DNA of 64,000 nucleotides from Tubulanus polymorphus (Eukaryota > Nemertea > Palaeonemertea > Tubulaniformes > Tubulanidae): the NCBI RefSeq assembly GCF_964204645.1, contig NC_134025.1, positions 18,692,001-18,756,000 of the forward strand, written 5' to 3'. Positions 1 to 64,000 of the stretch are shown here, piece by piece; the first letter of the stretch is position 1, and the number at the start of each line of letters is the position of its first letter. Under the pieces are notes generated by a model. That model saw only the letters and a list, made by a program, of their open reading frames with translations, searched no databases and had not been told where the DNA came from. Position numbers and translations under genes: made by a program.

Positions 1-476
1 CATCACAAATTGTAATGAGAAATGGCAAACCAGTAGGAAGCTACAGGACTCAGAATTCGGGCCAAAATTAACATTTTTGGGCACTAAAAAGGTCATAGGA
101 CGGCCATCTTGAGTCCGACCGACCCAATTTTTGTTACGTTGATGGGCCCTGGGGGGATTCACATATATCCGAAAGATCAAGGTAATTGATCAAAGCGTCT
201 TCAAAATTTCCCTCAAAAAGTTCAAAATGTGTAAAAAGTGCTGATTTTGGCGAACAACAATGGCTGCCAGTCGGCCATCTTGATTCTGACATGGCCAGTT
301 TTTGGGCTGAAGATGTGTCTAGGGTAGATACATGTGTAACCCAAATATCAAGACGTTACCTTGAAGCGTCTTCAAAACTTCCCAAAATAACTGGATTCCG
401 TCTACGGACGGACGAACGACGGACGAAAAGTGAACGCAATAGCCCGCTGGGACTAAAGTCCCAAGTGGGCTAAAAA
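1..476 (+). repeat. Dispersed repeat R1, 3' portion (copy 1)
   Basis: The stretch from about base 20 matches two other places in the window: 38248-38372 (its beginning) and 42060-42382 (its end). It contains runs of GGACGGACGAACGACGG type and ends at about 445-473 in an imperfect hairpin (left arm AGCCCGCTGGGACT, right arm AGTCCCAAGTGGGCT) followed by CTAAAAAA. The copy enters from the left edge, so its start is not seen. An open frame at 186-473 runs through it but is only a reading of the repeat. A terminal hairpin next to CTAA resembles the 3' end of non-autonomous Helitrons, which is inference only. Confidence 0.7.
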
Positions 477-3400
477 AGGGAATGGTGCTGATTTCAAATA
501 AGGGCATTTTTTTGCGTGATTCCATTGGAGCAAGGGCACATAATAACGCACTCACGTCTGTTTTAGGGGCAACCTGCAATGTTCCCTATTGCATAGAATC
601 AAGGTACCCCCTACTACAATTGAGGACTAGAAACTATGTTTAACTCTGATTTTGCCATGAGTGACACACTTGACCACAGTACATCCTTACACCTATGCCT
701 GTCAATGAACAAAAGTTAATCTAGGGCAAAATGATTCAGAAAACCAAATGATACAGCGAAAAAGAGCCAGCAATAGTGTATAGGCCTACATGAAATTGCA
801 TATTTTTAATCTTAGAAATATCAAATTGATTGTTTTACATTGATAGTGTTAGTGATTGGCAATAACTGTTGATAATTGGTAAGCAGCCAGCTTTAGGCTA
901 CTCAAACTAATTGTCTCTGCGAGTCTCTCTGTGAGTTCACCGAACAATTGTTTTCACCTTGTCGTCCGTTTATGGCGTCGTAAAAATAGCCTGAGTGTAT
1001 AAAATTTGTCTAATACTCTAGATAAAAAGATCCAGAGCATCACGAAGTGTTCAAAACGAAACAATCCATCGAATATACACTACCCGCTTTACAACGGCAG
1101 TCACTAGAATGATTGGCAGTAGTTTGGGAGTCAGCCAAATTCCTGGAAACTTAAACTAGGCCACGCGTCTGAGGCACTTTCACATAATGCACACTGACTG
1201 CAGTACTTACCGCAGGATACTTACTAACAGTCGATGCGACGGCTTATTTTGAAAGCCCTGACTCATTACTCTTGACTAACAAGGGCAGGAGGGCGGACCT
1301 ACGGCAAGTAATGAGGGCACAAGGGCGAGCATGGGACACATCTGAAGGGCACAAGGGCAGCTATTTTGGGGGGTGGGGCGAACCGCCCCTCTATTTTTGG
1401 CTAGATGAAGCACTGGATTGATTGACGATCTCATCTCGTTAAAGTTGAAAGTTAATTTTCTACAAAAATATCCGACAAAAAATGTAAAATATGACTCCAG
1501 CAGACATTTATTACTGATATAATATGATTTCAAGTGTGAAAATCGATAAGGAATGAATAAATATGTTATATTATTTTCATGTCATCTCAGTTAATCTCGG
1601 GCCATCTCGGTAATAAGGAGGACCGCTCATACCAATGGGGCTTTAACAGGAATAATGCCGCATTGGCAAAATATCCACTGCACTCTTTTAGACCTTTTTA
1701 ACTTTGTTGAAATCAGACATTTCATCCTGAAGACATGCCTGTTTGTTATTTTGACCAACATACCAATGCATACGTGCAGTTCTTATGATCACTTCCACCA
1801 AGTACAGCTGCTGCATCTTCTTCCAACTGTTTTTCCTCTTGAAGAACTTCGAGCATATTAATAACAGGTTCTTCCTCGGCGACATCATTATTTCCCGCCA
1901 TTTTGTTGAAGTTTCAACACTGATATTGCGCAATATACACTCTTTCCACTCACCAGATGGCAGAGCTACAGATTTATTTAGACTGGTTGGCTGTCCGAGA
2001 TTTATTACGCTGTGGGACAGGCAACCAGTCTAGCTATCTTTCGCAAGGTTAACCGTTTCATTGAAATATTCTTAGATCGGAAATGAGCTTGAAATCAGTA
2101 CAATCAATCTTAACTGAATCAGTTACTTACATTAAAATATTACTCACACTGAAATTTATTTATTTTATTTGAAAAAATGTATTTGACAGTGTCGCCACCT
2201 GGTGGACAGACTAATTACTTCACACGTTCTCTCCGCAAAGACGCCATCATGGGTTTCGCCAATATTTGGAATTCGCATCCTAAAAAGTTTGGACAAGGTT
2301 CACGAGCTTGGTAAATATAGCCAGAAAACACTATACAACGATTTCGCACTATTAATGCTAAAATGGGCTGTTATAGAAAGCTCCATACGGTAGTCCGCTG
2401 AAACAGGGGGACCATGTATTAGCAGCTCTGCACGTTTTAGGAAGAAACAGTCTTTGTATAGATAGCTGAGCCACTTACCGTATGCTTCCTCTTTTTTACT
2501 TTTCTTAGATAACTGGTTGCACACTGGAGAGGGGGGTTAAAAATCGTAATTTTATGGGTACATTATAAATGAAATTATCCCTAATGATACATCAATTGAG
2601 CACAACGTTGACTTGTTCACAATAATAGGTATATTCATGTCCGCGCGGGGCGCCACTATCGATTGTGACGACCATTATTGATTAGGAAAAGTGTGATGCG
2701 CGTTTTGACATCGCGTAGTAAAATCATTCATAAAACCTGTCTATCAATGCAATGAGCTAAAATCTTTTGGAATCAACCAATAAGATCGATCTTTATCACT
2801 TGGGGTAGGGATTTCAGGTCACGTGATCAAAATGTGTCATAATTAGCGTTTTCCACGCTTCAAATTTTCAATCGCTCATAAAAAACGTATTCTATATCCG
2901 ATTGAAGCCAAACTTGCTCAGTATACTCAATTTACCGGTTATTTGATGTGGTGTAAATTTCATGAGTGTATCTTGCCTAGTTACGGAGCAATAAGTCGTT
3001 CAGCGCGCGTCGGCTCATTTCTAGGAAACAAGATGGCGGCCATGTTTGTTCATGCATTTTTCAAACACGTGAAAAACGCATGCAATTTTTTGGGTCAAAT
3101 CCGCGAGCCAGCTGCTGATTGGCTGGATATTTGACCTCAGAATATTTTAAGAACATGTTTCAAGCAGAGCATGTCGGTGCGTGCAAGTTTTGGTAGGCCC
3201 TGTATCACTCGGAAAAAGTCGTAAACATAATTCAAAGTGCTCATACGCTAAAATTAATAATTTTAACAACTTGCACTCTACTACATGATAAAATAAGATA
3301 CTTTATATATTGTTTTCAATTATTACTTTTAAGATTGATTTAGTAGTCTTTCGCGGATTTTGACCTAAAGTCGGCAAGGCGCTTCAAATTGTTTACATCC

Positions 3401-4453
3401 GGGTCACTGCGGGCTCACACCGGCTGCCAGCTGATCAATCAAAACACTTCCTGGTTCATTTTTACCATTCTAAATGTCAATTTAGCAAGTAAAACGTCAC
3501 TTTCACTCAATAAACTCATACTTTATTACGAAATCGGCAATATATAAGACGAATAATGGTTAGGCCTACCCAATTTAAAAACTTTGAGTATTTTGCACAA
3601 GAATCCAAGTTTTGTCTAAATTTTAGCTCATTTTTTGCTAAAAAGAAATTTTATTTTTCCTATCTGCTTCACCTTTAGGTAATCATCTCATCTTGAATAC
3701 TAGGATGTCCCTCTGAAAAGCAGTTGTTATTCATTTGTTCATGGTTTTTCAATTCCAATTGTCGACCCTTTGGCTAAATAACTGCCACTGCTAGGCCTAA
3801 AATACCCACCAACCAATGGTTAATCAAATAGATTCTAGAGGAGTTTATCAATTTTCTTTTGCACTCGAATGACTTGCCTAGAAGGAGACCTTTAATTAGA
3901 TACCAAACATGACATACTTTTGTAAAATTGACTTTCCGATGAAATATCGACGCAAAACAAGATGGCCGCCATTCCTCGAGCCTCAATTTGAGATATCATG
4001 ATATAGATATTTCATGGGTAAATCTGTTAGGGCCTAGGGATCTCTAAAGAAAAACAAAAGATTTTCCATTCATTTCAATTTGATTTAATTTCGGAAAACC
4101 ATGTAGTACGTAGATCTCTTCAACGCTTTATCCTATTCTTCTGCGGCAAGTGAGTATCTGAAATATAATGATAGTATTAGTATCTTTTATTTCAGAAGGC
4201 TTTAAAACATTGAACTTATCCACTAAGATTAGTTATTTCAAATAATAAAGGTCTATAAGGCCATATCGAATCAACTAAATACATTAAAGATGTAGTTAAT
4301 TAGATTCAAGATGGCCGCCTTGACACTTACCTTATGGTTACCGTGGTAATCGGTATCACCCTGATGCACGATATCTTCGGTATATTATCTCAAAATTGAT
4401 ATTCCATGTCTTAAGTATCATTTATCTTGAGAAATAAACTATAGTATTGCGTG
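477..4453. other. Non-coding region, no gene seen
   Basis: No reading frame here resembles a known protein. The DNA is AT-rich. An imperfect hairpin lies at 1980-1996/2015-2031 (17-bp arms, one mismatch). Small stretches such as 2640-3130 and 3950-4000 hold words like 'AAGATGGC(G/C)GCC' that recur elsewhere in the window, so parts are probably old repeats. TCACGTGA occurs at about 2819-2826. Confidence 0.6.
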
Positions 4454-4749
4454 TTAACCCTTTCAGTGCTGGCTAATTAATACCCTATAGTGCTGAAGAT
4501 AATTTGAAAATTCTGAAAAATTCCACCCTAGTGTGTTGAATAACGGGAATAGCACTATAGTGCGTCTTCACCCTGGCGCGGTATATCATTAGTTACTAAT
4601 ATTTCACTATGTTTGACAGGTGCTGCCATCTTTCAAGAGAGATAATTAGTAATTGCTAATTAAATCAATACACCGCAGTGCGGTGTACTAGCAAAATCCA
4701 TCACAGATTCGTACACCGCACTGCGGTGTAGACGCACTGAAAGGGTTAA
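4454..4749 (+). mobile_element. piggyBac-type MITE, copy 1 (288 bp)
   Basis: The element proper is 4458-4745. It begins CCCTTTCAGTGC, ends GCACTGAAAGGG, and is flanked on each side by TTAA (4454-4457 and 4746-4749). Terminal CCC with a TTAA duplication is the signature of piggyBac transposons. The inside has no coding capacity but carries short palindromes such as TACACCGCACTGCGGTGTA. Related copies lie at 9348-9607 (inverted) and 50420-50707. The piggyBac gene at 53.2-55.2 kb has a similar but not identical end, so it is a related rather than proven source of transposase. Confidence 0.85.
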
Positions 4750-5519
4750 TGGTTATAGGAGTGGGTATTAATTAGATAATTAGTATGCAAATTAGCCTAA
4801 TTTACATATTTGTGCAATTACTTACATGAATCTAAACAAACTTTGTATAGACAACATACTGACCAAGTTTGGTTTTAAACAGATAAATATTCTCGGAGTT
4901 ATATTGGTTTCAATGTTGAATTTAATTCCTTTATCTGGCTAAAAAGCAGCAAAACCTAGACACTTCCTGTCTGATACTTTCATTGGAAATGAACTAAAGT
5001 GTATTGCGCAATCGAATGACAAAAATACCCCAAATTTCCACCCTTGGATTGCTCAAAACTTTTGAACCGCTTGACCAATTTTGATTCTGTAAAGTGCTAT
5101 ATGTTTATGCTATCCCCTTCTTCATTTTAAGCTATTAGAAAGACACATAGGACACATAGAAATTTTCAACCTGAAATCCCTACTTGGGGGTTGGTTTAGT
5201 GTATAAATCCGCATTTTGGACGAAGAAAATAGAAATCAAAATATACCCTTTTTCAAGATCAAAATTCGTCAGCTTAGGACCCGGAATAAGCAACGAATCG
5301 GAAGGTTTAGGATCTCAAAATTCAAATACTGAAGACCGCATGATTTTATTTCGTGTCGGGGCTGAGCGATCGCTGCCGGAAAATTTAATGTCTAAGTTTT
5401 GCGTTGAAGCGAGCGATACAAAATGGCGGCCGGCACTTGTTATTGAATGACGACGCGCCGCGCTGCTCGAGATGAGATCAATATTCAACAATTATTCATC
5501 GGTCTAGCGGTGAATCATT
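4750..5519. other. Non-coding region, no gene seen
   Basis: AT-rich DNA with no recognisable protein or RNA gene. The open frame at 5184-5450 has no recognised domain and its composition does not suggest coding. Confidence 0.5.
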
Positions 5520-5722
5520 AGGGTTTTCTGACTTTCGTCGAAAACCCTCTTGAAATTCTGTTGATTATTATAATTATATATTTTCCGCCAAAAAGAGGAT
5601 TGCTCCGATAATATCCAAATCATCTCATTTTATTTTTTCCATCAAATACACGGTAATTAATTTTTCCTTTCGATCACATGCATCCAGAAAACCCATTATC
5701 GCTGCTTTGCAGCTATATTTGT
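5520..5722. repeat. Short hairpin-bounded repeat (family H)
   Basis: One end is the hairpin AGGGTTTTC (5520-5528) / GAAAACCCT (5540-5548). The other end holds GAAAACCC followed by the small hairpin GCTGC-TTT-GCAGC at about 5701-5713 and TATATTTG. The same pair of signals, AGGGTTTTCTG hairpin and the GCTGC/GCAGC hairpin, recurs at 27609-27670 and 57797-57832. It is probably a short non-autonomous mobile element whose class is unknown. Confidence 0.5.
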
Positions 5723-7438
5723 TATATATTTGCTATATTTTTTTTGCGCGCGGATCGCCACTACGCTCCTGTCGGTAAAGCGGCTGTTGAAAGAGGGAGG
5801 CGTCTAATGGGATGAATTGAGGCTTGTTACGGGCAAAAATAGAGGCGAGTGATGGGACAGTGAGGCTCCCGAGGGGATTTTCCAAAAGCAGCAAAATTGA
5901 AATATATATAAAATATTGTTGAAGTTTTGCTCAAAACAAAACAAATGGATTATTATTTAGTTATTATTAGTAGTATTACTTTTGCCTGGTTTATGTTTCT
6001 AAACTGATTGATTTTATAATGATATCATGAATATATTTCAAATTTCAGCGTTTTGAGCTAGGCCAAGCCTAATTTTCTGCTTTTCTTAACTAAAATCCAT
6101 TTAGCAAATCATATATAAAATTGGTATATTTAAATCAATTTGCAATAGGAGCCTATGGCTATAGACCTAACTGACAGGCCTTAATAATCATGTTTATTCA
6201 TTTCAAAAATTATGTAGTGAAAAAAATAATTTCATCTGAAATCATATCAATATTTCTCAATATTTCACCTTTTTTTTTTTGTCGTTACCATGGAAACCTA
6301 ATAATAATAATCTACATAATAATAGATATTCCTAGATAAACTTAGGGCAAACATGAACTATTGATAACTAGTTATTCTATCCCCTTTCTACATCATAACT
6401 TTTGATCTAACATCGATATTTTCATTATTTTACCATTTTTTCGGCTGGTTTCCATGGAAACCATATGCATTTGGAATCAGATAAAAATTTTGGGTCTTTC
6501 AACTGTCACCTGAAAGTGCTATGAGTGTATTGCTCTTTAAATTTCTAGTCTCTTTTAGTTTAAGAGATATTGAAGTTTGTTTACATGAAATATTGCCTTC
6601 TTAGATAACAGTTTTTGTGTATTGAAACATGAAGACACTTTTCGCTCAAATTTTCAAACTTCAATTTGCGATATCTCGAAAACTACTGAAGATAATTCAA
6701 AAATTTAAAAAGCATATTGTTATTTGAGCCCTCCCCATTCCGAACAAGCTTTATTTCAGTAAGATTGGAGCTATTTGAATTTTTAATGGATATAGCTAAC
6801 AATAATGCTGCTGTAGCGCTATGGATCGCCTACGGCTACGCACACTGGGATTCCTGCGCTATGTATTGCTTAAGTATGCAGGGAATTGTGCGTCATCTGG
6901 AGTTTGAGAATCGTCATGAAAATCTTAAATTTGATTTCTCTTAACGATATCATCTGAAAAAATATAACAAACCAATGTTTGAAAAAAGTGATCTAATTGA
7001 GCTCTTAGAAACGGAGAAAAATATGAAATTATGGAAGTAAAAAGTTTGTTGTTGAAGATGGCGCTAGCTTGCGCTATTTGACGTTGTGGATCGGGTCCGT
7101 ACACAAGGACTAGTCGCTAAAGCTGCGCTGTTACCGGTATGTGATCCACTTATTTTTTCGCTGGATTGCCTCTGTCCCGGCACTATGGATCCCTAATTTT
7201 CGTTTCCCGACCCCCAGTAGGGCGGGAACGTTCATTGACTAGTGCATAATGAGGATTTATTCATCAGCTGAATGCACAGGGGTTTGGTGATGGGCTTGGA
7301 TTTTATTTCCTGGTTGTTGATAATCTCGCGAGGATGGCGCTTGCAGGGCTGCCAATGTCTCCGATTTTGGCGGAGTTTGCTACGGTAAAACCAGTAGAAC
7401 TCCGTTGCTACGGGAGTGGTGAAAAAACTACGTCGGTC
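5723..7438. other. Non-coding region, no gene seen
   Basis: Mostly AT-rich DNA without a supported gene. The frame at 6717-6944 has no recognised domain. 7060-7330 is more GC-rich but shows no protein similarity that I recognise. Confidence 0.5.
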
Positions 7439-7584
7439 TCATTCCGGTACTCCGCCGAAGAGTCAATCGAATACGCCCATAATCAATTTCACTTCGGTGT
7501 TCCGTTAGAATGCCAATCGAATACGCTCAAATTTATTTCACTCCGGTGTTCCGTTAGAATGCCAATCGAATACGCTAACATCAA
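7439..7584 (+). repeat. Three tandem 49-bp units
   Basis: Three adjoining units begin near 7439, 7487 and 7536. Each contains the CAATCGAATACGC core and a 'CCGGT(G/A)(T/C)TCCG' core. Units 2 and 3 are nearly identical and unit 1 is more diverged. The units explain most of the open frame at 7334-7648, so that frame is not called as a gene. Confidence 0.7.
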
Positions 7585-7699
7585 TTTTGTCATTGTTAAA
7601 TCCTATCCACAGAACGGTAGTCATGTCCGCATGCGCAGTTATCAATAAGCGATCATGAAATGTGATAGTCGGCGGTTGGATTTTCGGCATACGAATCGA

Positions 7700-8145
7700 A
7701 TTCCGATGATGATGAAAGCGAATCGGAAGAAGGTGAAGTAACTGCGAGGAAGAGAAAATCCAAACAAGGGACTAGTAACGAACAACAGAAAAAAAACCTT
7801 TGTCGCCAATCAAAAATTCAGAGCAGAATATACGTCCAAGTATCCGTGCATTGTTCCATCTCAAATATCAAATGGTTATGCACTGTGTACTGTCTGTAAC
7901 GTTGATTTTCTTGTTACACACGGTGGGTTGACAGATGTCGGGAAACATTGTGAAGAAAGCAAAAGTAACGAAGCTAAGGCAAAAGCGTCTAAAATCACTC
8001 GCTATTTCACATCAAATACTCCAACAGCAGATGAATTGTGAACCCTAAGGGCGGAGGTGATGTTTATTAATTTTTTGGTCGAACACAACATAGCTTTTGC
8101 AGTATCAGATCATGCTACACGACTCTTTAAAAAGATGTTAAAAAA
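7700..8145 (+). pseudogene. hAT-like transposase N-terminal fragment (broken)
   Basis: Reading on the + strand from about 7700 gives an acidic stretch, then (after a frame change near 7798) a segment with a C-x2-C...H zinc-finger pattern (CTVCNVDF ... THGG ... GKHCEE). A TGA stop follows at 8039-8041, then FLVEHNIAFAVSDHATRLFKKM-type sequence. Order and spacing match the N-terminal BED-like finger region of animal hAT-family transposases of the type that also lies at 39.2-41.4 kb. No catalytic part follows. The frame change, the stop and the abrupt end show it is dead. The family call is by recall, without a search. Confidence 0.6.
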
Positions 8146-9142
8146 TCTAAAAGGTATTTTTTGATAGCAATGATAGCAATAATGCGTAAATCTAATGTGT
8201 GTATATTTCTTTGTGAAGGAGAGTTTAACAATCAATTTTTTAATAAATACAAACAGAATTTTATCATTATTTCGAGTTTTTCTTGGTATTATTATCTGGT
8301 CGTTTCGGCTGCTACTGAGAATCAATGATTAGCTACTATCACTAGAATGTTTGATTTTGCCTGCTACTGACTGAAATGAGAAAACTACTATCAAAATTGT
8401 ATTGTGTTACTACAAAAAAAATTGTGAAGTTGGCAGGTCTGCGCTTGATATGAACTCCAAATAAATTCAAGATATCACAGAAATTCCTCTGTTTATATTG
8501 TTTATTTATCCGCTATTAAGTTCCGATGAACAATTGACTAGCGATAATATTTCTTACTATACATCGTCACGCGTAATCCTTTAGGTATGATATCCTGACA
8601 ATGTGTTGGATTCCATAAAACCTCACTTCAAACGCTGAAGATCGCTACTGCAGATCCAAGCTACAGCCTCTTTCTTCTGAGCCACTGTAACTTTTTCATA
8701 CCATTTGAATTTTTTAACTACATTCCACTTGGACTAACCCTATCCTTTGCTGTAAGACAGACACTTAGGTTATACATAAGTGAAATAATTTTATTTTTGT
8801 TAGAATATTTTATTACATATAGATGTTCGCAGTGGAAGTTACGGAAAGTTAAAGGAATCAGTTCGTTATACCCAGTGTGAAAAATCATTAATTTTCTTTA
8901 CTTGGAAAAATTTCTATATTTGTTATCTGATTAACCCTTGCATCCAAATTCATTATAACCAGGTTGCACTGTATAGCGATAACCAAAATAATGCTGTATC
9001 TGCAAAATATCACCTTCCAATGAAAATTTTGAGTTGAGCATTTGTAACCTGGTTACCATTCTCAAGTAGTCATGGTGCCCTAGTATTTCTGAGATTGTAC
9101 CCTTACACGTGTTGACTACCTGATTGACCATGTTCATACTGA
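8146..9142. other. Non-coding region, no gene seen
   Basis: AT-rich DNA. The short frames at 8110-8325 and 8931-9137 show no recognised domain. Confidence 0.5.
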
Positions 9143-9725
9143 TACAGTCAACCTCGGTTAATCCGTCTCCGGTTAAACCGTATAGGTGCTTATTCCGTAT
9201 AAATAAATTGGTCTCGTTTTTCAGTAACGTTATTCCCTTTAAAATTCTGTGTCTTAAAATTCGTACTCCATAATCCGTATTTTCACTTAGTCCGTAGACA
9301 AATGCGCGGTCCCGATGTCCAATTCATATGTAAATCCTAATGTTTAACCCTTTCAGTGCAGTGTATAAATCAGTGATAGATTGTGCCAGTACACCGCACT
9401 GCGGTGTATTGATATTATTAGTAATTAGTAATTATCTCTTGAAAAATAGCAGCACCTGTCAAACATAGTGAAATACTAGTAACTAACGATACACCGCACC
9501 GTGGCGTAGACGCACTATAGTGGTATTCCCGTTATTCAACACACTTCGGTGGATTTTTTCAATTATCTCCAGCACTATGGGGTATTAATTAGTCAGCACT
9601 GAAAGGGTTAATCCGTATCAGCTCTCGGAAACATACACATGAAGTGAAAAAAGTATAAACATCTGTAATTTAATGTGGTTAAAAGCTCAGTCCCGAGTGA
9701 TACGGATTAACCAAGGTTGACTGTA
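9143..9725. mobile_element. Tigger/pogo-type MITE, interrupted by a piggyBac-type MITE
   Basis: The outer element is 9145-9723. It begins CAGTCAACCTCGGTTAATCCG and ends in its near-perfect inverse (CGGATTAACCAAGGTTGACTG), with TA on both sides (9143-9144, 9724-9725). CAGT ends with TA duplication are typical of the Tigger/pogo branch of Tc1/mariner. Without the nested 9344-9607 insertion it would be about 315 bp, with no coding capacity. The two halves are continuous across the insertion, so the Tigger-type element was there first. Confidence 0.8.
9344..9611 (-). mobile_element. piggyBac-type MITE, copy 2 (260 bp, nested)
   Basis: The element is 9348-9607, starting CCCTTTCAGTGC and ending GCACTGAAAGGG, with TTAA at 9344-9347 and 9608-9611. 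Its interior matches copy 1 (4458-4745) in the inverse direction, including the TACACCGCACTGCGG palindrome, but is about 28 bp shorter. It sits inside the Tigger-type MITE. Confidence 0.85.
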
Positions 9726-10640
9726 TTTTGCTTTTTCTTATCGCATCAATGTAGACATGTAATGTTGGATTTGGTTTATTTACTTTTAATCTTTTTTCTT
9801 CCACAGTCGTGTATGTGCAAACAGACATGGTCTTATCCGAAAATATGGTTTGAACATGTGCAGGCAATGTTTCAGACAGTATGCTGATGATATTGGATTC
9901 AAAAAGGTATGATGCATTGTTAATACCAGGGTCGAACATAAAACTTGCTTCTTAACGATGTTGTGTATAGTTAATTCTGTTGGATCATTATTTCATTTCT
10001 AGCTCGATTAGATCGACACTTCAAAGGCGCTTGTAAACGCACGAAGATGACTATTCGAACGAAGATGATCGATAGTTCCTGTACATAATGATGATGATTT
10101 AATCGATTTAAATGTAGATTTTACAATAAATTGATCATCACGATGTGAAATTTTGTCTCGTTTATATTGCTAAGAAAGATTTCTTTCCTATATTGGCTGA
10201 ACAGATATCATGCTGTAGGATTTATTGAAAGTGTATCATATCATACAATGATGATAATCTAGGACCAGTTGCTTGAAAGTTGGTTACAGTTAACCCTGGA
10301 TAGTTGACATTGTGACAATTAAAAGTTCATAGTTATTATGGCATTTATCCGCCGGTTATCTTTGACAAACTTTTAAGCTACTGCCCCCCCCCCCCCCTGT
10401 CGACCTGATGCCATTGATTGGCTGACCGAAAAGTGATGTCCCAATCATGGAGGGAGGCAGAGCTGGAGGTCCACCGACTGTATTTATTCCAGGATGAGAT
10501 GTCACGGTTGCACTAGGATTCGAACTCGCTATCTGTCAGTTTTAAGTTGATAACCTTATTCAACAGAATTACGATTTATTTACACTCCAACCATTTCCAT
10601 GGTTTATGGAGGAAAACTATTACACATGTATATACAAATA
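9726..10640. other. Non-coding region with a 14-C run
   Basis: No gene seen. A run of 14 C lies at 10384-10397. At about 10511-10522 the minus strand reads GAGTTCGAATCC, like the B box of an RNA polymerase III promoter, but no tRNA fold or A box accompanies it. The frame at 9679-9939 (minus) overlaps the end of the Tigger-type MITE and is not supported. Confidence 0.5.
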
Positions 10641-10703
10641 TTTACAAAACAACACTAAAAGTGATTAAAATTTAGAGAATGAAAACGTAACGAAATATAT
10701 ATA

Positions 10704-10773
10704 TACATCAACTATTTACAATACTATATATACTATTATATACATCAACTATTTACAATACTATATATACTAT
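10704..10773. repeat. Two tandem 33-37-bp AT-rich units at a LINE 3' end
   Basis: The stretch TACATCAACTATTTACAATA followed by CTATATATACTAT occurs twice in a row, from about 10704 and from 10741. It directly adjoins the stop codon of the LINE frame (minus strand), so it is the 3' tail or an amplified part of the 3' untranslated region of that element. Confidence 0.7.
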
Positions 10774-12119
10774 TGGAGGGATCTATATACATCTAAGCCG
10801 GTCTTAATGAATTTAGCTAAGTTGACCGTTGGGTTTTTCAGAATATCAAGGGTATTAAAGGTATTCAAATTCAAAAAGTTTTTGCGTTGTTCGTTAAGTA
10901 AGGTACAGTCAAACAGAAAATGGGATTCGTCACCTAAAGTATTACAAGTGGGGCATATTCTATCGGCTCTGTCTAAATGAAGGTTTGAAAATTTGTTCAC
11001 AGGTAAAATATAGGACCCGACCCTAAATTCAAATAAACTAGTTCCTAAGTCATCACCAAGTTCTATTATATACTTCTCTAACCTAATATCATTTTTATAT
11101 TGCCTAAAGTTAGTGTATATCGGATTAGTATTTATGGCAGAAACAGTTTCTTGAAGGTGCTGGTCACGGAGTATCTGTTTTATTCGTTTTGAAAAAGATT
11201 TACTGTTAGTCATGAATTGCTGCGTCCAAATGCAGGACAAACCACAGTCATCAAACGTTTTCTTTATATATGATAACCAAGGGCTCTTAAAATTATCCCT
11301 TAAAAATAAATTGAAAGATATTTTATAGAGTATTGAATTAAGTTTGGTTTGCTTTCCAGATACTGTTTTCACCCAAAAGTTAATCATCCTGCGTCTAACA
11401 TCTATATTCAAAGGGTAACGTCCTAGCTCTGATAAAACTTGTAAGTTGCGAGAATATTTCGTCACTTTCATTAAGATTTTACAGAAGAAGCAATGAATAT
11501 TTTCTAATAAATCAAGATTTTCATATCCCCAGATCTCACACCCATACATGGCAATTGGAGCAACACACGTATCAAATAATTTAAACATAACATCTATGGG
11601 CAATTTCAAACGTCTGCCTTTTTGAACGATCGAAAACATAGCTCTGATAGCTTTATCGTAAAGATACTTTTTTGCCTTAGCAAAGTTACCATTCCAATTG
11701 AATTTTACTCCGAGATAAACATAATCTTCAACTACCTCTAACTCTTGATCACCAAACATAAATTTCGAAATCGTTTTTATCCGGGATTTACTTCGCGCAA
11801 ATACTAGTACTTTAGTTTTCTCTGGGTTAACAGTGAGACCATTAGCCGCGCAATATTCAAATAAGGTATCTAAGTGTAGCTGAAGAGATTTCTCATCCTC
11901 AGCAAGAATAACTGTATCATCTGCGTATAGTATTATGAATAAATTCAGTAAAGTATCAATATCCTGATCACGATTCAAATTTAGTTTTTCTATAAATGAC
12001 AAAGTCGATTTTCCACGATCAATGAAAAATTCTTCGATGTCGTTTAAGAATAACGAAAAGAGGATAGGTGAGAGATTTTCGCCTTGTCTTAAACAGAAGA
12101 TGCCGTTGCGTGCTGCCAT
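10770..12119 (-). CDS. LINE reverse transcriptase, C-terminal part (449 codons, 5'-truncated)
   Basis: The frame encodes the back half of a non-LTR retrotransposon ORF2. Residues 11-21 (RQGENLSPILF) are reverse transcriptase motif B' and YADD at 65-68 is the catalytic motif; NPEKTKVLVF near 98-107 fits the following block. A C-x2-C-x7-H-x4-C pattern (C389, C392, H400, C405) is a likely zinc-knuckle near the C-terminus. The endonuclease and the first half of the reverse transcriptase are missing. The first Met is only the first ATG in the surviving frame, not a real start. The 3' end runs into AT-rich tandem units. The open 1.35 kb suggests a fairly young insertion. It lies head-to-head with the Rab gene, 150 bp from its ATG. 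Confidence 0.85.
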   Translation of the reverse strand: MAARNGIFCLRQGENLSPILFSLFLNDIEEFFIDRGKSTLSFIEKLNLNRDQDIDTLLNLFIILYADDTVILAEDEKSLQLHLDTLFEYCAANGLTVNPEKTKVLVFARSKSRIKTISKFMFGDQELEVVEDYVYLGVKFNWNGNFAKAKKYLYDKAIRAMFSIVQKGRRLKLPIDVMFKLFDTCVAPIAMYGCEIWGYENLDLLENIHCFFCKILMKVTKYSRNLQVLSELGRYPLNIDVRRRMINFWVKTVSGKQTKLNSILYKISFNLFLRDNFKSPWLSYIKKTFDDCGLSCIWTQQFMTNSKSFSKRIKQILRDQHLQETVSAINTNPIYTNFRQYKNDIRLEKYIIELGDDLGTSLFEFRVGSYILPVNKFSNLHLDRADRICPTCNTLGDESHFLFDCTLLNEQRKNFLNLNTFNTLDILKNPTVNLAKFIKTGLDVYRSLQ

Positions 12120-12271
12120 CTATAATACTTATCAAACTGATATTGGGCTTTGTTTGTGTCATTTGATAAATGAGGCCAACAGAAATTTTACATATTTTAA
12201 CCCTCCATCGATTGTTATTTATAGTTAGATTGTTCACTACCGCGTAGTAGATATCACGTGATGCGGTCAAA
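12120..12271 (+). promoter_or_regulatory. Rab gene 5' flank with TCACGTGA E-box
   Basis: This is the interval between the truncated LINE and the Rab start codon. It holds the perfect palindrome TCACGTGA at 12254-12261, 10 bp before the ATG. TCACGTGA is the core bound by MITF/TFEB/USF-type bHLH-zip factors, which drive lysosome and lysosome-related-organelle genes; Rab32 and Rab38 belong to that pathway in animals. The ATG has a strong context (TCAAAATGG). I see no TATA box. The transcription start is unknown, so the site could lie in the promoter or in a short 5' UTR. Confidence 0.5.
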
Positions 12272-12380
12272 ATGGCGGCGCCCATGAATGAAGACGATCT
12301 TGTTAGCGGCGCATCCTCTGACATTACGAGCAAACACGAATTTCTATACAAAGTGTTGGTTGTAGGTGAATTTGGAGTTG
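12272..12380 (+). CDS. Rab32: Rab exon 1 (start codon to P-loop)
   Basis: 109 bases give 36 codons plus one base. It starts at ATGGCGGCGCCC and ends inside the P-loop (GEFGV-G), before the donor GTGAGT at 12381. The first 22 residues are acidic and Ser-rich, as variable Rab N-termini are. A second ATG four codons on (Met5) is possible, but the first has the better context. Confidence 0.9.
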
Positions 12381-15300
12381 GTGAGTTCTCTTGATATGTC
12401 AAAGCTGAAATTTAGTAAAGTGCACAGCCGAAAAATCCAATTTTACTGTTTTACTTACTGTTTTTGTTCGTGTTGGTGTAGATACGAAGTGGATATTTCA
12501 CCGTACGGTATAGGCCTACGGCTAAGTATTAACTTCCGCTATTTTACCGTACATTATTATGTAATAGATGAAATCTAAGTGACAGACGCCTCGTCACAGC
12601 TTGATTAAATTTTTCATAAGAAATCATAGCGATTCGGGAAAACAACCTCAAGTACCTCAAGTACGGGGTAACGAAAACACTCAAAATATTGTCAGTGAAG
12701 GAACACACTTAAATGTTGTTAATGAAACTGGAAAGAGAATCAACTCCAATATATTTCATATTGAAATTGTACTGTAGTTGGACCCAAAGCATTAAATTAA
12801 TGAAGAAATTAAATCAATTCTTAGTCAACTTGGAAAATTGAAAATTAATGCCAGAGTTAAGGGGTGGGAGGAAAGAAGATGAAACTGTAACTCTTAAGTT
12901 TTGATTCATTTCTAAAATTTGGGCTCATTATAAGCACAAATTTCAGAAATGAATCAAACCTCATAATTTTCTAATCTTAGGCTATATTATAAGATCAAAT
13001 GAAATTTTAATTTTTAATTTTTGCGAGAAAAAAACTTGAAAAATTTCTTATAAATTAGGTCTCGGTACCACTGTCGATTATTCTTTCGATTTAGATAAAC
13101 TGTCATTTTTTAATGGTTTAAAACTCTTTGTGAAAACATAATGTAACCAATGACATTTCTATGGTGGAAACTGAGAGGGGTTTTTGCAATATTGAAGAAT
13201 TTTGATCTGGTAGTTTATTTAGAAATTAGTTCCATTTGGAAATAAAAGGAAGACGAGAAGATTACAACGCATTTTTTAATTACTGTACCTTCATAGAGAA
13301 AAAAATCGAATACGCGTTGAAACGCACATATCGAAAAATTATTTTCTGCTAAAAAAAAATCGAATTAGCAGAAAATGAGAATGTCAGTACAAAAATTGAT
13401 TTCTCTTGCGAAAAATATACACTTCTTTCTAATCCTCCGGGAATACGGTTCAAAATAAGCAGTGCACGCGGCCAGCGGTACCGAATTCCTTATTTGGTGA
13501 AGAAGGGGCGGACACTAACGTTTTTGCCGACCGCGATGTTGGTGCTGCGAGCGAGCAAGACGTGCTGATCCGGCGCCGTACTGGCCGAGAGATTTTACGA
13601 CTCTAACGCGACTCGCAGTTTTTAGGGTCATTACTTTTGATTAAAAAAGCGTATTTCAGTGCTGCGGCTGGGAATGACTGCTGTGCGCGCGAGAGCGTAA
13701 TTCTCCGGGAGTCGAACCTGCGCGCCGACGAACCGCGTGGCACCGGGCCGCGGCCGCGTTTTGTTATTGAATTCGCCCCTGTTCTGTTGCTAAGGGAATT
13801 TCAGCTATTTTCAACTCGATCGATCAACGCGGTTCATTGTTTAACTATTCATCGACCCAATCTTGTTTGAAATATCATGAAAAAAATACATTCTGAAATA
13901 ACCCGATCCATAAGTTACCGTATTTTAGTTAGTGGAATGCCGGATGTAATAGATGAAATCTAAGTGACGGACGCCGCGGTCAATGCTTGATTAAATTTTT
14001 CAAGAAATCATATAGCAATTCGAAAACAACGACATTCACGTAAGGGTGTAGGTAAACGAAAACACTCAAAATATTGTCGGGACTTTAGTAAGGAACGCGT
14101 AATGTAGTCTGAATACCAGTCGTTGTTACGGTTCCGTACAACGTCTGACGCTAAAGTATCATATAGAGGTTAACTCCTGTTAATTGCAATGCAACAACTG
14201 ATTTTAGTGTCAAATCAAACCTTTGTACTAAAATAAATTAATTAGTTACCTTGTTGACTTTGAAAATGTGTTTTATAATAAAATTTTTGATGATTTAAAT
14301 CGCGAATCGGAGAATTTATTGATTTGATTTGAATTGAATTGATTGCCACTATCGGGATTTCCAATACTGACTAAATTAATAAAATGTGAAAATTCAATAT
14401 TTCTCTCTAAAATTACTCTAAATGTTATTTTTTGTTGATAAAATGCATAAATTTTGGTCAATTTTAACCTTAAAAATTTGAAACAAGAATAACATCTGCA
14501 TTGGCATCAATGTCAGTCCAAGTTTAAGTTCGAATCCGTAATTTACACTCCCATCATGCACCACGAAAAGCCGCCATATTTGTTATGGTGCTTCACTTCA
14601 ACTATTTTTTGAGGCGACTTGTCAAAAGTTTTGAGCTACTACGATCGTCAAAAGCTACTTAGGATTACAAATTTACGCACAAACAATAGTTAACTTCTAT
14701 CTGATTACAGAACAGTCAGTTTGAGGTAAGTTGATGGTGTTTTAAGGGGTGAAATAGATGCTCAAAGCCTCGTCCCCCAAAATGAGGGACGAAAATTAAC
14801 CTTATATGAGCACTTTCGCCCTAGTCGTTGTTTCAGGAACAACGGCTAGGTACTAGACTACACGTAATGTTGTCAATGATATTGGAAGAAAATAACTCCA
14901 ATTTTGTTTCATATTGAAATCGTACTGTAGATTTGGGCCCAAAGAATTAAATTAATGAAGAAATTAAATCAATTTTTAGTTAAAACTTAGAAAATTGAAA
15001 ACTAACGCCACAGAGTGAAGGGGTGGATGGAAAGAAGATAGAACTGTAACTCTAAGGTTTGATTCATTACTGAAATTTGGGCTCATAAGATTAGAAAATT
15101 ATGAGGAAACAGATCAAATGAAATTAAATATTCTGCAAGAAAAAAACTTGAAACATTTCTTCTATTATTAAATATAACCTAGGTCTGTTTGCGCTGAAAG
15201 ATAACTATTTCGATTTATATAAAATGTATGAAGAATTTTTTATGGTTTAAACTTTTTAAAATATCATAATGTACTATGGACATGGTGAAACTGATACCGG

Positions 15301-18300
15301 TACAGTATTTTTGCAAGATTGAAGAATTTAGACCTGGTTGTTAATTTAGAAACTAGCTCCATTTGAAAATAGGAAGACGAGAAGATTACTACGAATTTTT
15401 TAATTACGGTACCGTGAGGAAAAATGGAACACGTTGAACATCAATTGGAAAATTATTTTCTGCCAGAAAAAATCGAATTAAATACTGTCGAGAATTAACA
15501 TCTGTATTAGGATGAGTTTGACTCATCTCATCCTACCACACAATTCTAGATGTCTGGAAACCATTTATTACTGAACGGAAACACCTTGTAAGAGTTTGTG
15601 TTACGTACGTGGGTTGACCACGAGCTATAGTACTACGCATGCGCATGTAATGAATGATAATCTGACTTTATGGGATGAAATAAACTCTAGTATTAGTTTG
15701 CAATTCAAGCATTCGGGTTGTGTTGATCTACTCCAAGCTGACTTCAAGTCACACACACTTTCACAAATACAGCAGGAAAATTCATACGTAAATACAAAAA
15801 TTGATTTCTCTTGCGAAAAATATTTATTTGTTTCTGATCCTCCAGGAATATCGAGTACCGGGAATCTACGGCCCAAAATAAACAGTGCACGTTGCCAGCT
15901 GTAACGAATTCCTTATTTGGTGAAAGAAGGGGCGGAGACTAATGTTTTTGCCGACCGCGATGTTGCTGCTGCTGTGAGCGAGACCGTGCCGATCCGCGGG
16001 CCGCCGCGCTGCTGTGAAATTTTGAGTATATCATCCGACTCTAACGCATCTCTAACCGCAGTTTAAGGGTCATAAAATTTTTATGAAATAAACGTTTCTT
16101 TAGTGACGAGGCTTGGGATTGACTGCTCCACGCGCGAGCATAATTCTCCGGGATTCGAACCGGCGCTGAAACGTTGTTTGTTATTTTGAATTCGCTCCCG
16201 TTGTCAGAGGAATTTCAGCTATTTTCAACTCGTTCGATCAACGCGGTTCATTGTTAAACTATTCAACAAGTATTAGTTATTTCGCTGCCGGATTTTAGCG
16301 TGACGTAATTCTACTTCCGATTTCCCCATGAGATTCAAACCGGACGTCAAGTGACGTCATTTCTTTCTGACTTTGTCAGCTAGTCAGAAACGGTTAAGAA
16401 GACACTTCGTAGTATCCACATATACGCGTTTACCAAAGGGACGTCCACCCCTATGCGCATGCGTGGCGTAAATCAGCGAATCAGCGACAATGTACAGTAA
16501 AATAGCGGAAATAAATACCATATACAGTAAAATATCCACTGCGTTGTTCACCCAGTCCTGAGAATGGCCGGTTCGCGGAGCTCCGTATACTGCCTATACT
16601 AAAGAGCTCGCGTGAACCACCCACCCAGTCACGTAGTCGTTATTTTACGTCGAAATTGTCGACTGACGCTCAGTCGGCACTTCAACCACTCAGTACTCGG
16701 CAACTACTCATCCGATTTCAATAAATAAACTACCTACACTGACCTTATGTTGTTATCTTTTCATTGTTTACACTCTAAAGAATATATTTGAAGTTCAAGT
16801 GGCTGGAAATTGCCTCTATAAATATTTTAGTACTGCTTTTGTTGTACTAAAAATGGTTCCTCGCGAGACTCACCCGCATGAAAAAATCAATATCTTAGCA
16901 ACACAACAATAGATACCGCTCTGCGCGACTCGTGGATATTTGACAAGTCATGGAAAATAGTTTCATACACAAAATACGATGATAAAATGACTAAATAAAC
17001 ACAACAGTAAGAACAAAAAAGATCAGAGGTTTGCAATGATGGTTTATTTTTCGAAATTGGTTGAATGAGAGCTGAGAAGTGATGATTAGAGTTGAATTCA
17101 AAAGAATTTAAAATCACCGCGTATATGGCTTCCGCGACTTAGTGTCAGGGGTCGCGTTAACGATATACCACTGACACTAAGGTTCTCGGTGAACTGCGTT
17201 GTAGATCATGTCCATTTATCAATGCCAATGGATGTGGATGAGACCTGTTTTTCTGGGATATTTTGCTTACCTTATGGGGAACATACCTCATTAAGGTCTT
17301 AACAGAATGTAATAGATCGTGGACATCAACTGAATATCCGATGAATATCCGATAATATGTGTTATAGATGAAATCTAAGTGACGGACGCCACGGTCAGTG
17401 CTTGATTGAATTTTTTCTAGTTGTTAAGTAAGAAATCATATAATAAATCATATAGCGATTCGAAAACAACTTCATTAACATATTGAGTGTAACAAAACCA
17501 CTCAAAATATTGCCAGTGTCTTAATGAACTCATTAAATGTTTGTCAATGAAACTGGAAAGAAAATCAATTCCAATATTGCAGTACTGTAGAGGGCCCAAA
17601 GCATTAATAAATGAAGAAATTAAATCAATTCTAAGTTAAAACTTGGAAAATTGAAAACTAATGCCAGGGTTGAGGGATGGGTGGAAAGAAGATGAAACTG
17701 TTACTCTAAGGTTTGGTTCATTTCTGAAATATGGGCTTATAGGATTAGAAAATTGTGAGGAAACAGATCAAATGAAATTTAATTTTCTGCGAGAAAAAAA
17801 CTTGAAAAATTTCTTAATTGCAAATAGTCTCTTACAACTGTCTGCTAAAAGGATACTATTACGATTTAGATGAAGTGATTGTGAAAATGTTTAACCAGAC
17901 ATGGTGAAACTGAGAGGGTTTTTGCAAGATAGATCTTGACCTGGTGGGTTAATTTAGAAATTAATAGCCCCATTTGAAAATAAAAGGAAGACAAAAAATT
18001 ACAACGCATTTCTTAATTATACCTTCTTGGAGAAAAAAAATGCAATACGCGTTGAAAGGTACAATCGGGAAATTATATTTTCTGCCAGAAAAAAATCTAA
18101 TTAGCAATAAAATACAAATCTCTGTACAAAAATTGATTTCTCTTGGGATAAATATTCATTTGTTTCTTATCCTTCGGGAATGTCGAGTACCGGGAATCTA
18201 TGATTGAAAATAAGCAGTGCACGTGGCCAGCGGTACCAAATTCCTTATTTCGAAATTTAGGGGCGGAGACTAATGTTTTGCTGAGACCGTGCCGATCCCC

Positions 18301-21300
18301 AACGCTATTTTTAGCAGATTCGACGACTCTTAACGCGCCTCTCTCGCCGCAGTTTCATTTAATTTTATAAAATGAACGTATTTCAGTGCTGCGGCTGGGA
18401 TTGACTGCGCGCGAGAGCGTAATTCTCTGGGATTCGAACCAGCATAATGCTGAACCGGCCGGCCGGGGCGCGTTTGTTATTATGAATTCGCCCCTGTTGC
18501 TAGAGAATTTCAGCTATTTTCAACTTGTTCGATCAACGCAGTTGATTGTTAAACTATTCTTCGACCCAATCTTGGTCGAAATTTCACAAAATGAATAAAT
18601 TCTGTAATCGCCCGATCCAAAAGTTGCCATATTTTAGTTTATGGGCTGCCGGATTTTAGCGTGACATAATTCTACTTCCGATTTCCCCAAGAACTTCAAA
18701 CCGGACATCAAGTAACATCATTTTTTAGTCAGATTAGTAATTTATTAGTCAGATTCGGTTAAAAAGACACTTCGTAGTATCCACATATACGCACATACCA
18801 CATATACCAAAAGGACGTCCTCCGGGCGCCCGGCATCCGTCTATTATTCCAGTTCTGTACCAATAATGGCAATTAGATGGATTGGCAAAGAGTCTGTTTT
18901 AATCCAGTTGAATAAGAGAGAAAATCGTCCATGTTGTGAAATTTCTTGAATTTGAATATTGCTACCATGCCTTCACCACCCTGATTTAGTTGTTGAAACT
19001 CCACAACAAAAATAACTTGTCGGCATGGTGACAATGTTCAAATTCAAGAAATTTTACAAAATGGATGATTTTCTCTTCTATTCAACTGGATTAAAACAAA
19101 CTCGAATAATATCGGATATTCATTTGTTGTCCGCGATTTTTTTTGCATTCTGTTTAGACCTAAATGGAGTATGTACCCCAAAAAGTTAGAGAAATATCTC
19201 ATTGGACATTAGTATCTAGCCGTTGTTCCTCAAACAACGTCTAGGGCCAAAGTGCACATATAAGATTAATTTGAGCGTCAATTTCACCCCTTAAAACACC
19301 ATCAACTTACCTTAAATGCACATTAATCCAATACAAAGGAAGTTAACTATTGATTCTGTGTGAATTTGTAATCCAAAATAGTTTTTGATGATTGAAGTGA
19401 CTCGAAACATATGACAAGTCACCTCGTCGAAGCACAGTTCAAGTGAGCAAACATGGTGGATGTGGTTGTGTAATTGTGGGAATTTACGGATTCGGACTTG
19501 GATCATTGCAAATGGCTGATTTATTTACAGATTTTTTTCTTATTTCAAATTTGGAAGAGTAGGCCTAAATCATTCAAATAAACATGTTCTATCAATAAAA
19601 AGTAACATCTTATATGATAATACCGAATTGTCAAAGTGACTGCTTCGTCGTTACAGGACGTATCGCCCTGCAAATTTTCCTGGTGGTAGATCTCGACGTG
19701 TTTTTTATCGCTTGGGCATGGTTTCCAATGGAAATGTATTCTGGAATTTATGTGGTGGGCCATTTACCAAATTTTTGGTAGTCTCTCCTACTGTTCACAG
19801 AGGGCGTATGGGTCTGCTGGCATAGCCACTGACTTGAGTTGTCAGTTGATACAGTACGAGTTACTGCTGCCTTTATGACCCAGCTGCCAGGTCACGAAAC
19901 AGTTTTTTAAATGTTAAAGATGATAGTAAATAAAAGCGTGGTGCCAAAGAGCTTGGCTTTTGATGTGTCGCAGTTCATGGTCTTTGTAGCCACGACCTCT
20001 GAAGAGTACTTTAAGGACGGTTCCAGACGCTGCGTGTAGGTCCGAATCGTAACTGCAGATTCGCCAGAACCGGAGAATTTGACTTTTAACTATATTGGAA
20101 AATGTATGCTTAAGGTGAAACGAAGATCGATGAAGTAATTGATGTGAATCGGTTGGTTTGAAGTAGACTTCGGTGTTTGTTATACCACTTGTCTCGAATC
20201 GAAGGTTTTTGAAAGTGGCCACGTTCAGGATGTTTCATGGATTGGCTTACTGTTGGTAGTACATCGATGAATTGCATCAACGTTTCACGACCATGTTCCC
20301 AAACCATGTAGATATCATCGATGAACCTAGCATATAGCGATGGTTGGAGTTCGCTTCTGGACAGACCTTCTTTTTCCCATTCAGCTACAAAGATATTTGC
20401 ATTAGAAGGAGCAAAACGCTTACACCTTTTTCCTGTAGATATGTATTTTCGTTGAAGTTAAAGTCAGGTTTTCTTCAGGCTGATCTCGAGTAGTTTCAGC
20501 AACTCGGCATCCTGGGTTCAGGTTATCTCAATGAGCTTGTCGAATGCTGGCAATACCCTCTTCGTGGGGGATGTTGGTGTAGACCGATAGCGAATCGATA
20601 TCCATGGCAATGAGTAATGCATCGGCGCTAAATTGTTAACCTGCCAAAATATCTAAAAGATGGTTGGTGTCATTGACGTATGACAGGTGACTACAGCCTT
20701 TATCACCTGCCTTTATTACCAGGGAGGTCTAGGGATTCAAAACCAGTAATTTTTGGCTTGATGAGAACAGCTTTGAATGAATACGACCAAGTCAATAAAA
20801 TAGGTTATACAGGGATGAAAATATTACGCGGAAATGGGCGAGTCCGCAGTTTGATATCTATTTTTATCATTCTTGTGATTCATGTAGATCCGTTGAGAAA
20901 TTGGAGGGTGGTACCTGGTAGTGTATATAGTTTTGAGGAAAATTTGTGAGTTGAGATCATAGCACACTTAATGAACAGACGGTAAAAGCATCTGAACCGG
21001 TGCTACGATCTCTAAATTGCTCATATACAACGTCGTTGCGAAACATCAAGCCACCTGTCAGCGCGAGTTTCAACAAATTAATAATTGTATATAATACCGC
21101 TGCGCAGGAGATTTATTTCTTGAATTTGCAGTCGCGTTCATTATTTTAATATCTAAAACATGCAGCTAGGGCTTCAACGTAATTTGTCTCACTATATGTA
21201 TATAACATTTGGATATAGTCAGAGCCATCCTTTTCATTTACTCGAGACATAAACAACAAATGATCAACCGCGCGTGGCAGCAGTCTATTTTGTTTAGTCA

Positions 21301-24300
21301 ATGCTGGAAAATGGGCCTCAGATGCTCCAAAAACCCCTTGAATTTCAAAATTTTCTTGGGGGGGGGGGGGGGGGCGTGAACCTGCGGTATCATCTACCGT
21401 TTTACTTCCGGGTTTTCTCATCCTTCTTGACATTGGATCTTCCTCGTGCATTATCTGACTCCTCGTGAGATGTTTTTTGCCCCCGACATCTTGATGGTTA
21501 AGATGTCCAAAAGAAACTTTCGTACATCTCTGTGGAGGCTAGTAGGGTGCCATTTGCTACAGAAGTCGCATTTAATTCTTTTGCAGCAACACAAATTATT
21601 CGTGGTAATGAATCCTTTCCATTAAACATGGGTTTTGAAGAATTTTCTACACTGGTCCAAAATTGTGATTGGACATAGAGCACTTACGGTTAGACTTACT
21701 GATACTAGTTTTAAAACTTCTAGCTCTTACACCAGGGGTTGAATTACACCAGGGTGGCCATTTTGAATTATCTTGTTAGTAATTCCAAAATATATTTTCG
21801 GTCTGCACCTTGCCTCTGAAGCCCCCTGAAATTCCTGGAATTCACCATATATCCCAAAAACAGCCAATCACATTTCGCTTGTAGAGACAATTCCCCCAAT
21901 CAAGATCATCGCAATTTTGTATGCAAGAGCTAAGAATTTTCCCGCAAAAACAGTTGATTGAGAAATTTTAACCATGCCAACCATGTCATCGATGGAGGTT
22001 TTTCATGTCTTCAATCGCCTCAATTATATGTCATTTAGGCTGCAAAACCAATGAAAAAAATTTTCACATAAAGATACATTCCCCGATTTTACATATAACT
22101 GGCTCAATGCCAACTCTTATCGCTCACAAATGTGACTGGTTCCCTTGGCCAAAACTGGGATTGGAAAATGTTAAAATAACATCCTCGATAAAGTATATCA
22201 CACTAAAACGTAGGTCCCATTGGACTGACTGAAATTTATTTTACGATTCAGTGCATTGCACATCCAGAGTAAAATATAAAAGAAGTATTGCATCGAAGGT
22301 TTAATGAAAAGATATCTAAAATGAGAAATGTAAACCACACTAAACATGCATGTAGAATATTATTACCACCGTATATTTTTGATAGGCTGATTATTAGAGT
22401 TCACATGGTATGCACCGAGAAATCTTGCCTAAAAAGAGGTACACTTCTCACTTAAAGTTCAATAGTATGCACAGAGGGAGACTACATGCTCTCTCTCAGG
22501 GATAGCTGCAGCACGTGTCAGTGATGCGGCATGTTGAGGACCAATATTTGGGGTATAACAGGGTTCACAGCTTTAGTAACACTCCAATCACATCGCCGAT
22601 AACGCATCCTTTATGTTTTGTGTCCCCAGTGACATCACGTGGAACCCATTAGACCACTGAACGTCGTAGATGTTCGACTTGTTTTGCCGCAGAACGTCCG
22701 CCAACATCCTCAGTACAATAGCGCCACATATATTTTGAGGGGGTCAAAGGTCAAACTTTTTACCAATGATTGACCAAATCTATACAGCGATGGAAAGCCT
22801 GTATAATTATCTGAAAGAAGAACCAATGGTTGTAATGCATCATTTGCAGTGGTTTTCACACTGCATCTCTTCTTATCTTAAATGCAAATTCAATTGGCTT
22901 ATGAAAGCATTTTTTATTCTGGAACATGAATATGAAGTCACTGCGTCTAATGGGTTAACACAATAAATCATAGAAAAAGTGGTGCAAGTACTGGTGAGAA
23001 CAAAGAATAACATGACTTAAATATAAAAATGTACTTACTCCCTCACAGAAAGGTAAAACCAAAGAGCGTGAACACATAATGCCTAGACGTATCAGCCCCA
23101 CTCCGCGCAGTTGCGCCACGGCGCGGGATTTACGCGAAGCAGCAATCACAAACATGGCCACTCTCTCAATTTTCAATGATAGAAATCGTGTGTGCATTTC
23201 AATTATTTCGGCTGTTAGGGTTTTAGGGCACAATGTAAGTTGATGATGTGATATGGCGATGTTAATTAATGATAATTCCGCAATGATGCTAGTCACGAAC
23301 GGTGCCGATTGAGCGTACAGCTGCAAAAAACACTAAAATGTGCGTCGTTGCGTAACTATTTGCAGTGAATTGCAGACGAAATATGAAGCCTTAACGGCCG
23401 TTTAAAAAAAAATTATACCAATCGCAATTTTAAAATAAAAATGGGATAGAACCTAAAAAATTCAGGCCATTTCTAAAATGTTATTACTAATTTTTAGTCA
23501 GTGCCGAACGTTAAGTTTTCCAACAATAATGAGGGGTGGTAGGTAGTCATGCAATTCAAGTCATCATTTATTACACGCTAGTTCCTTGTTGTTGAAAATC
23601 TCGCGAGTCCTGGACCAAACCCCATTGAGCAATGTGATCTGTGTGCACTACACTACCCATTACACACTCCAGTACCCACAGCTTTCATATATCCATCCAA
23701 ATATTTAGAGTGTCTTTCTTCCTGGATTTGTTTAATAATCTTTGAATGTCTTAACAATGCCACACCTATGTATCTTCAGGAGTTATTGACTTTATACAAA
23801 TCTGCTAGAACACTCCTACACGCCTGGAGGTGCATGCCCCTAAACATAGCATTTGCAGTACAGATTTTGTAAATGCTGCACCAATTACATAATTCTCTAC
23901 CGCTGTCATTAACTCAATAACTACGTTAAGCCGCTGTCAGCAGCTCGCCGGTATTTCCCATTGCATACGGAAAGCCGCTGAGAGCGGCTTTCTTGAATTT
24001 CACGAATGTTAACACTGCCTACATTCAAACTACATGTGATTTTAACCAATCAGAATGCAAGTAAACATTATCATAAATTATGTGAGGGAAATCCATGGAA
24101 TCCTCTACGCAACGCGTCATAGACACTATTGATCATGAGAAGTACCAGAGGGGGAATCCCCTGTTAACCAAAATGGAGGAAATTCAGTCTGCTGCTCGCG
24201 ATTTTTGAATTTGGGTATTCCGGATTGAATGAGTTAGGAGAATCTAAGTAGTCATCAGGGGTACTAAGAAACCCTGAGGATGGGTTATCTGGTATCCCCA

Positions 24301-27300
24301 TAGATACACCCTAACCGTTATTTCAATGATAGAAGGTTCTAGAACGATGACCACACTCAAACGTGGTGAACGGATAGGTGTCACACCTGACGATGATCTC
24401 TAGGGTGAGATCGAAACGTTGTGTCTTTTAAATATTTTAGATTTAATAAATAAATTCTGGTTTTTAAATTCTTTAAATCTTTAAATAGTGGGATTTTATC
24501 TTATTATAGAAGGTTCTCTTTGGTAATGAATGGATTTTGATTTTTTCAGGAAAGACCTCCATCATTAAAAGATATACAGAAGGTAAACATTTTCAGTTCA
24601 AATTTTTTTTCAGTCATAAAAGTGTTGTAATTCTCCAGCTAAAATACCAATTATCCTTTCTTTGAGTGGGGGTTGGGTAAAAGTTCATGAAGTTGCCTAA
24701 ATCAAGTATACTCCAAACATCTGTGCCCAGTAAAGCTCGTCTAACTCCGGCAAAATTCGTCCGAGGTAAGGAAAGTCTTTTGTTAAAGATAGGGAAATGC
24801 ATCAGGAAGTCAGAAAAATGATTTCATTTTTGTCTGAGTTCGTTAAAAGTCCACGCTAGCCATGTCCAAGTAGGCGAGGTTCACTATATTATAAACATTT
24901 TATTCAGTACTACTGCAGTCAAAGCTCATTATAACACAGTATATAATTATGTCGTAATATGAATATTCACCTGGTATTCATTGGCCAGAATTAGAACCAA
25001 AACATTATCTAGATTCCAAAAAGATTCATTTAGTCCAGGAGCAATTCACCCGAGTACCTCTGGTTATAGGGATCATCACAATAAATTAGTGAGGATGTCA
25101 AGTCAAGGGCTGAACAAGGGACCAGTCATTTATTACGTACGCATGATGGGCGGTTATGTCTGATCCGTACAGGGTCTGTACAGGGGAGGGGGTTCAATTA
25201 TATGTTATGATGACATATCAGCGTAAAGTCTATGACGTCATGCCAATGCTAATAAAATTGATCGAAAGTCGCAGTAAAAAAAAGTGCATCAGACTCATCT
25301 CATTTTCACAGCACCTTCAAATTGTCACTCCGTTCACGTAAAACATTAGAAACAGTTGAAAATTACTCAAAATAATGTGTCAATTATTCCCTACAAGAAA
25401 GCATCACAAGATTTCTGATTTAATGGTCCAAACAGTTATTCTATCGCATTTTTTCTTGTTAGTTATGTGGCAGATGAGAGGGGGTTAAGCAATCGCGTAG
25501 TGATATATCCGCATTGACATCGGCAGTAAAGAATCGGGAATGGCCACTTTTGAATAGTTTCACCTTGACTTATTCTAGGTCAACTTGTACATCACCATAT
25601 ACAATATAGTATTCTGTAAGAACCCTCACTTTGACCCATCATCGTAACCTTAGCTCAGGCGTGAGAAATCTATTTTTGTTTCATTCAATATTTTGTCAAA
25701 ATGATTTCATTTATCAAAATCGCTGTGTCTCTGAATAGCAATACCTCACACCCTGACCCAGATACTAGCTACTGGAGAATTATATCAATAGTACTTTTAT
25801 TATTAAGAGGTGACGAGATTCCATCCCCGGCTTTCAGCTAATGCTAATTTCAGGAATTTCTACTTGTGTATGATATCAGAAAACTGATTGTACATCGAAG
25901 ATATTCTTGATGTTTCCTTTTTATACAACACTCAATCATTAAAGAAAAAGGAAAATAGAAAATGATTGTAATACAATTTTAAAACTTCTCCCAGAATAAT
26001 TCAAGGAATTTTTGGAAAAATTGCCTTTCCAACTGATTATGAGGGGAAAATGAAAACAGCATTATTAATCCTGATTTTCTCATGTTACTATTTTGCAGTT
26101 CAACTTGGTCATAATGACGTCATATTTTGTATCTATCAAATTTTAGGATTTTTCTCTCCAAATTACAAGCTGACAATTGGTGTTGACTTTGCATTGAAGA
26201 CATTGCAGTGGGATGAACATACAAAAGTTAATCTGCAGTTGTGGTAAATATTTATGCATTTATAAATTACCAGTTGCAAAGGTCATTTACAAATTAAAAG
26301 AATTAAAAGAAAGAATTTTATCTAATGGATTGAGGAAGATTAATTCTTGAACTCTTGTTTTATTGAAGAAGAAAAGTAAAAGGCATAACAGGATTTTTAT
26401 ATGGACTGCTTGTAGTCTATAACAACATCCTCCCACTGCTATCTGAGTCAACAGTTGTCATATGATCAGATTTACTTAAACAGCACGGTTGCAATGCTTC
26501 ATCTCAGTTGTGTCACTTGTGTCACATCCGGACAGATTGGTCGTGGGCCTATTGAATAACAACCCTCCTAAATGTCGAAAATTTTGTTTTGAAGTTCAAT
26601 CCAATGAGCCCGTTAATAAACGCAACAATTATACTCCGGTAGGCCTAAAGCCGAGTAAAACTCGATAAACACTTCAAGCGACATAGCGAACGATCTCCTT
26701 ACCCCCACAGCAAACGCTTACTCCAAATTTCAAGTGTGAGTCCAGCATACGGAAAGGAGTGTGTTATATACTTGTATTTAGTAAATACCTTGTGCATTTG
26801 ACAATGATCGGTATGTACTGTAGGAAATATAGAGTATTGATGGTATTGATATAGAGGTTGAAGCCCGCGGCCGAATAAAGTAATATATTCTTTTATTTTG
26901 ATACCTCGTCGACATAACAGCTTTTCTCCGCTATATCTCTTCGGCGTGTTTAGTTTAGGCCTACGACTCTACAGTACACTAAAGATTTTTTTTAGTAAAT
27001 ACATGGTTAATTTGGTAAAGAAAAATAGGTATTGTTAAACTAACTCCTTGAAACCCGCAGCCAAATCACTGGTAGTAATAAACGAATTTGTACTCGATTT
27101 GATTCTCATGATAAGGGGAAACTCGCAGCTGATCCCCGAAACGACGATGTAGTGACACACGTCGATTCGTCGATGTTTACGGCTCGAAAGTGCTTTTAAA
27201 GTAGTAAATTTCCAGTGTATCGGTAATATGATTTGATGAGGAAAATGGGCTATTGTTAAAATTACTGTTTGAAGACCGCGGCCGAATGTGAAGTCTGCGG

Positions 27301-29375
27301 CAATAAATTAGTTCATTTTTACTTGAATTGATAATCGAAGTGACAATCGGCCTGCGGGTTGATTTCGGGATGACTCGAAAAACATGTCGCCCCATTGGAT
27401 GGGGCTAAATTTTCGATGTTTACGGCCCGACAGTGCTTTTGTAACGATGATTCGTGAAAAAACATGCGGAGTATTTGTAGATCTCAGTGAGCTGAACGAT
27501 ATCATACGGATTGTATCGACAACAGCGGCAAGGTAACAAAGCCTTAGTTCTTTTAGTGAAAATAGTGTGACATGAAATAATAATAAGAACAAACATGCGA
27601 ATCTCAATAGGGTTTTCTTAGATGTAACAGAAAACCCTAAATATAGCTGCAAAGCAGCGATAAAGGGTTTCTGCCTTGCCGGGTTAAATACCATACTAGG
27701 AAGGTTGCAAAAGATTTCACTGAAATCAGTTCATTACGTACTACTATCTGAGAAGAAGCGCCACCTAGGGGTCAGCCTGTATCATGGGTCAGCCCATATC
27801 ATGGATATGTTGACCCATGGCTCGTAAGTGCAAAGTAATGATGTACCAAGTTTAGGGAAAATAACTTCAAGAAAATAGGTGATACAGTGTTCTACCATTC
27901 CCTCGTAACAAAGTACATGTGTATCAATTTTCATAAAAATCCCTCCATCCGATAAGTAGATATCAATGAAAATGCATTTCCAACAATTTGTAGGTAGCGC
28001 TACTGGAGCACCATATGAGTTACCTACTTAAACCTTACACTAATACAAGTGTCTTGTAAAGGGGTACTAACCACACATTGCAACCTCGATTCTATCACCA
28101 ACGGTTAAGGACCTAGGAGCAAAAATCGTCTTCACAGTTTTCACAGTCCCCAGGTGGCAGTTGTATGAACTGATCATGCAGGTTGGCATATTACACACGT
28201 GTCTTTGTACTTATACCAAGTTTTGTGATTTTCATAATAAACAGACCGCATTACATACGAAAAATGGATGCGGAAATCGATTTTTCAAAATTTACGCCCC
28301 CTAGTGGTTAAAATAGGAACTAATCATGTGAGGGGTTCGTTGCATTTACTAACCAGGTACATGTGTATCAATTTTTATAGAAATCCATTGATACCCTTAG
28401 TCGATATAGATGAAAATGTGTTTTCCAGCGTCTTGTAGGTGGCGCTACTGGAGAACCATATGAGTTACATAGTTATACCATACATCAATACAAGCATCCT
28501 GTCAAGGGCTACTGATCACTCCTTACAACCACAATTCTATCTCCACCGGTTAAGGAGCTAGGAGCAAAAATCTGTTTGAAAAATTTGGGGTCCCATTTTC
28601 GAGCCCGTAGAGCCCAAACGGTTAATCGCAGATAGGACGTGCTATTGACTTCTTTAGCCTCCGGGCTGTCATGAACAACTATTGTGCCCGGCCGAAGCTG
28701 AAAACTCAAAGACAAAAATTTTTCTCACAGTAACTTTTCGATGTCAGAATTTTCAAAAGTAAAACGCCCCCTGGTGGGTTAACGGGGTCCCCAATCAAAG
28801 AGCCATTAGACTTACCTCAAGGTACCTGAATTCTGTACATCTCACGTTTCGTGTTTCAAGTAAAACCGTTGAGCAATATTCTTGTTACTAGCCAAATTCG
28901 AAGTATTAAAGCCTATGATGCTCACTACTAGTGTTGCCAGCTCTCTAACTTGTATACGGCACAAACACAAACAAGGTTATTAAAAATTCCTCAGTTGCGT
29001 TCAGTCGAGCAATGTCCTAATTCAACAATCGATTCGTAGAAGGAAGAGATAAAAATATCACCACTGCTTACGTGTTTACTACAGATCTACAACAACTCAG
29101 CTCTATCTATATAAGGACACAGACACAAACACACGTATTTAGGAGGCGCTGTGGGAATGACACGTAGGCAATACACATACGTATATGGATACTGTTTGAA
29201 TCGGGCTTAAATTTTGATGTTTAGAGGCTCACAGTGAGTAAAGTGCAATTCTAATTAATATCATATACAGTATTTGTCAATGCAGCGTAGTACTTGTGAT
29301 ACAGAATGGTTTCACCGACAGTGAAAGTAAATTGAAGTTGTTTATATCCTTTCAGTATGATCCAGTGTGAAAAGA

Positions 29376-29406
<31 letters not shown>

Positions 29407-32400
29407 CAACAGAATTACAATAGGGTTTCTGCGAAAGCAGCAGAAACCCTAATAATAATAAGAAATACGCAAATCTCAATAGGGTTTTCTGTAATGTAAC
29501 AGAAAACCCTTATAATAATCACGTAAATCTCAGGGTTTTCTGTGAAGAAACAGAAAACCCTAAATATACTGCATAACAGATCTACGTAGTTTCGCCTTCT
29601 CATCTACAACAATTGGGCTGCACTTCATGGTGTCGAGTTCTTGTACATCCATTTCAAGTTCCTTTCCTTTGCACATCCTAGACCCAACAAATCAAAATAT
29701 AGAGAAATTAAAAGTTAGTGATATAATCTGGTTAGGGATCTCAACAGGAGTAAGCACCACAGTAACCATGTGAAGGTAAGTAGGCTTATTATTACTTATA
29801 ACGAGCTTTCTCTGTCAAGTCTAACGCAAGTCAACATATTCAGTATTTGCCTGTTACAAACTTCCACCCCTCATCAACCAAAGTACTTTCTTACGTGCTA
29901 TTCGTGACCTTAGTCCTTCGCATTTAAAACATTTAGTCTGTTTTCGCGAAATCTTTTCAGGGGTTGCAACTAGTTACGAGGGCAAAGTCAGCGTTTCGGT
30001 TTCTTTTTTCAACCACTTCCTCCATTTCCTACTCCCTCTGGGGTGCAGGGAAATCAAATCTTGAATGGGCTGCTCAGAAGCACCTCTATTTCAGCCAAGC
30101 GATTTTGCTTGCTGGCAGATTCTGGAGTTTTATGATTCGGTCCCCACATAATGTAATCATCGTCGACTGACTCCTCTGAAGAAATCTCAGAAGGTTTTTT
30201 GCAGCTCCCTCGGCTTCCTCCCAAGTCTTTTCTCCTGCCTAAAGACTGGGTTCTCTCCAGTTGGCTCCCAGTAGCAAGTTTTCATGTCATTGAAATGGAC
30301 TGTCTTGATGATGGGCTTTTTGTTATGAAGAGGAGTTTCCGCGATGCCCTTGTAAGACTTCAGAATACTTATGTGTCACGACATATGGCCCTGGCCATTT
30401 CCCATGGCGGATCTACTTATGCATGGGATGATATGCAGTTGTTCGCGACTTCTCAATGCCTTGTATGCTACACATGTCACTGAAAACATCTGACAAAAGT
30501 TCACCCCTGGTCAGAATAGATACTTTCTGGGCACCCATATTGGGTGGTCCATTCATCACTATCTTTCGTGCAACCGTGTGGGCCTTATCATTCCGTAGAG
30601 GCCATGCCTCTGGCCACTTCGTAAAAGCATCTTGTGCTGCTGATATATAGCAGTCACCTTTTCTTGTTTAGACGCAAGGGACCAATAATATTGACATGTA
30701 TTTGTTGGCCATACCAACCAACTGGTATTGACACAAGGTGCTTTAGACATTTTGGCAGGTGATTTACATTCGCCACATGTTCTGCACATTTTTATGAAAT
30801 GTCACACCATGGCAGTAAGTCCCATCGCCCAAAATTGTTGCCTTACTTCGAGTTCCTTTTTTGTAACTCCCACTCCCATATGCCGGCCGGCAAACCCTTG
30901 ATGCAACTCAGTGATTGCTTTTTCAGTGGTGTTCGATGGGAGAACTACACGGTGTGATCGATCTGCGGAACCTGGTAGTGGTCTGAGGACTAGTAAACCG
31001 TTTTGAAGGTGTAAACACTCAAACAAATCAAACAGGCTCCTCATCAATCTGCCACACTGCCTTAAGTTGTGTCTGTGGGTTTACCCTTTTCAACCTCCAA
31101 AGCCGTGTGAACCAACTAGATTTCTGGATCTGCCTGTTGGGCATATACTAGGTCCTTAAATGTTAACTGTATGGGGGCACTAATTTTTATGAGGTTGATA
31201 CCTGGTGATAAAGGTAGTAGGCTGACAGTTTGTCCCAGAAATTTAATTTGTTTCTTCCACAGAGAGCATTTGCTAGGTTTCAACTTCAAATTTGCCTTTG
31301 AGAAACATTTAAAAACTTGGTCGAGTCAACTTAGGTGTGATGCTAGCTCTGATGAGGATACAATCACATCATCTTAGTAGATTAAACAGGATTTCCAAGC
31401 GACCTCATCTAAAGCCATGGACAAGTCTCGAAAAACAATCAGGTGCATTGCACAACCCAAAAGGCATAACATTCCATTCATAAAGATGGCACTCCATTGT
31501 GAATGCAGTTTTAGCTTTGTCTGACTCCTTAATCGTCACCTGCCAGTATCCACACATTAAATCCAACGTGCTATACCATGTGGCACCTGCCAACGCTTTG
31601 AGCGTGCTGTCAATACGACCTTCAGGGTGGGAATCTTTGACGGTTTTCTGATTGAGTTTACGGTAATCCCAGCCTCAAGTCTCAAAAAATTGTCTGCCTT
31701 TTTGGCCAGCACAATTGGGCTTGCCCACGCACTGTGCGAATGGCGTATTACCCCATTCTCCAGCAGCTTCTCAGTCTGACCTTCGACAAATTCTCGTCTT
31801 GCAATGTAAATGTCTTGGTCTGTCTTGTGGGTTTGCATTATCAGCATTTATCTCGAATTCCATCGGTGGGGTATGGTCGTTGTGGGAGTTACCAAATATT
31901 TCAGAACCAGGAGGAATATACTGGGTCTTCTTCAGAAAAACACCACATGTACTGGTGCGTTTTCGGTTTCGGCATAGGGGAACTTCGATTAGTCCCATCT
32001 AGAGGGTCCCTTTTCCACAATCTATGTTGCATCTCAATCTCGTCAGGAAGTCATTATCCCAATGAACAGTCTTGTGCAAGGTCGTCTGAGATAACCATCA
32101 GGAATTCTAAGCCACTTATCCCATGAGTTGCATCGGCAATCCCCCGTATACACATATCCTGCCCATTTGCAGTGGTAACGCTATCATTCTGCTCGACTAC
32201 CCCTAGGTTGGCTGGCCTCCCAGGATTTTGAGTGAAGTAAGGTACAACCAGCGCCTGTGTCCAATGAAGCAGCGGCCCATGCCTTGTTTGTCTGGATATT
32301 ACAATAAAGGGCAGCGTCATGCAATTCAATATCACCAATATTTAAAATCTGTGGAGGTGGGTCATAGAAACCCTTTTTCTCACTCTCAGTACCAGGTGGT

Positions 32401-35400
32401 AGTGTCGGAAATAAATGATCATGTCGACCATCGGTGTCCAAAATATATCTTGCTGCATCGGGCCCGAAGTCAGGGAAAACAAGAACAGGTGGCTGGGTGA
32501 GTGCATGCTTGATTTTGTCAAAAGCCAGGCGCTGTTCCTCCCCCCCAAGTAAAGGGTTGATCCTTATGGGTTAGCATGTGTAGGGGTTGACACATAGTCG
32601 CATAGTTATCTATGAACTTAGCATAGTACGTGACCAGCCCCAGAAAACTCTGGACCTCGGTGACATACTTCGGTGCAGGCCAGTTTAGGACCTTGTCAAT
32701 TTTGGTGGGGTCTGTCTCTAACCCAGCTGCACTTACCACATGTCCAAGGAAGGCCAACCGCCGCTGCATGAGGTTACACTTCCTCGGTTTCAGTTTCATA
32801 CCCGCAGCCCGGAAACATGAGAAAACCTCGGCCAATTTGTCAAGGTGAGATGTAAGGTCTGCCGAAGGGACGATATATCGTCCAGGTATATTGGAGCAGT
32901 CTTCCAGGAAACTTTGTCGAGGGCCATCGACATCAGGCGAGTAAAACACGCCGGTGCATTGATAACGCCAAAAGGCATCACATTCCACTCATACATCTTA
33001 TTCTCGAACACAAACGCAGTCTTGTGTTTATCTTCCTCTTTGATGGGAACCTACCAATATCCACTAGTCAGGTCCAAGGTCGAAAACCAAGACGAACCAG
33101 ACAAGGTCTCAAGCAGGCCATCTATTCGACCGAGCGTGTGGCTATCTTTGATAGTACAATCGTTCAACTTCCTATAGTCGCAACAAAGTCTAAGGTTACC
33201 GTCAGCTTTTCTTGCAAGTACAATTGGGCTAGCCCAAGCAGAACTGGAGGGGCAAATTAGGTCGTGCTCTAGTAGCTCTCCAGTGTAACCCTCAACAAAT
33301 TCCCGATGTCCAGGCGGGAGTCTCCGTGGTTGCTGTTTCACCGGCTTTGAATCTCCTGTGTCTATTTCGAATTCAACCTCCCGTTTACAACCCTCTTCAG
33401 CAACCGTAAGAATCCCCACACACTGCAGTGGGTTGAAACAACCAATTGGCTCACCGTGCCTGACCCTTAGTGGTGCGTCTGAGAAGTTTGCTAACCTGAC
33501 AGGTACCCTGTTGTTCTGTGGGATGACCAAGGTCTTACCCGTGCAGAATTGAGTACGCTTACTCCCCTCAATCATACCCGGCATGGAATTGTAGTGACCA
33601 AACCTTTTCTTGAATTGGCCAGCAACCACCATCTCACTACCAGCCGGTATGTAGGTCGTCCAATCAACTAAATTCGACAACAGCTTGGGGATTGAGAATT
33701 CTGCCAAAGGGGTATCTCATTCAGACCCCACTGCAGCATGCAGCGAGAGAAATCCAGAACACAGTTATGACGCAGGAAGAAGTCATTTACCCAGCAAAGC
33801 TCGTCGGCAATAACCATGGGTACCTGAAATTTCAGACCACCTAGTTCTAGGATAACATCAGCCTCCCCCCGGAGTGACAGGGCCTGCCCATTTGCTGTGG
33901 TAAGGACCCAACTACAAGGTCTTAGATCCCGAGGGGACCCAGCCCCTAGGCTGGCTTCCCACACTGGGGATCTAAGGACGGTTAAAGAGACCCCCGCATC
34001 TAAGAGGATCGATGCAGTTGCCCTTGTGTTGATCAAACCCGAAACATATAGCCCGTGTCCTGGACGCAAACATTCCCAATAGATAGTGTCTTGTCCTTCG
34101 TAGCCGTGTGGCAGTCAGGGTGTAAACCATCGTATGGTGTCCCACCTGTCACGATTCCCACATCTAGGGCTGGCTCCGTCTCACAAGGCTGGAGGTCGAC
34201 CGGTTTCTGGGGGGTTGTGAGACAGTCCGGGTGTGAACCATTGTTTGGTGTCCGATTTATCACGTTCCCCACATCTTGGACTGAATCTGTCTCGCGGGGC
34301 TGGGAGTCAACTGATTGTCGGAGGGTCGTGAGGTGATCTAGGTGTAAACCATCTTCGGGGTGTCCAGACATCTCATACTCACCACTTTGAACCAGTTTGA
34401 TCTCCGTGCTTTGGCCTCCTATAGCTGGACTTGTCCCCAACCTAGGCCTTTGGTATGGGGGTACATACTTATCAGGCTCGGGGCACTCTAATTTGTTGGG
34501 TTTGCTCTGCCCCTTGATCGACCCGAGGCTCCATTTCCCGCCCTCTGCACACAATCTCTTGCGTAGTGGCCAGGTGCCCCACATTTGCGGCATGTGACCT
34601 GGGGACATCAACTCGCGGGGTGGTCCGGGGCTCTGCAGTGCCAGCACAGGTCTACATTCCTGGATGGAATGTTTTGTCAACTGGGACCGCCTCCCCTCGT
34701 GGAGAGGTCGGCAACGGTAGTCTCCATTGTCTCCATGCTGGTGGATAGGCTCAGTACCAACCCCACCAACTCGCTCATTAGGCCTTCATTTTCCGGGGTC
34801 GGGTGCACCTGGTTGATAGTCCACTTTGGCTTCGGGTCCTGGGCTGATTCGAGGCCACGGGCTGTCCTTACTGCCTCTGCCAGGGTCTGTGGCTGTGAAA
34901 TGTAGAGCGACTCCTTAGCATGGGGTGCTAGATTCACTCCGCACATATACTGGTCCTTGGCCAGTTCGTCTTGGAGGTTAAATGTCCCTCATTCACCTTT
35001 TGTCATTTTGAGAGTCAACTGCTTTGTCGCAACACCAGACACCACACTACAAATAGATGCAGTTGAGTATTTGACAGAATAAGTCTTAATTTTTAGACGT
35101 TTTACGACCACGTGGTCATGATCGACAGAAACAAACATTGTCTTATCCTATAAAGTGTATACTTTATTACGGATTTAATAAAGATTGAATTGAATTGAAT
35201 TGCCGGAATGGCTTCTTGCGGAAGCATCTCCCGTAAATGACTGTTCCTTTTTTCATGTAATTATATACATGTATAATATTTAACACATACGACCTCTTGC
35301 TAACACCTATCTCGACCTATGATGTTTTTAATCGGCTTAAAGAATAAAATAAATTCTTACTTTGAAGCAGAGGCAGCCATTTTGTTATGTGGTCTCTCCG

Positions 35401-38400
35401 CAATCACACCGGTCGACAGATTGGAGAGAATGGACTCTCCGAACTCTCCAGAAATAGTCACCTGATCAATAATGGAGCGTCCGGATTATCCATACTGCAT
35501 AAAAGAATCGGCCCATGCGGATACGGACTAAAATAAACAAGGGATATGGATTTGGTTAAGCCTAGTCCGCCACATACTGGTACAATCGATATCTCCCATC
35601 ACTTGCCTGCCAAAACCGTACTGATACGGTTGTCTTGTTTCTTAACTTTAACGATAGATGGCGAATTCATCGCACAACACCAGTTAGTTTAATGACTTTA
35701 CTACTAAACTATCATCAGTCGTTCAATACAGTGTGTTAGTGATATCATCTATTGAAATGGGGTCTGAACGCGCATGAATGGGCATATTTTATGCAAAATA
35801 CCCCCTCTGCACTAGTGATTGCTGCAGATTTTATCACTTTTAGAAGAAATGCTGCTTATTTTACATGAAAAAGCAAGACCAGATGAACAAAATTAAACAA
35901 ATTTGATGATGATCTCTTTTAGTTTTTGTTTTATGAATCTCTGAAAAACACGGAAATCCTTGCAAAGTGCGGCATTTCCTGAAAAATAGACCTGGCAGGC
36001 AAAGAGTTAGGAACCCAATCTTATTCTGATGAGTTTACATGCTGAACAAAATAACAGAGATAAGAATATATCACTGTTAATTCGATGAAATGTTTTATTG
36101 AAATATTTGAATACATGTATGGGTAAGTTGTAGATCGCTGATAAAGCACTATTATCAATATTATTATAAATTAAATTTATTCTGGTCCTTGGCCACTGTT
36201 GATGTAAGATTTTAAGGACTTCTAAATCCATACTAAAAAAACAATGATGGACAACAAACCTTGTGAAAGTTTATGTAGACAAATTAACTTCGTTATTAGA
36301 ATCAAACACAATTTGTGTTTATGCATAACCTGGTTTACATTGAACCTGGTTTACGATCTAGCTCAAATCCACTTTTCGTCACAAACAAATTGTCGATAAG
36401 TTTCAAGATTTGTAGACCAACTGGCGATATGAATAAGCCTCTGGCCGAAGTTAAAATGCATTTACAGATTACAAAACCATTAACGAAGCTCAGCAGCTGA
36501 AAGACAGATAGACATACAGACACATTCAATTGACTCAAAACATTGTATGGTATTGCACAGCTGGGCTGTTTGGCGAATAGAATGTTGAGATGATATCTAC
36601 AATGTTCAGAATTATCCGCTTACAATATAACTCCTGGCTGTAAGAAAATCCATATTTAATATGACCGTATGTCCAACACTTTTGAAAACTATAAATAAAA
36701 TGTCCATAAGCCTATATGAATCAAACAGAAACCCGTTAGAAAATAAGGAATATAAAAGTGCGAGCGGATCCCTAATGCACGTCAGACCAGCGCGTTATCG
36801 GCTGCGCTATCCGGTCACTCAGCCACTCGTAAAGCTATTATATGATGGAACTTAATGTAGCTTAGATATGAGATTCACACCTACGTACATTCTTGTTCTT
36901 CTCTTCTGACATGATAAAATTCTTTTTACGCAAGATTAATTCATGATAAATTACTATACGAAAGTTCGCTAAGTTATATTTCTGTCAGAATTGGAAATTA
37001 CGTTTATTGTAAAAACTTGCGGCACAAATCAGATAGATTACCCTTTGTGTAATCACTGTCATGGCAAAGTTCATGGATAAACTTTAACTGGAAAAACCAG
37101 GATCGTCTCAATTACTTCATGTTCATAAGGAACTTACCAGTAATCTTGACACTAATGCTGTGTGAAATGAGTTCATTAATCATAAATCCATCAATGACTG
37201 ACTTCAGTTTTGAAAATTTGAATAAGTATTTTGAAGGCTCATGAACGGACATCTGTTATGCATGCCTTGTACAGTTAATGATATGTTATGCAAGATGAAT
37301 ATTGTATGTTATATGCAAATGAAAAAGTCAGATTTATTAATTGTATATTTATTAGTTTCTAATTAAGGTGTCTATCTGATCCCATGGCCTCTACACCATA
37401 TTACTCCTTGCTGCGGGTCTGAAGAAAATAGAAAATGTCATGGAATATGTCCCAGCCGGTGGGATTTTACTTGTTATTTTTTGCTAATTGACTTAATCTT
37501 ATTATATTATTATTATTATTTCATCTGATTATAATGACCCAGTCTAACAAGATATCTTTTTTAGCCTTACAGACTGCAAAATTAAAATTCCAAGAATTAA
37601 TCTGACATTGACCTTATAGTTCTGTCACATTATCTCACATGAACGTGTATTTCATTTTCTTCAGGGATATTGCTGGTCATGAAAGATTTGGTCATATGAC
37701 ACGGGTTTATTATAAATATGCGTAAGTTAAGTAAAAGAAATTAAAATCTTCCTGAGTACCCACATGGTGTTTGAAAGCTAGTGAATCCTAACAGGCAGTA
37801 CAAATTTGATCTCAAGCCTATACCTATGAACCAATTTGCCTCAGAAGGCTACTGCAATTCATTTTAAGTTTTAATTCTAGCAGCTACAACTCCAATTTTC
37901 AGTGTACTAGTGATCTTGATCTAACAGGGACACCATGCCCACTTGAAAAGTGGTTTCAAATGCTCAAAAATCTAACAATTTCAATATCCAACAACCCCTG
38001 GTGGCCATATAGAAAAACCGATGACCTTGAAACTCGCCACAATCATAGAACATGTTATGAGCTACAACTTGGCAATTGATTGTGGTAACGGTATATGCTT
38101 AGGTATCAATATAATGTGGAAGATACTTTTCCACCTACGAATGAGTACTGATGACACCAAGATGGCTGCCAAGTGCGTGATAATTGGCTGACCAAAATAC
38201 CTGCCTCGGGTATTAAAGATCCCTTTCCATAGAATTGCCACCACAAATTTCAATGAAAAATGGCAAACCAGTAGGAAGCTACAGGACTACATTTTATGGC
38301 ACAAAAAGGTCACAGGATGGCCATCTTGAGTTCGATCGACCTGATTTTTCTTATTCTGATGGGCTCTTGGGGGATCAGGGATGAAAATCTTCCAATTTGC

Positions 38401-41400
38401 GCGGACAAGGGCCCATTTTTATCATTCTTGAGATCAGTGCAAATCCGTTGAGAAATGGGGGGGGGGTGGTGGACTCTGTGACATTCTCTCTGAATCAGAC
38501 ATTGTTTTAGCGATAACATAGGCCTACCGAACCGAACCTTAAAAGCGTTCTATTTTTATATCGCTACGATGTACAATCAGATTGTGTGTGTAAAAAAAAT
38601 CAATAATCTAACGTGAAAACTATAAGCGTGCGCGTATCACCGCGTCTACCTGTCTGTCTATTGTATTAAGCTTCCCGCGCCGTAGTTTTGTTTTGAATGC
38701 TGGGGTGCTATTAGCAGTTTGTTCGTCAATGATCGTAAGATCGTAGACAGGTGCTCTTCTGTAGACCCATCAGGGGGGGTTGATAAAGGATTAAAAATCC
38801 GTGGAAATGGAATTGGTTAGAGACCGTTATCGACAATGTTCCTCTCGCTGAATGTATAAGAAAAATCAGTGTTGCTGGAAGAGCATTATGCATCTGGTGC
38901 AACAGCGAAATAAACTGGTGCACGGGGAAAGGTTGCTATTACTGATCACGTAAAAGCAAAAACACACAAAGATATAGATAAAGACAGAAGAAGTAATTAT
39001 AAACTACCAGGTATGCCTCCTTTGTTTTTGAACCAAAAATTTTACCCAGTCGGTACCTTAGTTTGTTCTGTGGAAAAAATTTCTGCAGGAATCCCGGCTG
39101 CAGAATTTTATTTGCAGCTTTTAGATATGAAATTAGATCAAATAATTTGAGGCCTAGACATTCGGTCTAAGAATAAATAAAAACAGTCAATCGATTGAGT
39201 CTTCAATGTTTACCTTGCAGGGTCTTCAACATCACAACAGGAGAAACCGTATGGTCTTTGGCAAGCATTTAAAGATTCACCATCCACTGTAAATGAGAGC
39301 AGTCGTCCGAAAGTTGAACCTTTCATTCCAGTGCAGGACCAGGTTCTTCATTCTGAGGCTATGCTGCTTGCATTCCTTGCCGACAAAAACATGATATTAG
39401 CATTGTTCCGGATGTGATAGATCTGATTAAAGCCTTATGTAAAGACAGAAATGCCCTGTCGCACTTACAAATGTCCAGAGTTACAGCATTGTACAAAATG
39501 AAACATGGCTTGGCCAAGACATTTTCAGATCAGTTAAATGAAGAACTAAATGAGAACTTCTTCTCTCTCAACATCGATGAAGCAACAAGTTTAAGTCTGA
39601 AAAAAGTTTCTATTCTCGCCAGTTTTTATTCACCCGTCGAGAAAAAAATCGTGTTTTGTCATGTCTCTTCACTTGAGGTCATCTCGGCTAAAAGTGAAAG
39701 TATTTTTAACAAGGTCATTGGCGAGTTGGACCGTCGGCAGATATCTTATGATCATTTAATGTCCGTTCTTGTTGATTCATGTAATGTCATGCGTGGCTGC
39801 AGATCCGGGTTCGAGACCAGGTTGCGTGATAAGTTCCCTCACCTTCTAAACATCGACGGCGACTCGGCGCACCACGTACACAATTCGTCAAAACAGTTTA
39901 CCAATTGTTTTGATCGAAGCTAATTACAGATCTGTACAATGATTTGAAATGGTCACATGACTTGCGCGATGATTACCTTCGTGAAATATGTTCTTTGTTT
40001 GGATTTAACTTCACGATGCCCGAAAGATATGTTGTTACCAGGTGGCTGTCTTTGCACGATGCCGCTGTTGATTTAGAACGTAAGTTAGAAGCCTACACAG
40101 TGTTCTACTTCGGTTTTTTTAATCCAGGTGATCGCGTTATATATCTAGCCCGTTGCGTAGAAATTTTTCGGCGCTTGGGTATTTCAGAACCTGCACGAGA
40201 TCGCATTAAAGAGATACAGTCAACTGTAAAAAACAAGAAACTTACTGAGGGCGGAAAAGCAAGAAAAAATCGAATTACCGATCGATTGTTTGTCAACCGA
40301 AAACGGACAGTTATGTACCTGAATTTCCTGATTTCAGTTTTGCCTGTTCTGAAAAAATACGTTCTGAAAGTTCAAAAGCGAGAGCCGTTGATACATAAGC
40401 TTATTGATGAACAAGTCAGTGTATTCCCGGAATTTCTCTGTTGCTTTATTCGGCCTGACAAGATCCCTGCCGATGATCGAAAATTAGTTAGTGTCGATAT
40501 TGATCTTTGTACGATGAAACCGAGTGAAATGTTTGTTGGAGACAAAGCCTCAAAACTTATCAGTGAGAATCCAAAAGATCCACTTGTCAATGAATTTTAC
40601 GACAAAGTCAGAAAGGCCTACATCTCTTGTGCTAAATATTTGGCAAAGAAACTACCGCTTAACAGTAAGACACTGTTACGTATAGCTGCAATTGATCCAG
40701 CATGTCGCGGTCATACCTTGACCTTGAAATATCTAAAGGATTTGCCAAATATAGCAACACATGTTCTGAATTCAGATGAGGTTGATAGCTATGGTACCAA
40801 CTTGAGGTACACCGTTACACGGCTGACAAGACACTCCCAGAAGCTATTCCTACGAGTCAATACCGGTGCCTATAGACGAATGGTGGTCGCTCGTGGCTAA
40901 AGCATATCCTAATCTTTCAAAAATGGTATTTGCGCTCCTAATGTTGCTTCACATGCCCACTAGTTGAAAGTTCATTCAGCGAAATGTCGAATATTGTGGA
41001 TACTACATCCAACCGGTTGAATATATCAACATACAGTGCCTTACAGACAGTGAAGTATTCGTTGGCTGGAAAGTCGGCTGTGGATTTTTTCAATAGAAAT
41101 GACATTCGCCGCGATCCCATCCATCTCACGGGATTGAACGTAAACATGGCTTCAGCTGCACAAGTTTATAAGCAAGAACTTGAAGAAACAAAAGAAAAGC
41201 GGGAATCTCATTTAAAAGCGATCCAAGCACAGAAAACTGAAACAATCTCAAAACGAAAAGCAAGAGAAACGAGTATCGAGACGGCGAAAAGAGCTAGGAT
41301 CGTTCATGCAGCAGCCGCCCAGGCCAAAGCCAAAAGGGCCGATCGAAATGAGATTCTTCAGAAATTAGCAGAGAAGCGTCGGCGGTACAGTAGATATCGA

Positions 41401-44400
41401 ATTTTTTGCTCGGCTTATATTCTTTGTCCTTGAACTGTAATTCATGGCTATAATTCGTGTTTGTTTTGTTAGAACTATCATTTTCCGTTGTAAGTGAAAA
41501 TAGTTTCAGAACGAGAGATGGTTAAACTGGACTCTTAAAAAAGTTTAATCTAAATTGTTTGAAAAGTTACGGTTAAACTGATTCCTGCGTGATCTGGATC
41601 CCGTGTGATTGTAATACTGTATAATATAACAAATTGAATAGTTTAACATCTCTTCTTGTGTGTTGAAATAATAAAACTCAAAAAGATAACCTTATCTGAT
41701 TATCATTGTGTTGTTGGTTTGTGTCCAGGAGTGAATTTCAGAATCCGTTACTTAATAATTCAAAGGCCCCCTTTTCTTAGCCGAGGAAATGAGAATCGTT
41801 ATCCCATTAGCAATGGACCGCGCCAGCGTTGAAATAAGAATTCCCGACTACCGACTGCTAGCGCCACTGTGTTCGCTTGCCTTAACATATCATGCCTCAG
41901 TACTGACTGCTAGCGCCACTGTGTTCCGTATGGCGATCGCTTTTCAATTAGGAATAATATATCGTCAGTGAATTATTAAATGTTTTCCAGTAGGTTATAT
42001 AGTGTAAAGGTCAATTCATAATGTTTCAAAATTTCCGCGGATTTCAATACCTCCTGTTTTCATCCCTGGGGGATACAAATACATCCGAAAGATCAAGATA
42101 ATTGATCAAAGCGTCTTCAAAACTAACCTCGAAAACTTGTTGAAAAAACCTGATTTTGGCGAACAACAATGGCTGCCAGTCGGCCATCTTGAATCCGACA
42201 TGGCCAGTTTTTGGGCTGAAGATGTGTCTAGGGTAGAAACATGTGCAACCCAAATATAAAGACATTGAAGTGTCTTCAAAACTTCCCAAAATAACTGCAT
42301 TCCGTCTAAGGATGAACAGACAGACAACAGACAAAAAGTGAACACAATAGCCCGCTGGGATTTAAGTCCCAAGTGGGCTAAAAAGGCCATATTTACAGAT
42401 TTACGCGTATTATACAGAGTTGCACACCTATGACGTTTATATCTATTAATGTACTACAAGCTAATACTACACAAATACATCTATTTTACAGATAATTTGT
42501 AATAAAAAATGTAAGTATAATACACAAATACAAAAAACATCTGCAACTTGGATAATGATCATGAAATAAACCTCAATTCTACAGGCCAGTTAAATGAACA
42601 TGCAAAATATCTGTATTACAAACAGACACAACACAAAGTATCAAAGACAACCTCCCATTGTTAGTACCATGTATACTCAAGTAAAAGTGAGAATTTCTAG
42701 GGAAGTTAAAATCAGGTAAATTTTTGGGGGTCGACTTACAGGAGTAATTCTTAAATCTTTGAATGAGAGGGTCCAGAAAATAACAATAATTTTCAATGTC
42801 GGGTGGGAAATTATGATTTAATTTAAAAGTTTGGCATATCATCCAACAAGTGTGCCATTGATTATACTGAGCTAGGAATATTTGCTTAACTAGACACGCG
42901 AAAGAATGATGCTGAAATGTGTTTATTTTGATTAACCTACCAACTGTATGTCCTTTTTGATATGCAATACTGATACAAATATACATTATAAAATCTTCCT
43001 GAAAGTTTCCACGTAGACAAACATAAATACCAAGACCTACTTCCGTACTAAAAAACATGTTATAGTTAACTATCGACACAAACCGTCTTTTGTTATCCAA
43101 TGCTAACTACCAACACAAAACATCATTCATGGTTACAAACCTAACTGGTGGCACTACTGGAGAACCATCTGAGTTACCTAGTCAAACCATATATCAATAC
43201 CGCCGACTCGTAAAGAGCTACTGACCACAAATTGCAACCACGATTCTATCCCAACAGTTAAGGAGCTAGGAACAAAAATCTCATTTTAGAAAATACTCTA
43301 GCTTATACGTAAACATAGACTTCAGTAAGAATCGCTCAGCACATTCGCTAAGATGATGACCTCAAATACTGCTATAAACAATACACCTGCTCTGTTGTGT
43401 TCCACGCAATAGAAATTCCTCAGCTTTAGTTAACTGAGATGATAACCTTGAGTGCCACACAAAAGCAGCAGAAACCCTAAAAACAAAAACCCTCAAAATA
43501 AAAGGGTTTCTGCGAAAGCGGCGGCAGAAACCCTTATAACATAAAACTTAAATTCATCCAAAAGATGTCAATGAAAATATTAGTTCCAGGTTGAGATGCA
43601 AATAATGAATACAGTAGAACCTCGTTATAATGATACAATGATTCATCGGATATAACAAATATAGAATTTCGTCCCAAGTAAGAAAATTTGATTAATTTCC
43701 TGTCGGATATAAAAAAACATACTGGAACCTGTAAGAGAATTTAGTACAAATAAGGGAAAACTTTGAAGTGTTGTCAAGAGTTTTGGAAGATCATAAAATG
43801 GAGTCCAGACAATCTCTCTGGTGGAGAATAGTTCTATTTTAAGCTGCAGTAGAAACAATTGCTATTTGAATAACTTTGTTGGTTCCTGGTTTGTGATTAA
43901 TTCATTAAAGTGTTAATCATAATCAGACTATTCTTGAAAGAATGATTTTGTTTTTTCAATGAATGATATAATAGCAGTGCTGATCGCCATATTCTATGAA
44001 CACAATTTATTTCAAAATTGTATAGCTCATTATATTTCTACTGTTTCTATATTTTCATGGTTTCTGTACATGATCATTTGGGGTTGAAAAGCATGATAAC
44101 ATGGTATATCCAATTCAATACGTCAAGCATTTCACAAGAGGGCATTGTGTCCTTGGATCCCTGGTAAAATGTATGATTCCTTTCAATTTCAGAATTGGTG
44201 CTATCATTGTATTTGATCTGTCAAGGTGAGATATAGAAATGATATTTGTTTGTACTTATGAGAAACTAGACATTATCTTATATTCTTGCTATGATTATTC
44301 AGCAATAGCATGTTTATTTTTTTTAGACCAGCCACGTTTGACTCTGTTATCAAGGTATATGTAGGGATATGTAATTTATTTTTTTGGAACTCATGCATGC

Positions 44401-44763
44401 AGCTTACAACCTGTAGTCTGTACACACCCTCCTTGGCATTCAACAGACATTTCTCAAGACATGTTTGTCCAGACATCGCCACCCCACTTTTGAACATATT
44501 AGGGTGTCATGTCTGCACCATCAATTTTTAGACATTCACCATTTGTGAAAAATGTGCTCCTCCAGCTTTGCCAATGAAAAAGTTATCGTCTGAGGGTGTG
44601 GGTACTTAATGGGTACATATTCCATTCTTAATTATTCCATATTACATTCTTAATTAGTAACATTTCTCATAATTCTGGTGTTTTTTAGTGGTTGAATGAT
44701 GTCAACTCAAAGGTTATGCTTGCAAACGGGGACCCTGTTCCTATAATATTACTTGCTAATAAG
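12272..44763 (+). CDS. Rab32: Rab32/Rab38-family small GTPase (seven exons, 3' end outside window)
   Basis: Rab32/38 GTPases cycle between GDP and GTP on membranes and guide cargo to lysosome-related organelles. Seven exons with AG/GT borders join in phase to 144 codons. Visible blocks: acidic N-terminus (1-22), KVLVVGEFGVGKTS P-loop (27-40), LTIGVDFALK switch I (56-65, Thr57), WDIAG with switch II (80-96), IIVFDLSR (103-110) and ILLANK (139-144). The IGVDFALK block is typical of the Rab32/38/29 group. Residue 85 is His where the catalytic Gln is expected. The Asp of NKxD, the SAK motif and the C-terminal cysteines were not found down to 64000. Introns are about 12.2, 1.6, 11.4, 6.5, 0.1 and 0.33 kb. 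It could be Rab32/38 itself or a related invertebrate paralogue. A processed copy is excluded by the introns. Confidence 0.92.
12562..13942 (+). repeat. Intron 1 repeat unit U1
   Basis: First of three related long units that open intron 1. Landmarks in order: GATGAAATCTAAGTGAC at its start, AATTGAAAA(T/C)TAATGCCAG near 12835, GGAAGACGAGAAGATTAC near 13248, AAAAATTGATTTCTCTTG near 13391, and the GC-rich GCAGTGCACGCGGCCAGCGG block near 13462. It ends at 'GCCGGAT', immediately followed by the start of U2, a head-to-tail junction. No coding capacity was recognised; the frame at 13637-13870 is shared non-coding sequence. Confidence 0.75.
13943..16440 (+). repeat. Intron 1 repeat unit U2 (with internal insertion)
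   Basis: It repeats the U1 landmarks in the same order and direction: GATGAAATCTAAGTGAC near 13950, AATTGAAAACTAACGCCA near 14994, GGAAGACGAGAAGATTAC near 15370, AAAAATTGATTTCTCTTG near 15797. Compared with U1 it holds about 0.75 kb extra at roughly 14110-14860, which has hairpins of GTCGTTGTT/AACAAC type near both ends. It continues past the end of U1 into a tail (ACTTCGTAGTATCCACATA) that U3 also has. Confidence 0.75.
14110..14860. mobile_element. Hairpin-ended insertion inside U2
   Basis: This block is absent from U1 and U3. Near 14121-14155 it holds GTCGTTGTT...ACAACGTCTGACG, and at 14821-14849 the hairpin CTAGTCGTTGTT / AACAACGGCTAG. Its right half (about 14510-14850) matches 19205-19510 in the inverse direction, and that copy also begins with a CTAGCCGTTGTT / AACAACGTCTAG hairpin (19209-19237). 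It is therefore probably a mobile repeat with terminal hairpins. No coding frame is recognised. Confidence 0.5.
16441..17354. other. Spacer between U2 and U3, no gene seen
   Basis: About 16487-16555 is an inverse copy of 12484-12560 (GTGGATATTT, CGCTATTTTAC, GTACATT words), so exon 1-proximal intron sequence has been reused. A hairpin with 11-bp perfect arms, CTTAGTGTCAG / CTGACACTAAG, lies at 17138-17148/17171-17181. The minus-strand frames here have no recognised domain. Confidence 0.5.
17355..18830 (+). repeat. Intron 1 repeat unit U3
   Basis: Third unit in the same direction as U1 and U2: GATGAAATCTAAGTGACGG near 17366, AATTGAAAACTAATGCCAG near 17651, AAAAATTGATTTCTCTTG near 18129, GCAGTGCACGTGGCCAGCGG near 18212, and the ACTTCGTAGTATCCACATA tail near 18769. 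All three units have a minus-strand GGTTCGANNCC B-box-like word (about 13706, 16153 and 18429), but no tRNA fold was seen around it. Confidence 0.75.
18831..19913. other. Non-coding stretch with inverted repeat remnants
   Basis: 18890-19105 is internally inverted: CTGTTTTAATCCAGTTGAATA and GAAATTTCTTGAATTTGAA near its start reappear in reverse near 19030-19100. 19205-19510 is the inverse copy of the insertion in U2. The frames at 19312-19506 and 19545-19763 have no recognised domain. Confidence 0.5.
19910..20710 (-). pseudogene. Penelope-like reverse transcriptase fragment
   Basis: Read on the minus strand, three frame pieces give, in order: SYVNDTNHLLDIL, ALLIAMDIDSL...YTNIPHEEGI, FAPSNANIFVAEWE, ARFIDDIYMVWEHGRETL, and finally IVKSQILRFWRIC near 19.95 kb. 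Together 'MDIDSLYTNIP', 'FAPSxANIFMA', '(Y/F)IDDI' and 'QILRFWRIC' are hallmarks of Penelope-like element reverse transcriptases (PLE). IDD is the catalytic block. The pieces lie in different frames and the GIY-YIG endonuclease and N-terminus were not found, so this copy is dead. It is antisense inside Rab intron 1. Confidence 0.75.
20711..24340. other. Intron 1 continuation, no gene seen
   Basis: 20812-20925 resembles 38365-38460 (GGGATGAAAAT, TTTTATCATTCTTG, AGATCCGTTGAGAAAT words), a dispersed repeat. A run of 17 G lies at 21358-21374. A hairpin AAAGCCGCT-GAG-AGCGGCTTT lies near 23970. The minus frames at 21146-21451 (Pro run from the G tract) and 22955-23326 have no recognised domain. Nothing else could be assigned. 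Confidence 0.5.
24329..24517 (+). mobile_element. Short insertion with target duplication and hammerhead-like motif
   Basis: A 12-bp direct repeat ATAGAAGGTTCT flanks 165 bp: it lies at 24329-24340 and 24506-24517. Inside, 24375-24420 reads as a hammerhead-type core: a UA site (near 24376), a short GGTG...CACC stem I, CTGACGA (24387-24393), a stem II of GATCTC/GAGATC (24395-24400/24407-24412), then GAAAC (24413-24417). Stem III would be AACG/CGTT but with a bulge. Such motifs accompany Penelope-like elements and small retroelements in animals. An AT-rich tail follows. The element ends about 45 bp before Rab exon 2. Confidence 0.5.
24550..24582 (+). CDS. Rab32: Rab exon 2 (P-loop end)
   Basis: 33 bases between the acceptor TTTTTTCAG (ends 24549) and the donor GTAAAC (24583). 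Together with the last G of exon 1 it encodes GKTSIIKRYTE, completing the nucleotide-binding P-loop GxxxxGKT. It ends one base into the next Gly codon. It is a micro-exon, but the phase and the conserved residues leave little doubt. Confidence 0.9.
24583..26146. other. Rab intron 2, no gene seen
   Basis: About 24917-24940 begins CAGTCAAAGCTCATTATAACA, like one end of a Tigger-type MITE, but no matching second end was found. The frames at 24614-24802, 24981-25163 and 25156-25341 show no recognised domain. The frame at 26050-26247 is intron read-through into exon 3. Confidence 0.55.
26147..26243 (+). CDS. Rab32: Rab exon 3 (switch I)
   Basis: 97 bases from the acceptor ATTTTAG (ends 26146) to the donor GTAAAT (26244). 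It encodes FFSPNYKLTIGVDFALK and QWDEHTKVNLQLW up to the split Trp codon. It contains switch I with the invariant Thr57 and the IGVDFALK signature of the Rab32/38/29 group. Confidence 0.92.
26525..27645 (+). repeat. 1.1-kb dispersed repeat, copy A (hairpin end)
   Basis: Begins near CCGGACAGATTGGTCGTGGG and matches 59391-60527 (copy C, same direction) and 44829-45980 (copy B, inverse). Landmarks: AACTCGATAAACACTTCAAG, AGTCCAGCATACGGAAAGG, TTGATATAGAGGTTGAAGCC, and a block with TTTACGGC(T/C)CGA twice. It ends in the hairpin AGGGTTTTCT (27609-27618) / AGAAAACCCT (27629-27638) followed by AA. Short frames at 27177-27395 and 27308-27694 are readings of the repeat, and similar frames exist in copy C. 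Probably a non-autonomous mobile element. Confidence 0.8.
27646..29377. repeat. Diverged repeats with recurrent 'GCTACTGGAG' block
   Basis: The small hairpin GCTGC-AAA-GCAGC lies at 27646-27658. Two related blocks follow: about 27980-28140 and 28434-28575 both read GGCGCTACTGGAG...CCATATGAGTTAC, then GATTCTATC...CGGTTAAGGA...CTAGGAGCAAAAATC. A third copy is at 43140-43290. 27770-27830 repeats CATGGGTCAGC words. No gene is recognised; the minus frame at 28509-28715 crosses one such block. Confidence 0.6.
29378..29406. repeat. (ATA)n microsatellite
   Basis: About nine uninterrupted trinucleotide units. The same trinucleotide precedes the AGGGTTTTCTG hairpin in the 1.1-kb repeats (for example near 60465-60482), so it is probably part of that family's 3' end rather than an independent microsatellite. 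Confidence 0.85.
29422..29561. repeat. Array of three terminal hairpins (family H)
   Basis: Three hairpins in a row: AGGGTTTCTGC/GCAGAAACCCT (29422-29450), AGGGTTTTCTG/CAGAAAACCCT (29481-29510) and the same stem again (29532-29561). Loops differ. Spacers contain ATAATAAT and 'ACGCAAATCTCA' or 'ACGTAAATCTCA', as in the ends of the 1.1-kb repeats. The first stem differs from the others by paired changes, so pairing rather than sequence is kept. Confidence 0.75.
29562..29949. other. Non-coding stretch in Rab intron 3
   Basis: No gene or recognisable repeat seen between the hairpin array and the gypsy-type element. Confidence 0.4.
29950..32415 (-). mobile_element. Ty3/gypsy-type pol remnant, element 2
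   Basis: On the minus strand, in order: an aspartic protease with an intact SLDTGAG motif (about 32255), AWASPIVLAKKAD and ATWYSTLDLMCGYWQV of reverse transcriptase, EWNVMPFGLCNAPDCFSRL (31.43-31.5 kb), then integrase: an H...H...CRTCGECK zinc-binding region (30.75-30.92 kb), YGCPESIYSDQG (about 30520) and HFNDMKTCYWEPTGENP near 30260. Many frameshifts and stops break it. The RNase H region and the YxDD block are missing or unrecognisable. No LTRs were found. It lies antisense in Rab intron 3 and directly follows element 1. Confidence 0.8.
32518..33707 (-). pseudogene. Gypsy-type reverse transcriptase (frameshifted)
   Basis: Three pieces in sequence. 33707-33051 carries REFVEGYTGELLEHDLI, AWASPIVLARKADGNLRLC, DYRKLND and STLDLTSGYW, then a TAG where Gln of SGYWQV belongs. 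33011-32796 carries EWNVMPFGVINAPACFTRL and IYLDDI, the catalytic YxDD. 32988-32518 carries LKPRKCNLMQRRLAFLGHVV and QSFLGLVTYYAKFI. These are the blocks of a Ty3/gypsy reverse transcriptase in the right order. One stop and at least one frameshift disable it. Confidence 0.8.
33668..34069 (-). pseudogene. Gypsy-type aspartic protease region (catalytic motif altered)
   Basis: A 133-codon frame with ASILLDAGVSLTVL where retroelement proteases have LLDTGAS. The catalytic motif is D-A-G instead of D-T-G. VLDFSRCMLQW near the end matches the distal part of the domain. The frame ends at 33668, overlapping the next one by 40 bases in another frame. The enzyme would process Gag-Pol; here it is likely inactive. 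Confidence 0.7.
34991..35210 (+). mobile_element. Retroelement 3' tail with (TTGAA)n
   Basis: The stretch ends AATAAAGATTGAATTGAATTG, a polyadenylation-like signal and a short pentanucleotide repeat. This is a common 3' end of animal LINEs and their SINE partners. Similar TTGAATTGAATTG words occur at 14328-14341 and, inverse, at 49841-49853. No coding part is attached; its 5' limit is not known and may abut the gypsy remnant. Confidence 0.5.
35211..37664. other. Rab intron 3 distal part, no gene seen
   Basis: AT-rich sequence with short frames (36007-36231, 36315-36500, 36335-36538, 36661-36855), none with a recognised domain. A CACGTG word lies near 35110. The acceptor for exon 4 is TTTCTTCAG ending at 37664. 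Confidence 0.6.
37665..37721 (+). CDS. Rab32: Rab exon 4 (switch II, His at the catalytic Gln site)
   Basis: 57 bases complete Trp80 and encode DIAGHERFGHMTRVYYKY with two bases of the Ala99 codon; donor GTAAGT at 37722. WDIAG-x-ERF is the Walker B/switch II block of Rabs. The residue after Gly84 is CAT (His) where nearly all Rabs have Gln. All other residues in the block fit, which argues against a wrong exon call. Confidence 0.92.
37900..38372 (-). repeat. Dispersed repeat R1, 5' portion (copy 2)
   Basis: 37925-38095 is the inverse of 61150-61325 (ACACCATGCCCACTTG, CTAACAATTTCAATA, CACAATCATAGAACATGT). 38248-38372 matches bases 5-150 of the window in the same direction (GGCAAACCAGTAGGAAGCTA, GGCCATCTTGAGT). 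The two parts are joined here, which links the 155-bp tandem array at 60.7-61.3 kb and the R1 3' end into one larger repeat family. Strand is relative to the tandem array. Confidence 0.6.
38373..39200. other. Non-coding stretch in Rab intron 4
   Basis: 38373-38465 resembles 20812-20925. A run of 9 G's lies near 38458. A possible donor CCAG|GTATGC at 39011 followed by an acceptor TTGCAG at about 39221 could mark an intron of the hAT-like gene that starts after it. The minus frames here are not supported. Confidence 0.4.
39222..41433 (+). pseudogene. hAT-like transposase gene, frameshifted
   Basis: Four pieces on the + strand. 39222-39418: QVLHSEAMLLAFLADKN, closed by a frameshift. 39414-39923: IDLIKALCKDRNAL, FFSLNIDEATSLSL (first catalytic Asp region), SVLVDSCNVMRG (second Asp region). 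39944-40900: YVVTRWLSLHDA (the R-W block of hAT enzymes), up to about 40800; then the reading moves frame through EWWSLVAKAYPNLSKMVFALL. 40984-41433 continues after a stop with NIVDTTSNRLNISTYSALQTV and a Lys/Arg/Ala-rich coiled tail. The order matches animal hAT transposases of the KIAA1586-like kind. Three or more frame breaks make it inactive. It lies in Rab intron 4 in the same direction as the host gene. Confidence 0.7.
41434..42059. other. Non-coding stretch, probable hAT element 3' flank
   Basis: No gene seen. 41806-41942 has two copies of ACTGCTAGCGCCACTGTGTTC. The terminal inverted repeats of the hAT element were not identified. Confidence 0.4.
42060..42385 (+). repeat. Dispersed repeat R1, 3' portion (copy 3)
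   Basis: Matches bases 150-473 of the window in the same direction (ATCCGAAAGATCAAG, GGCGAACAACAATGGCTGCC, GGGCTGAAGATGTGTCTAGG). It ends with the hairpin GCCCGCTGGGATT / AAGTCCCAAGTGGGC and CTAAAAA near 42349-42383. The minus-strand frames at 42044-42334 and 42106-42390 are shadows; the corresponding shadow in copy 1 is at 319-579. Confidence 0.75.
42579..43100 (-). CDS. Unrecognised 173-codon open frame
   Basis: An uninterrupted minus-strand frame starting at ATG near 43100. The product would be rich in aromatic residues, Cys and Asn (NYNMFFSTEVGLGIYVCLRG near the start), with no signal peptide, transmembrane segment or family motif that I recognise. The frame is long for the local base composition, but it lies inside Rab intron 4 between repeats, so it may be a mobile-element remnant or chance. 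No splice signals or partner frames support it. Confidence 0.25.
   Translation of the reverse strand: MDNKRRFVSIVNYNMFFSTEVGLGIYVCLRGNFQEDFIMYICISIAYQKGHTVGRLIKINTFQHHSFACLVKQIFLAQYNQWHTCWMICQTFKLNHNFPPDIENYCYFLDPLIQRFKNYSCKSTPKNLPDFNFPRNSHFYLSIHGTNNGRLSLILCVVSVCNTDILHVHLTGL
43140..43295 (+). repeat. Third copy of the 'GCTACTGGAG' repeat
   Basis: Reads GGTGGCACTACTGGAGAACC, GAGTTACCTAG, GAGCTACTGACC, ACCACGATTCTATC and GTTAAGGAGCTAGGAAC, in the same order as 27980-28140 and 28434-28575. Confidence 0.65.
43465..43535. repeat. Family H hairpin with duplicated arm
   Basis: A half arm GCAGCAGAAACCCT at 43465-43478 precedes the complete hairpin AAGGGTTTCTGC (43502-43513) / GCAGAAACCCTT (43524-43535) with loop GAAAGCGGCG. 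The stem is the TTTCTGC variant also seen at 29422-29450. Confidence 0.7.
43536..44192. other. Rab intron 4, distal part
   Basis: At 43614-43637 CAGTAGAACCTCGTTATAATGA resembles a Tigger-type terminal repeat; no partner end was found. 44137-44165 (GGGCATTGTGTCCTTGGATCC) resembles the GGGCATGGTGTCCCTGGACCC word at 61295-61315. No gene. The acceptor AATTTCAG ends at 44192. Confidence 0.5.
44193..44225 (+). CDS. Rab32: Rab exon 5
   Basis: 33 bases finish Ala99 and encode IGAIIVFDLS plus two bases of Arg110; donor GTGAGA at 44226. Hydrophobic beta-strand with the Asp typical of Rabs (VFDxSR). Confidence 0.9.
44327..44354 (+). CDS. Rab32: Rab exon 6
   Basis: 28 bases finish Arg110 and encode PATFDSVIK; donor GTATAT at 44355. 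Corresponds to the (S/A)TF-x-x-V-x-K helix that follows the strand in Rab32/38. A micro-exon supported by phase and by the flanking exons. Confidence 0.88.
44689..44763 (+). CDS. Rab32: Rab exon 7 (to N-K of NKxD)
   Basis: 75 bases, 25 whole codons, from the acceptor TTTTTTAG (ends 44688) to the donor GTAAGA (44764). Encodes WLNDVNSKVMLANGDPVPIILLANK. LANGxPVPxxLLANK is a strong Rab32/38/29 signature; the Cys-Asp that should follow begins the next exon, not found in the window. Confidence 0.92.
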
Positions 44764-44828
44764 GTAAGAATGAACTAATAGTTTGAAGTAGATTTATGCT
44801 ATGTTCATTGTCTATTTCATTATTTATT

Positions 44829-46035
44829 AGGGTTTTCTGTTATTTCACAGAAAACCCTATTGATATCCGCGTGATTATTATTATTATCATTTTCTTCCAC
44901 ACTATTTTTACTAAAAGAACAAAGGCTTTGTTACCTTGCCGCTGTTGTCGATACAATCCGTCTGACATCATTCAGCTCACTTCGATCTACAAATACCCCG
45001 TGCGTATTTTGAAGAATCATCATTAGAAAGGCACTGTCGGGCCGTAAACATCAAAAATTGAGCCCCATTCAAAGAGCCGACATGTTTTTCTAAGTCCTCT
45101 TTCCGAAATCTATCGCACGTTTCTTGTCACATCAATTATCAATTCAAGCACAAATTAACAAATTTATTACCCAAAGATTGCACATTCTGTCGCAGTTTTT
45201 AAAACTAATTTTAACAATAGCCCAATTTCCTCATCAAATCGTATTACCGATATACAGGAAATTTACTACTTAAGATTTTAAAAGCACTGTCGAGCCGTAA
45301 ACATCGACGAATCGACGTGTGTCACAACATCGTCGTTCCGGGGATCAGCTGCGAGTTTCACCTCATCATGAGAATCAATCGAGTACAAATTAATTTATTA
45401 CTACCAGTGATTTGGCTGCGGGCGTCATGCAGTTAGTTTAGCAATACCTATTTTTCTTTATCAAATTAACCGTGTATTTACTAAGATAAATCATAAGTGT
45501 ACCGGGGAGTCGTAGGCCTAAACGAAACACGCCGAAGAGATATAGCGGAGAAAAGCTGTTATGTCGACGAGGTATCAAAATAAAAGAATATATTACTTTA
45601 TTCGGCCACGGGCTTCAACCTCTATATCAATACCATCAATACTCTATATTTCCTACAGTACATACCGATCATTGTCAAATGCACAAGGTATTTACTAAAT
45701 ACAAGTATATAACACAATCCTTTCCGTATGCTGGACTCACACTTGACATTCGGAGTAAGCGTTCGCTGTGGGGGAAAGGGATCGTTCGCTGTGTCGCTTG
45801 AATGAAGTGTTTATCGAGTTTGACGCGGCTTTAGGCCTACCGGTACTGAGCTTACTGTCTCAAACAAACACAGTATAATTGTTGCGTTTATTAACGGACT
45901 CATTGGATTGAACTTCAAAACAAAATTTACGATATTTAGGTGGGTTGTTATTCAATAGGCCTACGACCAATCCATCCGGATGTTAGGCCTACGCATATAC
46001 ATAGGCCTACATAGGCTAGTAGCCTCTACTAGGTT
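44829..46035 (-). repeat. 1.1-kb dispersed repeat, copy B (inverse)
   Basis: Starts with the hairpin AGGGTTTTCTG (44829-44839) / CAGAAAACCCT (44848-44858) and runs inverse to copies A and C, through TTTACGGCCCGA blocks, CTCGACGAGGTATC-type words and GTATTTACTAAATACAAG, to CCTCTACTAGG near 46035. The last 55 bp (45981-46035) are shared with copy C only. It sits 65 bp after Rab exon 7. Confidence 0.8.
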
Positions 46036-46110
46036 AAGCGTTCGCTGTGGGGGAAAGGAGATCGTTCGCTGTGTCGCTTGAAGTGTTTATCGAGTTTTAC
46101 GCGACCTTAA
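46036..46110 (-). repeat. Duplicated internal piece of the 1.1-kb repeat
   Basis: Reads TAAGCGTTCGCTGTGGGGGA, GATCGTTCGCTGTGTCGCTTG and GTGTTTATCGAGTTTTACGC, a second copy of 45757-45836 placed directly beyond the end of copy B. It shows that this end of the family is rearranged or extended here. Confidence 0.75.
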
Positions 46111-46204
46111 GGCTTTAGTATGGTGGCTGATAAGGGCCACACGTATATGCAAATGAGGGCGACATTATGACAAAACGACAAAACTAAAATAACGAGACAA
46201 AACA

Positions 46205-46750
46205 ATAATTTTGGTTTTGGTGCCCGCGACAATTCATTATTTTGGTTTTATCGCCCGCGACAATTCATTATTTTGGTTTTATCGCCCGCGACAATTCATT
46301 AATTCGGTTTTGTCACCCGCGACAAATCAATATTTTGGTTTTGTCGCCCGTGACAATTCAAGATTTTGGTTTTATCGCCCGCGACAATTCATTTTTTGGT
46401 TTTGTCGCCCGCGATAATTCATTATATTGGTTTTATCGCCCGCGACAATTGACTAATTTGGTTTTGTCACCTGCCACAAATCAATATTTTGGTTTTGTCG
46501 CCCACGACAATTCAATATTTTGGTTTTATCGCCCGCAACAATTCATTATTTTGGTTTTATCGCCCGCGACAATTCATTATTTTGGTTTTGTCGCACGGAA
46601 CAATTCATTATTTTGGTTTTATCGCCCGCAAAAATTTTTTTTTTGTTGCGGTTTTATCGCCTGCGACAATTCAATATTTTGGTTTTATCGCCTGCTACAA
46701 TTCAATATTTTGGTTTTATCGCCAGCGACAATTCAATATTTTGGTTTTAT
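46205..46750 (+). repeat. 31-bp minisatellite, about 17 units
   Basis: Each unit has a CGCCCGCGACAATTC core and a TATTTTGGTTTT core. The unit is about 31 bp, not a multiple of 3, so the three forward frames read the same cyclic peptide shifted by one unit, and nearly all units lack stops. Long overlapping frames therefore appear at 46211-46417, 46242-46772, 46489-46755 and 46520-46762 (GFIARDNSLFWFYRPRQF type). I do not call any of them a gene. A few units are shortened or altered (for example near 46391 and 46625). Confidence 0.9.
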
Positions 46751-46913
46751 CTTAGGAACTGATGAATGTTAGACAGAATTAGCCGCATTAGAGTAATGCA
46801 ATTCTTTGCTTGATATACACTGCGTATAGGTTGGCTTTGTTATGACATTAGAATGCAAAGAATTGCATTACTCTAATGCGGCTAATTCTGTCTAACATTC
46901 ATCAGTTCCTAAG
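46751..46913. repeat. Perfect inverted repeat, 59-bp arms
   Basis: 46751-46809 and 46855-46913 are exact reverse complements over 59 bases (left arm begins CTTAGGAACTGATGAATG), with a 45-base loop. It directly adjoins the last minisatellite unit. No target duplication is evident (TAT before, TCT after). A foldback-type element, a very recent inversion-duplication or an assembly fold-back could each explain it. Confidence 0.9.
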
Positions 46914-48317
46914 TCTATCCTCGGTATTACATCTAACCATGATCTATCTTACTTACTATCACTAAATGATTATCCAGAATGATGATTTATATGTCCGTGT
47001 TCCATGCTGTCGACTAGAGAATGCCATGGATTGCTAGTCAAATCCTTAGATTCAACAGTTAATCATTATCATTAATATGTAGGCCTTCGAAATCAAGAGG
47101 CATTTCGTCAGAATTCGAAATCCAAACAGGTATAAAAATAAATTGAATTGCTCTTGTGGCATATTTCCTATTCGTTACTATAGACAGCCGTCCCTGTAGT
47201 GACATAGTTCTTTTAATAGACGCAGTACCATGCATTCAGCAGAAGCAATGTATACACTAAACAGGTGTGCGAACATCTAAATTATCAATTCTAACTAGAT
47301 TGAAAAGATTTTTCCAATTTTGAAATAACCTAGCCTTATTGTATACTATTACCTATCATTTAGAGTAAAAAGTGGAAAATCTTTAAAAAAATGTTGATTA
47401 CCCTTTGAAGTACATGAACATATATGTTCAATATATGATTAAGCAATGCCTAAAAATGCTCAGAATGCATGACGATGAGACAAAAATTTCTGAGGGAGGA
47501 CTCCCAGAAACACATTAGAATATATCCTCGTCCATTCCTATTCCAAAATTCGACGATGATCATTGTGAAAGATTTGTGATGTGCTGATCTAACCGTGTGG
47601 GACATTATCTGTGGGTTTTTTATCCATGTTGACTTTTCTTAAACTGTATGTTTATAATACAAAGCCTAATATCATTCAAAACCACTGTTGAGATTTTTCT
47701 AAATTCACTGCCAAAATTTTTCTATTTTTTTTAAATAAAAACGGCCGACCGACCCACTGCCGACGTATGAGCTACGTATGTTTGAATTCAAGCGCGCATC
47801 GTGTGAAAACATGCCTTGACATGTGGCCTAATTTAAGTTTTCCAGGAAACTGGCAGTGTTCCAATAAGCTGCCATTCATTCTCATAGTGACTATATCAAA
47901 GCTGGTAACGTAAAAGCGCGCACATATTCAATGTACTGTTTCATTTTTAACACAGAGATGACGCTCTGGACGAAGTTTTAATTTCAGAATAATTCTCGAA
48001 ATCTACGTTATTAGACAAATTTCCCGTGCACTATGTAGATGATTTTTGCGATATTGTTTCCATGTAAAAAAGGTGATAAATTTGTTTTTTTTTTTGCCCA
48101 AAAAATTTTGCAAAAAAAATTACTACCTACCTACCGACTCATCCTGAAAAGTTGAGTCGGTGTTACGGCAAACAGACAATTATTTTGGGATGGCCTTATT
48201 TGAATATTTTTTTCATATTGTGAAACATATTTTTTTTTTAATATAAAATAGTTTCCCTGTCGCGCCTACCTGTACCCTACAAAATGTTGGACGTGGACCG
48301 TAACCAAATGTATATCT
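46914..48317. other. Non-coding stretch downstream of exon 7
   Basis: No gene seen. A palindrome-like ACCGACTCATCC...GAGTCGGTG lies near 48134-48161. Most of it cannot be assigned. Confidence 0.45.
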
Positions 48318-48482
48318 TTGGTCTTATTTGAATACAAAATAATTCTTTACGAAAGATAAAATACGATATAAACTTGTGGAACTTTGAAGTCACGAACAGA
48401 TTTTTCAAGCAATGCCCTACTTATTCCAAACAACCTCTAGCTTTCAAGGTAAACCACACTTTGCCCATGGGCAATTTGTTTT
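48318..48482 (-). repeat. Repeat shared with 56816-56975
   Basis: Both copies read GGTCTTATTTGA, ACAAAATAATTCTTTA, GAACTTTGAAGTCACGAA, CTCTAGCTTTCAAGGTAAAC and CTTTGCCCATGGGCAATTT. In both places a LINE-like coding remnant lies just to the right on the minus strand, so it may be the common 3' part of that LINE. Confidence 0.7.
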
Positions 48483-48517
48483 TGGTTGATTTTAAATTCT
48501 AAAACTTTCTTTATATA

Positions 48518-49260
48518 TTATGCAGTTCTTGTGCGCCGCTTAATATAATTGAGGCTGTTCCTGTTAAAAAAACGAGCATCATTCATGTTTAGCCCAACTA
48601 CTTTTTTAAACATTCTGTCTTTCTTACTAGAAGCCTTTAATATTCCTTTGGTCATCCAAGGTTCGATTAATATGATTTCATTAGATTTTTTAAATTTGAT
48701 TGGAGATACTAAATTTATTGCTAATTGAATATTATTTATAATGAGATCGTATCCCTGCTCACTTAGTAGATTATCTAATTCTCTCCAGTCTTGTGATGTC
48801 AATTTTGTCTTAATTCTTTCAATGTTTTGATCAAATAGATCTCTATATTGTGATTGTTGAGATTCTTTTTAGAGGTGATTGAAACAAAACAAGGAAAATG
48901 GTCGGAAATTGGCAGTGTCATAATATAACTTTTGTATTGAAAAAAAATCAGGACTTAGATAATGTTATCTATTAGTGTTGCAGTTTCGTGAGTAACACGT
49001 GTTGGCCATTGCAGGCAAAAGGCTATGTTCAAAATTTAAGTCAAGGAATTGGGCAGTATGTTTATGTACAACATATTTAATTAAATCTAAATTTTGATCC
49101 ATGCCTAAAATTACCGATTTGTCCTCCACGTTCATTTTTTACAGCAAGGCTTCATGAATATTTAAAAAAACTCTAACTCATTTTTCCAGGAATTCTATAC
49201 ATTTCGCCAATAATGGTGTTCTTTCTTTTTTTGACGCCTTATAAAACGTTACCATTATGA
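48518..49260 (-). pseudogene. LINE endonuclease-domain remnant
   Basis: Minus-strand pieces read, in order: NTIIGEMYRIPG, DKSVILGMDQNLDLIKYVVHK and LDLNFEHSLLPA, ISDHFPCFVSI-like sequence near 48900, then EPWMTKGILKASSKKDRMFKK (48518-48802). These fit the second half of the apurinic-type endonuclease of non-LTR retrotransposons (the GMDQN/GDFN block and the SDH block) and the linker before reverse transcriptase. Frameshifts separate them. Confidence 0.65.
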
Positions 49261-49838
49261 AACCTAAACAATGTTAACCATTCAGCGTCATTTTACAAAC
49301 GACAACCGTAAATCGATGTGCAAAACGTCACAGGTTTATGTGTACACATACAAGCTATTTGGCAAAATATTATTGATAAAGATGTAGAATGGCTCCCTGT
49401 GATTATATAATGACCTCTATTTGAACGTCGAAATGTTATATTGCATTGAATATCATGATAAGTCGTATTGTAATAGTAAAGTATGTATGATTATATCAGC
49501 AGCGGCAGGCATAAATAGAAATGATAAGTAAATCGGATAATTCTGTTAAATGGCGGATGTATACACGATTTGGAAGTCTGATATAAAAGTCAGACCCTGA
49601 CATGGGGATGCTAGTGGAATGACAAAGCTATCTACGATCTGAGTAGGGCTAGCGTGAATTTCATCGGCGGCTACAAGCGGTCTATATAAAAACGTGTAAA
49701 CAAATAATTTCAATATTCAAATGTTTTAGAAAATATGTTCGATATTAGGAGTATGCAGGTTTCATGAGATTAGCAATTTATAATAGCATAGCTGTCATAT
49801 ACGGCTCCGCGTCCACTGATGGCATGTGTATAAGGTGA
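49261..49838. other. Non-coding stretch, no gene seen
   Basis: No recognised gene or repeat. It separates two LINE remnants of the same orientation. Confidence 0.4.
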
Positions 49839-50210
49839 CAATTCAATTCAATACTTTATTGATCCTTATTACATTGAAATTCCAGGATGAAATTCCCAAA
49901 TTCAATAAAGTTACAAATTTTAGAATAAGAAAATACAAAATACAAGACACATGGGTAATTCATACAGAATAACATGAATAAGTTATTTAAATGACGATGT
50001 CTACTTCAACCCAGATTCAAGTCTAAGATGCCGAGTGACAGCCAAACCGGGCCCCGGGACCGGGCCGCTGGCTACACGATATGCTCGAAGTCATGATGAA
50101 GCAGACATCAGAAGAGCTCTTTCTTTAACCATGGAGGCAATGAAGTTGCAGACCAGCTTAGAGCAAAAGTGAATCGAAGTCGGTGACAAGTTGACAATTT
50201 TTTTTTTAAT
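49839..50210 (-). mobile_element. Retroelement 3' end, inverse (TTCAA)n tail
   Basis: Begins TTCAATTCAATACTTTATTG, the inverse of the TTGAATTGAA tails seen at 14.3 and 35.2 kb, so a minus-strand LINE or SINE ends here. The adjacent GC-rich stretch (50048-50070) has no recognised domain. Confidence 0.45.
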
Positions 50211-51060
50211 TAGACCAGTCGAAGACTGTATCATCTACCCAATCGCCAAATCTCGTAATTCCCCAAATATCTTAAAACTTCGATTTCAAATTTGCAATTC
50301 CACATTAGCTTATCCCAGAAATTCTACATTTTTTCGCAGGCATCAAATAATTTATTAAAGTTAATTTTCTTGTTTATTGTTAACTCCAATAACACAGGAT
50401 TCAAAATAGCCTTCCTCAACCCTTGCAGTGCAGACTTATCAATACCCTATAGTGCTAGAGATAATTTGAAAATTTTAAAAAATTTCACCCTATTGTGTTG
50501 AATAACCGTAATACCACTATAGTGCGTATACACCGCGGCACGGTATATCGTTAGTTACTAATATTTCACTATGTTTGGCAGGTGCTGCCATATTTCAATA
50601 GAGATAAAAACTAACTACCAATTACATCAATACACCGCAATGCAGTGTACTAGCAAAATTCATAACCGATTCATACACCGCACTGCAGTGTAGATGCACT
50701 GAAAGGGTAAAAAAACTGAGATCCTCCCTGAATTTAAAGTCACTTATAATTCCAACCCCTCTTCTCTAGTTTTACTAAGCCTATGTTTTTCAATGAAGTT
50801 ATGTCCCGGAATTTTATACATTATCACAGTTTTGGTCATTTAGAAAGGTTCACATAGTAATAATACATCAATGTCATAATACCTACATTTACAGTTTTCT
50901 AGTAAACTTTTTATACCATTCATTTTAGAGGGAATACTATGAACATTGAGGTGGATTACATTCAAATCTTGCTTAGTGTTTTCATTTGATTTAAGGTCAA
51001 CTAAGACTATGATTGTGTGGGCAGGAATTATCCAGGGGTTTAAAATCAGTATCAAGCAAA
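50211..51060 (-). pseudogene. LINE N-terminal endonuclease remnant, split by a MITE
   Basis: 51055-50840 encodes QDLNVIHLNVHSIPSKMNGIK and YYDIDVLLLCEPF, the first strand and helix of a LINE endonuclease. After the MITE at 50420-50707 the minus strand continues with GYFESCVIGVNNKQEN, which fits a later endonuclease strand. The rest is unclear. It may belong to the same LINE family as 48518-49260. Confidence 0.55.
50416..50711 (+). mobile_element. piggyBac-type MITE, copy 3 (288 bp)
   Basis: 50420-50707 begins CCCTTGCAGTGC and ends GCACTGAAAGGG. It matches copy 1 along its length in the same direction, including ACACCGCA palindromic words. The flanks are TCAA and TAAA rather than TTAA, so it is older or has decayed flanks. 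It interrupts the LINE endonuclease remnant. Confidence 0.8.
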
Positions 51061-53207
51061 TCGTAAATATCCAGATTCTGCTGTTTAGATATTTAATCCA
51101 GTTTAGCTGAAAGGTCTGTATTACCTAGACACATAATTGAAAATGTATGCAGACCAATTAAGAATAAGGTATAAGCTGTGTGAAAGAGGATGTGAAATGA
51201 TAAATGAAATCCACGACGCATTACAGTAGTATATACACATAATAATGTTCAGTATAAGCTGTTGATCAATACAAAAAATATCAAATTATTTCGCCTTGCA
51301 TGTTGGTTATTTGCAATAATTTACATTTTAGATTCAGCGTATAGGATTACTTCAAGTCTGCAAAATTTGTCTTCATTTGCTCTAGTTCAGTAAGTAGTAA
51401 GTGTTAGATTTTTGGTTTACCTTTGTCGGCAGTATGAGGTTGGCATTAAGCCAATTCATGTAAAATCGTTTTCTTATGTGAGCATTTTTTTCATTGGTTC
51501 TCGGGTTAAACGACGTATAATCGATTCGATTGAAGACATGACGAACCTTCGTCGATGACATGGTCAACTTTGTTTATATTCGACGAATAACTGTTTTTGG
51601 CAGGAAAATTCTTAGCTCTTGCGTATAAAATTGCAATGACCTCGATTGGGGGGTGTCATCTCTAAGAGCGAATGTGATTGGCTGTTTTTGGGATACACCG
51701 GGAATTCTGGCGCTATTGAAATAATTATGGGAATTAATGGCGAACGTTTCATGGGACTAGGTGCCGTATATGTGCAGATTTGAAATGCTCATTGTTGGTG
51801 AGAATATAATTATTTCACATATCATAGGTATTGTTTCATTTTAATACCCAGTGATTGTGTTGACTGGGATTGAAGTGAAGCAAACGTTCACTACACAAGG
51901 CCTCCACGTGCGCGGGAGTGCTAAACATTAGACTGTTGCACACACAAACACACGCTCATACAGACAACTATATGGTGATGCTGTAACGCTGCTTGACGCG
52001 TGCACGTTTGGTATGATAACAGGGTAAATAATCGTTGTAGCAGAAGATGAGCGCTGTGTTTTCTGTTTGATAGAATTTGTAATAAATTGTAATTTCTTGT
52101 GACCTGAAAATACTAAGCAGCAATTTATAGGTAGAGGTCGAGGTCTGAATATTGTAGTGGTAAATTCCAGGATTTAATAACGATCTTATGCTACGCCCCG
52201 GTGTTTTAGCTTCCACCGCCATACATTGGAAGAGGTTTCGTTTCCAAGACTCAATATTCAGCCACCCTCTGATATGTGACATCATATGAACTTTATTTGA
52301 ATATTTTTAGGACGATGGTACGTAGTACGCGTACGATTACGTCCGTTTAACGCCACGTACGCGTCTGAAACTTTCACAGTCGCTTAACCATTACTGAGCG
52401 GAATATTTTCCCACGGACTATCCCTCGGTGCGGGTTTTTTTTCACCAAAAAATACCATAATAGACCTCTAATTTTCTAATACTGATATTGAAAGAATGAA
52501 TGAATGTTTAGTCACCAAACTCCACATGTATACATATATGACCTGTAAGAACCTTTTCACTGCAAAAAAATAGCCAAAAAATTGTGTTTGGTTACCATTG
52601 CAACCGATGACCTAATTTATGTGTCCGCTGCATGGAATCTGACATTCATTTGCTGAAAAACCAAGATTACTTAGTTCTCTGATGTGTCAGAAGGTGCAAC
52701 TGATAGTTTTCTCAAGCCTAATAATGTTTTCTATGAGTATCAATATGATTTGGTTGATTATCTGAATGAAAATGAAATATCTGGCCACTTTTTGAATCCA
52801 TGCCGCTGGTCGAAATTTGAAAAAAAGCATCATCTGACTCAAATTCCAAGATGTTCATAATTGTATGCAGTCCATCAAATATGATAACCAATAACCAATA
52901 TGATAAGCAATAAAAGGAGGTACTTCATGTATAACAGCAGCCAAAATATGGACATCCAGGTCCTGTTGCCAGGGAAACCAACAAGTATTTGAAAATTGAA
53001 AATGAAAATTTTATATGTAAAATTCAAATAAATTTTATATCTAAAATTCAAATTCAACATGTCAGGAGCAATCTACAGTGATGTATATAAAGAACAATAA
53101 AAGTCTCTTATTTCAAGTTTACTATTTCTGTCCCCCTGAGAATGCCTTCTGGGATGAAACTGGCTTTGCTTTTGGCTGCGCATAATCAACAAGCGAGTGA
53201 TATCTCA
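51061..53207. other. Non-coding stretch; piggyBac 3' flank at the right
   Basis: Frames at 51382-51567, 51968-52285 and 52875-53060 have no recognised domain. The piggyBac gene's 3' untranslated part and its expected CCC...TTAA end should lie here, but I did not find the end, so that side may be truncated. 53135-53207 still reads the lost C-terminal tail of the transposase in another frame. Confidence 0.5.
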
Positions 53208-54635
53208 TCATGCATTCTGGATGCATGGGGGGTTTGTCCCTGCAGGTCCCACAAACATACTGGGTCTCATTTCTATACTCCTTCCCCAGTTTTCTGTCAC
53301 TGCAAACCTTGCACTCGTTTGGTTGCCAAACTTCAGGGGGAAATGGGGATTCCCATCAAGGCGATCAACATTGTTCTTGGGATGAAGTCGAGGTCTACCA
53401 GCAGCGCGATTTTGATTTGGTTTTACAAGCGCATTTACAAGAGACAAGCGAAACTGTTTTGTTGTCATGACATCCCTCTCTTGTCTTTCAGCCTTATCTG
53501 TTTCATACAAGATGTATGAATTGACAATAGTGACCTCCAAATCATGGAAGAATATCTTCCGCCACCACTTGACTGATTTACGGTCAAACGGATAGTAACA
53601 ACAAAGTTGATCATTAGTGTCAACCCCTCCCATGTTCGCGTTGTAGTCTGTAATACAGATTGGTTTCTGCTTGGCTGGATTATTAGGTTTCTTTGACGGT
53701 ACACTGACCCACTTATCTGATCTGTGGCCATTGGTTATCATGGTGATAACTCTTTTGTCCTTCCACTGAACAACCAATATATCATCCTTTCGAAAAGCCA
53801 CAAGATCTCCAACTTTCATGCCTTTACTGGTTTTCAAAATTTTTGGCAGGCCTTTTCTATTAGGCATAATTGTTCCAGTCAAATTAAAACCCAGCTCAAT
53901 CAGTCTCTCGGCTAAATCGACAGACCAAAAGTAACGATCAGCAAATAACCAGTGTCCACAGTGAGCTAGTGGTGTTACCAAGTCAAGTACATGTTGTCCA
54001 GATTTACCGTATTCACCTGGATCCAGACCGCCATTATCGTCCTTCCCTACATACAAGTTTTGCTGCCACATATAAGATAAGTTGCTATCAGCTAATGTGA
54101 AGAGCTTGAGTCCCCACTTTATAGGTTTTTTAGGGCAATACTGGCGGAATGACACTCGGCCTTTGAATTTTACCATTGTCTCGTCAACAGCAATGGCCTC
54201 GCCCATTTCGTAAAGGGCTTGACTTTGAGCATTTATATGGTCGATCACCCACTTTATCTTGTACGATTTGGAAGGAATGTTTTGCCCATGTGGCAGCAGT
54301 TCAGCAACATGAAAGTGCCAGAACAGTAAATAGAACTCATCACGGCTCATAGATGAGTGGAAGAATGGTATGTTTATTCGGAAGTTACTTGAAAAATAAT
54401 CTGACAAACGTGGAAGTCTGATGATACCCATATTTATACACATACCCATCAGCGTTCTAATGTCATCCTTTGTTGGGGTTTTCCACTCTTTCAATCTTGA
54501 ATTCGGTTTCAAGTTCATTCTCGCAATTTTGTCATGAGTCACAGTATCAGTGTTCTGAGCAATGCGATTGATAATAGCATCTGACCAGAATAGGTTGAAA
54601 AAGTCGATTGGCTCTCTTCGCAGCATAGCCGGTAA
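53208..54635 (-). CDS. piggyBac transposase, exon 2
   Basis: Cut-and-paste transposase that inserts at TTAA. The frame extends to 54710, but an acceptor (TTTTCCAG, ending 54636) places exon 2 from LPAMLRREPIDFFNLFW. The three catalytic Asp lie in AVDETMVKFKGR (D176 counted from the frame's first Met), LFADRYFWSVDLAERL (D258) and GGVDTNDQL (D364); all are intact and in normal order. At the C-terminus the frame turns to QTSARFAVTENWG. One frame over, the same DNA reads CKVCSD, YVCGTCRD and PPMHPECMMRYHSL, the Cys-rich zinc-binding end of piggyBac proteins, so a frameshift near 53320-53330 cuts off this domain. Closest in style to animal PGBD4-like proteins. Confidence 0.9.
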   Translation of the reverse strand, partial: LPAMLRREPIDFFNLFWSDAIINRIAQNTDTVTHDKIARMNLKPNSRLKEWKTPTKDDIRTLMGMCINMGIIRLPRLSDYFSSNFRINIPFFHSSMSRDEFYLLFWHFHVAELLPHGQNIPSKSYKIKWVIDHINAQSQALYEMGEAIAVDETMVKFKGRVSFRQYCPKKPIKWGLKLFTLADSNLSYMWQQNLYVGKDDNGGLDPGEYGKSGQHVLDLVTPLAHCGHWLFADRYFWSVDLAERLIELGFNLTGTIMPNRKGLPKILKTSKGMKVGDLVAFRKDDILVVQWKDKRVITMITNGHRSDKWVSVPSKKPNNPAKQKPICITDYNANMGGVDTNDQLCCYYPFDRKSVKWWRKIFFHDLEVTIVNSYILYETDKAERQERDVMTTKQFRLSLVNALVKPNQNRAAGRPRLHPKNNVDRLDGNPHFPLKFGNQTSARFAVTENWGRSIEMRPSMFVGPAGTNPPCIQNA

Positions 54636-54860
54636 CTGGAAAAGATAAAATTTTATGTGATCAAGGGCCTGAATAAACAAATCAGAAATGAAATTATATA
54701 AATCCTTCATTTTCCATAAAAATCTAGGGAATTTTTATGCAAAATAAAATGAATTTATTCACGTGTGTGATCTCCCGAAATTTGTCGGAACATTTTTGTT
54801 TGAAAATAACCCACCCTGTAAACACCATATAAATCTAATTTTTACTTTAGAATTGCTCAC

Positions 54861-55196
54861 CTTTGTACCTGGGTGTCCGACAAATGGTTCCTGTTGTGGA
54901 TATGTTGGATCATCTTCGCTTGAGACACACAACCAGTCACCATCATCAAATTTTGAGTCATTATTAGGGGGTGGGGGAAGATTTCGGCCCCCTATGCCAT
55001 CATCTGACTGGCCATCATTTGAGTTGTCCGGTTCAGAATCATCGGACTGTCCCTCTGATTCATCCAGCACCGTACTCTCGTCTTGAAAATATTCCGAATC
55101 GCTGTTATCTGACACGGCATTGTCATTATCGTCACTATCCAAAATTTGATCAATCACGTCAGCCACTTGGATTCGAGAAGGCCTGCGCGCCGCCAT
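54861..55196 (-). CDS. piggyBac transposase, exon 1 (acidic N-terminus)
   Basis: The frame starts MAARRPSRIQVADVIDQIL and continues with a Ser/Asp/Glu-rich stretch (DSDDNDN, SEYFQDES), as piggyBac N-termini do, ending VGHPGTK before a donor GTGAGC (54860). An intron of 225 bp joins it in phase 0 to exon 2, giving VGHPGTK-LPAMLRREP, which restores the normal '(F)xGxPG..' region before DFFNLF. The frame continuing to 54759 is intron read-through. Confidence 0.75.
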
Positions 55197-55390
55197 GTTG
55201 CGTATTATAGTATACTACGATAGTTGTAATGAAAGCTATGACAGTGCAGATCGATAATCTAATAATAGTCCTTATTTCTAACACGAGGCGGCAGTACTAT
55301 CTAGTGCTGAACTTGCGGTCCCGATTTCCCGACAATCGTCGGAGCCAGTACCTATTTTAAAAATGGATCCCCCCGACATTTTCGGTTTCA

Positions 55391-55406
55391 GCGCACTAAG
55401 GGTTAA
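55391..55406 (-). mobile_element. piggyBac element 5' end (CCC...TTAA)
   Basis: Reads GCGCACTAAGGG (55391-55402) then TTAA (55403-55406). On the minus strand this is TTAA-CCCTTAGTGCGC, a piggyBac-type end about 195 bp upstream of the transposase start. It shares the CCCTT(T/A)...GTGC pattern with the MITEs at 4.5, 9.3 and 50.4 kb (CCCTTTCAGTGC) but is not the same sequence. Confidence 0.65.
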
Positions 55407-56815
55407 ATATGAAAAAAGGAAGGTTGAGTTCGTATATGGTGAATTTTTGTTGCTTGGTTAATTAAATATTGCCGAAATAAAAAAATTGAAATTCTGAAGT
55501 AGCGCCAACCCTGTCTAGAAGTAAAACTGTATTAGTCCGCGCTTAAAATAGTGCCACGCATACATTTTTGAAATAGCACTTTACATAGGCCTATTCCATG
55601 ATTTAGTTGTTTATTTCCGTATATAGATATCGGGATATTTATTTTGTTGTTTATTGCCCGAAATTTCCGTATTTTCTTGGTGTGTGTGTCAGCGGATTAA
55701 TTGAATGTTTACGCATTGATGATATGGACTTGGCGAGTACATGTGCTACATCGATTCAACATTAGCTGCTGTTGAATCGTACTCGTACTTCGAGCAACGC
55801 TGAAAACTATCTTACTATTACTAGTGAAATGATTAATCGTCATTAATTCTTTTGGACTTTCGCGTCAGCGATCCGTTTTTAGATCCCGATTATGTGTATC
55901 TAGTTTGCAGCACAGTGATGAGAGCGCGCGTCGATAACATTAGTTACAGTCCCGTAGGCAATATCGCCTTATATACGCAGCGATCACCGTGTATGTATCA
56001 GTAATAGATAATGCACGTTACGGAGCGGGTCGCACGTAGGCTACAATCCACACGCTCGTTATATCAAAAAGGTCTTGAATTAGCAGATGAAATATTATTC
56101 ACGATAACTTTTACTAGAAAAAATTCCTTTTGTGAAACCATTAAAACCTTTAAGTCGGTAACTTAATTTCGTCAGTAACTAGTTTTAATTTCGACTGTAG
56201 CCATATTAGTTTCATGTTCGGATATTTTCACAAATATCCAATCCGTTATAAAAGCTTTAACCACCAACGATTAGGTAACTTCTCGTCAGTAACCGGCCTA
56301 CACCCGCACCATAGTTGTTTTGTATCATTCTCCTAGATCTATCAAACATTTTCAAGTCAAAGATTCCCATAATCAATCTTTAAGATATCATGTAAGAATT
56401 CTAATAAGACTGCTGGTAAATATTCATTCTGTTCCACTTGGTCGATCGTTTGATTAGCTCCAGGGCCTAAGGGTACAGTTAGCAGTTGGCCTATGGTTCA
56501 GTCTGTGAACAGCTTCAAATAACTCTGTTAACAGATGGATATGAAGCTTGTACCCCATGGACTGCGTGGTCATTGGCCTATGTCATGGGTTTTTGGCGAT
56601 TGTGCCGAGAGCAGACTGTATCGGGTGGTCATGGTAAGTATAACTTTGATTAAACATGCACCGATGGCTAAAATGATACCTTCGTTTCTCAACCCCTCTA
56701 ATTGTATGTAAGGCAATATCAATCCAAACCGCCAACGATTTTGTTGATCGAGCTTACAATATTTCGAGCCTCGGGACCTTTTTCCCTCTAGTTTTCAAAC
56801 TTGCAGGGATGGTCT
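55407..56815. other. Non-coding stretch, no gene seen
   Basis: No recognised gene or repeat. A TAGGCCTA word lies near 55585. No further Rab exon was found here. Confidence 0.45.
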
Positions 56816-56975
56816 TATTTGACTACAAAATAATTCTTTAAGAAAGATAAAATACAATAGGCCTATAAACTTCTAGAACTTTGAAGTCACGAATTGAAAA
56901 GATTTTTCAAGCTATGCCATTACTCCAAACCTCTAGCTTTCAAGGTAAACCACACTTTGCCCATGGGCAATTTAT
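56816..56975 (-). repeat. Repeat shared with 48318-48482
   Basis: Same words in the same order as the copy at 48.3 kb (ACAAAATAATTCTTTA, GAACTTTGAAGTCACGAA, CTTTGCCCATGGGCAATTT). It follows the 57.0-57.4 kb frame on the minus strand by about 50 bp. Confidence 0.7.
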
Positions 56976-57027
56976 TTTCCTCCACATTATGTAACCTCAT
57001 ATCATACCTAGTCAGCATATTATAAAA

Positions 57028-57381
57028 TTAAGTGTTTTGAGCAGCAAGCTGTTTCTCAAAAGTTCTCGGCATTTCATTCTTAAACTTGTCCAGTGCAATT
57101 TCTGTTTGCACTATCATATTTTCCTTCAGGGATTCAATACTAGCAAGAACATCCTGAAGCGTTAATTTGCCATTTTCGCTAGCCAACGATACCTCTCTGA
57201 GGCTTTTCTTTGGGTATTAAGATTTGGATTGTTTTTCTGTAGTGTTTATCCCCTCAAATGCAGGGCTGTTCTCAACACCAATTACCACAGATATCTCAGT
57301 AGAATTTAAATCAGAGTCTGTTGGGCTTCCCAGTATTTCAGGATTATTCACAGCATAGCTTTTAATACTAGTTTGGCTCAT
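57028..57381 (-). pseudogene. Open frame with one stop, possible LINE ORF1 N-terminus
   Basis: From ATG at 57381 the minus strand reads MSQTSIKSYAVNNPEILGS, then ISVVIGVENSPAFEGI, a TAA after EKQSKS, and continues in the same frame with SLREVSLASENGKLTLQDVL and IVQTEIALDKFKNEMPRTF to a TAA at 57028. The second half looks like an amphipathic, coiled-coil-prone stretch. Its position next to the 56.8-kb repeat suggests the first ORF of a LINE, but no diagnostic motif is present. Confidence 0.4.
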
Positions 57382-57477
57382 AGTTGAAGTTTATACTTGA
57401 CAGTTCACAGATCACAATCACAATCAGACAGTCAATAAAGTCAAGTCAAATTCAGCTCACCTTCCAGTGCACATATT

Positions 57478-57671
57478 TGTTGACTTTCCGAGGTCCGGCA
57501 AACAGGACAAAACACAATATATATTTAACAGAACATAGGATGTTTATTTCTGCTTGACTATCACTACCACGTAGCATACAGTACACGTAGTATACAGAAT
57601 GCGGTTTTCAGTAATATACGAATTAGGTTACGGCAAACTAGCAATACGAATATGAACTAACTTCATCAACA
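57478..57671 (-). mobile_element. LTR-like block, 194 bp (3' LTR of the 57.5-63.9 kb element)
   Basis: On the minus strand it starts TGTTGATGAAGTTAGTTC and ends GTCAACA, so TGTTG/CAACA are inverted ends with TG...CA. It contains AATAAA. Its first 45 bases match 63872-63830 except for an 8-base gap (GCTAGTTTGCCGTAACC shared). It is preceded by ATATT (57473-57477), the same five bases that follow 63872. The rest differs from the other LTR. Confidence 0.55.
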
Positions 57672-57796
57672 TCCCCCTTTCCTAAGTTATTATGACCCAT
57701 GCAAACTATCAAGATACAAATCTCTAATTCTAAATGCAAATTAATCAAATTCTTGTCTTCTTATCATAACACAATATCTAAAACAAAATACTAATA

Positions 57797-57832
57797 TAAA
57801 TATAGCTGCAAAGCAGCGATAACGGGTTTTCT
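57797..57832 (+). repeat. Family H end (GCTGC hairpin + GGGTTTTCTG)
   Basis: TATAGCTGC-AAA-GCAGCGATAA followed by CGGGTTTTCTGC. Same end as 27641-27670 and, inverse, 5690-5720. Confidence 0.65.
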
Positions 57833-57879
57833 GCACAGTCTTTGAATCCTGTTCAATGGTTAATACAGTTTTATAAGAG

Positions 57880-58235
57880 GAAGCTCGACAAACAGTCAAT
57901 TAGACCTTCTTGAAACCATGGACAACTGAACCAGATGTCCTATTTGACTCTGGAAAATCGACTGTTAGGCGATAATTACTCTTTATGATTTCGACAAAGT
58001 ATTTAATAAGGTACAACATCAGCCATTACTAAACAAGGCTATTAGGAAACAGTATCAATGATAGGTTGCCGAAATGGCTCAGCATTATCTCTGAACGAAA
58101 AATTGTAGCCGAAATCAACGGAACGCTTCATCTTGGATTAAGTCGGCCTAACTAGTCGAGTCAAGCAAGGTAGTATCCTAAGTCGTCTTCTGTTTAATGT
58201 CCTGACAAATGACATACACAGTAATCCAAAATAAA
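57880..58235 (+). pseudogene. LINE reverse transcriptase fragment
   Basis: The + strand reads DFDKVFNKVQHQPLLNKA, then LPKWLSIISERKIVAEINGT and, after a stop, VKQGSILSRLLFNVLTNDIHS. F-D-K-x-F...V-x-H is motif A and (V)-x-QGS-x-LS-x-LLF-N is motif B' of Jockey/CR1-like reverse transcriptases. The YADD part is lost. It lies within the LTR element. Confidence 0.65.
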
Positions 58236-58249
58236 CCAGACAGAGTAAA

Positions 58250-58760
58250 TTTCCAAAACGACCTTAACACGCTGTTCGACCAAAAAACTTAATAATCCGA
58301 CAAGAAAATCTTGTACGCTTTTTGTTTGAACCAAAACTTTTCTTCATTCTGAAAGCTATGTTATTGTTGAAATGAAAAACTTTTTGTCCCGGCAAAAAAA
58401 TTTGGTTGAGCATAAACAATTTTTTCGAACGAATGTTTGAATGAAAACAATTCTGTTCAAAATACTTAATACTTTTGGTTCGGAGAAAAAACTTTTTACA
58501 ATATACTTGTTCGAACGAAAAACTTAATGTTCTGAAAAGAAAATTCTGATCAAATTCAAACAATTCTGTTCAATCGAACAATTGTTCAAACAAAAAACCT
58601 TTCGTTTGGACAAAAAGTTTGTTCAACTTTGTTCTAACGTTTTTTTCGAATTGGTTCAATCGAACAGAATATTATTGGTTGGTACGAAACAAATTTTGTT
58701 CCGACAAAAGAATTTTCAAGCGAAAGGTCTTTTGAACGAAAAAAAAGATATTTCTTGGGC
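58250..58760. repeat. Low-complexity quasi-palindromic region
   Basis: Dozens of variants of (T)GTTC(G/A)AA(C) joined to AAAAA(C)TTTTT words, for example GTTCGAACGAAAAACTT and TTCGTTTGGACAAAAAGTTTG. Frames on both strands (58264-58563 minus, 58582-58770 plus) are Phe/Lys/Asn-rich readings of the motif and are not called as genes. Confidence 0.75.
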
Positions 58761-58776
58761 TCCGCAGTAACTTAAA

Positions 58777-59102
58777 GCCGGACGTAGGTCAGCCTTGTGA
58801 CGCGATGCGATCCTCGCGTTGCATCGCAAGTTTCGGTGCAAGTCGGTTGCGATACGATTGTCAGCGACTGTATGCGACTTCGTTCCGCCAGTTGCAAGAG
58901 CGGGTCGGTTGGTTGTGACAGTCGTGTCGCGTCGCAGAAAGTAGAACACGTGCGACTCCTTGTGACTGGCGTTGCTGAAAGTCGCAACCCGTCGCAAGGG
59001 AGCGTAGGTCGATGAGTCATTGCGACACAATCGACGCTGGCGGTCGCAGTGATAGGCGTCGCAGTGAATCACAAGCCGTCGCAAGGCCGACCTACGCCCT
59101 GC
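58777..59102. mobile_element. GTCGCA-rich MITE with 27-bp imperfect terminal inverted repeats
   Basis: Left end GCCGGACGTAGGTCAGCCTT (58777 on), right end the inverse GCAGGGCGTAGGTCGGCCTT (59102 backwards); 22 of 27 positions pair. The inside is GC-rich with many GTCGCA / TGCGAC words on both strands. No clear target duplication (TTAAA before, AATAAA after). Frames inside are Arg/Thr-rich shadows. The class is uncertain; the ends are not of piggyBac or Tigger type. Confidence 0.65.
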
Positions 59103-59335
59103 AATAAATCATAAGAAATTAATGATATACCAGTTACATTTATGATGAAAAAACTCAAATGAAAAGTCTGGCTTATAAAGCTGTCTGCTCAGACGAAATT
59201 TCCAAAAAAATCATCATTTTTGGCAATAAAATTGATAATTGTGATTGATCGTTGCAAGTCACAACCAGTTAATCACTAATTAACATGCATTTTAATAAAT
59301 CTTGATTCCTCCTTTACAGTGAACTTAGCTTTAAC

Positions 59336-60527
59336 CTAGTAGAGGCTACAAGCCTATGTAGGCCTATGTATATGCGTAGGTCTAAAATCTGGACAGATTG
59401 GTCGTAGGCCTATTGAATAACAACCCACCTAAATATCGTAAATTTTGTTTTGAAGTTCAATCCAATAAGTCCGTTAATAAACGCAACAATTATACTGTGT
59501 TTGTTTAGTAAAGCTCAGTACTGGTAGGCCTAAAGCCGCGTAAAACTCGATAAACACTTCAAGCGACACAGCGAACGATCTCCTTTCCCCCACACCAAAT
59601 GCTTACTCCGAATGTCAAGTGTGAGTCCAGCATACGGAAAGGAGTGTGTTATATACTTGTATTTAGTAAATACCTTGTGCATTTGACAATGATCGGTATG
59701 TACTGTAGGAAATATAGAGTATTGATGGTATTGATATAGAGGTTGAAGCCCGCGGCCGAATAAAGTAATACATTTTTTTATTTTGATACCTCGTCGACAT
59801 AACAGCTTTTCTCCGCTATATATCTTCTGCGTGTTTAGTTTAGGCCTACGATTCCCCGGTACACTAAAGATTTATCTTAGTAAATACACGGTTAATTCGG
59901 TAAAGAAAAATAGGTATTGTTAAACTAACTCCTTGAAACCCGCAGCCAAATCACTGGTAGTAATAAATTAATTTGTACTCGATTTGATTCTCATGATGAG
60001 GAGAAACTCGCAGCTGATCCCCGGAACGTCGATGTAGTAACACACGTCGATTCGTCGATGTTTACGGCTCGACAGTGCTTCTAAAGTAGTAAATTTCCAG
60101 TGTATCGGTAATATGATTTGATGAGGAAAATGGGCTATTGTTAAAATCACTGTTTGAAGACCGCGACTGAATGTGAAGTCTGCGGCAATAAACTAGTTCA
60201 TTTATACTTGAATTGATAATTGAAGTGACAGTCGGCCTGCGGGTTGATTTCGGGACGACGACTCGAAAAACATGTCGCCCCATTGAATGGGGCTAAATTT
60301 TCGATGTTTACGGCCCGACAGCGCTTTTGTAACGATGATTAGTGAAAAAACACACGCGGGCTATTTGTAATCTCAGTGAGCTGAACGATATTATATGGAT
60401 TGTATATGAAACAGCGGTAAGGTAACAAAGCCTATGTTCTTTTGGTAAAAATAGTGTGGAAGAAAATAATAATAATAATAATCACGCGGATATCAATAGG
60501 GTTTTCTGTGAAATAACAGAAAACCCT
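59336..60527 (+). repeat. 1.1-kb dispersed repeat, copy C (hairpin end)
   Basis: From CCTAGTAGAGGCTAC through GGACAGATTGGTCGTAGGCC to the end hairpin AGGGTTTTCTG (60498-60508) / CAGAAAACCCT (60517-60527), followed by AACTAA. It matches copy A in direction and along its length and copy B inversely. (ATA)n and ATCACGCGGATATCAATAG precede the hairpin. It lies inside the broken LTR element. Confidence 0.8.
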
Positions 60528-60669
60528 AACTAAATTAAACATGCATAGGTAATTGCTAACAGCAACTGTAGGGCTTATTACATATCGACTTGATGCATAC
60601 TAATTAAAATAATTAGCAATCTTAACTCAAATTATGTGTCGATAACATAGTCCTTCAAGTGCTGGGGTT

Positions 60670-61325
60670 GTCAATTGCAAAGTTGTAGCTCATGACATCT
60701 TCCATGATTTTGGTGAGTTTTAAGGACATTAGTTATTCTATATGGTCACCAGGGGGGGTTGAATAGTAGAATAACTTAGTATTTCCTTATTAGATTGGTA
60801 TTATAGATATTTCCTTATTAGATAGGCATATTTTGTTACCATGATCAATTGCAAAGTTGTAGTTCATGATATCGTCTATGATTGTGGTGAGTTTTTAAGG
60901 ATTTTAGTTATTCCATATAGTCACCAGGGGGCGTTGAGTAGTATAATAGCTTAGTATTTCATTATTAGATTGGTACCTAGGCATATTTTGTTACCATGAT
61001 CAATTGCAAAGTTGTATTTCATGACATGTACTACGATTGTGGTGAGTTTTAAGGTCATTGGGTTTTGCATATGGTCACCAGGGGGCATTGAATAGTAGAA
61101 TAACTTAGTATTTCCATATTAAATTGGTAACGAGGCATATTTTGTTATCACAATCAATTACAAAATCATAGCTGCTGACATGTTCTATGATTGTGGTGGG
61201 TTTCAAGGTCATTGGTTTTTGTGTATGGTCACTAGTGGGCGGTATGTATTGAAATTGTTAGATTGCTGAGCATTTGAAACCACTTTCCAAGTGGGCATGG
61301 TGTCCCTGGACCCCTAGTTCTAGTT
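60670..61325 (+). repeat. About four tandem units of 155-170 bp
   Basis: Units start near 60672, 60845, 61001 and 61156 with CAATTGCAAAGTTGTAG (last one diverged). Each has ATGATT(G/T)TGGTGAGTTTTAAGG, then TATGGTCACCAGGGGG and TAGTATTTC. The last unit ends GGGCATGGTGTCCCTGGACC. Its inverse is joined to the R1 repeat at 37925-38095. No coding frame. Confidence 0.75.
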
Positions 61326-61344
61326 TCCCTTGATTATCACTAAT

Positions 61345-61760
61345 CGCTTCTGCCATCGTGTTGCATCAGTGATCGAGAAAACACCCACAATACCGGACAG
61401 CGCTTCATCGAGCCGCCGCTGAAAACATTCACTGCTGACCTTCAAACCGAAGGGTAAACGCGCCCATCGGAATCGGCCAAAAGGTGTGATCATTGTGGTT
61501 AGCAGACTCGATTCCTGATCGAGACAAACATGCCAAAAAGCTTCTTACACATCTAGCTTATTGAATACCTTCGCATTCCGTAACATGGGTAGGACATCAT
61601 CTACCGCCGTCAGCTTGCAATGTTCGCGTTGGAACGCATCATTTAACAGCATCGGATCAATACATATGCGGAGGTTACCATTCGGTTTACGGACCACTGC
61701 CATCTGGCTGACCCATTGGGTCAACGAGAACCAGCACACCGCGGTCAACTAATTGCTCTA
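61345..61760 (-). pseudogene. Gypsy-type reverse transcriptase, N-terminal part
   Basis: Minus strand: WVSQMAVVRKPNGNLRICID, DVLPMLRNAKVFNKLDV (the motif-A Asp), a TAA stop at the next codon, then AFWHVCLDQESSLLTTMITP, RWARLPFGLKVSSECFQRRL and GIVGVFSI. The sequence ends just where the YxDD block should follow (about 61345), at the edge of the tandem array, so the enzyme is truncated. Confidence 0.75.
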
Positions 61761-62574
61761 GTTCATTCTTTACATCGGCATGTAGGGCTAACGGTATGTT
61801 CCTACACGAGACCTGTCTCGGGCGAACATCAGGATCTACAGTCAGGTGGGCTATGCCAAGATCACCCAGTGGTTCGGGCTCTGTTTTCACTGCAGAAATG
61901 AAGTGATCATTATTCTCAGTTATTAAATTCATGTCTTGTATCGTTTTGAGACCAAGTAGACATATAAACTTGTTCGGCATGACGGTAAATCGAACTCGAT
62001 GTTTCTCGTTGTTACGCAGATTAGTCACTGTCAACGTAGTTTCACCCAGAGGCTTCATCTGAGTGTGGTTCCACATTATGAGATTCTTCGTTGTTTCACG
62101 AACTTGTTCCTTTCTTACGAAACGTTGGCAAATAGTGTTCACATTTGCGCCGCCATCGACTTGAAATTTGATATCGCAATCATTCACTTGCATCCATGCA
62201 TGTAAAACCGCTTTCATGTCAGCCTGCATGGCATTAAGCCAGCAGCCGTCTCCATAGTCGAGCAGTTTTTCACTCGAAATATCGACTGCATGTATTTTCG
62301 ACTTCTTACATTTTGCTTTAAAATGATTCCGACCGTTACAGTTCTGACAGGTTTTACCACACGCGAGACATCTTTCTTTTCCGGCTGCATGTTTGTAACC
62401 ACAGAAATCGCAGTCTGTAATTGGCTGGGTTTGATTCTTCGGTCTTCCCTTTCCTTTGGCAGCATGTGCAGCTCGTGGTTTGGAAACCATCTGGTTCATA
62501 ATGATTCTGTTTACTTTAACCCTTTTTCTGGATTGAACATGCGCATCGCAGATTTCTCTCGCATGAGATAACAA
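61687..62574 (-). CDS. Gypsy-type Gag zinc knuckles and protease region (295 codons)
   Basis: Long uninterrupted frame. A basic stretch (KGKGRPKNQTQP) leads into a Cys-rich array: CDFCGYKHAAGKERCLACG and CQNCNGRNHFKAKC, the last being a CCHC knuckle that binds element RNA. The protease follows with FQVDGGANVNTICQRF, where the usual D-T/S-G is D-G-G. FICLLGLKTIQDMNLI fits the protease's distal part, and ELEQLVDRGVL the start of reverse transcriptase. A frameshift at about 62580 separates it from Gag. Confidence 0.7.
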   Translation of the reverse strand: MLSHAREICDAHVQSRKRVKVNRIIMNQMVSKPRAAHAAKGKGRPKNQTQPITDCDFCGYKHAAGKERCLACGKTCQNCNGRNHFKAKCKKSKIHAVDISSEKLLDYGDGCWLNAMQADMKAVLHAWMQVNDCDIKFQVDGGANVNTICQRFVRKEQVRETTKNLIMWNHTQMKPLGETTLTVTNLRNNEKHRVRFTVMPNKFICLLGLKTIQDMNLITENNDHFISAVKTEPEPLGDLGIAHLTVDPDVRPRQVSCRNIPLALHADVKNELEQLVDRGVLVLVDPMGQPDGSGP

Positions 62575-62579
62575 TTGTT

Positions 62580-63570
62580 CATATGCTCGGCATGTCGACC
62601 TCTCGCAGGAGACGTTCTTGCAGTTTTACTGGAACGGAGAAAACGATCTTATCTCGAATCATGCGATCTTTCTCCTTAAAGTTGCACGAATCGGCTCGAG
62701 TTCGAAGCTCGGTGAGAAAAACATTGAATGGTTCCTGTCATGTAATTGACCAGAAATGATGAGTCATCAGCACCTCATTCTGTCTTGGGTTGCAATATTT
62801 CTCTAATGTGCTCAGGACAACATCTGGTTTTAACTCATCCCCTTCGTCTTCCCATTCAAACTGGTCATATATCTTGATGACCTGCAGTCCAGCACACTGC
62901 AAAATTATGGCAGTCTGTCTCGCAGGTGGCTTCTCTTCAGCACCGCTCGCTTGCAAATAAATTTCTAACCTTTGTTTCCACTTTCGGAAATTTTCCGCAA
63001 TGTTCCCCTCCACTACGGGCCATTTATCCCACCAGTCCTCGTCCGGTACAATGAAAGGCTGATCCTCCACATGTTCGAAGCCTAGGAAATCGAAGGCATC
63101 CTCCGTTAGCTGACGGTCCACCGCTTAATCGGGAGCGGGCGCCGCACTTGCTACTGCTGGTTTTGGATGCCTTCACCGACTGAAACCTCGGAGTGTTTCT
63201 GGGTTTCAGCGCTGCTGCTTGAAGCACCGAGGCAGAGATAGTAATACCTGCCTCGGAGATAGTCCTTTCACTAGTTATCCACAATGGCTACTGGCCAGCC
63301 ACGCGTGAGTACAATAATGAATAGACGGACCCTCTCAGATAGAATGCGTTGTTCCTCCGGTGTCAAATGTTGCGTACGGTCTGTCCATAGTAATAGTACT
63401 CGTATTTCTTCGACGTTGCGTTGTTTTAGAGTGGTCAGTTTAGCCTCAGACAACGATGGCAGTCGTTGCAGAAGCTGCTCTATGCTGATAAGATCTTTGT
63501 CGGAACGAAGCCGTCTCTCGACTTCGGTTTGAACAAGTTGTGCTAGTTGTTCTTGCGTTACCACCATCAT
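62580..63570 (-). pseudogene. Gypsy-type Gag remnant
   Basis: Pieces in several frames: 63570-63271 (TQEQLAQLVQTEVERRLRSD, Gln/Glu/Arg-rich), 63121-62738 (WPVVEGNIAENFRKWKQRLE and YLQASGAEEKPPARQTAIIL) and 62700-62590 (RMIRDKIVFSVPVKLQERLL). W-x-x-W...F..WK.R...YL is typical of retrotransposon Gag. Only frame breaks separate the pieces, which suggests a fairly young copy. Confidence 0.65.
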
Positions 63571-63872
63571 GCGCTCGCCTGATGTAGTTGTCTCTTCGCG
63601 GTATCAGATCGAGTACTGGATCCCTGTCGAGACATATCTAGCCGTCGGTATTCCTCTCAAGGAGTCCGATTCACAGTAGGCGTGGTGGTCAACTATAGTC
63701 TCGAATAATAATCCATTATTCTCACTGAGTACAAACTTGTTCAACTGACAAAGTTATAAGGATACAACCACATTTTATACCATACAATAAGCGTTTTGAT
63801 TGGCTAATAAATCCAGCCAATGGGCGTGCTCCAGGTTACGGCAAACTAGCAATTGAACTAACTTCATCAACA
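63571..63872 (-). promoter_or_regulatory. 5' LTR and leader of the gypsy-type element
   Basis: The minus strand starts TGTTGATGAAGTTAGTTCAA at 63872 and has GGTATAAAATG with TATAAAA at 63773-63779, a likely RNA polymerase II promoter. The inner LTR border and primer-binding site could not be placed. Confidence 0.5.
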
Positions 63873-64000
63873 ATATTAAGTAATAAATTAACCATAGCTA
63901 ATCATTAATTCAACTCTAAAATCCATGTCACACTGTTGCTATGATATTCTATCTCATAAATCTTCATAGACTCCCTGATATGATACTGACTGAAATTTTT
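63873..64000. other. Flank of the gypsy-type element
   Basis: AT-rich sequence after the ATATT target duplication. No Rab exon seen before the window ends. Confidence 0.4.

Follow-up and report, generated by a model that had tools for sequence, protein, structure and literature searches.

Rab32LO (Rab32 Lost in Olfactores), formerly the Rab32B of Elias et al. 2012, is a class of Rab GTPases characterised by Coppola et al. 2016 (PMC4728774). According to that account, it occurs in protostomes (molluscs and platyhelminths), sea urchin and amphioxus, has earlier records from Capsaspora, a sponge and Nematostella, and is absent by loss from tunicates and vertebrates. The same source gives the switch II consensus of the deuterostome members as DIAGxERFGxMTR, describes two conserved histidines as exclusive to Rab32LO, and notes a FALK stretch common to Rab32LO, Rab32/38 and Rab7L1. 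It also reports microsynteny of Rab32LO with Tim9 in sea urchin and amphioxus, and an expression in amphioxus too weak to be detected by in situ hybridisation. A 2023 review (PMC10952624) presents Rab32A and Rab32B as ancient paralogues, the latter having been lost in plants, in fungi and at the base of the vertebrates. Klopper et al. (PMC3425129) treat Rab32B as identical to Rab7L1, whereas Coppola et al. separate Rab32LO from Rab7L1.

The nine-exon gene analysed here, from Tubulanus polymorphus, carries histidine at the position of the catalytic switch II glutamine. We consider it very probable that this gene is an intact Rab32LO (Rab32B), an ancient sister class of Rab32/38, and the histidine is most likely a fixed, inherited trait of the class and not an error. 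One suggestion of the initial annotation was that the Rab might belong to a group of invertebrate paralogues, related to Rab32, in which switch II is distinctive. That idea was right, and the group is the one already published as Rab32LO/Rab32B.

Gene structure and the switch II exon

The window, that is, the whole 64-kb stretch of DNA that was analysed (C1:18692001-18756000), belongs to a 267.8-Mb assembly of 77 contigs. The Rab gene spans positions 12272-66936 of the forward strand on the window scale and consists of nine exons, seven of them within the window and the last two past its end (Table 1). Exon 1 was located by tblastn with a Rab32-like N-terminal probe, followed by manual exon reading. 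For the C-terminal part, a candidate exon at 58662 was set aside as a chance occurrence in favour of the exon at 66576. All eight introns have GT-AG borders, and the joined frame runs unbroken over 235 residues to a CCDL tail. The motifs that mark Rab GTPases are a P-loop of the form GxxxxGKT, NKCD, TSAK and a C-terminal Cys pair; every one of them is present (the P-loop as GEFGVGKT, the Cys pair within CCDL), as is the FALK stretch after switch I, which reads IGVDFALK in exon 3. The protein matches the Pfam family Ras (E 8.7e-40) and, in NCBIfam, the generic small_GTP domain only. Its closest solved structures are Rab-32 entries (best E 1.5e-65), followed by Rab-38 and then Rab-7L1.

Table 1. 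Exons of the Rab gene, its two switch II histidine codons and the neighbouring small-Tim exons (window scale, except where the contig is given)
Feature	Position	Strand	Content
Exon 1	12272..12380	+	opens with the start codon and includes the first part of the P-loop: MAAPMNEDD...EFLYKVLVVGEFGV(G); donor GTGAGT
Exon 2	24550..24582	+	(G)KTSIIKRYTE(G); AG/GT borders
Exon 3	26147..26243	+	switch I and FALK stretch, (G)FFSPNYKLTIGVDFALKTLQWDEHTKVNLQL(W)
Exon 4	37665..37721	+	switch II, (W)DIAGHERFGHMTRVYYKY(A); AG/GT borders
His85 codon CAT	37678..37680	+	at the site of the switch II Gln, which corresponds to Ras Gln61; read from assembled protein
His90 codon CAT	37693..37695	+	second His of switch II, where Rab32/38 have Asn
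Exon 5	44193..44225	+	(A)IGAIIVFDLS(R)
Exon 6	44327..44354	+	(R)PATFDSVIK
Exon 7	44689..44763	+	WLNDVNSKVMLANGDPVPIILLANK
Exons 8 and 9	66576-66684 and 66770-66936	+	beyond window end
Small-Tim exons	C1:18764568-18764642 and C1:18790060-18790176	-	genome search

Switch II is encoded by exon 4, for which the reading frame matters, since translation begun at its first base runs into stops. That base, 37665, is the end of a split Trp codon (TG|G); the in-frame reading begins at 37666 (DIAGHERFGHMTRVYYKYA), and its final Ala codon is finished by exon 5. The acceptor TTCTTCAG lies immediately 5' of 37665, and the donor GTAAGT begins at 37722. The resulting peptide is DIAG-H-ERFG-H-MTRVYYKYA. Histidine in place of the catalytic glutamine at residue 85, as claimed in the initial annotation, is thus confirmed, being a CAT codon in a GT-AG exon that matches 37665-37721 exactly. 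The accompanying statement that all neighbouring residues are conserved, and the change therefore specific, proved wrong: a second His follows only five residues later, at residue 90, in contrast to the Asn of Rab32, of Rab38 and of the Rab32/38-like gene found elsewhere in the same genome. A nearby alternative exon carrying Gln was considered and rejected.

In the whole genome, a DNA pattern for D[I/T/M]AGxERF, which misses motifs split by an intron (as in the Rab32/38-like and Rab29-like genes described below, both with Gln), found 27 sites: 24 with Gln, two with Glu and a single one with His, that of exon 4. The reversed control of the pattern gave one site. The Rab-like genes with Glu for the switch II Gln (DTAGEERF) lie at C3:6933700-6934700 and C8:1283900-1284500; the second of these may be Rab20-like.

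Several other elements were observed in and around the gene. The intron between exons 7 and 8 holds, on the reverse strand, a 500-residue open frame (53208-54710; Pfam DDE_Tnp_1_7, E 2.5e-74), which we take to be a piggyBac-type transposase. Directly upstream of exon 1 lies a LINE-like frame of 449 residues (10770-12119, reverse strand; RVT_1, E 3.2e-16). Two reverse-strand frames, at 32518-32988 and 61687-62574, show weak reverse-transcriptase and gag-aspartyl-protease matches, both under the Pfam cut-off, and a tandem repeat with a 31-base unit in 17.5 copies (46208-46751) overlaps a forward-strand open frame of 176 residues. The 64-kb window gave no Rfam matches at the gathering score, and no tRNA genes were found in it.

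Paralogues, class assignment and linkage to Tim9

When the genome was searched with a peptide of three exons, 16 hits had an E value no higher than 0.01. Two separate genes in this genome bear on the class assignment: a Rab32/38-like gene on contig C8, which reads Gln in switch II, and a Rab29-like gene on contig C3, which also reads Gln (QERFTSMTR). Over an ungapped core of 86 residues, the target shares 69% of its residues with Rab38, 67% each with Rab32 and the C8 gene, 58% with the C3 gene and 57% with Rab29 (in the form of a sequence carrying an engineered Leu). The C8 gene, in turn, is 84% identical to Rab32 over 86 residues, and the C3 gene 70% identical to Rab29. These values suggest that the C8 gene is likely the Rab32/38 orthologue and the C3 gene likely the Rab29 orthologue, with the target representing a third line. 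The presence of three distinct genes fits the scheme of Coppola et al. In a tree of six sequences (86 columns, both His columns masked), Rab29 and the C3 gene were joined with a support of 98, while the other supports, on which the placement of the target depends, were 30 and 37. The tree therefore speaks neither for nor against Rab32LO as a line of its own.

The similarities to Rab32/38 go beyond core identity and the FALK stretch, as an exon border at NK|CD is present in both the target and the C8 gene. However, the two differ in switch II. The form proper to Rab32/38, DIAGQERFGNMTR, with Gln85 and Asn90, is that of the C8 gene, whereas the target reads DIAGHERFGHMTR, with His85 and His90. 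Intron positions differ as well: that of the C8 gene separates WDIAG from QERF, whereas that of the target lies inside the Trp codon. The CCDL tail of the target also distinguishes it from Rab32/38. With Rab29 (Rab7L1) the target likewise shares FALK, but at a lower core identity and with a different switch II.

By contrast, no difference was found from the published description of the Rab32LO class. Alongside FALK and the coexistence with separate Rab32/38-like and Rab29-like genes, the target has the two switch II histidines that mark the class. Judging from the consensus, the two class histidines would be the two x positions of DIAGxERFGxMTR, which are occupied here by His85 and His90. Relatives of Rab32LO were also sought further afield: viral contigs gave three stretches matching the pattern and prokaryote genome contigs 13, with no relative among either.

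The second class feature, Tim9 nearby, is present as well. A search of the whole genome for small-Tim exons (E up to 0.001) gave six matches, two of which sit just downstream of the Rab gene. Joined together, these two exons match Tim9 (2bsk_A) with E 1.9e-19, versus E 0.0036 for Tim10. The nearest Tim9-type exon match lies about 5.6 kb past the Rab stop codon, in convergent orientation. For comparison, chance alone would put a single Tim9 gene no more than 10 kb from any one particular gene of a 268-Mb genome about 1 time in 10,000. The gene described here is a further observation of the linkage between Rab32LO and Tim9.

Consequences of His85 for the GTPase cycle

What histidine at this position would mean for GTP hydrolysis can be approached through Rabs mutated at the switch II glutamine, and these precedents point both ways. 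In two solved complexes, as cited in PMC3919270, a TBC-domain GAP inserts both an Arg and a Gln. Langemeyer et al. 2014 (PMC3919270) describe a Rab5 Gln mutant whose GAP-stimulated hydrolysis is unchanged, although its basal rate is down more than fivefold, and, as cited there, the Gln is likewise dispensable for GAP-stimulated hydrolysis of Rab33B with RUTBC1. On the other hand, the same paper reports that mutation of the Gln strongly reduces GAP-stimulated hydrolysis in Rab1 and Rab35. As to the partners of the nearest relatives, RUTBC1 is described as a Rab32/38 GAP and BLOC-3 as a longin-type Rab32/38 GEF (PMC3502862).

On this basis, we propose that Rab32LO may behave like any other Rab switch, anchored to membranes and acting in traffic of late endosomes or lysosome-related organelles. 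Its intrinsic GTP hydrolysis would be slow, yet responsive to a GAP. Turning it off would fall to a TBC-domain GAP that contributes both the Gln and the Arg, and turning it on to a GEF that, like the longin-type GEF TRAPP, is independent of the switch II Gln. Taken as a whole, this mechanism seems to us evenly poised between being right and being wrong, and it could fail, given the strongly reduced GAP response of the Rab1 and Rab35 mutants.

The initial annotation had suggested instead that the protein may stay GTP-bound, which would make it a permanently active Rab with no off-switch. Dominant-active Rabs are indeed commonly made by mutating the switch II Gln (PMC3919270), and K-Ras Q61H, with His at the equivalent position, is oncogenic and comes from a set of mutants said to impair GAP-assisted hydrolysis. 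However, the K-Ras case is a cancer mutation in a protein whose GAP uses the Gln of Ras itself, whereas the histidine of Rab32LO is inherited and the TBC GAPs of Rabs can bring their own Gln (PMC3919270). Since the switch II Gln is dispensable for GAP-stimulated hydrolysis in some Rabs, namely Rab5 and (as cited) Rab33B, a GTP-locked state is a possible reading but not one implied by His85. It is further opposed by the inactivity of the Rab35 mutant (PMC3919270) and by the otherwise intact P-loop, NKCD, TSAK and Cys-Cys tail, as expected of a cycling Rab. We therefore regard permanent activation as rather unlikely.

The annotation had also left room for a read error or polymorphism, in which case the true codon would be CAA or CAG and the gene an ordinary Rab32. 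A single base change would be enough for that, but one read error would not produce the second His at residue 90. This histidine and the Tim9 neighbour independently mark a class in which two switch II histidines are the reported norm, and a Gln-bearing Rab32/38-like gene sits elsewhere in the same genome; an assembly error or rare allele is therefore very improbable. Equally hard to credit is a decaying pseudogene that has lost its catalytic residue, since the long introns with their several transposon-derived frames are offset by 235 codons without a stop or frame break and by GT-AG borders at eight of eight introns.

With the gene read as an intact Rab32LO, it is a further member of an already published class. 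The main text of Coppola et al. (PMC4728774) nowhere mentions hydrolysis, a catalytic role or glutamine, and in the accessible portions of the open-licence literature on Rab32LO/Rab32B theirs was the only description found of the switch II histidines. A bolder and quite tentative reading would extend the argument to the whole class, from unicellular eukaryotes to amphioxus: His may be fixed at the position of the catalytic Gln, with the switch run entirely by partners. Intrinsic hydrolysis would then be negligible, switching off would depend solely on a dual-finger TBC GAP and switching on solely on a GEF that ignores switch II, and the histidine might add pH sensitivity near late endosomes. 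A class of Rabs that naturally bears His where Ras has Gln61 would offer a ready test of how far TBC GAPs can stand in for the Rab's own Gln.
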